A stretch of 64,000 bases of DNA from NCBI GenBank assembly GCA_034231615.1, contig CM067312.1, positions 6,745,747 to 6,809,746 on the forward strand. Direction: 5' to 3'. Shown here one piece after another: positions 1-64,000 of this stretch. Source of the DNA: Meghimatium bilineatum. Its lineage: Eukaryota > Mollusca > Gastropoda > Stylommatophora > Philomycidae. The notes beneath the pieces were generated by a model, which saw only the letters and a list, made by a program, of their open reading frames with translations, was not told where the DNA came from and did no database searches. The first letter of the stretch is position 1; each line of letters opens with the position of its first letter. The position numbers and the translations under genes were made by a program.

Positions 1-1052
1 AACCATCAACTATCTGTACTTTCTGAGAAATAAATTAATCACGTTAGCTGAGCAACATTATTTAAAAATAATTTGTGCTGCGTTACTATTTTAAATCCTA
101 TAAACCATAAATCTCTCTATATCGAAGGCACACTTACTCAAAAATCTTTTCATCCGAGGAGACTTGTACTTGCGGAACTGAGCCACTGCACTGCTCAGGA
201 GTGGAATAATAAGCCACTGAAAAAGGCATAAATTATTCAATTAGTATTTGGTTAGTGGTTTATGAACAGGTATTGTAGTACTCCCTAGGCAGTTATTAAA
301 GACTATGCATGCTGACTGTTCACAGTGACCACTTCAATAATTTAAAAAACTCCCATCTGTTCACAGTGACCACTTCAATAATTTAAAAAACTCCCATCTG
401 TCTGTGTATTTAAAATTAACGTTGGTAGTATATTCTACTCAGGACATAGGGATGACAATTCCCTGAAGCTGAACTTCAACCTGGGACATATTTTTCCATT
501 CATTCTTAGACTCTCACTAGATATCTTGTAGCAAGACATTTCTTAACCCCTTCCCTGCGGAGGCATCCTTAAGGATATGTTGAAAAGTTGCCTCTATTTT
601 GCTGACATCTCCTTAAGCAGTAATGTGCCATATATTCATATAATTTATTCCTGAAAGCACCTCAAAAGTGTTCAAATACTTTGATTGGCTAGTTCAAGCT
701 GTCTAAAGGTTAACTAATAATTGAAATTCCATATTTGCACACGTTTGAAGCATAATTACTACTTTCCGTGTGTTAACACAGGTGGCCTTTTTTTGTATAG
801 CCATTTTTCTTGACCACACATGGTTACAACGGACACTGAATGAATTTGAAAATTATAAACATTTAGAAGAAAGTTTCTCTGATAATTCTAACATTGATTA
901 TCTTATTCAGGAAGTGATTTAGAAAGTGTTCATTTGCATTGTGATACTAGTACTAATTTGGTAATTCAGATAATAGGCCCTATAGGCCTAGGCTATGCAG
1001 CGCACATGTTTGAAATTCGTGAGATGGTAAGGTAACTGTCAATAATGATATA
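1..1052. other. AT-rich noncoding sequence with one short duplication
   Basis: I see no exon here. The one structured feature is a 41-bp tandem duplication at 318-399 (unit begins CTGTTCACAGTGACCACTTC). The remainder is presumably intron or decayed repeat of the TRAPPC11 locus. Confidence 0.5.
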
Positions 1053-1335
1053 ATCTTCTTCTTCGTCTTCATTCGTTCTCAAACTCCTGCAGATTAGCAG
1101 GATGTAGTCCGGAGAACGGAATGCGTTGTGTCATGGTGTACAGCATTGCTGCAATATCTGCTCCTTTCGGCATGACACATATGACTTCAGCACGGTTTTG
1201 GGTCACTGATCCTATATGGGATGGGACAGCCAACTCCATCCCATAACCTCCTTAGTCACCTTTTACGACATGCATGGAAGGTAAACAGTGTTGCTATTCT
1301 TTGCTCCCCTTTCGGGCCCCAGCAACACACGGGCG
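1053..1335 (-). repeat. SINE-A copy, near full length
   Basis: SINE-A is a dispersed element of about 270 bp in this window. I orient it so that the GAA-rich tail is 3'. Read that way it has a head with CCCGTGTGTTGC, GGGGAGCAAAGAATAGC and GTCGTAA-AGGCGACTAAGG, a middle with CCCATCCCATATAGG, and a 3' half with GGATGTGTCAGGCC, ACACAACGCATTCCG, ACTACATCCTGCT and CAGGAGTTTGAGAACGAACG. This copy contains all parts. Confidence 0.8.
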
Positions 1336-1639
1336 AATGGTATAATGATTCAAAACATTGATCATGCAAACGTTTTCAGAATATTTGAATGTGTATCACA
1401 TGATACTATTATACAACATATTTGTGATGAGGCAAATAAATACGCTGACAAGTATATTACTGAAAGTAAAAACTTTATGTCCAGAATAAAACAGGTTATT
1501 ATGATTATATCTATTTGTTTGAAATAATGTTTAATGTTGTGAGACAAATGTATATAAAGGTTCTCACGTCTCCTTGATAATATAAAGAATAATTCTGCTT
1601 GTAAATTAATAAATTAGAGCGGCAATAACACCATTCTTG

Positions 1640-2330
1640 GTGTTCATAGAATAACAATCTCTGCACATCACGTTGTGTGGAACCTATAATGAACTTCTTT
1701 TTCTGCGTTCAGCATCTGCGGTCAAGTTATATTGTAAGGCCTGTCATAAGGGTAAAGTCCACTGTCTTTCCCAGGTCAGAGCGGCTGCCCCATAGCTTTT
1801 GCCTCAAATCTGCTTTCTCTGGCCAGAGCCTCAGTCTCTGTGTTTTGTATGTTGTGCAGTCCTGAAGTAGGTGTTCATGAGTTTGGGTTCCAGATCCACA
1901 TGAACGTTCATCTGTGTATGAGATCCTCAGTCAGTATAGGTGATCCAACCCAACAATCTGCAAAAGTTCTAAGGCGAAATAGTGTTGTCTGTTGGTATAT
2001 TTGGAGTCTATGTATTGCATCTGGTTTTGTCTTCCACTTCCATTTTTTATTTCCCACTCTGACGTGTATGTTGTATGGGTTATTGTTTTTGCTTCTACGT
2101 AGGTCAGTGGGTGTCAGAATCATTCCATTTCACCATCTGTTTCTCACAAATTTTTGATGTTCCATAATTTCACAGCGTAATGGTATCCATTGAAGGGTAA
2201 TAGCTGAGAATTTTTGGATATGTCAGAGTTCTTGTTTGATGTTGTGCAGAAGACTTTCATTTCTGGTACTCTGGATTGATTCCAGTAGGGATCTGCAATT
2301 TGTGAATATAGCACATAATGACCTCACACA
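1640..2330 (-). mobile_element. Non-LTR retrotransposon 3' fragment (Zn-knuckle-like tail)
   Basis: The minus strand carries broken frames with IYQQTTLFRLRTFADCW and nearby Cys-poor remnants. They correspond to the C-terminal FRLRTGH-type tail of non-LTR ORF2 proteins. A second decayed copy is at 51500-51840 on the plus strand, where DECPCGPGTHTSG is readable. Frames are broken throughout, so it is a dead fragment. Confidence 0.55.
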
Positions 2331-2450
2331 AACCACTCAATACATGATCAATAACAGATTACATACATAGTAACTGACACAGAAGAAAAAGAGTTTGAAT
2401 AACACACAAACAAGTTCTAAACAGAATAGAACAATCAATAACGGACTTAC

Positions 2451-2530
2451 AGAATGATCAACTTGTCTTTCCTTTGTCTGCAAGGCCAGAATTCCTTCCC
2501 TTTCAACCTGCAGATCTGGAGGCTCAATAC
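2451..2530 (-). CDS. TRAPPC11: TRAPPC11 coding exon 10 (80 nt), last one visible
   Basis: The exon encodes IEPPDLQVEREGILALQTK then ERQVDHS, matching the family segment EKVGILAIQ-KER--HS. It is bounded by TGTGTAG and the consensus donor GTAAGT, and ends in phase 0. Its start phase also fits directly onto exon 9, so a missing symmetric exon between them could be skipped without a frameshift. No further exon was recognised in 1-2450. Confidence 0.85.
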
Positions 2531-2669
2531 CTACACAAACAGATAAATATTAACTTTACTGGCTTCTCTCTAAAAGATAAAATAGTTAGATAGTTGTTCG
2601 TGCAGAACACGGATGTGCTGGGCAGGAAGGCGGACAATAGCGCAGCTCCAATGTGAAACTCAATGTGAA

Positions 2670-2825
2670 TTTCTCTTATAGCAGGGCAATGATCCTACTA
2701 AATTTCTCTTGTAGCAGGGCAATGATCCTACTAAATTTCAGCTGGGTCTATCTAGTTCAGAGAACGGAGGTAATTGGTGTTGCCATTTTATTGCACCAAT
2801 AGTCAGATACATCCTAACTTTGCCT
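2670..2825 (-). repeat. SINE-B copy with internal 37-bp duplication
   Basis: SINE-B is about 160 bp. Oriented with the GAA tail at 3' it reads GAAGACGGATGTGTCGGGCC, CGCAAATAAAACGGC, ACAACGCATTTCC, ACTACATCCTGCTGG, then GAGAGATCCAGCGGGAG, TTTGAGAATGAACGC and (GAA)n. In this copy the segment with GCAGGGCAATGATCCTACTA is duplicated (2676-2745). Confidence 0.7.
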
Positions 2826-3637
2826 GTAATCTAATCAATACTTTTCACGCACTAATAGGTCACGCACCCGGATGACACGCCCCGTTGTGCTTGCGGGCGA
2901 GAACACTCACCATACGATATCGCCTGATTCCCGAGTACGGAACTTCATGAAGTAATGAACAGATGACGTATAAAGCCTGCAAAACGAAGCTAGGAATACG
3001 TCAAAGTTTAAAGGTCAAATTCCTTTACTCATTACGATTGTAAGAGAGAGAAAGCCGGTTGAATCTGTCAATGTATTTCTAGAGCGACGTTAGCCATTTT
3101 TGGCCGTATTTTACTATCAAATTGAGTACCGCGTGGCATGGGTAAGTGATCATGACTACATGTTCTAATTGTTGTTTTTTGTGTTTAATATGTTGTTATT
3201 TGATAAGAATGTTTGTGTATTCATTCAAAAACACAAAAATAATATGCATCAGGGGTGCCACATGTGTGCATGGACAATAATTACGTTGCGTGTCGGCATA
3301 GACCTAGTGTTGACAGGACGGACATTATATGCGATTTCTTCACATTTTATTAGTTTTTTTATTAGATTTTGAAAATGGCGTTTTACGTTTTTCCCCCGAA
3401 TTTTCCACTTCACAGCTTGCTCAGAACTGTCATATCACACATACAACAACAACAAAAACACGGTTATATTCACTATTCACTGCTTTATTTACATGTGCAA
3501 AAATTATTTAAATATCTTCTAAAACAAAAAAGTTATTGCGTTTTCTAAACACTCACCATCAATAACGCAAATTTTCCAAAAAGAATCCAGGCCCAGGGGA
3601 GAAAATTCTCAATTTAATCCAGAGCCCTAAAAGTTAA
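2826..3637. mobile_element. Diverged copy of the TTAA-type DNA element (right half clear)
   Basis: From about 3380 to 3637 this matches the right halves of the elements at 17249-18153 and 25107-25991, sharing TTTATTTACATGTGCAAA and a segment with CACCATCAATAACGCAAA. It ends CCCTAAAAG followed by TTAA (3634-3637). The left part (2826-3370) is poorly conserved and its left boundary is uncertain. Confidence 0.5.
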
Positions 3638-3663
3638 TTGCATGACAGGAAAATATAAACTAA

Positions 3664-3885
3664 AATACAAACAGTGTGGGTGTCTGTGGCTGTAGTGATA
3701 GAGATTTAAAAAAAACTGTAGGCGTCTGTGGCTGCAGCGATAGAGAAATAGGACATTGTGGGTGTCTGTGGCTGTAGTGATAGAGAAGTAAGACATTGTG
3801 GGCATCTGTGGCTGCAGCAATAGAGAAGCAATACATTGTGGGCATCTGTAGCTGTAGCGACAGAGAAGCACGACAGCGACAAATG
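3664..3885 (+). repeat. Minisatellite, about five units of 40 bp
   Basis: Units contain CTGTGGCTGCAGC-ATAGAGAA and a variable CATTGTGGGCATCTG part. Related units (GTGGACGTCTG-GGCTATAGA) occur at 47115-47195, again just upstream of the same flanking block and a SINE-B. Confidence 0.75.
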
Positions 3886-4027
3886 ATCAAACCCATTAGT
3901 TAGCTATGGGAGTAGTTTCCAGCGGGTAGGTACAGGAACTAGTTCTTATGTGGCTGACTGACTATACTATCGATATGGTTAAAGGTGTCCACTGTTCAAT
4001 TGAAACAGTAAACACTCTGAATGTATG

Positions 4028-4176
4028 AATCCCGCCAAAGACGGATGTGTTGGGCCATTGCACAAATAAAACTGTGAGGCAACAAATTTCTATTCTCTAG
4101 ACTACATCATGCTGGAAATCTTGTAGGAGGACCATTGTCCTGCTATAAGAGAGATCTGGCGGGAGTTTAAGAATAA
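4028..4176 (+). repeat. SINE-B copy
   Basis: The copy runs from CCGCCAAAGACGGATGTGTT to GAGTTTAAGAATAAA. It follows a block containing ACTATCGATATGGTT (3966-4015) that also precedes the SINE-B at 47362, so the pair may be one larger duplicated unit. Confidence 0.75.
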
Positions 4177-4535
4177 AAAAAAATTTTAAAACACATGAAG
4201 ACAACATCAAAAATACATGGAAATAACCAGAAATATTTGCAAACTGCAGATTTGTTCATTTTGATTCCCAAGAATTAAAGTGAAGAAGCTCTATTTTCCT
4301 GTGTACAATGGATGTTTCCTTCTGAACTGTCTTTCATACCAAGAAGAATCCAACAGCAGTATGCAATGTTATAAGGCACTTCCTACTTCCTACTCACAAG
4401 ATCTATGTGAGTTTCTAGAAGTCATGTTTCACAATTTTGTATGCAGATGTCAAACCACATAAAAGCCTGCAACTATTTGGTAGTTAAGCAGAAGTCAGTG
4501 ACAATAGGAAAGGGCAGGGAATGGGTGGAGGCAGG
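4177..4535. other. Intronic sequence, nothing recognised
   Basis: No exon, SINE or LINE signature was seen. One short plus-strand open frame (4280-4462) has no recognisable content. Confidence 0.4.
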
Positions 4536-5160
4536 CGTTGAGAAAAAAAATCACTGACTAAAGTAATAATTCAACACGCCGTAATAAAGCATGTCGGAAA
4601 TGGACGGGTATCAGGGCCCAGGTTACAGTGCATGAACCGCAAGACATAATTATATACAAAGATGGCTCGGTTAACAGAAATACAAATAAAAGTGGTTGGG
4701 GTTATGTTGCCTAAAGAAATGGTGTGAAATTGGTTGAGAAATCTTCAGCATATTCTAGTCACATCGAGCATGAGGATAGAGATAGAGGGAGTTACAGCAG
4801 CACTTAATTGGTTGATAACTGATACATCAACACACTCGGTAATACTCACAGACTTTCAAAGCATGTTGCGCAAGATATAAAAGTTTATGCTAAGAAAAGA
4901 ATGGTGGGAATTATTTAACAACTCAATTGTCCAGAGCATTACATGGATATACTGCCCTGGTCATGCTTGGGTCAGAGGAAACAAGAGAGCTGACTTATTG
5001 GCAGGCAATGGGGCGATAGATGGCACAATGTTCAGAAGAGATAAAGCAGACTTGATCAAGGCAGTAAATGTATTTCAAGATGAAGATGATGTCAATGAGG
5101 CTGAGAGCGTACAAATACAGAAAATGTCAGAAATGGGAGTGTCTAGAGGGGAGTTGTGAT
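4536..5160 (+). mobile_element. Non-LTR retrotransposon RNase H fragment (LINE-1 of this window)
   Basis: Conceptual reading, with stops and frameshifts, gives KDIIIYKDGSVNRNTNKSGW, MRIEIEGVTAAL, and then in an intact 90-codon frame WIYCPGHAWVRGNKRADLLAG. These are the RNase H domain signatures (D-G-S, E, D-S, H-x-G-x-x-x-N-x-x-A-D). A near-identical N-terminal half is at 30655-31045 and a C-terminal half in reverse at 34960-35280. It is inactive. Confidence 0.8.
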
Positions 5161-5427
5161 GCATGACTCACTTTGATGACCCTGTCTCCATTTTCTCTGA
5201 CCATAAAAGTCCACATGACCCAAATATTCAGCAACAACATCTGCACTCTTCATCTCCTGCGGGTGCTGTCAAATAAACAAAAAAAAACATAACGTGGAAC
5301 AAGAGAACCGCTTTGGTCTTAGATTTTTTATTTGTAAAAGTAAACGTCGGCCAACTGTGGCTATATTCAAGGTTCCCACTAGAGTTTTAGAATTAACCCA
5401 TATTTTATTGGGAAAAACACAGCCAAC

Positions 5428-5572
5428 ATCAAGGTCAGGTGTGTTGGGCCATTGGTGCAAGTAAAATGATGACAAAGTGATATCCATTCTTTAGGCTACA
5501 TTTTGCTGGAAATCTAATTAAACCATTGTCCTGCTACAGTAGATCTGCTGCAGTAGATGTTTAAGAATAAAT
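5428..5572 (+). repeat. SINE-B copy
   Basis: It reads AGGTCAGGTGTGTTGGGCC through ACATTTTGCTGGAAATCTA to a degraded GATCTGCTGCAGTAG. It faces the next SINE-B (5622-5783) in inverted orientation, about 50 bp apart. Confidence 0.7.
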
Positions 5573-5621
5573 GCTAGTAAAAACTAAAAAAAAAGCCTCA
5601 GCTGTGGCATTACTTCTGCTT

Positions 5622-5783
5622 CTTCTTCTTCAGCGCTCATTCTTAACTCCCACTGGATCTCCCTTGTACCAAGACCATGATCCTACTAGATTTCCAGCAG
5701 GATGTAGTCCAGAGAATGGAAATGTGTTCTGTCACCATTTTTTATTTGCGCTAATGGCACATCCGTCTTCGGCGGGGCTTCAT
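5622..5783 (-). repeat. SINE-B copy
   Basis: Full-length copy beginning on the plus strand with CTTCTTCTTCTTCAGCGC and ending ACATCCGTCTTCGGCGGG. Confidence 0.8.
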
Positions 5784-5799
5784 TGATTATATTAACTAA

Positions 5800-6170
5800 A
5801 TATATCAGTATGATCATCAAGTGCTGTTTCCAACGAGCTGCAACGGACCTCAAAAATTTCATCTTGTGCCTTGGTGGTGCACTATGCTTGCTTGTACCTC
5901 TTAGTATACGTATACTAAAACTATGCCTTTACATGTTCTTAGAGACTAGACAGTACCTTCAGGAGATTTTCTGTAAAATATGGACATACTGCACAAAACT
6001 TCAGATGGCATTTAGGACTTTAAGAGATAATGTATTGATATCAGTGGCAACACAATCGTTAATGGCTTCCTTGTCTAATGGTGGTGATGGTTTGAATTCC
6101 AGTCATGGCAGGAAATTCTTTAGACTACAAATTACTTCTAGGTAATTTTCCCTTAGACCCAGTCTAAGTA
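5800..6170 (-). mobile_element. Decayed non-LTR retrotransposon tail (LINE-2 family)
   Basis: The plus-strand text CAACGAGCTGCAACG and CTTGTGCCTTGGTGGTGCAC parallels the 3' end of the LINE-2 copy at 37009-37620, so this is a degraded minus-strand piece. The 120-codon plus-strand frame is a shadow of it. Confidence 0.4.
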
Positions 6171-6399
6171 AACAGGCACAGAAGATATTTAAAACTTAAA
6201 TATGACTCCATAATGCTGACCTCATCACCCCTAGTGTGCAATTGGTAACAGAGAAATATATAGACCTAACACAATATATCTCATAAACCGTAATGGTATA
6301 TAATGAGGACCTTACTTCACTTACATTATTATTAATTAACTCATTAATCACCACAATCCATTCTCTGTGTCAGGAAATATATGAAAGGCACCCACATCA

Positions 6400-6670
6400 T
6401 CATCATCATCTTTTTTTTTTTTGCACTGAAGTTAGCGCATAGGTCAGATCTCTCCAATTCTGTCTGCTCAAAGCTATTCTGTGCAGTTCTTGAATAGTAT
6501 GGATATTGATTGTTTTACTTTCTCTAAGTATTGTTCTTCTGAGTGTTTCTTTTGGTCTACCCGTCCGTTGATGGAGGTTGTTTCTCTAATCACGTCTGGG
6601 TCATTCCGTTGATCGTTGGATTAATCAACTAACATCGTAAAGTCCAGACCGATTTGTGTAACAGAAGTCA
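6400..6670 (-). mobile_element. LINE-3 3' end fused to a conserved 100-bp segment
   Basis: The minus-strand part 6405-6565 corresponds to the ORF2 tail at 32660-32885 (GRPKETLRRT, QELHRIAL). From 6566 to 6667 the sequence is almost identical, with about three mismatches, to 32512-32611. There, however, it is joined to the LINE in the opposite relative orientation. Confidence 0.55.
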
Positions 6671-6997
6671 GTTCATTCCAATTCTTTTTCATTAAAATGA
6701 ATTATTTTGTGACAAACTGTGTATTACAACATCGGATATTTAATGCAGCTACATTTATATACCATATTTTGTTTCATTGTAAAGAGGTATAATAATTTGG
6801 CTATAACATAGTTTTCAGTTCTGGAGTTAATAATTCAATCCCTAGGAATTACGAGCAATGAAGCTAGTTTACTATGTGTAATGGGGGAGGGGGTTGCTAC
6901 AGAACTTTATTCCCTACCCAGAAGACTTCAACCTTCAGTGGTATGCAATGCTTTCAGATGAAGCCTACTACTCAGAAAAATCTTGTGTTTACATAGA
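6671..6997. other. Noncoding; short dispersed repeat at 6835-6960
   Basis: The segment with CCCTAGGAATTACGA and CAGAAGACTTCAACCTTCAG resembles 9815-9945, which follows the large array there. It is a low-copy dispersed repeat of unknown type. Confidence 0.4.
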
Positions 6998-7144
6998 AGA
7001 CGGATGTGTCAGGCCATTAGCCCAAATAAAATGGACACACCGCACTTCCACTCTCTAGACTTCATTCTGCTGAAAATCTAGTAGGAACATTGACTGACAA
7101 GAGAGATCTAGTTTAAGCTTGAGAATGAACGCTGAAGAAGAAAA
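6998..7144 (+). repeat. SINE-B copy
   Basis: It reads AGAAGACGGATGTGTCAGGC to GAACGCTGAAGAAGAAAA. It lies about 280 bp below TRAPPC11 exon 9. Confidence 0.75.
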
Positions 7145-7425
7145 ACATAAAAGGCATGTTCCACCATTTTTCATGCAAACATCCAGTATGTTCCATTTTT
7201 TTTTCATGCAAACATCAAATCAAAAAAAAAGCCTGTGACCATTAGAAAGTATCTAATGTTGGCCTACTTCAGATAAATAGTATTTGCTCACAATAACCAC
7301 AACATACTTTCCGAACAAAGAAAACTGAAGCCTTCTATGCTGTTTTATAACAAGTAATGAGACAAACACTAAAACAGTAAATAATACATGAGAGAGCAGC
7401 TAACAAGTTGACAGACTAACCATAC

Positions 7426-7562
7426 ATAAGCCTTGACACAATTGTTTCCTAAAGACTGCATGATTGGCGGCTTGTTGATAGTAAAAGCCTGGATGCTGAG
7501 TCTGTATTGCTGTCAGTCCTAATTTGATAGCCTCATCAAATAAATCACCAAATACTTGAAAT
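7426..7562 (-). CDS. TRAPPC11: TRAPPC11 coding exon 9 (137 nt)
   Basis: The exon encodes [16 protein letters not shown] then [16 protein letters not shown], diagnostic for TRAPPC11, and ends KQLCQGLC. The acceptor is CTGTTTCAG and the donor GTATGG, in phase 1. After this point family members carry about 30 residues (NHE...YPNPDPLE...) that I could not find between here and exon 10. Confidence 0.95.
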
Positions 7563-7619
7563 CTGAAACAGACGACATTTACAAATTCATTAAAAAAACT
7601 CATCAGGGTCATAGGGCTA

Positions 7620-8045
7620 CTAAATTAATGCGTCAACATGCAGTTCTCCACTGATTTCTATCTTCAGAGATGCAAAAATCTTGACCTGCTCAGTCTTTGA
7701 TATTATTTTCTGCCCATTATTTTCTTCGCCTCTGCTTCTTGGACCTTCAACTGCATTCTGCAATATCGATTTTTAGGGAATTATGTCAGCATTCAAATGC
7801 GAAACGGACCTTAATCAATAATATAAGAAAAAGACAATCTTCATTTTTTTGGCCACTTCATGAGACAAGGAGGTTTAGAGAACATAGTCACAACAGGCAA
7901 GATTGAAGGCAACAGAGACAGAGGGTGACAACATGAGAAAATATTAGACAGTTTCACAACCTGGCACGGCAGATAAACAACAGTGAGCGTGATACATAAT
8001 ACTGGAGACAGAGAGCTGTGGAGAGCCATGATCGCCTACGTCAGC
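7620..8045 (+). mobile_element. LINE-4 ORF2 C-terminal fragment
   Basis: Plus-strand frames give RQSSFFWPLHETRRF-type text and, in another frame, GHFMRQGGLENIVTTGKIEG followed by DRGRQHEKILD and LWRAMIAYVSQHG. This is the GH-x-x-R ... GKIEG-x-R-x-RGR tail of non-LTR ORF2. Related pieces are at 31390-31530, 34500-34720, 54330-54490 and 63880-64000. Confidence 0.65.
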
Positions 8046-8155
8046 CAGCATGGAAACTGATGATATAAGCATACATATCCACACCATGCAAATTTTCATC
8101 ATTTTACTCTGGAAAGTAGTGATTCTTGTGTACCTGCAAGATTCTAAATATGAAT

Positions 8156-9798
8156 ACTTAATTTATACAACCAGTAAGATCAAGGCAGGGAGAAAATACC
8201 TAGTTCATACAACCAGTAAGATCAAGGCAGGGAGAAAATACCTAGTTCATACAACCAGTAAGATCAAGGTAGAAAATACCTAGTTCATACAACCAGTAAG
8301 ATCAAGGTAGGGAGAAAATACCTAGTTCATACAACCAGTAAGATCAAGGCAGGGAGAAAATACCTAGTTCATACAACCAGTAAGATCAAGGTAGAAAATA
8401 CCTAGTTCATACAACCAGTAAGATCAAGGTAGAAAATACCTAGTTCATACAACCAGTAATATCAAGGTATAAAATACCTAGTTCATACAACCAGTAAGAT
8501 CAAGGCAGGGAGAAAATACCTAGTTCATACAACCAGTAAGATCAAGGCAGGGAGAAAATACCTAGTTCATACAACCAGTAAGATCAAGGTAGAAAATACC
8601 TAGTTCATACAACCAGTAAGATCAAGGTAGAAAATACCTAGTTCATACAACCAGTAAGATCAAGGTATAAAATACCTAGTTCATACAACCAGTAAGATCA
8701 AGGCAGGGAGAAAATACCTAGTTCATACAACCAGTAAGATCAAGGCAGGGAGAAAATACCTAGTTCATACAACCAGTAAGATCAAGGTAGAAAATACCTA
8801 GTTCATACAACCAGTAAGATCAAGGCAGGGAGAAAATACCTAGTTCATACAACCAGTAAGATCAAGATATAAAATACCTAGTTCATACAACCAGTAAGAT
8901 CAAGGCAGGGAGAAAATACCTAGTTCATACAACCAGTAAGATCAAGGCAGGGAGAAAATACCTAGTTCATACAACCAGTAAGATCAAGGTAGAAAATACC
9001 TAGTTCATACAACCAGTAAGATCAAGGTATAAAATACCTAGTTCATACAACCAGTAAGATCAAGGTAGAAAATACCTAGTTCATACAACCAGTAAGATCA
9101 AGACAGGGAGAAAATACCTAGTTCATACAACCAGTAAGATCAAGGCAGGGAGAAAATACCTAGTTCATACAACCAGTAAGATCAAGGTAGAAAATACCTA
9201 GTTCATACAACCAGTAAGATCAAGGCAGGGAGAAAATACCTAGTTCATACAACCAGTAAGATCAAGGTATAAAATACCTAGTTCATACAACCAGTAAGAT
9301 CAAGGCAGGGAGAAAATACCTAGTTCATACAACCAGTAAGATCAAGGCAGGGAGAAAATACCTAGTTCATACAACCAGTAAGATCAAGGTAGAAAATACC
9401 TAGTTCATACAACCAGTAAGATCAAGGTAGAAAATACCTAGTTCATACAACCAGTAAGATCAAGGTATAAAATACCTAGTTCATACAACCAGTAAGATCA
9501 AGACAGGGAGAAAATACCTAGTTCATACAACCAGTAAGATCAAGGCAGGGAGAAAATACCTAGTTCATACAACCAGTAAGATCAAGGTAGAAAATACCTA
9601 GTTCATACAACCAGTAAGATCAAGGTAGAAAATACCTAGTTCATAGAACCAGTAAGATCAAGGCAGGGAGAAAATACCTAGTTCATACAACCAGTAAGAT
9701 CAAGACAAAAAATACCTAGTTCATACAACCAGTAAGATCAAGGTAGAAAATACCTAGTTCATACAACCAGTAAGATCAAGACAAAAAATACCTAGTTG
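8156..9798 (+). repeat. Large minisatellite, about 41 units of 42 or 38 bp
   Basis: Units read TAGTTCATACAACCAGTAAG then ATCAAGG, followed by either CAGGGAGAAAATACC (42 bp) or TAGAAAATACC / TATAAAATACC (38 bp). Long and short units alternate in runs such as long-long-short-short-TATA that recur, suggesting higher-order duplication. It lies in the TRAPPC11 intron between exons 8 and 9. Confidence 0.95.
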
Positions 9799-10115
9799 AT
9801 ATTTTTTTGTTTTGATCCCCAGGAATTATGATCAACATATCTCTTGTATCCTTTTCTACAAAGAAAGGGAGAATGTTCTACCGAGCTTTATTTCAAACCC
9901 AGAAGACTCCAACTTTCAGTAGTTTGCAATGCTTTGAGAAGTCTTCAAACCGGAGAGTGTAGAAATGTAGTTGTACAGATGATGTGATGAAGAGTACCCA
10001 CAAAAAGCAAGTCTCACTATATATGCATGTCATCTACTAGTATTTGCTGTTGTATGCTGGTTGGTCTGATGGTCCACGGTCAGACCTTCAGACTTAACAT
10101 AGTTATCACTTATTT

Positions 10116-10190
10116 CTTCTTCTCAAACTCCTGCAGATTAGCAGGATTATGTACTGAGAATTGGATACATTTTGTCATGTTTACAGCTTG
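10116..10190 (-). repeat. SINE-A 3' fragment
   Basis: It reads CTTCTTCTCAAACTCCTGCA, GATTAGCAGGATTATG and ends near TTTGTCATGTTTACAGC. Only the tail half is present. Confidence 0.6.
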
Positions 10191-10810
10191 GCTGGCTTTT
10201 TGATCCTAGGCATCAGAATTCAGCATGAGTTAATACTATAAACCATTCTCTTCTTATACATTCAGAATTCTTGTGGTCTTGCTAGATCTTCATGTCATCT
10301 CCAGTTCATACCCAGGTGTCTCAGGAATATTGGGGATGGGGGAGATCTACCTAAGATGGTGATTAAGTGATTCACCTTATGCCCAAGAGGCCACAGCATC
10401 GATTGCAGCCCATGAAGCCCATTTGTTTACAAATTGGATTTTTTCGCAACTCCAGGGAATTTTTTCCGCAACTCCCTGAGAATTTATTTCTGCAACTGCT
10501 TGGGAATGATCACTTGAAGATACAGAGTTATATACTATGAGTGGTACTCTCAGCTGGCAGTGTGCGGCTTTGTGAGAGGAACAGAATACACATGGGAAAA
10601 CCTGAGTACAATGAAGTCAATCTTCTTTGCATTCTAAACCTCTTTGATATCTTAGACCAGTCTTCATGACAAAGTTTCCACCCTGGAATCTTGAATCTGA
10701 GTGGCAGTCCCAAAGCTTTTGTCTCAACTCAGTCTAATATAACATTGTCTTACACTAGTTTATCAAAGGCTGGGAAATCAGGAGTCAGTATCGCTATAAA
10801 CAATGTTATT
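10191..10810. other. Decayed repeat sequence, no exon seen
   Basis: The piece at 10530-10720 shares text with 24470-24580 (GAGTGGTACTCT, GTGAAGTCAATC), apparently the tail of an RNase H-bearing non-LTR element. The remainder is unassigned. Confidence 0.35.
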
Positions 10811-10975
10811 ATTTCTTCTTCTTCAGCATTCATTCTCAAACTTCCACTGGATCTCTCTTATAGCAGGATAATGGTCCTACTAGATTTCCAGCAGGATGTA
10901 GTCCAGAGAATGGAACTGCGTTGTGTCGCCATTTTATTTGCGTCAATGGTCCGACACATCCATCTTAGGCAGGAT
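10811..10975 (-). repeat. SINE-B copy, full length
   Basis: It begins TTCTTCTTCTTCAGCATTC on the plus strand and ends ACACATCCATCTTAGGCAGG. Confidence 0.8.
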
Positions 10976-11415
10976 GTTATTTTTTAAATTATTACAATTC
11001 AGGTCACAGTCACCTGAATGTTACTATCTTGAAAGTGGAGCAACGCATAGTAACACCGCCAAAAATATTAAATAAAACTACTGAAAGAACTAATAACAGG
11101 AAAAATATGTTTCTATGCAACAAAAAAAGCAAAAATGCACTGCAATAGCATTCTGTCAAAATATTTTAGGAAATGTCAGCATTTTTTGGCTACAAATCAA
11201 CAATTTTAACAAAATATGAAATATTGTTGCAAATTAACCATTTAGCTGAAATGAACAAGTCTGCTTGTTCTTTTATCTAACTGCTATAATACAAGTTAAC
11301 CCGTGTTTTTGTTAAATGCTCTCATTGCAAAAAGAAAACCCATTTCACTCTCAAATCGCCAAGCTAGTCAACTATCCCATCCATACGATTTACATTTTCT
11401 GGTGTCAATAAAAAT
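10976..11415. other. AT-rich intron, nothing recognised
   Basis: No exon, tandem or dispersed signature was seen in this stretch above TRAPPC11 exon 8's lower flank. Confidence 0.4.
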
Positions 11416-11582
11416 TCAGTATTGTGAAAGCACTCTTACGTTTTTTAGGATTAGAGAAGGATTCAGTACAGGGTGAACATTATTGTGGAAAGCACAGCTG
11501 GTATCGGTTACTGAGAACAATCTAGCAATCAAAAGCAATAAAGTCAAACATGGTAGACATAATTCTGGCAATAAAATCTTAC

Positions 11583-11716
11583 TGTTTAGACATCCAAGCG
11601 CTGTGTTCAAATGCTAATTCTGGTATTCCACTCTTTGATTTGAAGAAATCAATATGCTTCCTGAACTGGGCTATGGCATCAAGAGGTGCATTGTGTTGGA
11701 AGGACAGTCTGCAAAT
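11583..11716 (-). CDS. TRAPPC11: TRAPPC11 coding exon 8 (134 nt)
   Basis: The exon encodes [17 protein letters not shown] then [13 protein letters not shown] and [13 protein letters not shown]. The acceptor is chosen at GTTAG rather than the nearer TTTGCAG because only the former keeps exon 7 in frame and preserves the conserved ICR. The donor is GTAAGA, in phase 2. Confidence 0.93.
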
Positions 11717-11847
11717 CTAACAATGCACACACAAGAAAAGAGTTATAATAAAGAAATCACTTTTGTTACAATATTTTTTTTAAAGTAGTTATTAGTTATT
11801 TAATTGAGTGATTTTGTGACAGACAGGTAAAGTTTACCTTGTAGATA

Positions 11848-12128
11848 CTTTCTTCTGTGTTCAATCTCAAACTCCTGCTAGTTAGCAGGATGTAGTCCGG
11901 GAAACGGAATGTGTTGTGTCATGGTTCACAAAATGTTTCAATATCTGTAACTCTTGGCCTGCACATACAACATCGGAATGACTTGTGGGTCCAATTTTTT
12001 TACCAATGGGATGGGACAGCCACACCCCCCCCCCCCCAACCAGCCTCTTTGTTACCTGTTATGACACGGCATGTTACAGAGTTGCTATTTTTTGTTCCCT
12101 TTTTGGAACCCAACAACACACGGGTGGA
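11848..12128 (-). repeat. SINE-A copy with poly-C insertion
   Basis: All SINE-A blocks are present. A run of about 12 C (12024-12038) interrupts the CCCATCCCATA region, probably slippage. It faces an opposite copy at 12303-12561. Confidence 0.75.
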
Positions 12129-12302
12129 AGATGCATTAATATCTAAGAAGTAGAAACATTGTCTGCAAATAAGAGATGATCGAGAGCCTACTCTATGTTC
12201 AAGGGTTGGTCCTGTTAACAGTTGTATTACTGCAGTCTGGGTAAGCGAGTAGGGATCAAAAAGAGAAAAATTGAAGTTCTGAAAATGAAATGAATATTTC
12301 AC

Positions 12303-12561
12303 ACCTGTGCACAACCAGGGTCCAAAAGGGGAATGAATGAATGAACAAAGAATAGCGACACCATTTTAAGAGACTTTGGGTTGGAATTTGGCTGTTCCAT
12401 CCCATATAGGGTAAGTGACCAAGACGCCATGGTGAAGTCGGACGTGTCCAGCTGAAAGGCACAGATATAGCTGTTAAGCTTTAAACCATGACACAACGCA
12501 TTCTGTTCTCTGAACTACATCCTGCTAACCTGCAGGAGTTTGAGAACAAACACATAAGAAG
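12303..12561 (+). repeat. SINE-A copy, plus orientation
   Basis: It runs from CACCTGTGCACAACCAGGG to GAGTTTGAGAACAAACAC. With the minus copy at 11848-12128 it forms an inverted pair with about 175 bp between them, within the intron below TRAPPC11 exon 7. Confidence 0.75.
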
Positions 12562-12582
12562 TATATGGCATAATATACATAC

Positions 12583-12679
12583 TTTATAATTGATAAATCC
12601 AGCCACAGTTTTGATTTCCAGCATATTGGTGTCATGCATTCTTAAGTCAAGTATATAACCATATGCCTGTTTGTAGTGC
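12583..12679 (-). CDS. TRAPPC11: TRAPPC11 coding exon 7 (97 nt)
   Basis: The exon encodes [16 protein letters not shown] then [16 protein letters not shown], matching the TRAPPC11 segment that precedes the ICRLCFQ motif. The acceptor is CCCTCTTCAG and the donor GTATGT, in phase 0. A plus-strand SINE-A copy ends about 25 nt below the donor. Confidence 0.93.
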
Positions 12680-12811
12680 CTGAAGAGGGAAGCAAAATTA
12701 CATCAAAAGCAGTACGTAAAAACTGAAAATATAACCGTCTATAATTAAAGGCATATCATAGATTGTTATACTGAAATATTACACTACATACTCTTTAACA
12801 GTACCAATATT

Positions 12812-12819
12812 ATTATTAT

Positions 12820-12852
<33 letters not shown>
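12812..12852. repeat. ATT/ATA microsatellite
   Basis: A run of ATT then ATA triplets of about 40 bp. Confidence 0.8.
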
Positions 12853-12853
<1 letters not shown>

Positions 12854-13039
12854 CCCGTTACCCGTTGGGATCGTAGGGGAGTCACATTGAGACATTTGGT
12901 GCAGAAAGATTCCCATGCATCTCTACCATTCTGATGAGTTTGGAAACTTCACACTCTGTCCAGCTATGTTCTCTTCTGGCCATCTCATTTATTCCACCCT
13001 CCACCGTACTTTGAAGAACATCTTTTGTCATCAAGGAAT
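12853..13039 (-). mobile_element. LINE-5 ORF2 3' fragment, broken by a SINE-A
   Basis: The plus strand reads AAACCCGTTACCCG then GTAGGGG-TCACATTG, and the minus strand gives VLQSTVEGG and LIRMVEMHG. This is the same family as 42490-42860 and 62335-62760. SINE-A at 13040-13240 abuts it. Confidence 0.6.
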
Positions 13040-13240
13040 ATCTTCTTCTTCTTTTGCGTTCGTTCTCAAACTCCTGCAGATTAGCAGGATGTAGTCCGGA
13101 GAACAAAATGTGTTGTGTCATGGTTTACAGCATTGCTGTGATATCTGCACCTTTCGGCCTGACACATCCGACTTCAGCATGGCTTTGGGTCACTGACTCC
13201 AGCCCATAACCTCCTTAGTCGCCTTTTACGACATGCGACC
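13040..13240 (-). repeat. SINE-A copy with a middle deletion
   Basis: The tail and 3' half are intact. The CCTATATGGGATGGGACAG block is missing, so CACTGACTCC joins directly to AGCCCATAACCTCC. The head is truncated after ACGACATGCG. Confidence 0.75.
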
Positions 13241-13678
13241 AATTTGCCATAACAAGTGGAAACAAAGACCAATATGCCATAACAAATGGAAACAAAGGCC
13301 TCTTTACTGTAGCAATCATCATGACATGCACAAGGGGGATGTTTAATTTTACCGCCAAAAGATAGAAATCCAACCTTTGCCCCAATCTGAACTTGTGCAG
13401 TCATAATTTTAGAACCGATGTTTACAGAACTGACCTCATTGCTTAATGCTTAACAGAATCAATTTCATTATTTATAATGTTATACATTTTTTTTAAACAA
13501 GATACTCTAAGGGTCTTTGTTACCTCTAATACTTTTTGGCTGTGCGTCCTGATATAGCCTAATTGGATATTGTCCACTGGTTGAAAAAAGCACGCCTCTC
13601 TAAAGGAGAGATAAACTCATCACTACCTACCTTTCATTACTTATTAATACAACCTACATCACATTAATACACAGCTAA
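13241..13678. other. Intron sequence, nothing recognised
   Basis: There is a short direct repeat of CAATATGCCATAACAA-TGG (about 13250-13295). No exon was found. Confidence 0.4.
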
Positions 13679-13750
13679 ATTTGGATGTGTTGGGCCATTG
13701 GCACAAATAAAATCAAGCCACAATATATCTTTATTCTCTAGGCTACCTCT
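13679..13750 (+). repeat. SINE-B 5' half, cut off by a minisatellite
   Basis: It reads GGATGTGTTGGGCCATTGGC then ATTCTCTAGGCTAC and stops where the 31-bp array begins. Confidence 0.65.
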
Positions 13751-13767
13751 ACATCTGAATGCTGATG

Positions 13768-15280
13768 ATTCATGTGTCAACAAACTACACATGTATCCTA
13801 TCATGTGTCAACAAACTACACAAGTATCCTATCATGTGTCAACAAACTACACGTATCCTATCATGTGTCAACAAACTACACATGTATCCTATCATGTGTC
13901 AACAAACTACACATGTATCCTATCATGTGTCAACAAACTACACATGTATCCTATCATGTGTCAACAAACTACACATGTATCCTATCATGTGTCAACAAAC
14001 TACACATGTATCCTATCATGTGTCAACAAACTACACATGTATCCTATCATGTGTCAACAAACTACACATGTATCCTATCATGTGTCAACTTACTACACAT
14101 GTATCCTATCATGTGTCAACAAACTACACATGTATCCTATCATGTGTCAACAAACTACACATGTATCCTATCATGTGTCAACTTACTACACATGTATCCT
14201 ATCATGTGTCAACAAACTACACATGTATCCTATCATGTGTCAACAAACTACACATGTATCCTATCATGTGTCAACTTACTACACATGTATCCTATCATGT
14301 GTCAACAAACTACACATGTATCCTATCATGTGTCAACAAACTACACATGTATCCTATCATGTGTCAACTTACTACACATGTATCCTATCATGTGTCAACT
14401 TACTACACATGTATCCTATCATGTGTCAACAAACTACACATGTATCCTATCATGTGTCAACAAACTACACATGTATCCTATCATGTGTCAACAAACTACA
14501 CATGTATCCTATCATGTGTCAACAAACTACACATGTATCCTATCATGTGTCAACAAACTACACATGTATCCTATCATGTGTCAACTTACTACACATGTAT
14601 CCTATCATGTGTCAACAAACTACACATGTATCCTATCATGTGTCAACAAACTACACATGTATCCTATCATGTGTCAACAAACTACACATGTATCCTATCA
14701 TGTGTCAACAAACTACACAAGTATCCTATCATGTGTCAACAAACTACACATGTATCCTATCATGTGTCAACAAACTACACATGTATCCTATCGTGTCAAC
14801 AAACTACACATGTATCCTATCATGTGTCAACAAACTACACATGTATCCTATCATGTGTCAACAAACTACACATGTATCCTATCATGTGTCAACAAACTAC
14901 ACATGTATCCTATCATGTGTCAACAAACTACACATGTATCCTATCATGTGTCAACAAACTACACATGTATCCTATCATGTGTCAACTTACTACACATGTA
15001 TCCTATCATGTGTCAACAAACTACACATGTATCCTATCATGTGTCAACAAACTACACATGTATCCTATCATGTGTCAACAAACTACACATGTATCCTATC
15101 ATGTGTCAACTTACTACACATGTATCTTATCATGTGTCAACAAACTACACGTATCCTATCATGTGTCAACAAACTACACATGTATCCTATCATGTGTCAA
15201 CAAACTACACATGTATCCTATCATGTGTCAACAAACTACACATGTATCCTATCATGTGTCAACAAACTACACATGTATCT
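13768..15280 (+). repeat. Minisatellite, about 49 units of 31 bp
   Basis: Units read ATGTGTCAACAAACTACACA then TGTATCCTATC. A variant has CAACTTACTACAC instead of CAACAAACTACAC; it recurs every 93 bp between about 14086 and 14365, showing a trimer higher-order repeat. Because the unit lacks stops and 31 is not a multiple of 3, open frames of about 500 codons arise in all three plus frames. They are not genes. Confidence 0.97.
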
Positions 15281-15478
15281 AATATACCTTGAGGGACATA
15301 CAATGAAGATGCATCCTACCATAAGAAATATTGCTCCAATCTGACAACATCCTCATCAATATCAAAGTCCTTATCATAAATTTACCTTCATTGACTAACC
15401 CTCCTGCTCTCAAGCTCATAAATGCAGCCTCAATCAACATTCATTATTAAATAATAAGAACACGTTATATGAACTTAC

Positions 15479-15552
15479 TTAATGGCAGTATGAGAGTCCT
15501 GCTTAAGTTCATTGAAAAAAGCGCTCTTGAACTGGTGTCGAACAAACAGTAG
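15479..15552 (-). CDS. TRAPPC11: TRAPPC11 coding exon 6 (74 nt), between two minisatellites
   Basis: The exon encodes LLFVRHQFKSAFFNELKQD and SHTAIK, the start of the foie-gras domain. The acceptor is ATTTTCAG and the donor is the consensus GTAAGT, in phase 2. It sits alone between a 38-bp array about 90 nt upstream (15640-16190) and a 31-bp array about 200 nt downstream (13768-15280). Confidence 0.94.
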
Positions 15553-15639
15553 CTGAAAATTATATAAGTAATACAGGTCAGTTTATTATGGGGGTCTCAG
15601 AAATTGGGGAAATTGAGAGAATTATGACATGGAAATTAA

Positions 15640-16190
15640 TTCAAAGAAACAATCCACATTATATATTGGTACATGGATTGATTGAAGGAAACATTTCACA
15701 TTATATATTGGTACATGGATTGATTGAAGGAAACATTCCACATTATATATTGGTACATGGATTGAAGGCAACATTCCACATTATATATTGGTACATAGAT
15801 GGATTGAAGGCAACATTCCACATTATATATTGGTACATGGATTGAAGGAAACATTCCACATTATATATTGGTACATGGATTGAAGGCAACATTCCACATT
15901 ATATATTGGTACATGGATTGAAGGAAACATTCCACATTATATATTGGTACATAGATGGATTGAAGGAAACATTCCACATTATATACTGGTAGATGGATTG
16001 AAGGAAACAATCCATACTACATATTGGTACATAGATGGATTGAAGGAAACAATCCACATTATATACTGGTAGATGGATTGAAGGAAACAATCCACACTAC
16101 ATATTGGTACATAGATGGATTGAAGGAAACAATCCACATTATATATTAGTACATAGATTGATTGAAGGAAATAGTTCATGCTATACACTG
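15640..16190 (+). repeat. Minisatellite, about 14 units of 38-42 bp
   Basis: Units read GGATTGAAGGAAACATTCCA then CATTATATATTGGTACAT, with short variants (ATAGATGGATT). It begins about 90 nt upstream, in gene orientation, of TRAPPC11 exon 6. Confidence 0.93.
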
Positions 16191-16209
16191 GTCATGATGA
16201 TTCTTTTTC

Positions 16210-16310
16210 GCAAGTGAAAATAAGCATGGTGTCGAAGTGAAGATGAGTATGGTGTCAAAGTGAAGTTAAGCATGGTGTCGAAGCAAAGATAAGCATGGTG
16301 TCGACAAATG
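16210..16310 (+). repeat. Short tandem repeat, about five units of 22 bp
   Basis: Units read AAGTGAAGATAAGCATGGTG then TCG. It sits between the 38-bp array and a SINE-B. Confidence 0.75.
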
Positions 16311-16323
16311 CCTTGTTAAGTTT

Positions 16324-16485
16324 GATTCCAGCCAAAGACGGATGTGTCGGGCCATTAGCGCAAATAAAACAGTGACACAACGCATTTCCATTCTCTGGAC
16401 TACATCCTACTGGAAATCTAGAATGGATCATGGTCCTGCTACAAGAGAGATCCAGCAGAAATTTGAGAATGAACTCTGAAGAAGA
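16324..16485 (+). repeat. SINE-B copy, full length
   Basis: It runs from CAGCCAAAGACGGATGTGTC to GAACTCTGAAGAAGAAG, close to consensus. Confidence 0.85.
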
Positions 16486-16520
16486 AGTTTGATTGTTTGT
16501 GAGTCCTCAGAAGATTGGTG

Positions 16521-16715
16521 AATCCTACTTCTACTGCGATCATTCTCAAACTCCTGCAGATTAGCAGGATGTTGTTTGGGCAATGGAATGCCTTATGTCA
16601 TGGGATTACAACTTTGCTACATATGTGCGCCTTTTAGCCTGACACATTTGACTTCAGCATGGCTTCTGGGTCACTATGATCCTATATGGGATGGGACAAC
16701 TAACTCCATCTTATT
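16521..16715 (-). repeat. SINE-A copy, head truncated
   Basis: It includes CAAACTCCTGCAGATTAGC through CCTATATGGGATGGGACAA. The 5' head is absent. Confidence 0.75.
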
Positions 16716-16845
16716 ACTGAAGGTAAACATGCAAATAATTTGGTGGCAGGGACAAGAATGCGTAATTATAATCTGGCTTACTAAAAGTTAATGAATTTTA
16801 TGAGAATGTTTCACAGGGAACAAGAATATTTAGTATTAATAAAGT

Positions 16846-17000
16846 TATCTTCTTCAGCGTTCATTCTCCAACTCCCACTGGATCTCTCCTGTAGCAGGAC
16901 CATTCTTCTACTAGATTTATAGCAGGATGTAGTCCAGAGAATGGAAATGCATTGTGTCGCCGTTTTATTTGCGCCATTGACCCGACACATCCATCTTCTG
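16846..17000 (-). repeat. SINE-B copy
   Basis: It reads TCTTCTTCAGCGTTCATTCT to ACACATCCATCTTCTGCG. Confidence 0.8.
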
Positions 17001-17171
17001 CGAATATTAATAAAGTGAATATTCCCTATTAACAAGATTAAAATATATGGGAAATACGGTTTAGGCTCATATTCCTCTGTGATCATTGGCAAGCTAGGAG
17101 TGACGTGGTCAGCATTGTATAATCAGAATGGTACCTTAAGTATTTAAACCGAAATTAGAATGCATTTTTTA

Positions 17172-18222
17172 GTGAATATTTTCATACTCCCACTGGATCT
17201 CTCTTGTAACAGGACAATGATCCAACTATATTTCCAGTAGGATGTAGTCCTTTAGCAAGCTAAGGGTGGTGCGGATCCCCTCCAGTACTAGCTTAGTTTT
17301 AACGAAAGGTGTCCGGGGCCACCTATAAACAAGGCGTGTTTATATGACGTAGCACAGCCTTATTTGGTAATGCACATAAACTGGGACATGCGCAGATGAC
17401 GCCCATTCATTTCCACTTTAGATAGGGGTAATTTTAGTGACACTGAGTCTTTCGGAAGCATGGATATCGACATTTTGAAAGATGGAAAAGTTGAAAATTT
17501 GCATGTCCCTTCGGCATATAGCCATGATTGGCGTAGCGACTTCGATGAAATTGTTGGACATATAAGCCTAGCTGATAACGTTAGTGTGTTAGACATGTTT
17601 TGAGAGGTAAGTTGATTTTTACAATAGAATATAGTATTGATCACACTGCTTTCATGATTTAGATGGTGAATATCAAATGTGTTGGGGGCGCTAAAAAATG
17701 ACTAGGTCTATCTTTCAGATAACGATTTATGGCAAATCTATAAGGTACATTCATTCTTACCAGTGACATTATGATTTGACGATGAAACCACATAAATACT
17801 ATTTAAATTAGGTTTATTTTACAGGGTTCCCACTTCAGAAAATATAAAAACCACAGATAAGTAAATTTTTAATAATTTGTTTTCCTTTTATCTGTTATAA
17901 TTTCTTTATTTTTTGGTGAAAAATCATCTTTACTACTTTCTAATACGTCTGGTATCACACACACGTAAAGAAATTACACCAATATATGCAGTATTCAATT
18001 CTTTATTTATATGTGCAAATATTAATTAATTATCTCTAACAACAAAAAAGTTATCGAATTTTTAAAACAGCCACAATCAATAACACAAATTCTCAAAAAA
18101 GAATTCAGTGGCAGGGGGAAGTTTTTTTATTTGTAAATACAGCTTGCTAAAGGTTAAAAACAACTGACATGCATTGTATCACCGTTTAATTTGCGCTGAT
18201 GACCCGACACATCTGACTTCGG
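17172..18222 (-). repeat. SINE-B split by a DNA element
   Basis: The SINE-B 3' half (17172-17248, ending GGATGTAGTCC) and 5' half (18166-18222, ATGCATTGTATCACCG to ACTTCGGC) flank the element at 17249-18153. The two pieces together make one SINE-B, which shows that the DNA element inserted later. Confidence 0.75.
17249..18153. mobile_element. Nonautonomous DNA element, about 905 bp, termini CCTTTAGCAAGC / GCTTGCTAAAGG
   Basis: It begins CCTTTAGCAAGCT and ends AGCTTGCTAAAGG, a 13-bp terminal inverted repeat, and is followed by TTAA. The left flank is TAGT, so a clean TTAA duplication is not seen here, unlike the copy at 25107-25991. The interior has no transposase. CC...GG termini with TTAA duplication are typical of piggyBac-like elements. 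Confidence 0.7.
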
Positions 18223-18275
18223 CAGTAATTTTATTGTACTAGCAAACCCTGATGATCATTATTATAGAACTATAC

Positions 18276-18375
18276 CTGGTGTGTTGTTTTATTCAGAAAA
18301 TCTTTGTGAGACTTGACTTTGCGTGCCTCCTGATGATAGTAAGCTTGAGCTTGTTCATAGAAAGCATTCTCCAGT
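18276..18375 (-). CDS. TRAPPC11: TRAPPC11 coding exon 5 (100 nt)
   Basis: The exon encodes [19 protein letters not shown] and [14 protein letters not shown], one of the most conserved TRAPPC11 segments. The acceptor is GGTTTTCAG and the donor GTATAG, ending in phase 0. A degenerate 45-60 bp repeat (18424-18665) starts about 50 nt upstream of the acceptor. Confidence 0.95.
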
Positions 18376-18423
18376 CTGAAAACCAAAAACAATTTAATAC
18401 ACATTTTTAAGAAGTCTAATTTA

Positions 18424-18665
18424 TAACTTTTGATTCCAGTAGGGTAAAATATATTCTTAAAATAGGTATCTAGCGGGATAAGATATATTTTCAACATAGG
18501 TGTCCAGTATAGTGAGTTCTCAACATATGTGTCCAGTAGAGTAAATTATGCTCTCAACATTGGTGTTGAGCAGGATACGGTATAATTATTTCAACATAGG
18601 TGTCCAGTTGAATAAGGTATATTTTAAACATAGGTATCCAGTAAGTATAAGGTATGTTCTTAACA
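18424..18665. repeat. Degenerate tandem repeat, about six units of 45-60 bp
   Basis: Units contain ACATAGGTGTCCAGTA and TAAGGTATATTTT with many substitutions and indels. It starts about 50 nt upstream of TRAPPC11 exon 5. Confidence 0.65.
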
Positions 18666-18730
18666 TTCCTTTAGTATTATCATCAGGTGTTGTATCTGCA
18701 TCAAAGGTTGGCTGCAAATGACCAACAATC

Positions 18731-19083
18731 TCCCGTCTCCTGGCATGGTTGTGAACTTGAGAGAGTATCCTGTCTCCTGGCATGGTTGTGAACTTGAGAG
18801 AGTATCCTGTCTCCTGGCTTGGTTGTGAACTTGAGAGAGACTATCCTGTCTCCTGGCTTGGTTGTGAACTTGAGAGAGACTATCCTGTCTCCTGGCTTGG
18901 TTGTGAGCTTGAGAGAGACTATCCTGTCTCCTGGCTTGGTTGTGAACTTGAGAGAGACTATCCTGTCTCCTGGCTTGGTTGTGAACTTGAGAGAGACTAT
19001 CCTGTCTCCTGGCTTGGTTGTGAGCTTGAGAGAGACTATCCTGTCTCCTGGCTTGGTTGTGAACTTGAGAGACTATCCTGTCC
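18731..19083 (+). repeat. Minisatellite, about nine units of 37-39 bp
   Basis: Units read CTCCTGGCTTGGTTGTGAAC then TTGAGAGAGACTATCCTGT. The first two units lack the GAC step. Open frames on both strands across it are artefacts of the repeat. Confidence 0.95.
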
Positions 19084-19460
19084 ATCTCATGATAAATTCC
19101 TCCCACATGTATCTCTCCTTCTTGCTCACCTCCCCTCAACCTTGCCTTCAAGTAAGATCTTTAACAATAACAAAGTGTTGTGTCAAAAATATTTCATCTA
19201 CATAATATTTTGTCAACTATGCAATCATCTACATACTATTTTGCCTAAAAAAATTTTGCTGACTACACCAGTTTTATTCAGCTTTGGACTTACAGTTTAT
19301 TACAAATATCATTCAAAAACTATGGGGTAGTTTATTGGATCGATATAATGGTGATAATTGGAAATTAATTATTTTATTGCGGTTTTTCAATGAACACTTC
19401 AAATGGACTATGTAGCTGATGATACTCTGCCGAAAGTGTCTTTTATTTTGATAATTTAGT
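19084..19460. other. Intron, LINE-2-like 3' debris at 19100-19200
   Basis: The text CACATGTATCTCTCC and CCTTCAAGTAAGATC resembles the 37130-37190 part of the LINE-2 family. The remainder is unassigned AT-rich sequence. Confidence 0.4.
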
Positions 19461-19735
19461 CTATCTATCTATCTGTTGTCTTTTCTCTGCTTTTGCTGTA
19501 AAGAGTCGCAGGATTGAATGATGATCGGTTTTCAGGTTATGGCACGTTTGGTCACTTGATACTTGATATGCAATAACAGTGTGACTTCTCAGTATGTTGG
19601 CAACTCCTTCAATCCAACTTCTTCTTGGTCTTCCTCTGTATCTTAAGGTTACATTTTCATGCTGTATGCTCTTGCCGCTGGCCAATAAGAAATAAAGATT
19701 TTCATTAAATGGCCGAACCATTTCATTCTCTGTTG
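19461..19735 (-). mobile_element. LINE-6 ORF2 C-terminal fragment
   Basis: The minus frame reads ENVTLRYRGRPRRSWIEGV then ANILRSHTVIAYQVSSD, a Y/R-GRPR-x-x-W-x-x-GV tail typical of non-LTR ORF2. Inverted relatives lie at 20041-20280 and 41350-41490. Confidence 0.65.
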
Positions 19736-19856
19736 TTCACTATATTTGATCACAGATGCTGTTTCAACATTTCTTATAGTGAGTAATAACGATAAAACTG
19801 ACTAAAAATCAGATATATAGAACTCGACTATGACTTCAGTAATGACTGCCAGAGGT

Positions 19857-19930
19857 TGATATGATATAGTTCTACATGTCCAGTAGGGAGTGTTGATATG
19901 ATATAGTTCTACATGTCCAGTAGGGAGTGA
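19857..19930 (+). repeat. 37-bp direct duplication
   Basis: Two units of TTGATATGATATAGTTCTAC then ATGTCCAGTAGGGAGTG. Confidence 0.85.
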
Positions 19931-20040
19931 TGGACACTCACTTCAAAACAAGAGTGTGACAGGACCATTGTTAGACAAAATCATACTTATTCTGGAAATT
20001 TTATAGCCCTAATGTTATTAGTTGATTTTAAAAAAAACTA

Positions 20041-20280
20041 TTTATTAAAATAAGAATGAACCCTTATTGGCCAGCAGCAAGAGCATACAACATGAAAATG
20101 GAAACAGCAATATACAGAGAAAGGCCAAGAAGAAGGTGGATTGAAGGAGTTACCAACATTCTGAGATGTCATAATATTACTGCATATCAAGCCACCAAAC
20201 ATGTCATAGCCCAAAAACTTATCGTCAATCAAACCTGCAACGGCTTACAGCAAAGCAGAGAAAGATAATAGATTACAACG
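20041..20280 (+). mobile_element. LINE-6 ORF2 C-terminal fragment, opposite orientation
   Basis: It reads NPYWPAARAYNMKMETA then YRERPRRRWIEGVTNIL and TAYQATKHVIAQKL. With the copy at 19461-19735 it forms a diverged inverted pair in the intron below TRAPPC11 exon 4. Confidence 0.65.
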
Positions 20281-20553
20281 ATGACTCACAAAACTCATCA
20301 AACCTAAAGAAAAAAGGCATGGCAGTAGCAAAGACTGGGATTAAAACATGTTAAAGAATATATTAATAGAGAAACAACAGAGCAGATTTTTTAAATAATT
20401 TATATATTATTCCTGTATTAAATAATTATAATTTATAAATATATTTCTGTTTTATTTTGTATGGTGTTTTATGTTTTTGAAAGGTTCTATTAATGACTTT
20501 GAGGTCTTTTATACAAGTCTTCATCTTAGTAAGTTGATAGGTATGCAAATTAC

Positions 20554-20668
20554 CTCATGGTATAGCCGATCAGGTGGTCAGTATGAGGCAAGACATAGAG
20601 AGACTTTGCCGAGATGTCACAGGAAGAACACAATGACACTGCTCTTTCAGCTGCCATCAGGTCTTCAC
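20554..20668 (-). CDS. TRAPPC11: TRAPPC11 coding exon 4; its 3' splice site is tandemly amplified
   Basis: The peptide is [18 protein letters not shown] followed by [19 protein letters not shown], matching the conserved block between the N-terminal domain and the foie-gras region. The acceptor is TTCTAG directly before GTGAAGAC and the donor is GTAATT (phase 2). The first 12 nt of the exon plus 28 nt of intron form the unit of a seven-copy minisatellite lying upstream in the intron (20661-20937). This exon therefore has six further identical AG acceptors upstream of the correct one. Using any of them would insert a TAA within a few codons. Confidence 0.95.
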
Positions 20669-20937
20669 CTAGAACATGAAAGGGAAAGACATTATATCAG
20701 GTCTTCACCTAGAACATGAAAGGGAAAGATATTACATCAGGTCTTCACCTAGAACATGAAAGGGAAAGACATTATATCAGGTCTTCACCTAGAACATGAA
20801 AGGGAAAGATATTATATCAGGTCTTCACCTAGAACATGAAAGGGAAAGATATTATATCAGGTCTTCACCTAGAACATGAAAGGGAAAGATATTATATCAG
20901 GTCTTCACCTAGAACATGAAAGGGAAATATGTTATCT
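20661..20937 (-). repeat. Minisatellite of seven 40-bp units, each a copy of the TRAPPC11 exon 4 3' splice site
   Basis: Units start exactly at 20661, 20701, 20741, 20781, 20821, 20861 and 20901. In gene orientation each contains CTGAT, a pyrimidine tract (TATCTTTCCCTTTC), ATGTTCTAG and then GTGAAGACCTGA, the first 12 nt of exon 4. All seven copies keep the AG. The exon-proximal unit is the real acceptor. Confidence 0.97.
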
Positions 20938-21407
20938 ATAAGAAAGTTAATATAATAAAATTGTTAAGTCTGTCAATGGCAAGTGCACTTCCAAAGCTCT
21001 GGATGGATGCTCAACTTTATATGGAATAGCTCATTCTAAAAAAAAAAAAGCTCCTTTATATGGAGATGAAGTGTGTCAGAAGTTGAACTGTTGCACCTTT
21101 TTATCTGACAAAGCATGATTTGGGAGCCTGAGAATATCTCAGTGTGAGTTGGCATTTCAGTCATCAGCCAAATGAGTGCTGCTATTACTGTCTTTGTCTC
21201 AATAGGTATGAAGACAAAAGAACACACTGCTAACCATAGACTGCTATTGTACCTTGGAAAAATGTATTCCAAAATAAGAAATTGATACTATCAGCACAGA
21301 CAGAAGATACACACAGAAGATAGCACAGACAGAAGATACACACAGATAGAAGAAGACTGTCTCCACCAAAAGAATGTTCCCCGGAAGAGAAATGCTGAGA
21401 CATCTAC
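20938..21407. other. Intron; short LINE-like text and a small duplication
   Basis: The piece 21060-21200 reads, on the minus strand, like a decayed RNase H segment (ETKTVIAALIWLMTEMP). A GACAGAAGATACACACAGA step is duplicated at 21298-21350. Confidence 0.4.
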
Positions 21408-21480
21408 ATTTCTTCCCAAAATTTCTGCAGGTTAACATAATGTAGTCCAGAGAATGGAATGCGCTGTCGTAGTTTACAGC
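21408..21480 (-). repeat. SINE-A 3' fragment
   Basis: It reads CAAAATTTCTGCAGGTTAAC, ATGTAGTCCAGAG and GTAGTTTACAGC. A hAT-like end begins directly after it. Confidence 0.5.
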
Positions 21481-21660
21481 AGCGGTCAGCAACATGTCGA
21501 TCGTGATCTACTGATAGATTGCAAAAATTTGGAAAGACATTTAAAAATTTTTTTTATCCAGGAGTTCAAAAAGTCTTTGAGGTCCTTATCCAGGTCCTTT
21601 TCAAAAAGTCTACGAAAAGAGGCTGATAACTGTATTTCATTTTAGGTACTGAAGTAAACT
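21481..21660. mobile_element. Possible hAT-type miniature element fragment
   Basis: CAGCGGTCAGCAACATGTCG then GATCGTGATCTACTGATAG resembles the outer end of the widespread hAT group that starts CAG-GGTC-GCAACC. The second terminus was not identified. Confidence 0.35.
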
Positions 21661-22249
21661 TATTGCAGATGTATCTATGGTCCTGTATATTGTCTTAAAT
21701 AGTACTAGGAATTTAGCCACAATGTGGGTACACCCATGCCCCCCCCCCTCCGTAACACTTTTCAGCCTAAAAGATCATCTACTGTCTTAAAGAAAGAGGA
21801 ATGATGATCATGAAATAATCCCTTCGGCTGTGAAGTAGTTCTTGACAGTCCATAGTCATTCTGACAATAGTACATGTTCTTCTGGACTCATATAAGGTTG
21901 TATCAATAGCATGGTTGTGTCAGTAGGATTTATGAATGCATATTAAGTCCACAAAGGAGGCCCTCCAGTACGCAGTATCCCAGGGTTACCACATCCTGCC
22001 AGAAGCACAGCGCACATTTCATTTCCTATCATATTTTTTAGCCATCCGCAGTGTTGGCACATCTAGTATTCCCATCACCTAGGAGTCTGTCATAAGAGGA
22101 CAAAGCTGCAATGTCCTACATATCTTAGTATACATAGAAATTATTAGATCAAAGATAAATATCAGAAATTGAGATCAGACGAGACAATTATTTTTTTCCC
22201 GTGACAGGTTGTCAGCCTATTCCCCCACCCAACTTTTCAGTACATATGG

Positions 22250-22299
22250 CAGTATATATACAATTCACGACAGTATACATATATATACAATTTACGACA

Positions 22300-22342
<43 letters not shown>

Positions 22343-22376
22343 TTACAACAGTATATATACAATTCACAACAGATGA
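22250..22376. repeat. TA-rich microsatellite with ACAGTATATATACAATT units
   Basis: A pure TA tract of about 36 bp is flanked by several copies of an 18-30 bp unit containing CAATTTACGACAGTATA. It lies about 70 nt below TRAPPC11 exon 3. Confidence 0.85.
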
Positions 22377-22445
22377 TGTAAATTGAACAGACACAAACTG
22401 TGCCACTTTTGCTGGTAAAGTTTTTGTTTTATACTTTACACTGAC

Positions 22446-22516
22446 CTGGTGGAAGGGGAGCATTCTTCTGTATCAGCACGACAGCAATTTTTGTGTTTCG
22501 TCCTTGAAGACTGTTC
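22446..22516 (-). CDS. TRAPPC11: TRAPPC11 coding exon 3 (71 nt)
   Basis: This short exon encodes [19 protein letters not shown] followed by PLPPG. It is bounded by a TTTAG acceptor and a GTCAGT donor. It joins exon 2 by completing an AGG codon and leaves one nucleotide (phase 1) for exon 4. Its only near neighbour downstream is the TA-rich tract at 22250-22376. Confidence 0.93.
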
Positions 22517-22611
22517 CTAAAATTAAATATTTAAAAAACATAATATTGATGACTGGACAATTAATTTGTGTTCAAATTTATCTCAAGTGATTGGTCATCC
22601 ACGTGTTGCCT

Positions 22612-22777
22612 GGATTCGAAAGGGGAGCAAAAAAAAGACTCTACCCTGCCATGCATGTCATAAGAGGTGACTAAAGTGGTTCTGGGGATGGAGTTGACTG
22701 GTCCATCTCAGAGAGGATCAAAGTGACCCATAAGCAAAACTGAAGTCAGATGTGTTTGGTTGATCTTTCCGGAGAGG
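22612..22777 (+). repeat. SINE-A copy, 3' part missing
   Basis: It has GGGGAGCAAAAAAAAGACTC, CATGCATGTCATAAGAGGTG and GGATGGAGTTGACTGGTCC through to the GATGTGTTTGG block, then is cut. Confidence 0.65.
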
Positions 22778-22789
22778 GAGAACTTTCTC

Positions 22790-23150
22790 CCATCGCCTCT
22801 AGTCACTCCCATTCTCTGAACATGTACATTGTCTCGTTTGACCTCCTTCTCGTAGGGAACCTCCTGCTCTAATAAATTAAATCCTGTCTCTTTTTATCTC
22901 AGTGCCGTCCACCAAGGCTTTACCAGCCAAAACATCGGTTCTTTCGTTTCCCCTTACCCCAGCATTAACTGGTTAGTAGATCCATGTAATGCTCTGCACA
23001 TTGTTATCAGAGTGATCCATTCAGTTCTGATTATACACTTTTCTATCTTGTGCAGCATAGTCCGATAGAATCATTGAGTCTGTTGGTATTTGCGTCGCTA
23101 GCCAAGTGAGAGCTGTTGTCACCGCTTCTATTTCCATTCTCATACTCGAT
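22790..23150 (-). mobile_element. LINE-1 (RNase H) fragment
   Basis: The plus strand here is the reverse of an RNase H region: GATCCATGTAATGCTC (WIYxPGH side), TCTGTTGGTATTTGC, and TTCTATTTCCATTCTCATAC (the MRxEIE side). It is decayed with no intact frame. Confidence 0.6.
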
Positions 23151-23231
23151 CTACCATCTCTTTATAACAATCAGCCATCTCTCATACAGTTTTTAACATT
23201 TTTACCACCATTTGAAACAATTTTTTCATAC

Positions 23232-23401
23232 CTAACAATTTCCACCCTTGTTGCACATTCCATTTGCTTTTCTTTCCATAGTGGCTCATCCCAGTCCAAA
23301 TCAAAGAATACCACAACAACTGCTGGTATGTCATGAAGGTGCTTGTGCATCCAGTTAGTTTTCAGGATTCCCTTGGGTATGTACCATTCATAAGATGTTC
23401 T
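23232..23401 (-). CDS. TRAPPC11: TRAPPC11 coding exon 2
   Basis: The exon opens after ACATGCAG with [17 protein letters not shown] and continues with [13 protein letters not shown] and CATRVEIVR, all strongly conserved in TRAPPC11. It ends in phase 2 before the donor GTATGA. The 170 nt join in frame with exon 3. It is separated from exon 1 by about 2.9 kb holding a 22-bp minisatellite, a TTAA-type element, a LINE fragment and a SINE-A copy. Confidence 0.95.
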
Positions 23402-23534
23402 CTGCATGTGAAATTTAACAAACAAGAATTAATGCACATTTTAATTATGGTACAACTACATGAAATAATCTTGGAACATATGACACATCTGGAATCACAT
23501 GTTGTGGCTTTTCTAAAAAGAAAAAAAAATCACA

Positions 23535-23640
23535 ATGCAGAAAATATGATTTGAACCAGGTATGTTCATCTGATACCTATTCGTCTTGCAACTTGAGTCA
23601 ACACATTTTCTGAATCCTGAATTCCTAAAAAAGATGCAAT
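23535..23640 (-). repeat. Degraded tRNA-like SINE piece
   Basis: ATTTGAACCAGGTATGTTC then CTTGCAACTTGAGTCAACAC and AAAAAAGATGCAATTTTAGT parallel the elements at 63008-63125 (B box side GATTGAACCAG, and AAAAAAGATGC). Diverged. Confidence 0.4.
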
Positions 23641-23907
23641 TTTAGTCAAGACTTCCAATTCATATATTCTCAAGCTACTATAAATATGGGCAGGACAATC
23701 GAAACATATACAACAACACACACACACACTTCACAAGTATGTAACTTTCTTGAGGACCACATTTAATACTAGTACGCACCATTAGGCGTCAGTAGTACAA
23801 GGACCATAAGATCTAAACCTAAATGACACATAAACAGAAACAATGTAGCTTCAGATGTAGCATGGGTTAATGAATAATATAATATTGAAAGTATTGTCAG
23901 TGTGTTA

Positions 23908-24181
23908 CCGGCCCAGGAGGGGAGCAAAGAACAGCAATACTGATTACCTTCCATACATGTCGTAAGAGGCGACTAAGGAGGACATGGGGTGGATTTAGCT
24001 GTCTTATTCCATATAGGATAAAAGTGACCCATAGCCATGCCGAAGACTGATGTGTCAAGCTGAAAGGTGTAGATATAACAGAGCAATGTTGTAAACCATG
24101 ACACAACGCATTCCATTCTCTGGACTACACTACATCCTGCCAATCTGCAGGAGTTTGAGAATAAATGCAGAAGAAGAAGAA
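23908..24181 (+). repeat. SINE-A copy, full length with GAA tail
   Basis: It runs from CCGGCCCAGGAGGGGAGC to AATGCAGAAGAAGAAGAAC. The ACTACA step is duplicated (GACTACACTACATCC). Confidence 0.85.
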
Positions 24182-24284
24182 CAGGCCGTATAGAAAGAGT
24201 CACAGAAACAAAATAGAAAGGCAGCAGATGGGATTTGAACCAGCTTTTTTAGAGGAAAAGTAATGATGAGAGAAGTGAAACATA

Positions 24285-24730
24285 TAAATATCACAACATC
24301 CAGTATAGGAATGCAGTTTGAAGCAGTTAAGTCAGATCTTAACTGGCTGTCTGAAACAGAGATCAGCATGGTTGTTATTGTGTCAGACTTGGAATTAATG
24401 ATTCTCAAGATGCAGACCAGATGGTCGAGACATACTGGTAGTACACTGCAACTTGTTTGAAGCTACGGAGTTACGTGCCATGAGTGGTACTCTTGACAGG
24501 CGATGTGCTGTGTCATTGAGAGTGATGGTGGACATATGGGAACTGAGTACAGTGAAGTCAATCCTCTGCGACTTTTTAACTTTACGCCTGCAATAAATTG
24601 TGTGGATCTACTGCCCTAGTCATGCTTGAGTAAAGGGTAATGAGAGAGCTGATAGACTGACCTCAAGAGCATCTGTGTTCAGTCCACTGATTATGCACTC
24701 ACTCTGTGTCCCACTTGCATAAGGATGCAG
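24285..24730 (+). mobile_element. LINE-1 family RNase H fragment
   Basis: It gives LNWLSETEISMVVIVSDLE in one frame (the ALNWL...DS region), then CDFLTLRL-type text and IVWIYCPSHA-like sequence (GTGGATCTACTGCCCTAGTC) with GNERADRLT (AATGAGAGAGCTGATAGAC). The frame is broken several times. Confidence 0.65.
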
Positions 24731-24796
24731 GTAATGAGACTTATGATCTAATATTTCATGAATTACTAATTAAGCACAGAGAGAACAGGAGGAGAC

Positions 24797-25036
24797 TGAG
24801 GAGAACATACAACCAACATGAGGAGAACATACAACCAACATGAGGAGAACATACAACCAACATGAGGAGAACATACAACCAACATGAGGAGAACATACAA
24901 CCAACATGAGGAGAACATACAACCAACATGAGGAGAACATACAACCAACATGAGGAGAACATACAACCAACATGAGGAGAACATACAACCAACATGAGGA
25001 GAACATACAACCAACATGAGGAGAACATACAACCAG
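24797..25036 (+). repeat. Minisatellite, about 11 units of 22 bp
   Basis: Units read AGGAGAACATACAACCAACA then TG, almost without variation. Minus-strand frames of about 90 to 110 codons (repeated CWLYVLLMLV) are artefacts. Confidence 0.97.
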
Positions 25037-25082
25037 CACATTGGTTACTCAACTGAGAAATACCTGTGCTACTGCCAGATAC

Positions 25083-26130
25083 TTCTTCTTCAGTGTTCAT
25101 TCTTAACCTTCACCGAGCCTATATCAAGTCCAGCCGCCGAAAAATAAAATGGCGGCTAACACCGTTGGCGACATACCCCATCCAATGAGATATTGTTATA
25201 ATAGACGCCCCACAGCCTGATTGGTTACTCGGGAACATGCGCTATTGAAGCCGGTTCATTCCTACGTCCGACATGATCGTTGTAACAATGGCTAGCCAGA
25301 AGATACAAATTTTATAGCAATTAATCTGACCACATCGGCACACCGGTACGATGCTATGATGGTCGACCGATTTTATAGACCTTTCTTTCATCGTATTTTG
25401 AATAAAATAACATTGAATCGTGGCTTGAATCATGAATTATTGAGTTATTTAGTTTCACAGCAGTGAATATACAGAATGCTGCGTTGGTTTGGAGACTTGT
25501 AGACGTTTGATATCGGATATGTGGAAGTAGCACAAAAAATGGCTCTAGACCTAATCTCAAAGAACGATTTTACCGCAAATCTACATGTTTTATACAGTTC
25601 TCCCGGCTATATTTTGATAATTTTGCAGTGAAAGAACATAAATACAACAGATTTGTGTGATTTAGTTTACAAGGAATTCGATAACTAAGGTAAGTTATTT
25701 TTTTATTTATTTTTTTCCTCTTTATTTGTTATAAAATATATGTTTTTTGTGAAAAACGTCTTTACCACTTTCTCATACGTCTGGTATCACACACACACAC
25801 ACGTACATAAATTACACCAATATATGCATAATTCAATTCTTTATTTATATGTGCAAATATTATTAAAATATCTCTAACAACCAAAAAATTATCACATTTT
25901 CAAAACAGTCACCATCAATAATGCAAATTTAAAAAAAAAATATCCGGTGGCAGGGAGACGTTTCGTATTTTTTAATCTGGCTTGCTAAAGGTTAAACTCC
26001 AGGTGGTTCTCTCTTACAGCAGGACAATGGCCCTGCAAGATTTCCAACAGGACATAGTCCAGAGAATGGAAATGCATTGCGTTGCCGTTTTATTTGCACC
26101 AATGGACCGACAGATCCGTCTTCGGCGGAT
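25083..26130 (-). repeat. SINE-B split by a TTAA-type DNA element
   Basis: The tail (25083-25106, CTTCTTCTTCAGTGTTCATT) and the rest (25992-26130, ACTCCAGGTGGTTCTCTC to CCGTCTTCGGCGG) are separated by the element at 25107-25991. Confidence 0.8.
25107..25991. mobile_element. Nonautonomous DNA element, 885 bp, flanked by TTAA
   Basis: TTAA at 25103-25106 and 25992-25995 flank termini CCTTCACCGAGC and GCTTGCTAAAGG, imperfect inverted repeats. The interior is homologous to the element at 17249-18153 (GAACATGCGC, GCAAATCTA, TCTGGTATCACACACAC). There is no transposase frame. TTAA duplication with CC/GG ends points to a piggyBac-like relative. Confidence 0.78.
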
Positions 26131-26260
26131 GTCAGATACAACCTTGGGCATCACCTTAGTTATTCAACTGAGGAAGACCTGTGCTTCTGTCAGAAAGGCT
26201 ACATGCTATCTAGAGCTGCCTTTACACATCTAAAGGGTTAATTCATCATCATCATCATGA
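26131..26260 (+). repeat. 3' end of a SINE-C-like element with CAT tail
   Basis: It reads CAACCTTGGGCATCACCTTA, GTTATTCAACTGAGGAAGAC, CCTGTGCTTCTG-CAGAAAGG and ends (ATC)n at 26247-26258. Related text is at 25040-25080, 33890-33990 and 43640-43690. Confidence 0.6.
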
Positions 26261-26350
26261 GTGTATTCAATACAACAGTTTCTGTTTTATTCTTTTACTG
26301 TACACTATATTATATTTGTTTTTTTATATAACTACTGTAGAGTTACCTAC

Positions 26351-26581
26351 CTTCTGTTTACATTTCTGATACTCATGATCAGCCTTGCAAACTTTAAACT
26401 GCAATGGAACTCTATCTGGCCGTCGGTTGTTACAAAATGAGTCCCAAATGGCTTTGTGTACAGCATTGTAAGTTGTGTCTAATCCCGTTAGAGCAACAAG
26501 ACCCAGAGGTCTGCATACTAGCTCCCCTGGCAACTCACTCACCCAAGACATTATCCTATGTAACAGATCTCAAAATGTAAT
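26351..26581 (-). CDS. TRAPPC11: TRAPPC11 first coding exon (67 codons) with 30 nt of 5' UTR
   Basis: The start codon is at 26551-26549 and coding runs to 26351, followed by the donor GTAGGT. The peptide starts [17 protein letters not shown] and contains [19 protein letters not shown] and NRRPDRVP, which match the TRAPPC11 N-terminus. Upstream of the ATG the sequence reads as a good acceptor (TTTTGTTTCAG) ending at 26582, so the 30 nt at 26552-26581 look like the tail of the 5' UTR in this exon, with a noncoding first exon further upstream. That upstream exon was not found. The exon ends in phase 0. Confidence 0.93.
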
Positions 26582-26636
26582 CTGAAACAAAAGACAATGT
26601 AGATTTATGATATTAAACTAGTTTTATAGTTTTGTT

Positions 26637-26917
26637 GCCGGCAGTCAAAAATGGGTGCAAAGAATAGCTGCACTATTATCTGTTATGCATTTTGTAAGAG
26701 GCGAATAAGGAGGTTTTGGGTATTAGCTGTCCCATCCCATATAGGGTAAAAGTGATCCAGATGCTATGCTGAAGTCTGATCTGTTATGCTGAAGTTGAAT
26801 GCTGAAGGCACATTTTAAACAAGACTTCGCATGTAGAATTTCAAGCTGTGTAAACCATGAGACAATGCATCCACTCTCTGGATTATCTGCAGGAGTTTGA
26901 GAATGATGCAGCAGAAA
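26637..26917 (+). repeat. SINE-A copy
   Basis: It begins GTTGCCGGCAGTCAAAAATG and ends GAGTTTGAGAATGATGCAGC, with a partly duplicated middle (GAAGTCTGATCTGTTATGCT). It lies about 55 nt upstream of the first TRAPPC11 coding exon. Confidence 0.75.
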
Positions 26918-27251
26918 AGAAATTAGTTTTAAATACATGAATTGAGAATCCTGAATTAGTTTTATACCATACAAAATAGGCTCATTACTACCGGGTATAT
27001 ACAAGATCTAAAGTACAACCCAGAGGTAAGAACTACACACAGCAGCTTCACATCGCTGAAACTGGTGAGCAATGTTTTCTGCCCTATGCTGTATTTGATG
27101 CTGAAGAAACATAGATATAAATTAAATAGACAGACAGATACAAAGAAAAACTAACCAAGGTATCTGTCTGCTTGATCAATGGAAAAAACCCTGTGGGATT
27201 GTGATAAAGTAGCTCTCTTAAACATATTTGGCAATATCTTAAAACTATTAA

Positions 27252-27430
27252 TCTCTTCTTCTTCTGCACTTGTTCTCAAACTAGCAGGATGTAGCCCAGA
27301 GAACGGAATCTGTTGTGTCATGGTTTATAGCTTAAATGTGATATATGTGCCTTTTCGGCCTGACGCATTTAACTTCAGCATGGTTTCTAGAGTCCTCTGA
27401 CTCTATACGCGATGAGACAGCCAATTTCAT
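27252..27430 (-). repeat. SINE-A copy, head truncated
   Basis: It reads CTTCTTCTTCTGCACTTG, AGCAGGATGTAGCCCAG and GACGCATTTAACTTCAGC, ending in GAGACAGCCAATTTCATCCC. Confidence 0.7.
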
Positions 27431-27912
27431 CCCGAATTATACTCGTACTGCAGTAGCTAAAAGAACAAAAAAAACAAATCAGTGTTGGTACAGTGTGTAC
27501 ACAGTACAACATGTACGAGTACAAGTTAGGCTACTTACATTAGAATAGCAATATTAATAGTAGGCCTAATCAAAACCAAAACAAATTCAATATTATATAT
27601 TATATAATCCTTACTCCCTTACTCTTATAGGCCTAATATTATTATTAGGCCTATACCCCTTAACAGTATTTAACGTACTGTATGGATCACTAAGACAACT
27701 TCAGAGACCTGCACTTTTTTAGGAATGGCAATGTGCTGACAAGAGTAGAATTACACATCAGCATTTGGATATCGACAACAACTATAACAACAACATGCCT
27801 ATACAATATTTGCGAATAAGTTAAAAAAGTAAGTAGGGCATAGGCCTAATATTTGTAGTAATATTAATATTTGAATAGGAGTAATATATTGTCAACAGCC
27901 TATGGAATAGGC
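27431..27912. other. AT-rich intergenic sequence with TAGGCCTA palindromes
   Basis: The 8-bp palindrome TAGGCCTA or near matches recur many times (27560-27850). No gene or known repeat was recognised. Confidence 0.45.
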
Positions 27913-28307
27913 CGGGAACCCATGGCTCGCAAGCTAGATGTGGCTCTATTGATCTGGCTCGCAGACAAATGTTCGATTATAAAAAAATGTTTCTTTAGAC
28001 TCCTTTGATCTACATATTAATTACATATCAATATTTCATTCTACAAATGAGCTAAAGTCTACTGCAGCTCAGCATCAGAAGTCGCATTAATGGTAAGAAA
28101 TACTCATTATTGATTAGCAACAGCATAACAATGTTATTAAAAAGAATTCAGAGACATAATTATTGTACTTTTAGTGTTGAAATTACACAAAATGCACACA
28201 TTTACTTGAATTTCTAGTTTTAAACATAATGTATGGCTCTCACAGAATTACTTTTCAAAATATGTAGTGTCCATGGCTCTCTCAGATAAAAAGGTTCCCG
28301 ACCCCTG
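27913..28307. mobile_element. hAT-type miniature element, 395 bp, perfect 8-bp target duplication
   Basis: It is flanked by GAATAGGC at 27905-27912 and 28308-28315. Its ends read CGGGAACCCATGGCTCGC and, reversed, CAGGGGTCGGGAACC. The left terminus lacks the first seven nucleotides of the TIR. The interior has GTGGCTCTATTGATCTGGC. This is the widespread hAT group with CAGGGGTC ends. No transposase. Confidence 0.8.
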
Positions 28308-28322
28308 GAATAGGCCATAGGG

Positions 28323-28508
28323 CAGTGGTTCTCAACCTTCCCAATGTCTCGACCCTTTAATACAGTTCCTCGTGTTCTAGTGACCCACAACCATAGAATT
28401 CTTTTTGTTGCTACTTCATAATATGTATTTTCTAATGGTATTAGATTACCCTGTTAAAGAATTGTTCAACCCCCAAAGGGGTCACGACCCATAGGTTGAG
28501 AACCGCTG
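28323..28508. mobile_element. hAT-type miniature element, 186 bp, OposCharlie/SPIN-like ends
   Basis: It begins CAGTGGTTCTCAACCTTCC and ends GGTTGAGAACCGCTG, a 15-bp TIR with one mismatch. It is flanked by CCATAGGG (28315-28322) and CCATATGG (28509-28516), an 8-bp duplication with one change. The interior CGACCCTTTAATACAGTTCC and CCCCCAAAGGGGTCACGACC matches, from memory, a hAT family found in vertebrates and reported as horizontally transferred. It abuts the previous element. Confidence 0.8.
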
Positions 28509-28559
28509 CCATATGGAATAGTCTATTGAAAGAGAGGAAAGTCGAGGTAGAGGCTCACA

Positions 28560-29030
28560 AAGGATATACAGTGTGCAGATTGGAGGATGTGCTACCTGGT
28601 GATGAATAGAGTTGAGCGCCCTTAGATTGTCCGACAGCCTTCAAAGTAATAATAACACTCAATAGAGAATGCAGGGAATGGTGTCCGACAGTGGTGGAGT
28701 CGGAGGTGCTCGCTCTGATCAGTGAGAATTCCATGGAAGGTGATATTATATATTTAGATGGGTCGGTTGAGAGATACATCAGGAGTGCCTGGACCTTCAT
28801 GGCTCAAAGGTGGGGGAGACCATCAGAGGCAAGTGGTGCATTCACTCAGATGACAAGCAGCACGACAATGGAGATTTTGACAGTGACCAAAGCTTTGAAA
28901 TGGGTGTGCTCACAGACTATCTCTGATAATGGCGGCTACAGTGAGCTACACTCAAGGAGAGATCTGAGAACCTATGGACTTGACCGGAGTGCTGTAACGA
29001 TGATCCAACAACTAACTAACTAATAGTCTA
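28560..29030 (+). mobile_element. Non-LTR retrotransposon RNase H fragment (LINE-7)
   Basis: It encodes EGDIIYLDGSVERYIRSAW then TMEILTVTKALKWV, the D-G-S and E motifs of RNase H, and a tail ending in a tetranucleotide run CTAACTAACTAAT. Similar tails are at 36420-36740 and 52900-52990. Stops and frameshifts are present. Confidence 0.65.
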
Positions 29031-29095
29031 TTGTTACATTGGCCTACTAAGTAGTCCCACTTAACTTCACTTACCAGACCTATAGTTGAATGACC

Positions 29096-29199
29096 TATAG
29101 TTGTGAATCCTCAAAATTCCGACATATTTTCATTATATTATTTAATATAGGCAGGCCTACTGAAAATATACATCTGAATTTTGAGGATTCACAACTATA
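29096..29199. mobile_element. MITE, 104 bp, perfect 24-bp terminal inverted repeats
   Basis: Arms at 29096-29119 (TATAGTTGTGAATCCTCAAA then ATTC) and 29176-29199 are exact reverse complements, with a 56-bp AT-rich centre. Its ends are TA, as for Tc1/mariner-like duplications, but the true boundary could be a nucleotide or two inside. Confidence 0.8.
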
Positions 29200-29955
29200 C
29201 TACTATAGTAGTCTATAGTTATAATAGTTATAGTAGGTCAGGTCATACAAGACAACACAACAAGTTAGTCAATATAGTTAGTTAAACTATCAGACTCGGT
29301 AAATTACAAACAAAATTGATGGCAATGATAATGATGGTCATTATCATTATAGGTAATGCCCCCTATAATAATATTTAGTTATTATTATTAATTCATATTT
29401 AATAATATTATATTGAATTCATGAATATATTATTATAATTATATATTATTTAAATTATTATATTATATATATCTGCTCAATAATCAAAACTACAGACTGT
29501 CACTCACTCACTGTCGTTACAGAGCATCAAATAATATTTTGGGTATAGTATAGTATAATATTTAATATAATAAATATATATATATTTTAATTTTATTATA
29601 AAATATTATATAAATATAATAATAAATTAATTAATACTGAAACTGAATAATAATATAGGCCTTCTATTATCAGGTCAAAATAATTTTTGCAGTTACGCAT
29701 GTCGATCATAAATTAATTTAGCATCTACGTACGAATGTTTTCAGTGAATTTCTCCTTACTGTTTTGAGACGATGATACAAATATAGATCTATCCCTTACA
29801 TTTAGGAGACTACAATTTATGTAGGAGGGTTCTCTGTCGCTCGATAACAAATTATTTCGTTCTGCAATTAGACAAGATTGTGTGCACACAACTAGTATAG
29901 AAATATCCATGAGATATTTAGACAATGATTCCCACAATACCAGAGAATCATTATT
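29200..29955. other. Very AT-rich intergenic sequence
   Basis: It is dominated by A/T runs such as TAATATTATATTG. No gene was seen. Sequence 29730-29950 is less biased but unassigned. Confidence 0.4.
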
Positions 29956-30640
29956 AACAAGTCCCGTCTCCGCAACGAAAATTGGATGCAACAGACATCC
30001 AACATCCTTTGTCTCTTGCTTTGGATGTGCACTCTGTTAGACTGTAACCTGTCCTTCTCGTGATCTTTCTCGCTTGTATCTTTGCTAACCTCTTGCTCGA
30101 CTCTACCCTCAAGTAAGGTCTTCAGCAAGGTGTCATCGTGTTTTTAGTTTTAATATGTCTAAAATATTTTATTTCTTTTATTTAATAGTTATTTTTTCTA
30201 ACGAAGTGGTGTCACAGAATTTCCTTGTTCATTTTCTTCACTTTCATGCTGCTCTTCCTACTCTATATATCGGGTTTATATCCACTTCTCAAATTATAGT
30301 CAAATGCATCCATTCTGTGTTCTATTTGTTTGTTCACTGTTCATATTTCTGAGCTATATGCCTTTTAATATACAATAGAAATGTACAATAGGTCAATTAA
30401 TATACAATAGGTGTAGAATTTTTTCATTTTTGGTTTGTTTTAATTTGTTTAGAGTCTAGACGTCAATATTTTTTTCAATGACAGTGAAAGTACTTTCATC
30501 AATTCCTATTCTCATTTTAACTTCTGTTTCACATCTACCATCATGTGTTTATGTTTGTATATTGATGTTTGCAATGATCTACTTGCTGTAGTCTCTCTCC
30601 GTATATTATTATTTTTACCAGGGAATATTTTGCATCAATG
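29956..30640 (-). mobile_element. LINE-2 ORF2 fragment, decayed
   Basis: On the minus strand a frame with MLKTLLEGRVEQEVSK resembles the LLEGKVKGKRARG tail of the better copy at 37009-37620. Further upstream CTTCTGTTTCACATCTACCA matches the same family. The reading frame is destroyed. Confidence 0.6.
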
Positions 30641-30654
30641 ATTAGTGGAGATAT

Positions 30655-31045
30655 CTGACAGCGGTTGACATTCGGGAGCTTCACGAAGAAATCACTGACT
30701 AAAGTAATAATACAACTAGATAAAGCGTGTCGAAAATTGACGGCAGTCAGGGCTCAGGATACAGTGTACGAAATTGCGCTACTACACTCTAAACCAAAAG
30801 ACATAATTATATACACATATGGTTCCGTTAGCAGAAACACAAATAAAAGCGGTTGGGGTTTTGTTGCCTACGGAAACGGCGTGAAGTTGGTTGAGAAATC
30901 TTCAGCATATTCTACTGTCACATCGAGCATGAGGATGGAGATAGAGGGAGTTACAGCAGCTCTTAATTGGTTGATAACTGATACATCAACACACTCGGTA
31001 ATACTCACAGACTCTCAAAGCATGTTGCGCAAGATATAAAAGTTT
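30655..31045 (+). mobile_element. LINE-1 RNase H N-terminal half
   Basis: A 124-codon frame reads DIIIYTYGSVSRNTNKSGW then MRMEIEGVTAALNWLITD and SVILTDSQSMLRKI. The first catalytic Asp position of the RNase H signature reads Y in YTYGS (normally DGS). It is about 95 percent like 4640-4880 by eye. A SINE-A head fragment follows. Confidence 0.8.
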
Positions 31046-31059
31046 ATGATAAGAAAATA

Positions 31060-31104
31060 AGCTATTCTTTGCTCCCCTTTCGGGCCCGGCAACACACGGG
31101 CGAT
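31060..31104 (-). repeat. SINE-A head only (45 bp)
   Basis: It reads GCTATTCTTTGCTCCCCTTT then CGGGCCCGGCAACACACGGG. Only the outermost 5' part is present, so heads can occur apart from the rest of the element. Confidence 0.7.
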
Positions 31105-31540
31105 TAAATTGTTTAAAATATATGTTACGCAGACTTAAATATAAAATTATGCATATGTTAAAACACAAACAAACTGTAGCATATACAGCTAGCTACATAA
31201 CAGCCATTTTAGCATATGAATGTAAGTCTTTGACAATAAATGAACCGGATTATCTGGGGAAAATGGAAAATATGAGTCAACAGAGATTCGATTCTATAGA
31301 AGAATGATGATAGTGCGCTATGGACAGTTCCAATAACTAATGAGTGGGTGCTGGAAGAGTCAAATGCGTGACAGTGTTTACTTAATAATATCAGAGAGAG
31401 AGAGAGAATCTTCATGTGTTTCCTGGTCATGTGATGAGACAAGGAAATCGGTAGAACATAGTTACAACGGGCAAGATAAAAGGCAATGGAAATCGACGAC
31501 ATTTGACGTGAGAACGTATTAGTTTGACATCGTGGCATGT
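31105..31540 (+). mobile_element. LINE-4 ORF2 C-terminal fragment
   Basis: Frames on the plus strand give RLKYKIMHMLKHKQTVAY and, later, VSWSCDETRKSVEHSYN-type text parallel to GHVMRQGNR-HSYNGQDK. Decayed. Confidence 0.5.
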
Positions 31541-31604
31541 CAAATCCCCCCTCCCTTCCTTTTAGCGAATCTCCCTTAATAAAAAAGGTCATCCAAGTTT
31601 TCAT

Positions 31605-31850
31605 GAAATGAGGTAAATACGAAGTTAATTATAAAGGTTACTAAATAGGCATATAGCCTAACTATCAATATAAATAAATCAGAAATAATAAAACAAAGAC
31701 AATTTTCAACGTGTCGGTCCTATTGGGACCTTTGTCAAGAAACAAAATTTGTGTTTGTTTTTTGTTTTATTGTTATTTCTGATTTATTTATATTGATAGT
31801 TAGGCTATATTCAGCAACCTTTATAATTAACTTCGTATTTACCTCGCATT
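31605..31850. repeat. Fold-back element (inverted arms about 90 bp) with hammerhead-like core
   Basis: The left arm 31611-31705 (ACGAAGTTAATTATAAAGG ... CAATATAAATAAATCAGAAA) and right arm 31760-31850 are near-perfect reverse complements. The loop contains, on the minus strand, TTGACAAAGGTCCCAATAG then GACCGACACG, a stem of GGTCC/GGACC followed by a GAAA-like motif. This resembles the terminal structures of Penelope-like elements such as the one at 49945-51155. Confidence 0.65.
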
Positions 31851-32149
31851 TGTCTGGTTACTGCGGCACTTTCCATTTTGTCGGACATCCTCCGATATTT
31901 TGGTTATTTATATTTGTCTTCTAGCCGCTACTTTTCATTGCTCTTCTTGCTGTTTTTTCTCATTTTCATTTAGTTTAGATTTATTATTAATTATTATATC
32001 ATTCCATTTACCTATCATCGCTTATCTTTGTTGATTACTATGCCATCTTCCACATGTTTTCTTCGTGCAATGGTTTTTGAAGGGAAACCATTGTCCAAGT
32101 ATTTTCATGATAAGGAAAAGTTGATACTCGAAAACGCATGAAAGAATTT

Positions 32150-32420
32150 TATTTATTTAAAATGTAAAGCTCCCTCCCTATGGGAAACGTATCTACGATC
32201 CTGCGCTAGCTCATAACCCGTTACACTCACATATCCTGGCACGATTACAAGGGTAATCTTTCTATAATTTTCCGTTGGATGTTGTGATAACTTTTCCATT
32301 CGTCGTCTTTTGATGTTTTGTTTGTGTCTTGATAAAGACCTTTTGGTTGAAACGTTGTATGTGATTTGTGTACTGTAATTTCTATGATTTCTTGTGTGCT
32401 CATCATTGCTCATCATTACC
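32150..32420. repeat. Possible Penelope-like terminal fragment
   Basis: TGTCTTGATAAAGACCTTTT then GGTTGAAACGTTGT (32326-32357) has the order T(T)GA-x-AA, a GACC/GGTT stem and GAAAC expected of a worn type-I-like hammerhead core. No coding part was seen. Confidence 0.4.
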
Positions 32421-32507
32421 TACTAGTTTTAGCTATAGTCTGTCGTGTCCCATTGAAGCGATATATAAACTTGTGTTTTACGTAAGTCTAATTGTTGTTT
32501 CCGGTAG

Positions 32508-32890
32508 TGACGTCCGTTGATGGAGGGTGTTTCTCTAATCAAGTCTGGGTCATTCCGTCGATCGTTGGATTAATCAACTAACATCGTAAAGTCCAGACCG
32601 ATTTGTGTAACAATTTCATCAGAGATGTTATCAGAGAACGCCGTTGGTCCTACATCGGGCATGTCCTACGCGCAGACACCAACAGAATACACAACCAATC
32701 TCTTGAGTGAATACCTACAGGCAAAAGAGCAAGGGGTAGACCAAAAGAAACACTCAGAAGAACAATACTTAGAGAAAGTAAAACAACCAATATTCATACT
32801 ATTCAAGAACTGCACATAATAGCTTTGAACGGACAGAATTTGAGAGATCTGACCTCTGTCCTATGCGCTAACTTCAGCGCAAAAGAAAAA
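32508..32890 (+). mobile_element. LINE-3 ORF2 C-terminal fragment with conserved 100-bp leader
   Basis: From 32625 the plus strand gives IRDVIRERRWSYIGHVLRAD, GKRARGRPKETLRRT and HIIALNGQNLRDLT across frameshifts, the WxxIGHxLR and GKRxRGRPKxTWRR tail of non-LTR ORF2. The preceding 32512-32611 is nearly identical to 6566-6667. Confidence 0.7.
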
Positions 32891-33240
32891 TTAATGAATT
32901 GTTGTTACGTTTCACGCAGTTACCTTGTATTGGTTGAGTATGTTCATGAAGTCATTATGTATGCATGCCTGTGAATAGCCTTGTGTGAGGCCAGCTATGA
33001 CAGTGCGTCTGTCACAGTTTTTATCTCCATATTTAGACTTCTCACGGTTGTGGTGAAGGAATCGCTGGATTCTTTGACAGTTTTCACATCGGACTGTATA
33101 GAAAATGTGATGAAAATACATCAACACAGCGTTGATGACGAATGACATCAGTGTAGATTATTACATCACTGGCTGCTGTATATTTCATTCAATTCTGAAA
33201 CCATTCAAAGCAGTACAAGGAAATGTAGTTAAAATTCACA

Positions 33241-33520
33241 TTCTTCTTCTGCGTTCGTTCTCAAACTCCTGCAGATTAGCAGGATGTAGTCCGGAGAACG
33301 GAATGTGTTGTGTCATGGTTTACAGCATTGCTGCGATATCTGCGCCTTTTGGCCTGACACATCCTACTTCAGCATGAATTTGGGTCACTGGCCCTATATT
33401 AGATGGGACAGCTAACTCCATCCCATAACCTCCTTAGTCGTCTTTTACGACATGCGTGGAAGGTAAACAGTGTTGCTATTCTTTGCTCCTCTTTCGGGCC
33501 CCGGCAACACACGGGGGAAA
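33241..33520 (-). repeat. SINE-A copy, full length
   Basis: Close to consensus from TTCTTCTTCTGCGTTCGTTC to CCCCGGCAACACACGGG. Useful as the reference copy. Confidence 0.88.
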
Positions 33521-33699
33521 AAATTCACATAACATCTTGACATCATTCACAAAACATGAACATTCATCATCGTAGGGTTATTTCATATGCTGATTAAAGA
33601 GTTTATCACTAACATAAATGATGGAAGCAAAAAAAAGGTCAAACTTGCGTGTCTTATCTCGATTTCTTACATTTTGTCATCCGTCAAATTGTCTGAGAG

Positions 33700-34095
33700 A
33701 AGAAGAATGATCTAGTTACCTTAGAAGTAGATGCTGCACAACCTCGTAGGATGTGATGATCTAGAGATAGGCCTACTGCTGGACCAGTACCCTTCTGGGA
33801 CTAAACATGCATCCATAACTTTCCACCCACCTCCAGGGGTCCCTGTCCCAAACAATACAATTCCTTTGAGACAACAAACTTTATAAGAGTTCAAGTGTCA
33901 CATCGGCTGCTAAACCCAGGAGGATCTGTGCGATTGTAAGAAAAGCTATAGGCTGTCAAGAGTCTGCTCCCAGCTAAAGGGATTACTTAATCATCATCAT
34001 GTGTCAAGAGTCACCTGCTCCCAGCTAAAGGGATTACTTTATTATCATCATGTGTCAAGAGCCACCTATTCACCGTTAAAGGTATTACTTTACCG
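33700..34095 (+). repeat. SINE-C-like element with tandem 3' end
   Basis: The body has CTGGACCAGTACCCTTCTGG and CAACAAACTTTATAAGAG. The tail segment TGTCAAGAGTC then TGCTCCCAGCTAAAGGGAT, with an ATCATCATCA end, is repeated three times (33950-34095). It is related to 43440-43700 and 26131-26260. Confidence 0.55.
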
Positions 34096-34130
34096 TCATC
34101 AGCATACACTATCAAATCATTAAGTAATAA

Positions 34131-34492
34131 ATTCGTGTGCAATCATGTTTGTTTAGAAATGCTTGTGCAAGCATGTTTGTTTAGAAATGCTTGTGCAAGC
34201 ATGTTTGTTTAGAAATGCATGTGCAAGCATGTTTGTTTAGAAATGCTTGTGCAAACATGTTTGTTTAGAAATGCATGTGCAAGCATGTTTGTTTAGAAAT
34301 GCTTGTGCAAGCATGTTTGTTTAGAAATGCATGTGCAAGCATGTTTGTTTAGAAATGCTTGTGCAAACATGTTTGTTTAGAAATGCATGTGCAAGCATGT
34401 TTGTTTAGAAATGCTTGTGCATGCATGTTTGTTTAGAAATGCGTGTGCCAGCATGTTTGTTTAGAAATGCTTGTGCATACATGTTTGTTTAG
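34131..34492 (+). repeat. Minisatellite, about 13 units of 28 bp
   Basis: Units read AAGCATGTTTGTTTAGAAAT then GCTTGTGC, with a GCTTGTGC/GCATGTGC alternation that makes many copies near-palindromic (GCATGTGCAAGCATG). Confidence 0.95.
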
Positions 34493-34720
34493 AGTCAAGA
34501 TGTTTAGGGCATGTGATTAGAAAGGTAAAACTTGAACATTTAGTAACTACCGGAAAGATCAAGGGGAGACGAAACAGAAGAAGATAGAGATACACTTATG
34601 GATGGATTGTGTCACTGTGACACACAAAGAAGTCAACAACTGAACGTATTAACAACACAAGAAGCAGAGTTGTGAAGAAACATGGTCGTCTTCGCCACTC
34701 AGCATGTCATTTGATTGACT
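34493..34720 (+). mobile_element. LINE-4 ORF2 C-terminal fragment
   Basis: It reads CLGHVIRKVKLEHLVTTGK then IKGRRNRRR across frames, then a tail of GACTGACTGACTGATTGATT repeats. The minisatellite stops exactly where this begins. Confidence 0.65.
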
Positions 34721-34959
34721 GACTGACTGACTGATTGATTGATTTATTGATTGATGTGTTTGTTTACTGCCCATGATTTTTTTCTTCTTGATTCTTGGTT
34801 AGAAACTGGTTTCACAGCACGTGGGAAATTCCCATAAGTGCTCCACCCTCCGTGTCAGCAGCCATCCCAGTGTATGTAGACTCAGAGTCCCGGTCAGGTG
34901 TTGATTGTGTGATCTTCGGGACTTTCAAACAAATTTACTTTTTTTACTCTTACCACTAG

Positions 34960-35290
34960 ATACTCCCATTTCTGACATTCTCTGTATGTGTACGTTCTCA
35001 GCCTCATTGACATCTTCATCTTGAAATAAATGTATTGCTGCCTTGATTAGGTCTGCTGTATCTTTTCTCAGCATTGTGCCGTCTATCACCGCATTGCCTG
35101 CCAATAAGTCGGCTCTTTCGTATTCTCTGACTCCAGCATGACCAGGGCAGTATATCCATGTAATGCTCAGGACAATTCAGTTGTTCAATAAGTCCCACCA
35201 TTCTTTGCCCAGCATCTACTTTTCTATCGTGCGCAGCATGCGTTGAGAGTCTGTGAGTATTACCAAGATGTATCAGTTATCCGTTTTTTG
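34960..35290 (-). mobile_element. LINE-1 RNase H C-terminal half
   Basis: The minus strand gives WAKNGGTY-like text, ITWIYCPGHAGVREYERADL and MLRKDTADLIKAA across a frameshift, matching the intact frame at 4887-5159. Confidence 0.7.
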
Positions 35291-35329
35291 GCAGAAGTCT
35301 GGGATTCAGGGAACATGTTGACCACATTA

Positions 35330-36110
35330 TGATAAGGGCAGGCAAATGCTTAACACAATGAATGTTATGGCTGCTGCGCAGTGTGAGCAGATGATGTTAT
35401 TTCTTTTGTACCAGGGTTTGGTGGTGGCTGTGGTGGAATATGCACTGGCAATTCTGACTCAGCCAAACTCAGATCGAAAGACTGGATAGAATCCAGAATG
35501 TAGCAATGCGTATCATACTTGGGTGCACAAGAAACACATCGACAAGAGCTATGCGATACCTACTTGACTGTCCAACAGCTGAACACAGATTACAGTATTG
35601 TCGTATACGGGAGTACCTTCAAATATATACAGATTAGGAACATCCGTTGCATTCCGAAATACAGAAAGTTAAAGGCAGCAGACTCAAGAGAGGGAGGTCG
35701 TGGATGGGACGTGCTGAGGATGTCATACAAAGCGTGTACAGATTGCATGTTGTGGCAGCAGGTGCGGAATGAATAAGTCTACCCACAGATTTCGAAACTT
35801 GTTTGAGAGTAGTAATATCACTTAGCAGGGAATGCATAGAATGTGCCACACAGCCATGAAGAAAGAAGTTCAAGAATTTGTCAGTGAGAATAACAAAGAG
35901 GGGGATGTGATTATATACACTGATGGATCTGTGATTAGATATGTTAGCAGTGCTTAGGCCTTCACAGTTCAGTGCGCAGGTAAAACGATCCGGAAGGAGA
36001 GTGGTGTCTCACGGTGACTATGAGTAGCATGACCATGGAGACTATGGCGGTGACCAGGGCATTTGAGTGGGTATGCATACAGAAGGTAACGCAGATCTGC
36101 ATCTTGAGTT
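35330..36110 (+). mobile_element. Non-LTR ORF2 fragment: RT thumb to RNase H (LINE-7 family)
   Basis: Broken frames give RIQNVAMRIILGCTRNTS, TRAMRYLLDCPTAEHRLQY and later GDVIIYTDGSVIRYVSSA with TMETMAVTRAFEWV. That is the RT C-terminus, linker and RNase H in the expected order over about 750 bp. It has several stops. Confidence 0.75.
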
Positions 36111-36253
36111 ACTCTATGAGTATGATTAGACATGTACGGGTCAATCTCGTTCGCGAACAGTGAATTGAGACCTTGAGACAGGCGAGTCTGAAAGTGGTTA
36201 CATTTATTTTCGTACCTGTACATGTGAATGTTCGAGACACTGAAAGAGCGGTT

Positions 36254-36413
36254 CTTCTTCTTCTTCAGCGTTCATTCTCAATCTCCCGCTGGATATCTCT
36301 TGTAACAGGACAATGGTCCTACTATATTTCCAGCAGGATGTAGTCCAGAGAATGGAAATGCGTTGTGTCGCCGTTTTACTTGCGCCAATGGCCCGACACA
36401 TCCGTCTTCGGTG
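36254..36413 (-). repeat. SINE-B copy, full length
   Basis: It reads TTCTTCTTCTTCAGCGTTCA to ACATCCGTCTTCGGTG, close to consensus, and interrupts the LINE-7 tail (35330-36110 continues at 36420). Confidence 0.85.
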
Positions 36414-36745
36414 AGAAAGAGCGGTTCAGCTGGCGTCATGCGCGATTGTGATGGGGAAATGGATCGCGCTGACGTTGTGAACTCCTTAAGAGATATAGCA
36501 CGCGAAAGTGAGACTAGCGTGGATGATGATTCCTTTTCATTGGCCAGGATTAAAGATCAGGGATTGAAATGCGGTATTGCTAGAAGTGAACATTTTGGAG
36601 GGCGCAGAAGAATGATGGTCAACCAACATCGGACCGGTACTGTCAGCGAAAGTGTAATGACGGATACACTCAAGGAAAGATCGGAGCAACTATGGACGTG
36701 TCCAGCTTGCAGTGATGACGATCCGACGACTAACTATTAGTTATC
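36414..36745 (+). mobile_element. LINE-7 3' tail
   Basis: A frame of about 110 codons reads CDGEMDRADVVNSLRDIAR, ESETSVDDDSFSLARIK and LKERSEQLWTCPACSDDD. A related frame at 47771-48049 reads RDLLKWRSEQLWTCPVYE. A conserved QLWTCP then CTAACTA tail marks the 3' end of the family. Confidence 0.65.
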
Positions 36746-36779
36746 AGCCAATTAAGTGCTGATGTATCTCCCTCTTCTC

Positions 36780-37620
36780 CAGCTTCATGCTCGGTCCGTG
36801 TTTCTTGGCCATACATCAATATATAATAGATGTAGCATTTATAATTTTCATTTTTAACTTATTTGTACTTTGTTTAGATGTGAATAATTTCGTCATGTCA
36901 TTGAAAGTACTTTTAGCCATTCCTATTCTCCTTTTAACTTGTGTTTTACATCTGCCATCCTTTGTGATTATGTGTATGAGATATTGGCAATGACGTCATT
37001 CATCATCATCAAGTGCCGTCTCCGCAACGAAGGTTGGCTGCAACGTATCTCCAACATCTCCTGTCTCTTGTCTTGGTGGTGCACTCTGCTAGACTGTAAC
37101 CTGTCCATCGTGTAATGTTACTCTCCCACTTGTATCTCTGCCTACCTCTTGCTCGCTTCCCTTTGACTTTACCCTCAAGTAAGGTCTTCAATAGGGTGTC
37201 ATGTCTTTTAATGTGTCCAAAGTATTTTATTTGCCTGATCTTTATTTCTCTTAGTAGTTCTTTCTTCATATTAAGTGTTTTTAGCACCTCTTTATTTGTT
37301 TTCTTCTCTTTCCATGATGTTCTCCCTATTCTTCTATATACCCACATCTCAAAGGCATCAATTTTGTCTTCTAATTGTTTATTTAGTGTCCATGTTTCTG
37401 ATCCATACATTAATATGGAATAGATGTAGCATTTTATAATTCTCATTTTTAACTTGTTTGTAATTTGTTTAGATATTAATAATTTCCTCATGTCATTGAA
37501 GGTACTTTTAGCCATTCCTATTCTCCTTTTAACTTCTGTTTCACATCTGCCATCATTTGTGACTATGTGTCCAAGATATTGATACTGTTTTACTTGTTGT
37601 AGTTAACTATGACGTCATTA
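36780..37620 (-). mobile_element. LINE-2 ORF2 C-terminal part, plus a partial second copy
   Basis: A 168-codon minus frame (37515-37009) reads KSTFNDMRKLLISKQ, KCYIYSILMYGSETWTL, DAFEMWVYRRIGRTSWKEKK and KYFGHIKRHDTLLKTLLEGK. This is the thumb/C-terminal part of a non-LTR reverse transcriptase (RTE/Rex-type tails look like this). 36780-37000 repeats the 37400-37600 segment, so two copies are juxtaposed. It is the best preserved LINE frame here but lacks the catalytic RT domain. Confidence 0.85.
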
Positions 37621-37975
37621 ACTATTGTTAAAGAGTGTGCACTTTATGCAACCTTCTTATATTGTAAGTTGCTATTTCGACAGATGGAGTCTTTCCGGTC
37701 ACTTAGTTCGCTTCTGATCAAACTTCGTTCAGGAAGTTAATTTAAAATGTTATTTACTAAGGATAGATACACAATAATCGTGGAATATTAGCAGGTTACT
37801 TCGCAATTTTTTCTACGTGTCTACAGTGCACTTTTTCTATTTATACCAACTTACAACGTTTTATTCGTGATACAGATGTCAGTTTGCCATATCTTATTGC
37901 AAATTGAATTGATAATTTCAACATCTATCAGATTCATCAGACTAATATCACAACATCACACGAAATATTTTTTTT
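37621..37975. other. Intergenic, nothing recognised
   Basis: A/T-rich unique-looking sequence upstream of NSUN7. No promoter element could be assigned with confidence. Confidence 0.4.
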
Positions 37976-38765
37976 TCAATGCAACATAAATAACATAATT
38001 GGTTCTATTGTGCCGAAAGAAAAACTACAATTTATTGTACCACCGGTATGTTTTTGTGTGTATTCACCCATAACAAGTAATGATGACCATTTGTTGCATC
38101 CACTATTGAAAATATAGTTAGAATTACGTCCATGCCTAATAGCTTTACCTTCAGTTCTGTCTCTTGGGGGCCATATTTTAGTTCTCACCCCATCGAAGAG
38201 TGGGCATGTCTGCATAATGTGTGGGCTGTAGAATGGGGACCCTTTTGACATGGGCCTTGATCAATTTGGACAGCCTTAATTTTGTGGAAATGTGCTTGTA
38301 GTCTGCAGTGTCCTGTGCGGAGCCTAAAAATTGTGGTTTGCTGTGATCTGCTTAGCTGCAGAATGAGGTCCTGTGGAAAGTCGATGCCTATTCTCTGACT
38401 CAATGTATGTTTGTATTTTCTTTTGATGAGATTTTTTGCTTCAGTCAGTGATATTCTGTGCTGAAATTGTTCCTTTTGTTTGTACCCGCTTTTGCCAGTC
38501 TGTCAGCTGCCTCATTTCCTGCAATTCCACAGTGTGCAGGGATCTACCGCAGCACAACTTTATTGTTAGCAGACAGTTGATTTAAATGTTCTCCAGTTTT
38601 TTTGTTTTTATTTAGATTTTTAGGTTCATTTTGGATGGTCTGGAGTACTGACATGCAGTCGCACAAAAAGACTATGTTAGCTCCTTTGAGTCTCTGTTCC
38701 TTTACAGCATTTGATGCTTCTAAGATTGCTTGTAGCTCTGCCTGCATGTTGATAATTTGCCAATA
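37976..38765 (-). mobile_element. Non-LTR ORF2 tail with RNase H remnant (LINE-8)
   Basis: Minus frames give MQAELQAILEASNAVKEQR and KGANIVFLCDCMSVLQTIQN (the E and D-S-x-x-x-L-x-x-I motifs of RNase H). Further on IFRLRTGHCRLQAHFHK is the C-terminal tail. Frameshifts separate them. Confidence 0.7.
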
Positions 38766-39236
38766 GCGATTGAGAGTTCTGATTGATTTATTAACGTTTG
38801 AGTATCGGAACTTGAAGCAGAACGTCTACGTCATATAATTGAATTTATGCACCAAATGATAAACAATCTAGCCAGAATGACAATGTCATTGTAAAGCACG
38901 ACCATTAAAAAAAATAGCAGTCACCAACTATCCCAGCTTTAAAATTAACATAACGGTTCCAGGTATACATGTTAACAAAATAAGTCAATGAAACAAGCTA
39001 CCTATCTCTGTTCATTTTGATATTTGTCTTGTGTTACCCCAGCCACCCATTTCCAGTCGCGGGTTGTTATCCGAACTTATATCTCTTAACATAACGGAAA
39101 TCTGTCCCACATGCATATTTCTGCAAAACAAGTTGTGGGGAAAATCCACAAAGACCTGAACCAGATTTCTACATACGTGGCTAATGTCGAACTAAATGCA
39201 TAGTAATTGATCACATAAGTTCTATCACAACAGCAT
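38766..39236. other. Intergenic, nothing recognised
   Basis: No gene or repeat was recognised. It could hold an upstream NSUN7 exon or promoter, which I cannot locate. Confidence 0.35.
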
Positions 39237-39737
39237 AGAGACGAGTCATCAATTGTTGTATAGTAACATCCAAGACGAGTCATCAATTGTTGTATAGTAA
39301 CATCCAAGACGAGTCATCAATTGCTGTATAGTAACATCCAAGACGAGTCATCAATTGTTGTATAGTAACATCCAAGACGAGTCATCAATTGCTGTATAGT
39401 AACATCCAAGACGAGTCATCAATTGTTGTATAGTAACATCCAAGACGAGTCATCAATTGTTGTATAGTAACATCCAAGACGAGTCATCAATTGTTGTATA
39501 GTAACATCCAAGACGAGTCATCAATTGTTGTATAGTAACATCCAAGACGAGTCATCAATTGTTGTATAGTAACATCCAAGACGAGTCATCAATTGTTGTA
39601 TAGTAACATCCAAGACGAGTCATCAATTGCTGTATAGTAACATCCAAGACGAGTCATCAATTGTTGTATAGTAACATCCAAGACGAGTCATCAATTGTTG
39701 TATAGTAACATCCAAGACGAGTCATCAATTGTTGTAG
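39237..39737 (+). repeat. Minisatellite, about 15 units of 34 bp
   Basis: Units read ACGAGTCATCAATTGTTGTA then TAGTAACATCCAAG with a T/C change in TTG(T/C)TG. Confidence 0.97.
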
Positions 39738-39825
39738 AATGTAAAGAACGTGCAACGACCAAATACAAACTGCTCTATACATGACCAATTGTGGACTAGA
39801 TATATATTAATGTATCATAGACGAA

Positions 39826-40116
39826 GAATTAACATAAAAGAACAAATTTAGAGATCAGTAATTTAGGTTATGTTAACCCAAAACATAAACATGAAAGAAC
39901 AAATTTAGAGATCAGTAATTTAGGTTATGTTAACACAAAACATAAACATGAAAGAACAAATTTTAGAGATCAGAAGTTTAGGTTATGTTAACCCAAAACA
40001 TAAACATGAAAGAACAAATTTAGAGATCAGTAATTTAGGTTATGTTAACACAAAACATAAACATGAAAGAACAAATTTTATAGATCAGAAGTTTAGGTTA
40101 TGTTAACCCAAAACCC
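39826..40116 (+). repeat. Minisatellite, five units of 57-58 bp, next to NSUN7 exon 1
   Basis: Units read GAACAAATTTAGAGATCAGT then AATTTAGGTTATGTTAAC and ACATAAACATGAAA, starting near 39840, 39897, 39954, 40012 and 40069. Two alternating versions exist. It ends about 70 nt before the NSUN7 acceptor. Confidence 0.93.
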
Positions 40117-40187
40117 CAGACAACTTTGATGGACGTTTAACTATGGAAGTTTTACAATGTGTTTTTTTTCTTCTTTATTTTCTGCAG

Positions 40188-41009
40188 TGAATGAAAGTGG
40201 TTTTCCGTTTCCGGTCTAAGCTAGGTCAAAATAAACCATGTCTCTCGTTGCTGATCACTTGGATACTCCAGGTGTGCTCAAACTACCACCTATATTTAAG
40301 AACTTGCCACAAACATCTCGTGACTTCTGTGGCAACAGTGAATGTAGTCTCAACTTCAGCAACAACAGTGCATCCAAATTTGGCAGCACACTAAAATATC
40401 AGCTTAATTATGGGCTGAAGGTAAACTCTGAGTTCAGAGAGACACCCCGCAGCGGTTCTCGAATTAGTAACAGTGGTATAAATTATCTGAAGAGCTTGCC
40501 GTTTGTTCTTGCGCGCCAGAAAGATGCCCTTCGCATGGAAGAAGATTTAGCCAAAAGACGAACGTTCCCCGAAGAAGCGTCAGTATCACTACCTACCTCC
40601 ACAACTACACTAGAGTACCTTCTCTACAGACGTAACTCCCGAATTAGCGCGGCAGACGAAAAAGACGGAGAAAGAGAGGCAATAAAAATTAATAGATATG
40701 GATCAGGAAACATGATCAAAGTGGGCTCCACCTCGGATATTAACTCTTTGATTTCTCGTGCCAATTCCGACCACACTATGCGCCAGCTTTACCAAGCAGA
40801 GCCATGCATTTACACTCATAAAATGTTTGAAAGGGCAGCAACAATCTTGAATAGTCTGAAACATTCTGAAGTGGCACGCAATAATCTCAGCATGGTTGTG
40901 AAAAAAAGAACGCAAACTGCAGAAGATAACGATGACATCCTCATGATGGTCAATGAGGACCCACAGGAGCAGATTAAGACGTTCGAGCTAACGCTTGCAG
41001 CTCTAAAAT
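40188..41009 (+). CDS. NSUN7: NSUN7 first coding exon with 50 nt of 5' UTR
   Basis: A strong acceptor (TTTATTTTCTGCAG) ends at 40187, so an upstream noncoding exon is expected. The chosen ATG is at 40238 in the context ACCATG and opens MSLVADHLDTPGV. The 257 complete codons include a low-complexity N-terminus, EYLLYRRNSR, then the family-like LYQAEPCIYTHKMFERAA and NSLKHSEVARNNL. The donor is GTAAGT, in phase 1. An out-of-frame ATG at 40191 opens an upstream reading frame across the start. A 57-bp repeat array ends about 70 nt before the acceptor. Confidence 0.9.
40191..40394 (+). promoter_or_regulatory. Upstream ORF overlapping the NSUN7 start codon
   Basis: An ATG lies 3 nt into the spliced 5' leader (40191) in another frame and runs 67 codons past the main ATG at 40238. 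Its peptide resembles nothing I recognise. An overlapping uORF of this kind usually lowers initiation at the main start, though its own context (GTGAATGAA) is not strong. The effect here is inference. Confidence 0.4.
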
Positions 41010-42075
41010 GTAAGTATCATAGAAAGAAAGACAGACAGACAGACAGATAGATAGATAGGCAGACAGGCCGGTAGGCAGACAGATAGATAGATTTCGGAAT
41101 TATTGACATTTCTGGACAGGATAAGGGGGAGATCAAAAGTGGCCATAATTTGGTTGGTGTAAGTTATGCACAGCCCCTAAGCCTTTTCTTGAACAACCGT
41201 CTACTACACTAAACAGGATGTGTCGCCATTGTTACTGCCATCGGATATGTATTCATGGGAAGACAATTTGTATGATATGGTTTCACGAAATTTCATACGC
41301 TTTAACGTTCTTGTATTACTTCTGTGGACAATCAAATCGTCTTCAATTATATCTACCTATTGTCTTTTCTCTGCTTATACTGTGAGGCGTCGCATGATTA
41401 AATGACAATCGGTTTTCGGTTTGGTCACTTGGTATGCAGTAATACTGTGCCGTGTCAGAATGTTGGTAACTCCTTCAATCCAACTTCTTGAAGCATGATT
41501 CATTTCTCCGTCTGCCTTCTTAACTCAAAAGTCATAGTAATATCAATGCACCTGGAGCAGTACATTGTATATTTACTGATCAATTGGTGCACAGTTTAAC
41601 CGCAGTCTTCTATTTACATCTGGAACAGTGCAAGCTACGGGAGTGCTGGATCATCAGTGATCTATATTACTTTCAATAGTGAAACGATGAAACCTGCATT
41701 TTTTGGATATGTATACCGGCATGTATCTTTGCGATAAACAACACTTTATCAAAGACGAACAGTCGAAGGTGAAAGAAGTAGAGGTGGACTGACAATCATG
41801 GACAGACAACATCAAGGATTTTTGGAATATCCATCAACAGGTCGAGATTTTTCATCATTCCTCCTCATCTCTGAAGATAGAAATCAACTTCGTCGGCCAT
41901 TGAAAACATAATGTTGGGATGAATATTGAATTTATGATTCGTCTTTTGTTTTTCATCGAGACAGATGTGTGTTTCAAAATTACCGTAAGTTCATAATTTA
42001 CGTATTTATTTGGCTTATGTCTTCAGTTAGTTTTTTTTGTGTTTTTTTTTACGTCGTTCATGTTTTTTTTTCCAG
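41010..42075 (+). other. NSUN7 intron 1 (of those seen), with LINE debris
   Basis: GACA/GATA microsatellite at 41030-41090. 41330-41490 is LINE-6-like (minus). 41750-41900 is LINE-5-like (plus; GAAGGTGAAAGAAGTAGAGG then TGGACTGACAATC). No other exon was seen. Confidence 0.5.
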
Positions 42076-42134
42076 TTCAGAAACTGTTTGAAACAACTCT
42101 CGAAGAAACGGATTTCTTCACCGAACATTCAAAC
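42076..42134 (+). CDS. NSUN7: NSUN7 coding exon 2 (59 nt)
   Basis: The exon encodes FQKLFETTLEETDFFTEHSN across the junction. Of two adjacent AGs, the first (after TCCAG, ending 42075) is used. The second (after TTCAG) would create a TAA at the junction. The donor is GTGAGT, in phase 0. The segment corresponds to the family block between AALK and the LYDF motif. Confidence 0.88.
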
Positions 42135-42489
42135 GTGAGTATACCACTTCCTATCCCAATCGCTTGAGTTGTATGGTTCCTGGTTTGTTTTTGATTTTTT
42201 TCTTCATTAATTTTATCTCGAAATGAAGAACACTGTTCACTATAGTCAAGAAACAACACTGCAGATATAGACATTACTGGTGAACGAAAAACGAAGACCA
42301 GTAAGTACACCAATATGTGCCCATGTGAACAATCTCCAGAAATACAGAAAATATTTTACAGAACTTCCGACTGTACCACACCACAAGAAAAAAACTGTGG
42401 CCATCTGAAACAGCACTGATGGACAAGCTCTACATCTATTTCTCGGAGCTGATGACCACAGTACAGTTCATTGATGAATTTAATCAATC

Positions 42490-42860
42490 AATCAATAAAC
42501 CCATAACCCTTCAGGGTCGTAGGGGTACCACATTGGATGCTTCAGCACACAGAGTCCTCCAGCGAATTCTATCCTCAGCGATGCGGATGAGTGCTGAAAT
42601 ATCTAGCCCTGTCCATTCCTTGATGTTGTCTGTCCATGTCTTTATTTGTCCTCCTCTGCTTCTTTCACCATCGACAGTTCCCTGCAGTATTGTTTTTGAC
42701 AAGGAATCGTGCCTGCATACATGTCCGAACCATGCTAGTTTTCGTCGTTTCACTATTGAAAGCAATGGCTCCTGGACACCTGCACACATCTCTACTTTAT
42801 TTCTTACGTACACATTGGTCTTATGTTCCCTATAGGAAATTTGATTATCCATTGTAGTAT
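42490..42860 (-). mobile_element. LINE-5 ORF2 C-terminal fragment
   Basis: A 113-codon minus frame reads YREHKTNVYVRNKVEMCAG, KRRKLAWFGHVCRHDSLSK and RGGQIKTWTDNIKEWTGLD. This is the KLxWFGHVxRHDxLxK tail of non-LTR ORF2. A plus-strand relative is at 62335-62760. It lies in NSUN7 intron 2. Confidence 0.8.
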
Positions 42861-43200
42861 TTCAGTGGGCAAAAGGTTTAGCTAGTGGTGCCCATCTCCT
42901 CTCCAGCTGTCCTTCTAATGTGGTTATATGGATGTGTTTTCTCTCTCCATCTCCATTGCACTTTTCTGATGTTGACGCTACATCACATTTGAACTTCGCG
43001 CTGAGCGCATCGCTACCATTTCACTAGGTCACAACCTTACTTCGTACGCATCCACATTAATACTTCTAAACTTGATAATACCTTCACTATGTTGTTATCT
43101 TTTAATCCATTAACAAGTAACCTTCAAGATATTATGAATTTAATATCAGCGTTTGACTTTAACTGGAAGACAAGGAAGAAGTAACATGTTATCTATTATA

Positions 43201-43700
43201 GATCGCCCGTGTGACAACCTGGGACTGGACCTCTAGTTCAAAATGCAAATAATAGGGCAACTATCTTCTTTCCAGATATGTCTTAGGAAGCGACTAAGAA
43301 ACGTTGATGGGCTGACAACTTTCACCTACGACAAAGTTATTGTCACTGCGCATGCCTTGCCTCGATTTCGTACTTCCTTCAAATAATACCCATGGACAAC
43401 GGACTCGGAGTGATGACTACCAATGAGCATTTGTCTGTTTAAATGTTAAGTATGCCAATACTGTACATGGGTCAAAACATAAGACCCATCGGAAGAATTA
43501 TGAACTGGTTGGTGACCCAGACGTTGGCCTTTATGTTGTAGGAAGTGACGATCCTGTGGTACCAGTGCCTCCCTACGGAGATTAAACATGGATAATAAAC
43601 CCCATTAATACAACAACACCATTTGAGGCAGCAAATCTTTTGCGTTTAAAGTCAATTCGATTACTCAGCCGAGAAGTATCTGGCTTTTGCCAGAACTACT
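43201..43700 (+). repeat. SINE-C-like element sharing the SINE-A head
   Basis: The start CGCCCGTGTGACAACC, AATAGGGCAACTATC and ATGTCTTAGGAAGCGACTAA parallels the SINE-A head blocks. The body (GGACAACGGACTCGGAGTG, GTGGTACCAGTGCCTCCC) and end (TTACTCAGCCGAGAAGTATC) do not match SINE-A but match 33700-33990. Confidence 0.55.
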
Positions 43701-43825
43701 CATAGCTATTCATAGTATTTCAACACACCCTCGCTAGTTGTTCTATCTATTCATAGTATTTCCACACATCCTAGTTAGTTGTTCTAGCTATTCATAGTAT
43801 TTCAACACACCCTCGCTAGTTGTTC
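43701..43825 (+). repeat. Tandem repeat, three units of about 43 bp
   Basis: Units contain CTATTCATAGTATTTCAACA then CACCCTCGCTAGTTGTTCTA. Confidence 0.8.
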
Positions 43826-43829
43826 TAGT

Positions 43830-44125
43830 TGTCCTCTTCTTCTCTCGCCTGGTACTCTGCCCTTCAGAATCAGCGTTTCGATACTATCATGTCGCTTCAA
43901 GTGTCCAAAATACTGTAGCTTCCTTCTTATGATGGTATTTAGAAGTCACTCTTTATTTAGTTTCAGTAATTTCAAAATGTCACTGTTCTTCTTTTTCTCT
44001 GTCCATGATATTCATAGGATCTTTCTGTAGCATTTCAGTTCAAATTAATTTATTCTTTTGGATATTGTCTTGTTTAGAGTCCAAGTCTCGCATCAATATG
44101 TTGCCACTGGGAAAACACATGATCT
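43830..44125 (-). mobile_element. LINE-2 ORF2 fragment
   Basis: The plus strand TGTCCAAAATACTGTAGC, CTTCTTTTTCTCTGTCCATG and AGAGTCCAAGTCTCG is the reverse of the LINE-2 segment at 37200-37400. Decayed. Confidence 0.5.
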
Positions 44126-44179
44126 TAAATGGGTTTGCATATATAGGGCATAGATATATGCAGTTAAATTTCATTATTC

Positions 44180-44575
44180 CACCAAAGACGAATGTGTCGG
44201 GCCATTGGCGCAAACAAAACGGCGACACAACGCATTTCCATTTTCTGGAATACATCATGCTGGAAATCTAGTTGGACCATTGGCCCTGCTATATGAGAGA
44301 TCTAGCGGGAGTTTGAGAATGTTGGCCCTGCTATATGAGAGATCTAGCGGGAGTTTGAGAATGTTGGCCCTGCTATATGAGAGATCTAGCGGGAGTTTGA
44401 GAATGTTGGCCCTGCTATATGAGAGATCTAGCGGGAGTTTGAGTATGTTGGCCCTGCTAGATCCAGTGGGAGTTTGAGAATGTTGGCCTGCTAGATCCAG
44501 TGGGAGTTTGAGAATGTTGGCCTGCTAGATCCAGCGGGAGTTTGTGAATGAACGCTAAAGAAGAAGAAGAAATTT
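44180..44575 (+). repeat. SINE-B copy with internally amplified 3' half
   Basis: The 5' half is normal (CCAAAGACGAATGTGTCGGG to CATGCTGGAAATCTAG). The 42-bp segment TTGGCCCTGCTATATGAGAG then ATCTAGCGGGAGTTTGAGAATG is then repeated about four times, and a 34-bp deleted version three more times, before the normal (GAA)n end. Confidence 0.92.
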
Positions 44576-44744
44576 CATTATAACAACTTTGCGCGAACCT
44601 ACAAACTATGTATGTAAAAACAGAAGTTCGCTATATACAGTACGAACAATAAAGGATAAATGTCATCGGGAATTTATAAAAATGTTGTTAAATAAGACAA
44701 TTTGTTATAAAAAGAATGCGCTACATAAGGATCACAATGTATAA

Positions 44745-44768
44745 GGGTCTCTCTCTCTCTCTCTCTCT

Positions 44769-44806
<38 letters not shown>
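44745..44806. repeat. (TC)n(TA)n microsatellite
   Basis: About 22 bp of TC followed by about 36 bp of TA. Confidence 0.95.
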
Positions 44807-44807
<1 letters not shown>

Positions 44808-45410
44808 AAGACGTATCAATTTTCGATTATTTGGGTAAAAAAATATATAGTTAAGGGAAATGCGCAGTAGAAATTAATAGAAGGATGGCGAAGGCGTTTT
44901 CGAAACTCTTACAAATGAAAAGTTACTGGCAAGGTAGCAGCAGCAAAGTAAAACTGTGGATGATAAGAATATGTGTATTCCCTGTGCCAATATATGGCTG
45001 TGAATTTTGGACTTTAAATAAAACAGTGGCAAAGAAAATAGTCGTCTTCGAATTGAGATGTTACAGAAATTGTTACAGAACATTTTTGCATATATCGTAT
45101 ACAGCAAAACAGACAAATAACGAAGTATTACAATCATTAAACGTCGAAGAGGTCTGGCTTCTAAATAACATCATAACAAGAAAGCTGAACTTTTTGATCA
45201 ACTATAGAGACATAACAGCATGGAAAGACTAATAGCAGAAGGCATAGTAAACGCTGGCAGAGGAAGAGGCCGCTCAAGACGACGATGGAAAAACGATATA
45301 TCTGACTGTTTGCACAAGTCACCGGAGGGGCAAGTCTACTCGCTCAAGATCGCGAGGTGTTCAGAAGGTATAAAAAGAAGACTACGTTCTAGAATGAATA
45401 TATCACACAA
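44807..45410 (+). mobile_element. LINE-2-like ORF2 fragment
   Basis: It reads NRRMAKAFSKLLQMKSYW, VKLWMIRICVFPVPIYGCE then FWTLNKTVAKKIVVFELRC and, in another frame, GRGRSRRRWKNDISD. This is the region after the RT catalytic core of a non-LTR element. One frameshift near 45220 splits it. Confidence 0.75.
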
Positions 45411-45412
45411 TG

Positions 45413-45516
<104 letters not shown>

Positions 45517-45811
45517 TCTAAATAGAGAGAGGGGGGATGCAGAAGAAAACAGTCACTTGCAATCTGAACATGGGCATCTAATTTGATTTGTCCCCACATG
45601 TCCTTCCGTTTTAGTTCATATCTTTACGTATATTTTGATACGGTAAAGTTAATATATTCTGTTAAGTTAAGTCCATTCTGTTTCTTTCCGATAAAATTGA
45701 AATGTCTAAATTTGTGCTTCGATCTTAAGATTTTGTTTAAACGAATGTCAAGGTTTTGAATGTAGCTGTTTCTATTTATATTGCGGTTTCATTAATATAT
45801 TTGTTTTATAG

Positions 45812-46095
45812 TTGAAGAACCATTCCAGCCTCGTGTGTGTTGTTCTTTACGATGTCTACAATCGCAAGTTTCAGAGGCGTACCACTTCTCCAGACGAACA
45901 AGTCAACGTTCTATGTAACGAGATCGAAGATGCTTTGATATCCAAGAAGACACGCCTTCAGTCTTTCATAGCAAAGGAACGAATCAAAAATAATGCCCCC
46001 GCGATAGAGTACCTCCTTCCGGAATCAATCAGACAGATAGACAAGGTCAAGTCTAAAATTCCAATCTACATGTGGGTCAACCAACTGAAGACCAC
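45812..46095 (+). CDS. NSUN7: NSUN7 coding exon 3 (284 nt)
   Basis: The exon encodes LVCVVLYDVYNRKFQRR, then ALISKKTRLQSFIAKERIK, IEYLLPESIRQ and IPIYMWVNQLKTT. These match the NSUN7-specific region ahead of the Rossmann core in order and spacing. The acceptor is GTTTTATAG and the donor GTGAGA, in phase 2. Confidence 0.95.
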
Positions 46096-46481
46096 GTGAG
46101 AATATATTTTCTTTAACTTATTACCCTCAAATCCCATTTTAACAACATGGCCATGACTGGCAAAATGTGTATTTAATAACAGAAATTCTCTACCTACAGT
46201 ACAAACAATAAAGAATAACAAATAATTGCGGATTTGAAAAAGTGTTGTTAAAATATAGAAATGTGTTGCAGCTAGGATATACACTATAGATTGGTTCCAC
46301 TGTATTAGCCTCCGTCTAAAATTCGTCATCGTACCCTCAGTATTAACTTTTCAACGCGCAGATAAATTGGGTGGTGTGGGTTTGGGAACTCAATCCCTCC
46401 ACCTCCGGGAAATCAGAACATAAATATATTTGTACTAGAAAATATAAAAAGCTGACAACCTCCCCACTCCTTCATGGTTTC

Positions 46482-46718
46482 CAACTTCTTCATGGTTTCC
46501 CAGAAAATGTGAACAAAATCCCACGACAATGAAGAAACGACCTGTGTTTGTTGGTAAATGTGAACAAAATATCCCACGACAATGAAGAAACGACCTTTGT
46601 TTTTTGGTAAATGTGAACAAAACCCACGACAATGAAGAAATGACCTTTGTTTGTTGGTAAGTGTAAACAAAATATCCCACGACAATGGAGAAACAACCTT
46701 TGTTTGTTGGTAAATTCC
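46482..46718 (+). repeat. Minisatellite, about four units of 57 bp
   Basis: Units contain CCCACGACAATGAAGAAACG, ACCTTTGTTTGTTGGTAAAT and GTGAACAAAAT. The three minus-strand open frames of 68-104 codons are products of this repeat. Confidence 0.93.
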
Positions 46719-46735
46719 CGTGCTCATAAGAAGAC

Positions 46736-46960
46736 GTCTCTACGACCCTTGCTCCAAGTCTGTACTAGTCCTACAAAGCTTCTACCATCATGTCCCTGCC
46801 TCTACTGTGTGTTTGCCGGCCCATGCTCCAAGTCTGTACTAGTCCTACAAAGCTTCTACCATCATGCCCCTGCCTCTACTGTGTGTTTGCCGGCCCTTGC
46901 TCCAAGTCTGTACCAGTCCTACAAAACTTCTACCATTATGTCTCTTCTGCCTCTTCTGTA
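46736..46960 (+). repeat. Tandem repeat, three units of 77 bp
   Basis: Units read TGCTCCAAGTCTGTACTAGT, CCTACAAAGCTTCTACCATC and CTCTACTGTGTGTTTGCC. It begins about 20 bp after the 57-bp array. Confidence 0.93.
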
Positions 46961-47109
46961 TGTTTTATTATAAACCAGCTTCATATTAAACGGGCATTCT
47001 CCATAAATTCCTAGCTCTCCATCCTATCAGTCATCCAAGAGTATCAGGTCGATAGTTAAAAGGGGAAGGCTTTGAGAGGCATTATACAACACCCATTTTT
47101 TAAATAGAA

Positions 47110-47495
47110 AATGACAACATGTGGACGTCTGTGGCTATAGAGGCGCAGGAAAATTACATGTGGACGTCTGCGGCTATAGAGACGCATGACAAGGACGAAG
47201 GGTCAAGAATGCAAGGCCATTGCTGGCTCTGGGCGTAGTAGCCTACGGTTCGGTACAGAACCGGTTCTCAAGTGCGACTGGCCAGCAATACTATCGATAT
47301 GGTCACGGACGTCCAAGATAAGTGTAAGTGGTAAAACACTGAGTGTATTAGTTACCAACTCTGAAGTAGAGTGTGTCGGTCCATTAGGACAAATCAAATG
47401 GCGATCCAACGCATTTCTGTTCTGTGGACTACATCCTGCTGGAAATCATCTAGGATCAATGTCCTTCTATAAGAGAGATTGCGTGCCAAGGATTA
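47110..47495 (+). repeat. Composite dispersed block ending in SINE-B
   Basis: The order is CTGTGGCTATAGAGGCGCA-type repeat (two units), ACTATCGATATGGTCAC, AAACACTGAGTGTA, then SINE-B from 47362 (GTAGAGTGTGTCGGTCC ... AAGAGAGAT). 3664-4176 has the same order, so the block is one repeated unit. Confidence 0.65.
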
Positions 47496-47639
47496 TTCGC
47501 AAATTGGTGAATCGTTCCATATTTATTTAAGCGCAACGCAGGCACTGGCTGAAACCGCAAGCCTATTCGCATGCGTGCATACTAAATGACTCAATGTAAA
47601 TGTTTCATAGAGTCAAAACAGGTGATTACGTAGGAGATG

Positions 47640-48100
47640 GATGGAGACGTTGGAAAGATATAATATGAGGGTCTCACTGCGAAAAATCACGGTTATCTTT
47701 GTCCACGGACACGCGGGTGTTGAGGGAAAAGAACGGGCCGACCAATTAGCTAGCCTCGCCACCATAGCAGATGGTCAGCCTATGGATCGATCAGATTATT
47801 ACTCTTCGTGAGTCCACACGATCAGCTGATTTTGAGATGGATGAGCATGAGTCAATATCGAGAATGCGCGAATTTGGAGTGAGGATGGGCGTGGTCCATA
47901 GAGAACACCTGACAAAGATTTCAAAAAGAGCAGTCAACCAACGTAGAACCGGAACCATCAGCAGTTATACCCTGAGAGATTTACTGAAGTGGAGATCCGA
48001 GCAACTATGGACATGTCCGGTGTACGAACAGGATAATGAACATACATAATACATAAGAGAGATCCGGTGGGAATTTGAAAACGAACGCAACAAAAAAAAT
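47640..48100 (+). mobile_element. LINE-7 RNase H/tail fragment, then SINE-B 3' end
   Basis: It reads VIFVHGHAGVEGKERADQLA (H-x-GVEGxExAD of RNase H) across 47690-47770, then RDLLKWRSEQLWTCP. A SINE-B tail (AAGAGAGATCCGGTGGGA then ATTTGAAAACGAACGC) is appended at 48053-48095. Confidence 0.75.
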
Positions 48101-48159
48101 CATGACACTTAGTAAAAGAAAGCTTGCAAATAAAAAAAATGAAGGTAAAAATATATCCG

Positions 48160-48400
48160 TTCGTTACTCTAATAACAGCGGGTAAATTAATATCCACCCG
48201 TCAGCTACTCTAATAAGAGTGGGTAAAAATCCACCACAGCCAACAAATGCTGCGTTGGTAGCTATGTCCTGAATTAGGATATGCGACCAAAAAATCCACC
48301 AGCTCTTTACTCTAAATAACAGTGGGTAAAAATCCTCAAGCCCGTTACTCTAAAAACAGTGGGTAGAAATCTACCCGTCCGTTACTCTAATAAAAGTGGG
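48160..48400 (+). repeat. Irregular tandem repeat, about six units
   Basis: Units contain GTTACTCTAATAACAG-GGGT then AAAAATCCACC, spaced 35-110 bp apart. Confidence 0.7.
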
Positions 48401-48424
48401 TAAATATTGGTGCACCTTATAAGC

Positions 48425-48497
48425 AAGACGTCGTAAGCAGGATCGAACCCGTGATCTTTTGAGCACACGGTAAACTGCTTAACCACTTTATCACGGA
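48425..48497 (-). ncRNA. tRNA-like unit (tRNA-derived SINE head or tRNA pseudogene)
   Basis: The minus strand contains TGGTTAAGCAG, a perfect Pol III box A, and GGTTCGATCC, a box B, about 30 nt apart, within GTGATAAAGTGGTTAAGCAG ... GATCACGGGTTCGATCC. I could not fold a convincing acceptor stem or assign an anticodon, so a functional tRNA is unlikely. Confidence 0.55.
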
Positions 48498-49324
48498 GAT
48501 GATCGACAAAAACAAATGACAGAAACGAGATTGTGCTGCATCTGCGGAATCCAGTAGGGGTAATGTAACCATATTGTCCAAGGTGTAATTAAGGGGAAAA
48601 TTTGTTTGGTTATAGGGCATACCTTCTAAATTTTTATCAAATCTGAGCCTATCACAAATTTTGGTTTAATTCTGTAATGTCACTAGCTGCCAGTAAAAAA
48701 TGGTTAACTTAATCGCAAGTTTGTTTAGCTTACCAGCGAATGATAAACATTTAGTACGTCTGTTACAGTCGCGAGGACTGCTGCCGGATGCAAAGATATA
48801 CGTGCCACACACTGAGAGCCACATCCATATAACCCTGCTAAATAAATATCCACACCTTCACCCACCGATGAACAATTATAGCCAAGGGAAATAATCGCTG
48901 AAAATGTGTCATTTATTTCGTTTGCAAAATTTCTTCGCACGAGCTTCGAAACAATCAGTTTCCAGTGTGCACCACGAGAAGGTGCTTATATGTTATCTTG
49001 GTTATCTGCTAACCCTGGGATTGAACGAGAGCAATGCATATCCTATTGCATCCCTAAATGTCTCTAACGTCCTTCTTCTTCTTCTTCTTTCTGTCCTCAT
49101 ATACCTTTCGGTGTTGTGGGGAGAGTGAGTGTACGGTCTTTTGCCCTTTTATATGTGCCTCCTCTGCTGTTATATTTCCGAGTGTCTCTAATACACTATC
49201 TATCCACCTTTTACGAGTTGGTAAATCCAATAGGTATTTACCAACTTTTTCATTACTCAATTTGTGACTCATTTATGACATATCTGACACCTGCTCAGTC
49301 AATCTTTGTTTTTGTTTTTTATAG

Positions 49325-49517
49325 AATGGAAGATGTCTGTGCGGAATTGGAAGCCGAAGGATTCATCCAACTGACTGGTTGTAACCATGTTATCGAACAT
49401 GATGGAAAAGTTTACAAGAAGGATACGCATTGCTGTGATCTGCTAGTTTTCCCTTCTACTCTAAGTCTGTATTTCAAGAGCACAAAATTGGTCAAGATGG
49501 GACATCTAATTCAACAG
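49325..49517 (+). CDS. NSUN7: NSUN7 coding exon 4 (193 nt)
   Basis: The exon encodes EDVCAELEAEGFIQL, then DTHCCDLLVFPSTL and KLVKMGHLIQQ, which correspond to the family blocks LKREGF and DQHCYDVLIFPS. The acceptor is TTTTTATAG and the donor GTTGGC after CAG, a weak donor but at the position where homology stops. Phase 0. Confidence 0.92.
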
Positions 49518-49792
49518 GTTGGCCACAGTATTTCCATTTCCTTAACTGTACGAATACTTACGAATACATTAACTTGAGCATTTCTTAAAACTATTGTTTA
49601 ACAAAATTGATGGATATATAATTTAGAACTGTAATTTAAATATGCAATTGAATGTTGCATTGGGGGGGGGGGGGGAGGGATATAGCTTTGTCAAACCATC
49701 CGTATATAACATGGGTGTACCGTTCTTGACATGCTGGCATTCACGGATATGAAAAATTGGACAGGCCTGCATTAAATACACCTATATGGGAG

Positions 49793-49865
49793 CAAAGAAT
49801 TGCGATACTTTTACCTGCCAGGTATTTCGTTAGGGACGATTAAGGAGGTGAGCTTCCGGTTACAA
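49793..49865 (+). repeat. Degenerate SINE-A head
   Basis: GGAGCAAAGAATTGCGATAC, CAGGTATTTCGTTAGGGACG and ATTAAGGAGGTGAGC follow the head blocks with several changes. The remainder of SINE-A is absent. Confidence 0.5.
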
Positions 49866-49944
49866 CATGATCACGACGCCTGATATATTTTGAAGATGAC
49901 ACAGGAAGATGTTTGCCGTTACGATACACTCTTCGTATTTCACA

Positions 49945-51155
49945 TAATACTCACGTGGGTGACAGGTAATGCAGTTCTACTGGTAAACAATTAACACACT
50001 ATCACTGTCGGATGCCTACATGAGTTAATATATTATACACAACAAAACACAGAATACAAGCATACAAATGACAATACAAAGGACATAATTGACGTTTCGT
50101 ACCTAAAGACCTTTGTCAGGATACGCACATAACATACAAACATAAAAATACAAAAAAAATATCAAAAGTAGAAATGAATACACAATAAGCGTGTCCGAGT
50201 GAATAATGGTAGTGAGATACCGGAAGGATACGAACAGGAAGTACACAAAGACGATAATATAGATGGAACGAGAAGAACAAAACGATGACGTAAATGACGG
50301 CACAAAATGAATATAAAGACAAAGACCAATCCGACCGGGGACTAAGCAAAAGAGTGTGTGCTTAATGGCATGAAGGTGGTTATAGAATCGCTCGCTCAAT
50401 CTAAGGCCGGTCTCACCGATATATTGTTTACCGCAGCGTTTACATATGATCACGTAAATAACATTACGGGATTCACATGTAAAGGCCTCATCGATGGAGA
50501 AAATAGCCTTGGGAAAAGAGATGGAGCGCATCTGGACCACATAAGGACATGTGTAGCAACGACCACGTGAGCAACGAACGGTGCCGAAATGGTCAGGCGC
50601 AGAAGACCTGAAGTGGCTGTGGACCAAGATGTCCTTTAGATCTTTGTCGCGCCTATAGGCCACCAGAGGTAAGTTGTGGAAAGCTGCACGGGTGTCAGAA
50701 TCAGACAGGAGAAGAGAATATAATGTTTAAGCAGGATGCGACGGATAGTGAGTTATGGGGATGGAAGGTAAGAACAACTTTAACCCTATCAGAGGAGGAG
50801 GAAGAACCCTGGGAATTATTCAAGGTATCAAGGCGAGATAGCTGGCGTACACGGAGCCAAGCCAATATATCCTTCCGGTATCTCACTACCATTATTCATT
50901 CGGACACGCTTATTGTGTATTCATTTCTTCTTGTGATATTTTTTTGTATTTTTATGTTTGTATGTTATGTGCGTATCCTGACAAAGGCCTTTAGGTCCGA
51001 AAAGTCGATTTGTCCTTTGTATTGTCATTTGTATGATTGCATTCTGTGTTTTGTTGTGTATAATATATTCATTCATGTAGGCATCCGACAGTGATAGTGT
51101 GTTAGTTGTTTACCAGTAGAACTGCATTACCTGTCACCCACATGAGTATTATTTT
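49945..51155 (-). mobile_element. Penelope-like retroelement, 5'-truncated, flanked by inverted arms
   Basis: Arms at about 49945-50232 and 50872-51155 are reverse complements over roughly 285 bp (AGGTAATGCAGTTCTACTGG; GATACCGGAAGGAT). Between them the minus strand encodes the C-terminal part of a Penelope-like protein. Each arm has a hammerhead-like CCTGACAAAGG ... CGAAA motif. The RT domain is missing. It lies in NSUN7 intron 4. Confidence 0.85.
50235..50892 (-). pseudogene. Penelope-like protein remnant with GIY-YIG endonuclease domain
   Basis: The upstream frame (50892-50701) reads RVKVVLTFHPHNSLSVAS. After a frameshift, the frame 50663-50103 reads MAYRRDKDLKDILVHSHF, CSRGRCYTCPYVVQ and VIYVIICKRCGKQYIGETGL with RLSERFYNHLHAIK. 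The CSRGRCYTC Cys cluster and V-IYVIICKRCGKQYIGETG with R and H/N are the Penelope linker and GIY-YIG endonuclease. The frame runs into the inverted arm, so the C-terminus is replaced. Confidence 0.85.
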
Positions 51156-51499
51156 CATTCTGTTCTACTAGCAGTACTACCTTGTATTGATTATCATTTC
51201 GTATTTCACACAAAAGCGAATCTCTGCAGGAAAAACAGCATACAGGTAGATATCATAAGATACATTCCCAACGTTGAAGTTGGAAAACACTGGCCCGGGA
51301 CTAGATACGGTACTTGAAAGCGTGCGATTACGTTACACAATTGAACCCATGCACCATACGGAAAGCGATAAAAATGTCGTTGAAGAACGCGGACACAAAG
51401 TAAGCAATAGGGACCAAATAATCATAACTAAACAAAACAATAAGACTACAAAATCCAAAGATATCAACAGACCACAATCTTTCGCCTTAAAACAGATCA

Positions 51500-51845
51500 C
51501 TACAGGAAGTTGAGTCGCCATTACCGATTGAGGATCTCATACACAGATGAATGTCCATGTGGACCCGGAACACATACTTCAGGAATGTCCAACATACAAA
51601 GAGCAGAGACAGCAGACCTGGCCAGAGACAAAAGCTATGGGGCAGCCGCTCTGACCTGGAGAAGACAGTGGACTTCGCCCTGACGACAGGCCTGACAATA
51701 TAACATGACAACAGATGCTGAACGCAGAAGAGAACGCCCACTAAAAAATATACATTAATCAGTGACTGCGGCCTGCATCTGCAGATTAGCAACACACACA
51801 CACCAGAGCACATACTACAGAATTTCCCCAGCTTCACTGTTCACA
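51500..51845 (+). mobile_element. Non-LTR ORF2 3' tail, decayed
   Basis: The plus strand reads SRHYRLRISYTDECPCG then CGPGTHTSGMSNIQ and RRQWTSP, the Cys-containing C-terminal tail. The minus frame of 116 codons is a shadow. Relative of 1640-2330. Confidence 0.6.
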
Positions 51846-51959
51846 GTACGACACTGGCAAAAAAATGAGCTTCTCAGCAAAAGAAGTTGTAGAGTACCAA
51901 AGACAACCTAAAACAAACCGCTCTATACATGACCAGTATTAGACTGGATGTTTAACAAC

Positions 51960-52060
51960 TGATCACATAAGAAGAAGATGGAGGATGAGTGGTTTGGGAC
52001 GAGTTGGCAGTTCCATCCCATAGAATGTCAAAAAATGACCCACAGATGATGTGATTTGAA
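51960..52060 (+). repeat. SINE-A middle fragment, degenerate
   Basis: GATTTGGGACGAGTTGGC-like, AGTTCCATCCCATAGAATG and AAATGACCCACAGATGATG follow the SINE-A middle. Confidence 0.4.
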
Positions 52061-52199
52061 GAATGTGATATTACGAATTTACGAGTAGTACAAAATCACA
52101 GCTAGCTTATTCTGAAAAAAATGCATATGGTTGCGTCTGTGGGTCTCACCAATGTCCCACTAGACATACCACCCATGCAACAGAAAACCTTAGTGGATG

Positions 52200-52680
52200 A
52201 CATGCCGTTATATTGAGGTTATCTTCTTAGAGAAGTTTCATGTTTAACTGAATATATGTATGCACCCTCTGTGGTTGGGAGGGAGCCATAGATGTACTGT
52301 GCAGCACTGGGGAGGAGGAAACTGACAGCACTGTTTTTCCTATGACTCAAACCCATCATAGAGGCACAGTGACTCAGGACGTAACAATCCTTTTGACGTG
52401 AACTTTGGTTGCATGCCTAGAGCAATAGAGAAGTTCGGCATAACCAGTAGTCAATTGGTGGCAGGGAATGAGCGCAGTGAACCCTATCTTGGTTGCAGTG
52501 GCTCGGAGCAGTGCATAGGTTGAAACCTATCTTCCTGGAGGTGTAATAGTTATTCTCTGGCTCTGTTCCGGAGTGGGCCGAAAATCCACAGACTTCCCAG
52601 CAATATAATGCAATTTAATGGCATTAAGTCAAAGGGCATGAGCCCATGGACCGCTAGATCAGCAACCAACCAACCAACCT
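52200..52680 (+). repeat. Possible SINE with AACC tail
   Basis: About 450 bp of G/C-richer sequence ends CATGAGCCCATGGACCGC then TAGATCAGCAACCAACC with several AACC units. Only one copy is visible in the window, so the call rests on the tail. Confidence 0.3.
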
Positions 52681-52689
52681 ATTCTGAAA

Positions 52690-53420
52690 AAACATTTCAG
52701 GAAATAGAAAAGAGGCCGCCGAAGACGTCAATGAACACAGGATATCGATAACCTTTTGAAGATGACACAGGAATATGTAGGATAGTAAGTACTGAACTAA
52801 GAAGCTTGCAGAATAACAGTGAGACCAACGTTCTGCAAAGTACACGTCACGTAGAAGAACGAGTAGGACTATGGTACAGAATTGAGAATGTATTTAACAA
52901 GTGATCCACAGGAACAGTCAGCATGAATAAGCTTTGACATTTGCTGGAGGAGATTGAGAACCTATGGGTTTGCCTGAAGTGCAAGTTCAAAATTAATAAT
53001 TGAATATTGTTTAATCACTTTCTACCAAGTTAGCATCGAAGAAGAAAATAATACAGTAAAATTATATTATGATAATTGGTCCGGACAAGAAATATGTATG
53101 TAATAACAGAAATTCGCTATATAGTAAATCGCGTTATAAAACTTAGTCCTGACCGACAAAAATGTATGCAATAACAGAAATTCTCTGTATACGGTACAAA
53201 CAACATATATGAATATAATTGTTAATCTTGAAAAGTGATGTTATATAGGGAAATTTAAAATACGTTATAACGGATTCCACCGTATACAGTACAAACAATA
53301 TAGAATACATACGGATAATTTGGGATTTTCAAAGTGTTGTTGAAAAGGGAAATATGTTAAAAATGTAAGCGTGTTAGAGGAATTCAACTGTACTCAATAT
53401 TTATCATTTTTATTCATTTA
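52690..53420. other. NSUN7 intron 4 end, LINE and short-duplication debris
   Basis: 52900-52990 resembles the LINE-7 3' tail (GAGAACCTATGGGTTTGCC). 53090-53390 holds about four diverged copies of a 90-bp unit with AATAACAGAAATTC-CTATA and ACAAACAATATAGAA, also seen at 44615-44700 and 46180-46290. Confidence 0.45.
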
Positions 53421-53421
53421 G

Positions 53422-53641
53422 GACAAAAGCAGTTGTTTGGCAGCAGAGTCTGTTCAATACTTGCTGGGCAGCGACAAGGACGTCATTCACATCAACGTCG
53501 GAACTGGTGTAACCACAGCACATTTACTAAGTCTCCTCAAGAAAAAATCCCCCCATAGCCATATTTGGGGTTTTGGATTAGGATCAATCGGCAAGGCCAG
53601 ACGAACTATGAAGAATATTGAATTTCTTGGAGCTATCAAAA
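53422..53641 (+). CDS. NSUN7: NSUN7 coding exon 5 (220 nt): degenerate SAM-binding region
   Basis: The exon encodes DKSSCLAAESVQYLL, then DVIHINVGTGVTTAHLLSLL and HIWGFGLGSIGKARRTMKN. This is the motif I region of the Rossmann fold. The usual D-x-C/A-AAPGGKT loop of active NSUN proteins is replaced by NVGTGVTTAH, as is typical for the NSUN7 branch. The acceptor is ATTTAG. The donor is taken as GTATCC at 53642 because the phase (1) fits exon 6. A SINE-B copy lies 70 nt downstream. Confidence 0.88.
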
Positions 53642-53711
53642 GTATCCTTCTTAAAATACAATAGTGCTCCTTATAGAAAGTGTTATATAGTTCGCCTTGA
53701 ACACTTCGTTC

Positions 53712-53868
53712 CGCCGAAGACGGGTGTGTCGGGCCATTGGCTTAATAAAACTGCGGCACAACGCATTTCCATTTTCTGGACTACATCCTGCTGGAAATCT
53801 AATTGGACCATTGTCCGGCTACAAGAAAGATCCAGTGGGAGTTTGAGAATGAACACTGAAGAAGAATA
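53712..53868 (+). repeat. SINE-B copy, full length
   Basis: It reads CCGCCGAAGACGGGTGTGTC to GAACACTGAAGAAGAA. It starts 70 nt after NSUN7 exon 5. Confidence 0.85.
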
Positions 53869-53879
53869 ACACTTCGTAA

Positions 53880-54330
53880 AATACAATAGTGCTTGCTTAC
53901 GTAAAACACAATATTGACCAGTTGTACAATGAACGCGCACACTATCAGACAATAGGTTAGGGGTATGAAAAAATACAAATAGCATTATATATAAGGCAGC
54001 TGAAACGATGAAACTGTCTCGTATAATGTTATCCTTATTTGTTCATACTAATACCCAACAGTCTGATAATCTGTGCGTTATTTTAAAGCTGTTCGACCTT
54101 GTGTTCTACGTAAGCACTATTGTCAGCAGGGTAGTAGATACGATCTCCTCGGGGGTGGGGGAGGATGTGGTAACACATGTGTAACATATTTTATATTTTA
54201 GAGACTGACATTCTCCTCCCTCCTACACCCAAAAAAGCTACTCTTAACACTTTTTCGTACGCTGAACCAATCATTTCGGAGACCTTCTATCTAGCCTTTT
54301 GGCTATCATCATGATCATTAGATGCCATAC
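53880..54330 (+). other. NSUN7 intron 5, nothing recognised
   Basis: No repeat or exon seen. Confidence 0.4.
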
Positions 54331-54500
54331 CCCTGGCGTAGGCGGTCATGGCTCTCCACAGCTCTCTGTTCACAGTATCAAGATCGTTGTTGTTTCCCTG
54401 CCGTGCCAGGTTGTCAAACTGTCTAATATTTTCTTACGTTGTCGCCCTTTGTCTCTGTTGCCTTCAATTTTGCCTGTTCTCCAACGTGTTCTTCATATGT
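54331..54500 (-). mobile_element. LINE-4 3' tail
   Basis: The plus strand GGCGGTCATGGCTCTCCACA, GTGCCAGGTTGTCAAACTG and CTGTTGCCTTCAATTTTGCC is the reverse of the LINE-4 tail at 7880-8040, and is repeated at 63880-64000. Confidence 0.7.
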
Positions 54501-54539
54501 TCTCCAATGGCTATGCACCTCTGGTATTCTAACGTCAAA

Positions 54540-55043
54540 TAAGACATTTTAAAAAACTAAATGTTGCCTTAGGATATCTGTGAAAGTCTATCAAATTGAG
54601 AGTAGCCAGCCCTTAGTCAAGACAGTTTCATCACAGCTTACAAAATTATTGTATTTACAGAGTTGCATGAAGAAAACTCAAAAGCATTAATTTATTAAAT
54701 GGAAGTTGTAAGCGTTAGAATGAGTGCTTACTAAATATGACACTTGTCACAGAAGGAAACGTTATTTTCTGCCTTTTTTTCCAATGCGCTTTCGGGTTAT
54801 TACTCAAAGAATTGTTTTCTTTCGAAGGGTGAATATAAAAACTCACCCTGTACATCAAGAGACATGCTGCCTTTATCACACAGCTACAAAATCCCTCCCT
54901 GCAACTCCTTAACTGGAAACATGCAGTATCTGACAGTTTTGTTTTACTCAAATAGTATTAATGACAAGATTTAAACGCTATTTAAAATTACCACGAACTA
55001 ATGTAATTTTATACTACATTCGATTACTTTGTAAGATGTAGGC
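54540..55043 (+). other. NSUN7 intron 5, nothing recognised
   Basis: A/T-rich; short open frames on both strands at 54715-54974 have no recognisable content. Confidence 0.4.
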
Positions 55044-55221
55044 CAGGGTTATTCAAATGGCGGCCCGCGGAGGCCTAGTAAATAGCCAGCGGATCATTGC
55101 TAAAACAGTGAAATAGTTATAAAACAACTAAATGTATATAACTATATTGGGACCTCTGGCACGTGATTATCCCCCATTGTCTACATTTTGGCACCCTAGT
55201 AAATATAATTGAATAGCCCTG
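55044..55221. mobile_element. hAT-type miniature element, 178 bp
   Basis: It begins CAGGGTTATTCAAATGGCGG and ends AATTGAATAGCCCTG, imperfect inverted ends. It is flanked by ATGTAGGC (55036-55043) and ATGTAAGC (55222-55229), an 8-bp duplication with one change. No coding capacity. Confidence 0.8.
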
Positions 55222-55384
55222 ATGTAAGCCTATAACCAAACGTAAATATGTAGGCAATGCTTACGTTGCTTATATAGACGCCGGACCAATTGAATACACA
55301 GAAACAGCATGTCTCTTGTCTTTAAAAAATAACTATTATTAAAAATCAAATAATATACTATAGAAACAGCCAGGATTTATTCGT

Positions 55385-55560
55385 CAAGAAACGTCATGCA
55401 GCACACGGGATTTATACCAGGGTCACTTCAGTGGCTCCAACTCGCCTTGTAACTTTAGTCAATACGTTTTGCGATGTGGTCGAAGGCAGAAAATGTTTTA
55501 ACTCAGATTTCGAGGAGAGTGGGTGTCATCTGAGCTGACCGGGTTCAAAACCCGTAATCT
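55385..55560 (-). repeat. Degraded tRNA-like SINE
   Basis: CACACGGGATTTATACCAGG then ACTCGCCTTGTAACTTTAGT and CAATACGTTTTGCGATG resemble the tRNA-like elements at 63008-63125. It lies 60 nt before NSUN7 exon 6. Confidence 0.4.
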
Positions 55561-55622
55561 GCATAATTTGTATATATTATAAAATCAAGTATCAATTAAA
55601 AACCTTAATTTCTGGTACATAG

Positions 55623-55766
55623 ATACGCGGCTCCTTACAGACAATTTTCTAAGTATCGATCCAGAAGAGCCGAAACTGAAGTCAGCCAAGGTCATATTAA
55701 TTACCGCCAGCTGTAGCAAATCAGCTATTACAAATCCTATCGAGTTCCTCATCAGCGAGGGAGAAG
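55623..55766 (+). CDS. NSUN7: NSUN7 coding exon 6 (144 nt): motif IV; its 5' splice site is tandemly amplified
   Basis: The exon encodes RLLTDNFLSIDPEEP, then SAKVILITASCSKSA and NPIEFLISEGE. The Cys of motif IV is present. The acceptor is GTACATAG and the donor is GTATGA at 55767, in phase 1. The last 25 nt of the exon and 18 nt of intron, with the donor in the middle, are the unit of a 43-bp array repeated 16 times downstream. Reading through the first donor stays open until a TGA in copy 3 (55853-55855). Confidence 0.93.
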
Positions 55767-56428
55767 GTATGATCATTGCGTGTCGAGTTCCTCATCAGCG
55801 AGGGAGAAGGTATGATCATTGCGTGTCGAGTTCCTCATCAGCGAAGGAGAAGATATGATCATTGCGTGTCGAGTTCCTCATCAGCGAGGGAGAAGGTATG
55901 ATCGCTGCGTGTCGAGTTCCTCATCAGCGAGGGAGAAGGTATGATCGTTGCGTGTCGAGTTCCTCATCAGCGAGGGAGAAAGTATGATCATTGCGTGTCG
56001 AGTTCCTCATCAGCGAGGGAGAAGGTATGATCGTTGCGTGTCGAGTTCCTCATCAGCGAGGGAGAAGGTATGATCATTGCATGTCGAGTTCCTCATCAGC
56101 GAGGGAGAAGGTATGATCATTGCGTGTCGAGTTCCTCATCAGCGAGGGAGAAGGTATGATCATTGCGTGTTGAGTTCCTCATCAGCGAGGGAGAAGATAT
56201 GATCATTGCGTGTCGAGTTCCTCATCAGCGAGGGAGAAGATATGATCATTGCGTGTCGAGTTCCTAATCAGCGAGGGAGAAGGTATGATCGTTGCGTGTC
56301 GAGTTCCTCATCAGCGAGGGAGAAGATATGATCATTGCGTGTTGAGTTCCTCATCAGCGAGGGAGAAGGTATGATCGTTGCGTGTCGAGTTCCTCATCAG
56401 CGAGGGAGAAGGTATGATCATTACGTAA
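55741..56428 (+). repeat. Minisatellite of 16 43-bp units, each a copy of the NSUN7 exon 6 5' splice site
   Basis: Units begin at 55742 and every 43 bp to 56387 with no indels: GAGTTCCTCATCAGCGAGGG then AGAAG, GTATGATC and ATTGCGTGTC. The first unit is the real exon end and donor (55767). The donor dinucleotide is GT in 12 of 16 units and AT in copies 3, 11, 12 and 14. Confidence 0.98.
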
Positions 56429-56579
56429 GAACTATCCGACTTTTGTTGTGCTTTTTATTGGCTGGCGAAGCAAAATATAAATAATTAATCAATAAAATCA
56501 TGACAATAGTCAGAGTGTCTAACACAGTGACATTGGACACAGTATTGTTACATCAGGTCATTGCTTAACTAATTGAGGT

Positions 56580-57000
56580 TTTTTTAAAATAAAATAACAT
56601 CCATGTGTTACAGGGCCTTAAGAGGTAGCAAGAAATAGCAACATTGTTAATGTTAAACTTGTCGTTAACGTTTTCTGTCCATCTTTTTCGTGGTCTTCCT
56701 CTGGCTTTGTACCCTGATCTCATTTGGTTATATGCCTGTACGGGCAACTTGTCGTGATGCATTCTCATATTGTGACCAAACCACTTGATTTTCTGCCTTT
56801 CTATGTATTCTGTGCAAGGTAGTATACCTATTCTTTCCCTGATATATTCATTTTGTAATTTATCGAACCTGGTGACCCCGGCGACTTTCCTCAAGCATTT
56901 CATCTCACATGTCACTATCTTTCTGTAATGTGAAGATGAGAGAGACCAGGTTTGGCACTGGTAGCACAGTGTTAGTGCACATAGTTTACTGGTTAAATAT
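56580..57000 (-). mobile_element. LINE-9 ORF2 C-terminal fragment
   Basis: The minus frame reads TLCYQCQTWSLSSSHYRKIV, CEMKCLRKVAGVTRFDKLQN, ECIERQKIKWFGH-type text and YKARGRPRKRWTENVNDKF. This is the C-terminal part of a non-LTR reverse transcriptase (A-E-MK-LR-VxGxTxxDRxRN). Related families are common in animals. Confidence 0.85.
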
Positions 57001-57335
57001 AATTCATTTGCTATACAAGGGGTCATATAGTTTACGTCAACAATTACGGGGGGGGGGAGAGAAAAGTTTGACAAAGTTGATGGCAACAATACCGTACTTC
57101 TGCACCAATTCAATGTTAGAATTTGAATATATTTTCTAAAAATCACAAACAAATTATGTATTGTTCCGCACTTTTATCCTAAAACAAATTTTTTTTTGGG
57201 GGGGGGAGGAGGGGGGTAAATTTCTTTGGCATAATAATGCAGGAGAGGGATCCCGGAATTTAATTTTTGGGAATTGTTAATAAGGGGGGGGGGGCAAAAA
57301 TGATATAAAAGTGTTGACGTAACTGATGGAGGGCA
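57001..57335. repeat. Poly-G rich low-complexity stretch
   Basis: G runs of 7-10 at 57049-57058, 57199-57214 and 57283-57293 in A/T-rich sequence. Possible G-quadruplex potential; otherwise unassigned. Confidence 0.6.
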
Positions 57336-57339
57336 AACA

Positions 57340-58787
57340 GCTTTCTGTAGAGTGTCTAACTCATTCTATGGACAACCTCCTGTAGAGTGTCTAACTCAGT
57401 CCATGGACAACCTCCTGTAGAGTATCTAGCTCAGTCTATGGACAGCCTGCTGCAGTGTCTAACTCAGCCTACGGACAGCCTTCTGTAGAGTGTCTAACTC
57501 AGCCCATGGAAACCTCCTGTAGTGTGTCTAACTCAATCCATGGACCACCTGCTGCAGAGTGTCTGACTCAGTCCACGGACAGCCTTCTGTAGAGTGTCTG
57601 ACTCAGTCCACGGACAGCCTTCTGTAGAGTGTCTAACTCAGTCCACGGACAGCCTTCTGTAGAGTGTCTAACTCAGTCCACGGACAGCCTTCTGTAGAGT
57701 GTCTAACTCAGTCCACGGACAGCCTTCTGTAGAGTGTCTAACTCAGTCCACGGACAGCCTTCTGTAGAGTGTCTAACTCAGTCAACAGACAGCCTTCTGT
57801 AGAGTGTCTGACTCAGTCCACGGACAGCCTTCTGTAGAGTGTCTGACTCAGTCCACGGACAGCCTTCTGTAGAGTGTCTGACTCAGTCCACGGACAGCCT
57901 TCTGTAGAGTGTCTAACTCAGTCCACGGACAGCCTTCTGTAGAGTGTCTAACTCAGTCCACGGACAGCCTTCTGTAGAGTGTCTAACTCAGTCCACGGAC
58001 AGCCTTCTGTAGAGTGTCTAACTCAGTCCACGGACAGCCTTCTGTAGTGTCTAACTCAGTCCACGGACAGCCTTCTGTAGAGTGTCTGACTCAGTCCACG
58101 GACAGCCTTCTATAGAGTGTCTGACTCAGTCCACGGACAGCCTTCTGTAGAGTGTCTAACTCAGTCCACGGACAGCCTTCTGTAGTGTCTGACTCAGTCC
58201 ACGGACAGCCTTCTGTAGAGTGTCTGACTCAGTCCACGGACAGCCTTCTGTAGAGTGTCTAACTCAGTCCACGGACAGCCTTCTGTAGAGTGTCTAACTC
58301 AGTCCACGGACAGCCTTCTGTAGAGTGTCTGACTCAGTCCACGGACAGCCTTCTGTAGAGTGTCTGACTCAGTCCACGGACAGCCTTCTGTAGAGTGTCT
58401 GACTCAGTCCACGGACAGCCTTCTGTAGAGTGTCTAACTCAGTCCACGGACAGCCTTCTGTAGAGTGTCTGACTCAGTCCACGGACAGCCTTCTGTAGAG
58501 TGTCTAACTCAGTCCACGGACAGCCTTCTGTAGAGTGTCTAACTCAGTCCACGGACAGCCTTCTGTAGAGTGTCTGACTCAGTCCACGGACAGCCTTCTG
58601 TAGAGTGTCTAACTCAGTCCACGGACAGCCTTCTGTAGAGTGTCTGACTCAGTCCACGGACAGCCTTCTGTAGAGTGTCTAACTCAGTCCACGGACAGCC
58701 TTCTGTAGAGTGTCTAACTCAGTCCACGGACAGCCTTCTGTAGAGTGTCTGACTCAGTCCACGGACAGCCTTCTGTAGAGTGTCTAC
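57340..58787 (+). repeat. Large minisatellite, about 41 units of 35 bp
   Basis: Units read AGAGTGTCTAACTCAGTCCA then CGGACAGCCTTCTGT, with an A/G change giving CTAACTCAG or CTGACTCAG. The left five units are diverged and irregular; the remainder are nearly identical. It lies in NSUN7 intron 6. Confidence 0.97.
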
Positions 58788-59174
58788 TTCAGTCGATCTC
58801 TATTTGGTGGACATGAATTGCAAGAAAACATAAATCTGTCCTGTTCTCAGTCAAATCTCTTCAATTCTGATATTTTCTCATTGACGTGTTTTCTGTCTAA
58901 ATTGTATGATATGTCTTTTCGACAAAATTAGATACTTGTTAAGTTTTCGAATTTATTCGGAGTTCGGATTAACAGGATTGCCTAAACCGTGACATCTATT
59001 ATTTTAGTGGTCATGCGACTCGATGTAACAGAAATGGGCTTGCTTCAGTGGTTGAAAGATGTCCACAAAGCGGCTTTAATATCCAACCTACCACTCATAA
59101 AGTTCGTAGATATAATTACCATAAGGAGGAGATTTTACTAAATACATTTTTTTAAATAGGTCATTTGTCCGTTT

Positions 59175-59390
59175 CCGTATATGTTTCCTTCCTTACATGT
59201 CGTAAGAGGTGACCAAGAGGCGACCTATCCCATATAGGTTCAAAGTGTCCCGGAAGCCATGCTAAAGTCGGGTGTGTCCTGTCAGAGACGCAGATATCGC
59301 ATCGAAGCTGTAAACCATGAAACAGAGTATTCCGTTCTCCAAACTACATGCTCTTGATCTGCAGGAGTTTCAGAACGACTGCAGAAAAAT
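59175..59390 (+). repeat. SINE-A copy, head truncated
   Basis: CTTACATGTCGTAAGAGGTG, ACCTATCCCATATAGGTTC, then ATCTGCAGGAGTTTCAGAAC. It lies 80 nt before NSUN7 exon 7, followed by a 24-bp TATTTCTCTCTAATACG duplication. Confidence 0.7.
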
Positions 59391-59473
59391 ACGTATTTCA
59401 TATTTCTCTCTAATACGTAATTGATATTTCTCTCTAATACGTAATTGATATTATTTCTCTCTTATACGAACAG

Positions 59474-59575
59474 ATATGAATTTTCTCGGGGACATCTTCA
59501 AGGCCAGTCGAAGTATGGACAATGTGAACAATCTGGTGACGGAGCATGAACGAATACTAAAACACGCTCTCATGT
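59474..59575 (+). CDS. NSUN7: NSUN7 coding exon 7 (102 nt)
   Basis: The exon encodes DMNFLGDIFKASRSMD then NVNNLVTEHERILKHALM, matching the family segment between motif IV and motif VI. The acceptor is ATACGAACAG. Of two overlapping donors the better one, GTAAGG at 59576, gives phase 1 and fits exon 8. A C-run follows at about 59685-59700. Confidence 0.9.
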
Positions 59576-60354
59576 GTAAGGAGTTTGGTTTCAATATGTT
59601 TATTCATAACAACTTGTATTTATATTCATGGCATTTTTTCATTATCGTCTTGAATAAAGACCTTCCAACAGAATTAATTAGGACCCCCCCCCCCCCCCCC
59701 CATTCGTTAAATTTTTAAAATTATTGTTGGGATTTTCGGTTGGTCACTATTACATACTTGGAATCGCATGCCAAAAATAGCCAAGGCGACTCCATCATTT
59801 TTTCTTATGTTCCATGCCGTGTGGCATTGGTTATCATATCTTTCCACATATATTCTATTTCGTGTGCTATTAATCGTTTCCGATACCGATGTTCTCCCAT
59901 ACCACAATGCTAGGTTGTCAAACATCTTCTCTCTTAGTCTTTCCTTGCCTCTCTTGCTCTGTCTTGCCAACCCCTAACAACCAACCTGTTGTTACAATAT
60001 GTTCTATCTTTCCTCTTCTCGTGGTATATCAACATATGTGGACTTTCTCTTTCTGATGCGGGTAAGAAGCTCTCTTTTCGAATTAATTTCTTTCAAAATA
60101 TATTCATGACACTTTTTATCTGTCCATGGTGTTCTTAACATTCTTCTATAAAACTATATCTCTGCTGACTCCATATAAGTTTTCATTATTATGTTGAGTG
60201 CCAAAAATGTCGGTAGCATATATAAATTCAAGACGAGCGAAAAGTCCAGCATTTAAAAAAAATTGTAGTGATTTATTTTCCAGGCAATATTTACATACAG
60301 TATGTTGCCACTGCTTTTTGAAAGCCTGGCTGCCAAACAACATGTAATTACTTT

Positions 60355-60515
60355 TTTCTTCTTCAACTTTCATTCTCAAACTCCCGCTTGATCTCTCTTG
60401 TAACAGGACAATGATTCTACTAGGTTTCTAGAAGGATGTAGTACAGATAATGGAAATGCGTTTTGTGTCGTCGTTTTATGTGCCCCAATGTTCCGACAAA
60501 TCCGTCTTCAGTGGT
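60355..60515 (-). repeat. SINE-B copy, diverged
   Basis: TTCTTCTTCAACTTTCATTC to AATCCGTCTTCAGTGG; about ten differences from consensus by eye. Confidence 0.7.
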
Positions 60516-60635
60516 ATGTAATTAGTTTTAAACTCAGCACAGGGCTCGTTCAACAATTTTTTTTAGACGTGTTCACAGCCTAGAAGCTACAGCGCAGAGC
60601 ATAACTATAATTAACAATGTTTAAATAACTAATGC

Positions 60636-60785
60636 TGCCAAAGTCGGATATGTCGGTTCATTTCCGCAAATAAAAGTGCGACACAGCGCGTGCCCATTCT
60701 TTGGATTTCAACCTGCTATAAATCTTGTATAACCACTGTCCTGCTACACGAGAAATCCAACGGACGTGTGAGAATATACGCTTAC
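60636..60785 (+). repeat. SINE-B copy, diverged
   Basis: GCCAAAGTCGGATATGTCGG to GTGTGAGAATATACGC. Confidence 0.65.
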
Positions 60786-60827
60786 AAAATAATTATTAAT
60801 TCTTTGGTTCCCCCCCCCCTAATTTCC

Positions 60828-60990
60828 TAGTGGAACGCCGAAGTCAGATGTGTCGGGACATAGGCGCAAATAAAACGGATACACCGCGCATTTCTGTTCT
60901 CTGGACTAGCGATTCCATCCTGCTGGAAATCTAGTAGCATCATTGTTCTGCTATACGAGAGATCTGGTGGAATTTTGAGAAAGAACGAAA
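60828..60990 (+). repeat. SINE-B copy
   Basis: ACGCCGAAGTCAGATGTGTC to TTTTGAGAAAGAACGAAAG, with an insertion GCGATTC before CATCCTGCTGG. Confidence 0.7.
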
Positions 60991-61029
60991 GACAAAACTA
61001 AAAAAAAATATATTTCATGCGGAACAACG

Positions 61030-61600
61030 GGCTGCAACTAAAATTAACAAACTAAATGATACTAACAAATTAGATAACATTAATCAAATATATAATATTA
61101 ACATACTAGACAATATAAAAAAACTAGATAATATCAACTAACTAGATAATATTAGCTAACTAGATAATATTAACTAAATATATAATGTTAACAAACTAGA
61201 TAATATTAACTAACTGGATAATATCAACTAACTATATCTTATTAGCTAACTAGATAATATTAACTAACTATATAATATTAACAAACTAGATAATATTATC
61301 TAACTGGATACTATTAACTAGCTAGATACCAAACTAACTATTAACAAACTTAAAAATATTAACAAACTAAATAATATTAACACACTTAATAATATTAACA
61401 CATTAAATATTAACAAACTGAATAATATTAACAAACTGAATAATATTAACAAACTGAATAATATTAACAAACTGAATAATATTAACAAACTGAATAATAT
61501 TAACAAACTGAATAATATTAACAAACTGAATAATATTAACAAACTGAATAATATTAACAAACTGAATAATATTAACAAACTGAATAATATTAACAAAGTA
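61030..61600 (+). repeat. Tandem repeat of 18-bp units upstream of NSUN7 exon 8
   Basis: The right part (61420-61600) has about ten near-perfect units AACAAACTGAATAATATT. The left part (61060-61420) is a diverged version with ACTAGATAATATTAACTA. The repeat brings dozens of TTAAC/CTAAC steps close to the acceptor at 61647. Confidence 0.9.
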
Positions 61601-61647
61601 ATGCTAACCATCTAACAAACCGATGCAATCATGTTTGTGTTCTCCAG

Positions 61648-61772
61648 TTCCACGAGTTCACGCTGTTGTATATGCTACACGTTCCCGATACGAATGTGAG
61701 AATGAGCTTGTGGTCAAGAGGGCTCTGGAATACGTGCACGCAACAAGTACCGGCAAAGGAGTTCCATTTAGG
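61648..61772 (+). CDS. NSUN7: NSUN7 coding exon 8 (125 nt): motif VI with Cys replaced by Arg
   Basis: The exon encodes FPRVHAVVYATRSRYECENE then LVVKRALEYVHATS and GKGVPFR. Vertebrate NSUN7 as I recall it reads VVYCTCS at this point, and active NSUN enzymes have the catalytic TC of motif VI. Here the codons read GCT ACA CGT TCC, so the Cys position is Arg. The acceptor is TGTTCTCCAG and the donor GTAAGA, in phase 0. No later exon was recognised before the window ends. An 18-bp repeat array stops about 45 nt before the acceptor. Confidence 0.92.
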
Positions 61773-62157
61773 GTAAGAATTAATCTTCATGATCACTAGT
61801 CCTTCCAGTGTGTTTCAAGGGACAGAATATGTGGTAGGGAATAGTCTTCTTCTTCTGCTGCGTTCGCTCTCTGATAACCAACATGGAAGTTTTTGTTATT
61901 TCCGACGGGGAGTGTGAAGTACGTTGCTTTGCTGGTTTTCCACCGGAACTGCGTTATTTTGCGTTTCCGGTTCAGCACATTCACTTTCCGGATTGCCAGT
62001 AATATTATCTTACCTGTTATGCTTGTTGTAGAAGATGATTATACAGTTTAGACTGATCTATCTTACAGAAGATATCTGCGCGTTTACGGGCATGCAAGGA
62101 TGCTACAGACGTCACAAAGATACATGGCACAAAATTGCGGTCTTCGACTACGATATA
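61773..62157 (+). other. Intron following NSUN7 exon 8, nothing recognised
   Basis: No exon seen after the donor. A short SINE-A-like start (TTCTTCTTCTGCTGCGTTCG) at 61845-61870 does not continue. Confidence 0.4.
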
Positions 62158-62310
62158 TTCGAGGGATTCCACGCAGGTCTGCAATAGTGTATTTCCGTTA
62201 TTCAAGGGATTCCACGCAAGTTTGCAATAGGGGGCTTTCGTTATTCGAGGGATTCCACGCAGAACTGAAATAATGTGTTTTCGTTATTTGACGGATTCCA
62301 GGCAGATCTC
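62158..62310 (+). repeat. Tandem repeat, about four units of 40-46 bp
   Basis: Units contain GAGGGATTCCACGCAG-TCTG then CAATAGTG and TTTTCGTTATT. Confidence 0.85.
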
Positions 62311-62319
62311 GAATAGTGG

Positions 62320-62765
62320 ACTGTTACGATTGACTTGGAGATTTACGACAGATGTATTGTTCGAGTATTTTATCAACGAATTATAAGAATCTGCTATAGA
62401 GAGCATAAGAGAAATGTATACATAGGAAATAGAATAGAGATGTATGCAGTTGTACAAGAACCATTGCTTTCACTAGTGAAACAACGAAAACTAACATGGT
62501 TTGGTCAGGTATGCAGACATGATTCCTTGTCAAAAACAACACTGAAGGGAGCCGTCGAGGAAGGGGGGGGGGCACGTAGGGCACATAAAGTAGGGCACAT
62601 ATGTCTTACGTAGAGCACATAAAGACATGGACGGACAATATCAAGAAATTAACAGGACAAGATTTTTTCTTCACTCATTCCCATTGTTGAAAATAGAAAT
62701 TGCTGGAGGACTGTGTGCTGAAGCATCAAATTTGGTACCCCTATGACCCTGACGGGTTACGGGTT
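62320..62765 (+). mobile_element. LINE-5 ORF2 C-terminal fragment and 3' end
   Basis: It reads YREHKRNVYIGNRIEMYAV then KQRKLTWFGQVCRHDSLSK, followed by the 3' tail through GGTACCCCTATGACCCTGAC and GGGTTACGGGTTTATAA. It corresponds to the minus-strand copy at 42490-42860. A G-run at 62562-62570 shifts the frame. Confidence 0.8.
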
Positions 62766-62989
62766 TATAAATAGATATATAGGTTTTATCAACATGCTGT
62801 TGCTGTTGACTGATCATATATTTCGTCAGATGTGTGGCAGAGGCGTTGCTCGAATCCACAAGTTGGTTGGCTTGCAACGTTTACAGATGGTCAACCTATG
62901 AACCGTGCAGACATGCTCAATGCTTTTCGTGAATAATCTACAAGATTTAAGGATTTCAAGTTCAATGCGTCTATAGGCTATACAGGTAA

Positions 62990-63130
62990 ATTTAAGTAGG
63001 AAGCCAGAGGACAATTTTTAAAAATTTTTGAGACTAACGGGGATTGAACCAGTCCGTTCAACAGCACCAAATCGCCTAGCAACTATTGAACACGCGTTCT
63101 TCCGTACTTGACTAACTGCATCTCCAAAAA
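62990..63130 (-). repeat. tRNA-derived SINE-like element
   Basis: On the minus strand GTTAGTCAAGTACGGAAG (box A-like TAGTCAAGTAC) and GGACTGGTTCAATCCCCG (box B GGTTCAATCCC) are about 60 nt apart. Its flank GTAGGAAGCCAGAGGACAA is shared with 63370-63510. Confidence 0.6.
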
Positions 63131-63369
63131 AAGATGCGATTTCATCAAGCCATTCAAACCGCGCACACAAAGTCACCCGAACGGACCGATCGAGACAAGG
63201 ACTATTACAACAACAACAAACATCCCGTACAGGTATTGAAATATCCTCAGTAACAACAAACATATAACATAATATCCGTATTAGTTATACAATGGCCGAT
63301 AGGTCTTCTTGTAAACATGGATAACATATATGGACAATATAATTTTGCTTCGAATAATTGTTTATACAA

Positions 63370-63613
63370 GTAAATTAAGTAGGAAGCCAGAGGACAATTT
63401 AAAAAAATTCTTGAGACTAACGGGAATTGAACCAGTCCAAACAACAGCACAAAATCGCCTAGTAACTTTTGAACACGCGTTCTTCCGTACTTGACTAACA
63501 ACAATCTTTTTTTGGAGATGCAGTTAGTCAAGTACGAAAGAACGCGTGTTCAATAGTTGCTATGCGATTTGGTGCCGTTGGACGGACTGGTTCAATTCCC
63601 GTTAGTCTCAAGA
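63370..63613. repeat. Inverted pair of tRNA-like elements forming a 93-bp-arm hairpin
   Basis: The left arm 63406-63510 (minus-oriented element) and right arm 63521-63613 (plus-oriented) are reverse complements with few mismatches: GTTAGTCAAGTACGAAAGAA, CGCGTGTTCAATAGTTGCTA and GGACTGGTTCAATTCCCG. The spacer is about 10-20 bp. The left arm with its flank is also a direct copy of 62990-63130. Confidence 0.8.
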
Positions 63614-63626
63614 ATGTCTATAGGCT

Positions 63627-63705
63627 AACTAATTCTTCTATAGCGTTTATTCTGGAATTTGCGCTTGAAATCCCTTGTAGCATGACCATGTCTCACTATA
63701 TTTAG
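63627..63705 (-). repeat. SINE-B 3' fragment, diverged
   Basis: TTCTTCTATAGCGTTTATTC then CTTGTAGCATGACCATG follow SINE-B tail blocks. Confidence 0.5.
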
Positions 63706-63739
63706 TATCGATACTGCATGAATTGGAAGTGAGAATCGG

Positions 63740-64000
63740 AGAGTTCCGGAGAGTAACAAGAATGAAACAACCAACACAGAACCAACATTAGTCGTTATAC
63801 CCTGGGATATTAACTGAACCTGAGATCTGTGTAACTATGGACATGCCCGGTAAATATATAAGATAATCAATATCATCATCATCATCAGGTGCCATGCCGG
63901 GTGGCGTAGGCGGTCATGGCTCTCCACAGCTCTCTGTCCACAGTATTATGTATCAAAGTCGTTGTTATTTCTTTGCCGTGCCAGGTTGTCAAACTGTCTA
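63740..64000. mobile_element. LINE-7 tail (+) followed by LINE-4 tail (-) at the edge
   Basis: 63780-63860 has ACATTAGTCGTTATACCCTG and TGTGTAACTATGGACATGCC, like 47945-48030. From 63880, GCCATGCCGGGTGGCGTAGG and TCATGGCTCTCCACAGCTC match 54330-54440. The window ends inside it. Confidence 0.65.

Follow-up and report, generated by a model that had tools for sequence, protein, structure and literature searches.

Which donor does a gene use when a minisatellite repeats one of its 5' splice sites in tandem? The question is raised by a locus in a 64,000-base stretch of genomic DNA (the window), in which an array of 43-bp units, each carrying the end of an exon together with the start of the following intron, lies within an open NSUN7-like gene.

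An NSUN7-like gene surrounds the repeated junction

The first-pass annotation had assigned the junction to NSUN7, and the assignment stood. A tblastn search with an approximate human NSUN7 sequence as query gave five pieces with E below 1e-3 that lie in order on the + strand, collinear with the human protein, and an open frame of eight proposed exons was built, with exon ends placed by visual inspection at GT-AG sites compatible with the frame.

40235..61772 (+): NSUN7-like gene, in-window part, 8 proposed exons
40235-41009 (+): proposed exon from phase and weak likeness (tblastn E 43 at 40952-41008); 5' limit not fixed
42076-42134 (+): proposed exon from phase and weak likeness; no tblastn match listed
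45812-46095 (+): proposed exon; tblastn match 45824-46120, E below 1e-3
49325-49517 (+): proposed exon; tblastn match 49329-49565, E below 1e-3
53422-53641 (+): proposed exon; tblastn match 53422-53628, E below 1e-3
55623..55766 (+): sixth proposed exon, 144 nt; acceptor tacatag/AT, donor AAG/gtatga, phase 1 end; tblastn match 55631-55765, E 2.1e-6
55767..59473 (+): intron from donor 1, which also contains a 35-bp x 42 array at 57337-58794
59474..59575 (+): next exon, phase-matched to donor 1; tblastn 59473-59571 not significant (E 15), inside the range aligned to the NSUN5 chain
61648-61772 (+): proposed exon; tblastn match 61653-61775, E below 1e-3

The exon at 42076-42134, which was picked by its acceptor, its donor and likeness judged by eye, had a score of 17, seventh of the 8 candidates listed (best 22). 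Joined together, the eight proposed exons give 634 codons with 0 stops, matching phases and GT-AG introns, the count being taken from the first codon after the upstream stop, at 40235, and the true 5' limit may differ. The sixth exon, flanked by introns of 2.0 and 3.7 kb as calculated from the coordinates, joins in frame with the acceptor before 59474. Proteins of the NSUN type are expected to match a Pfam model of the catalytic domain. In a Pfam search at E values up to 1 four families were returned, that model not among them, and only the NSUN5 ferredoxin-like domain (PF21148, E 3e-10) stood above the cut-off. The 356 residues encoded from 45812 on match residues 81-342 of the NSUN5 chain PDB 2b9e (E 1.3e-18).

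Further 3' exons were not found within the window by tblastn with the same human NSUN7 query. We take the cysteine of NSUN motif VI in NSUN5 (YSTCSLCQEENE) to be the catalytic residue. In the exon at 61648-61772 the motif reads YATRSRYECENE as against YSTCSLCQEENE in chain 2b9e, an arginine standing where NSUN m5C methyltransferases have the catalytic cysteine, and the second conserved cysteine is retained (ASCSKS versus PSCSGS in the 2b9e alignment). To judge by the motif VI arginine, the NSUN7-like protein may be inactive as an m5C methyltransferase.

Sixteen units span the exon-intron boundary

The array begins within the last bases of the sixth exon and runs into the intron.

55740..56426 (+): 43-bp x 16 minisatellite; unit made up of the last 25 nt of the exon and the first 18 nt of the intron (TRF and unit table)

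TRF described it as period 43 with 16.0 copies, 95% matches, 0% indels and a score of 1255. The initial description of a 43-bp tandem array free of indels, with units from 55742 made of 25 exonic and 18 intronic nt, was thus borne out by TRF and by the layout of the units. The span first given, 55741..56428, needed trimming: the array is present, but TRF ends it at 56426 and the final bases of copy 16 depart from the unit sequence. Lag-43 identity was 0.957 over 600 nt, whereas the maximum among 20 single-base shuffles of the window was 0.342, and hence the array is not a product of chance. The units differ from one another at a mean of 2.2 of the 43 positions, and 11 of the 43 vary among copies in mixed patterns.

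We also considered a structured unit. The unit can form a small hairpin before the donor, which folded no better than shuffles (z 0.31 for one unit, z -0.90 for two), and this candidate was rejected; the 25-nt exon part alone gave z -1.72 against shuffles.

Eleven donors are identical and only the first keeps the frame open

55767..55768 (+): donor 1 (GT), the sole donor giving an open frame
55810..56413 (+): donor positions of copies 2-16; GT in 2, 4-10, 13, 15 and 16; AT in 3, 11, 12 and 14; copy 6 weakened at -1
55856..55858 (+): TGA in copy 3, which terminates the exon frame if positions 4-16 are used

In the unit table GT stands in 12 of the 16 units, while copies 3, 11, 12 and 14 have AT, exactly as first noted. 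The description of these sites as a near-identical series holds for the 12 GT copies, but only 11 of them are identical from -3 to +6 (AAG/GTATGA); the donor of copy 6 is AAA/GTATGA and has a lower matrix score. All 11 occurrences of the 9-mer AAG/GTATGA on the + strand in the window lie inside the array. By a matrix of approximate human donor frequencies, which is a rough guide to strength, the array donor scores 3.19, third among the 7 gene donors scored (a set that leaves out the donor of exon 42076-42134), and its U1 pairing energy of -5.7 kcal/mol is fourth among the 7. By the same matrix exon 53422-53641 has a weak donor (-4.02). Of the 3821 + strand GT sites in the window, 66 equal or exceed the array donor in score, and a GT farther down the same intron, at 59271-59272, reaches 4.56 versus 3.19 for the array donors, so matrix score alone cannot single out real donors.

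The consequence of using each position was read by joining it to the next acceptor, at 59474. Donor 1 leaves the frame open through the last known exon, whereas all 15 later positions (11 GT, 4 AT) meet a stop, which upholds the claim that donor 1 alone gives the normal protein. Use of donor 2 would shift the frame, and a stop would be reached 76 nt inside the next exon; from the AT position of copy 3 the stop would fall 6 nt into that exon. Positions 4-16 would all stop at the TGA of copy 3, including positions 4, 7, 10, 13 and 16, where the added length is a multiple of three. This read-through TGA had also been predicted, and it ends at exon nucleotide 236 (55858). The exon is 144 nt long with donor 1 and would be 187 to 789 nt long with the later positions.

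Variation is as frequent in the donor cores as elsewhere in the unit. Within copies 1-15, 2 of the 9 core positions vary, as do 6 of the 34 positions elsewhere (Fisher p = 1.0), and the G-to-A variant at +1, present in 4 of the 16 copies, has no wider spread than a variant at unit position 34 (5 of 16). Hence there is no hint of selection keeping or removing donors 2-16 in what, with 16 copies, is a weak test.

Minisatellites are dense throughout the window

TRF returned 53 rows for the window, with units of many kinds spread throughout. Minisatellites are very dense; one at 13770-15279 has 49 copies of a 31-bp unit, and another at 39239-39736 has 14.6 copies of a 34-bp unit. Merging the rows by hand gave 41 arrays. 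Of these, 36 had periods of 10-100, and 26 of the 36 had at least 3 copies. These 26 cover about 10,305 of the 64,000 bases, about 16%, a figure in which a 36-base overlap of two arrays is counted twice and the array at 8153-9801 is entered, on our reading, as period 40 with 41 copies (TRF: 160, 198, 400). If each array grew from one randomly placed unit, a mean of 0.15 of 13 junctions would be covered (the count excludes the two junctions of exon 42076-42134), and at least one was covered in 14% of 20,000 placements; per junction, the estimate from the window is 0.014 units. An array spanning a junction is therefore no great surprise here. An excess of arrays at junctions was also considered and rejected, as 2 of the 13 junctions lie inside arrays, whereas 20,000 circular shifts averaged 2.04 and gave 2 or more in 62% of cases.

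A 24-bp repeat of roughly three copies (TRF, 59388-59487) covers the acceptor of the next exon. The score of its last copy against the upstream copies, 18, was matched by 129 of 5000 single-base shuffles and at 361 of 1725 control positions, and that of the exon part of this copy, 13, at 555 of 1725 control positions. On the other side, the 40 nt around the 59474 acceptor recur upstream with a score of 28, which among the 15 junctions compared is second only to the array donor (80); the next score is 26. We do not claim a second junction array at this acceptor, the match at the junction being not clearly above the controls.

Other features of the window may be recorded briefly. The 35-bp x 42 minisatellite at 57337-58794, in the same intron as the donor array, contains CTAAC and CCTTCTGTAG, which by eye resemble a branch site and an acceptor, and a lone stretch like its unit (AGAGTGTCTAAC-CAGT, by eye) lies about 800 bp upstream of it, at 56510-56545. 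Peptides from open reading frames at 37009-37602 (-), 42511-42861 (-) and 30659-31039 (+) resemble remains of retroelement reverse transcriptase and RNase H. Searches of the window with ARAGORN (bacterial code) and with Rfam at gathering scores gave 0 genes and 0 matches, respectively.

Which donor is likely to be used

Given these data, we consider that the array is probably a minisatellite of the type called mirages in amphioxus, with donor 1 mainly used and copies 2-16 carried as intron. A tandem duplication would have taken in sequence across the 5' splice site of the exon, and ordinary minisatellite turnover, by slippage or unequal exchange, would then have enlarged and homogenised the array. 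Donor 1, which adjoins unique exon sequence, lies nearest the acceptor of the exon and gives an exon of 144 nt, would be the site mainly spliced, and copies 2-16 would behave as intron. Exon definition is the usual mode with introns of such size as the two flanking this exon (2.0 and 3.7 kb), and thus the donor that gives the 144-nt exon should be favoured. Any use of a later donor would yield frameshifted or stop-containing RNA, which nonsense-mediated decay would probably remove; selection would then be expected to preserve the dominance of donor 1 and not to preserve the other donors. We infer both this selection and the manner in which the array arose and grew. Most likely, then, donor 1 is the working site, with little or no use of the others. 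One generality runs counter to this reading. When equal donors are duplicated in experiments, the intron-proximal site is often favoured if U1 fills both, and this preference would predict use of the last copies. A literature search for experiments on duplicated equal donors retrieved none. The reported use of downstream donors in human IFI6 also counts against it, as does the remark in the amphioxus globin paper that mirage repeats could act as cryptic sites. Regular splicing carried over by analogy from the amphioxus mirages would instead suggest that splicing of the NSUN7-like gene is undisturbed.

The eleven identical tandem donors, together with a stop from every one of the 15 later positions, would also suit a regulatory device in which donors are used according to copy number, all products but one decay and array length thereby sets the output of NSUN7. 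The reported use of more than one repeat donor in human IFI6 lends this some support, but amphioxus mirages are reported to leave normal splicing undisturbed and the donor cores here show as much variation as other unit positions, and we regard such a device as unlikely. Very unlikely, in our estimate, is a dial of a related kind, in which U1 would fill a changing number of equal donors and array length would set how much functional NSUN7-like RNA survives; if true, it would mean that differences in array length between individuals or tissues tune that RNA. It is quite unlikely that the gene is a decaying copy whose array reflects relaxed constraint rather than tolerated variation. The exchange of cysteine for arginine in motif VI (YATRSRYECENE versus YSTCSLCQEENE), the failure to find more 3' exons in the window and the weak donor of exon 53422-53641 point that way, but 634 codons open across eight proposed exons, whose phases match and whose introns are GT-AG, and clear likeness along the chain to human NSUN7 and to NSUN5, do not, and loss of catalysis does not mean loss of the gene. 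That the assembler multiplied or mis-joined the copies seems highly improbable: tandem arrays are hard to assemble, and the draft version of an amphioxus globin mirage is said (PMC3087553) to have been aberrantly assembled, but mixed patterns of difference among the copies here involve 11 of the 43 positions, and the whole window is strewn with arrays whose units are of many kinds.

The locus offers a clean natural test of donor choice: 11 donors share the same 9 nt and are spaced by multiples of 43 nt, and only the first is productive. By the chance estimate, many junctions should carry arrays in a genome this rich in minisatellites, unless such arrays are removed by selection, and thus a genome-wide survey could measure how far splicing tolerates them.

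Comparison with known systems

The NSUN7-like array is real, and structures of its kind are already described in amphioxus and human genes. The first-pass annotation knew of no such case, a view that could not be sustained. In PMC3087553 and PMC3902484, 'mirages' is the name of an amphioxus feature, tandem repeats across exon-intron boundaries, found in Adh3, the globins BflGb6 and BflGb9, TnC and PGBD5 (the last two from PMC3902484). There RT-PCR is said to suggest regular splicing, and instability, both of length and somatic, is reported; the globin paper (PMC3087553) adds that the repeats could act as cryptic sites. As in those mirages, the tandem unit here spans the exon-intron boundary and the splice dinucleotide is kept in many but not all units (GT in 12 of 16). 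The amphioxus units given there (Adh3 10-72 bp, globins 150-160 bp, PGBD5 60 and 108 bp) bracket the 43 bp found here. The gene differs, as does the copy number, 16 versus the 6 and 3 repeat units reported for the two BflGb6 haplotypes. The NSUN7-like array is known from one genomic sequence, whereas the reports on amphioxus mirages also include RT-PCR and instability.

Human 6-16/G1P3/IFI6 provides the other precedent. Its minisatellite unit is reportedly 12 bp long and in frame. Turri, Cuin and Porter 1995, as quoted in citing papers, describe the minisatellite as supplying several splice donors; PMC4526556 has downstream repeat units serving as donors to give three mRNAs, and PMC3618361 cites Turri, Cuin and Porter 1995 for splicing interference. 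In contrast to IFI6, where downstream donors are reported to be used, the 43-bp unit shifts the frame, and downstream donors here would give no usable isoforms (15 of 15 positions stop if used). Internal tandem repeats at exon-intron boundaries, with altered splicing, are also described in human segmental-duplication genes (PMC2812944); there they came to light as differences between recent paralogs and were connected with new introns, whereas the array described here is at a single locus.
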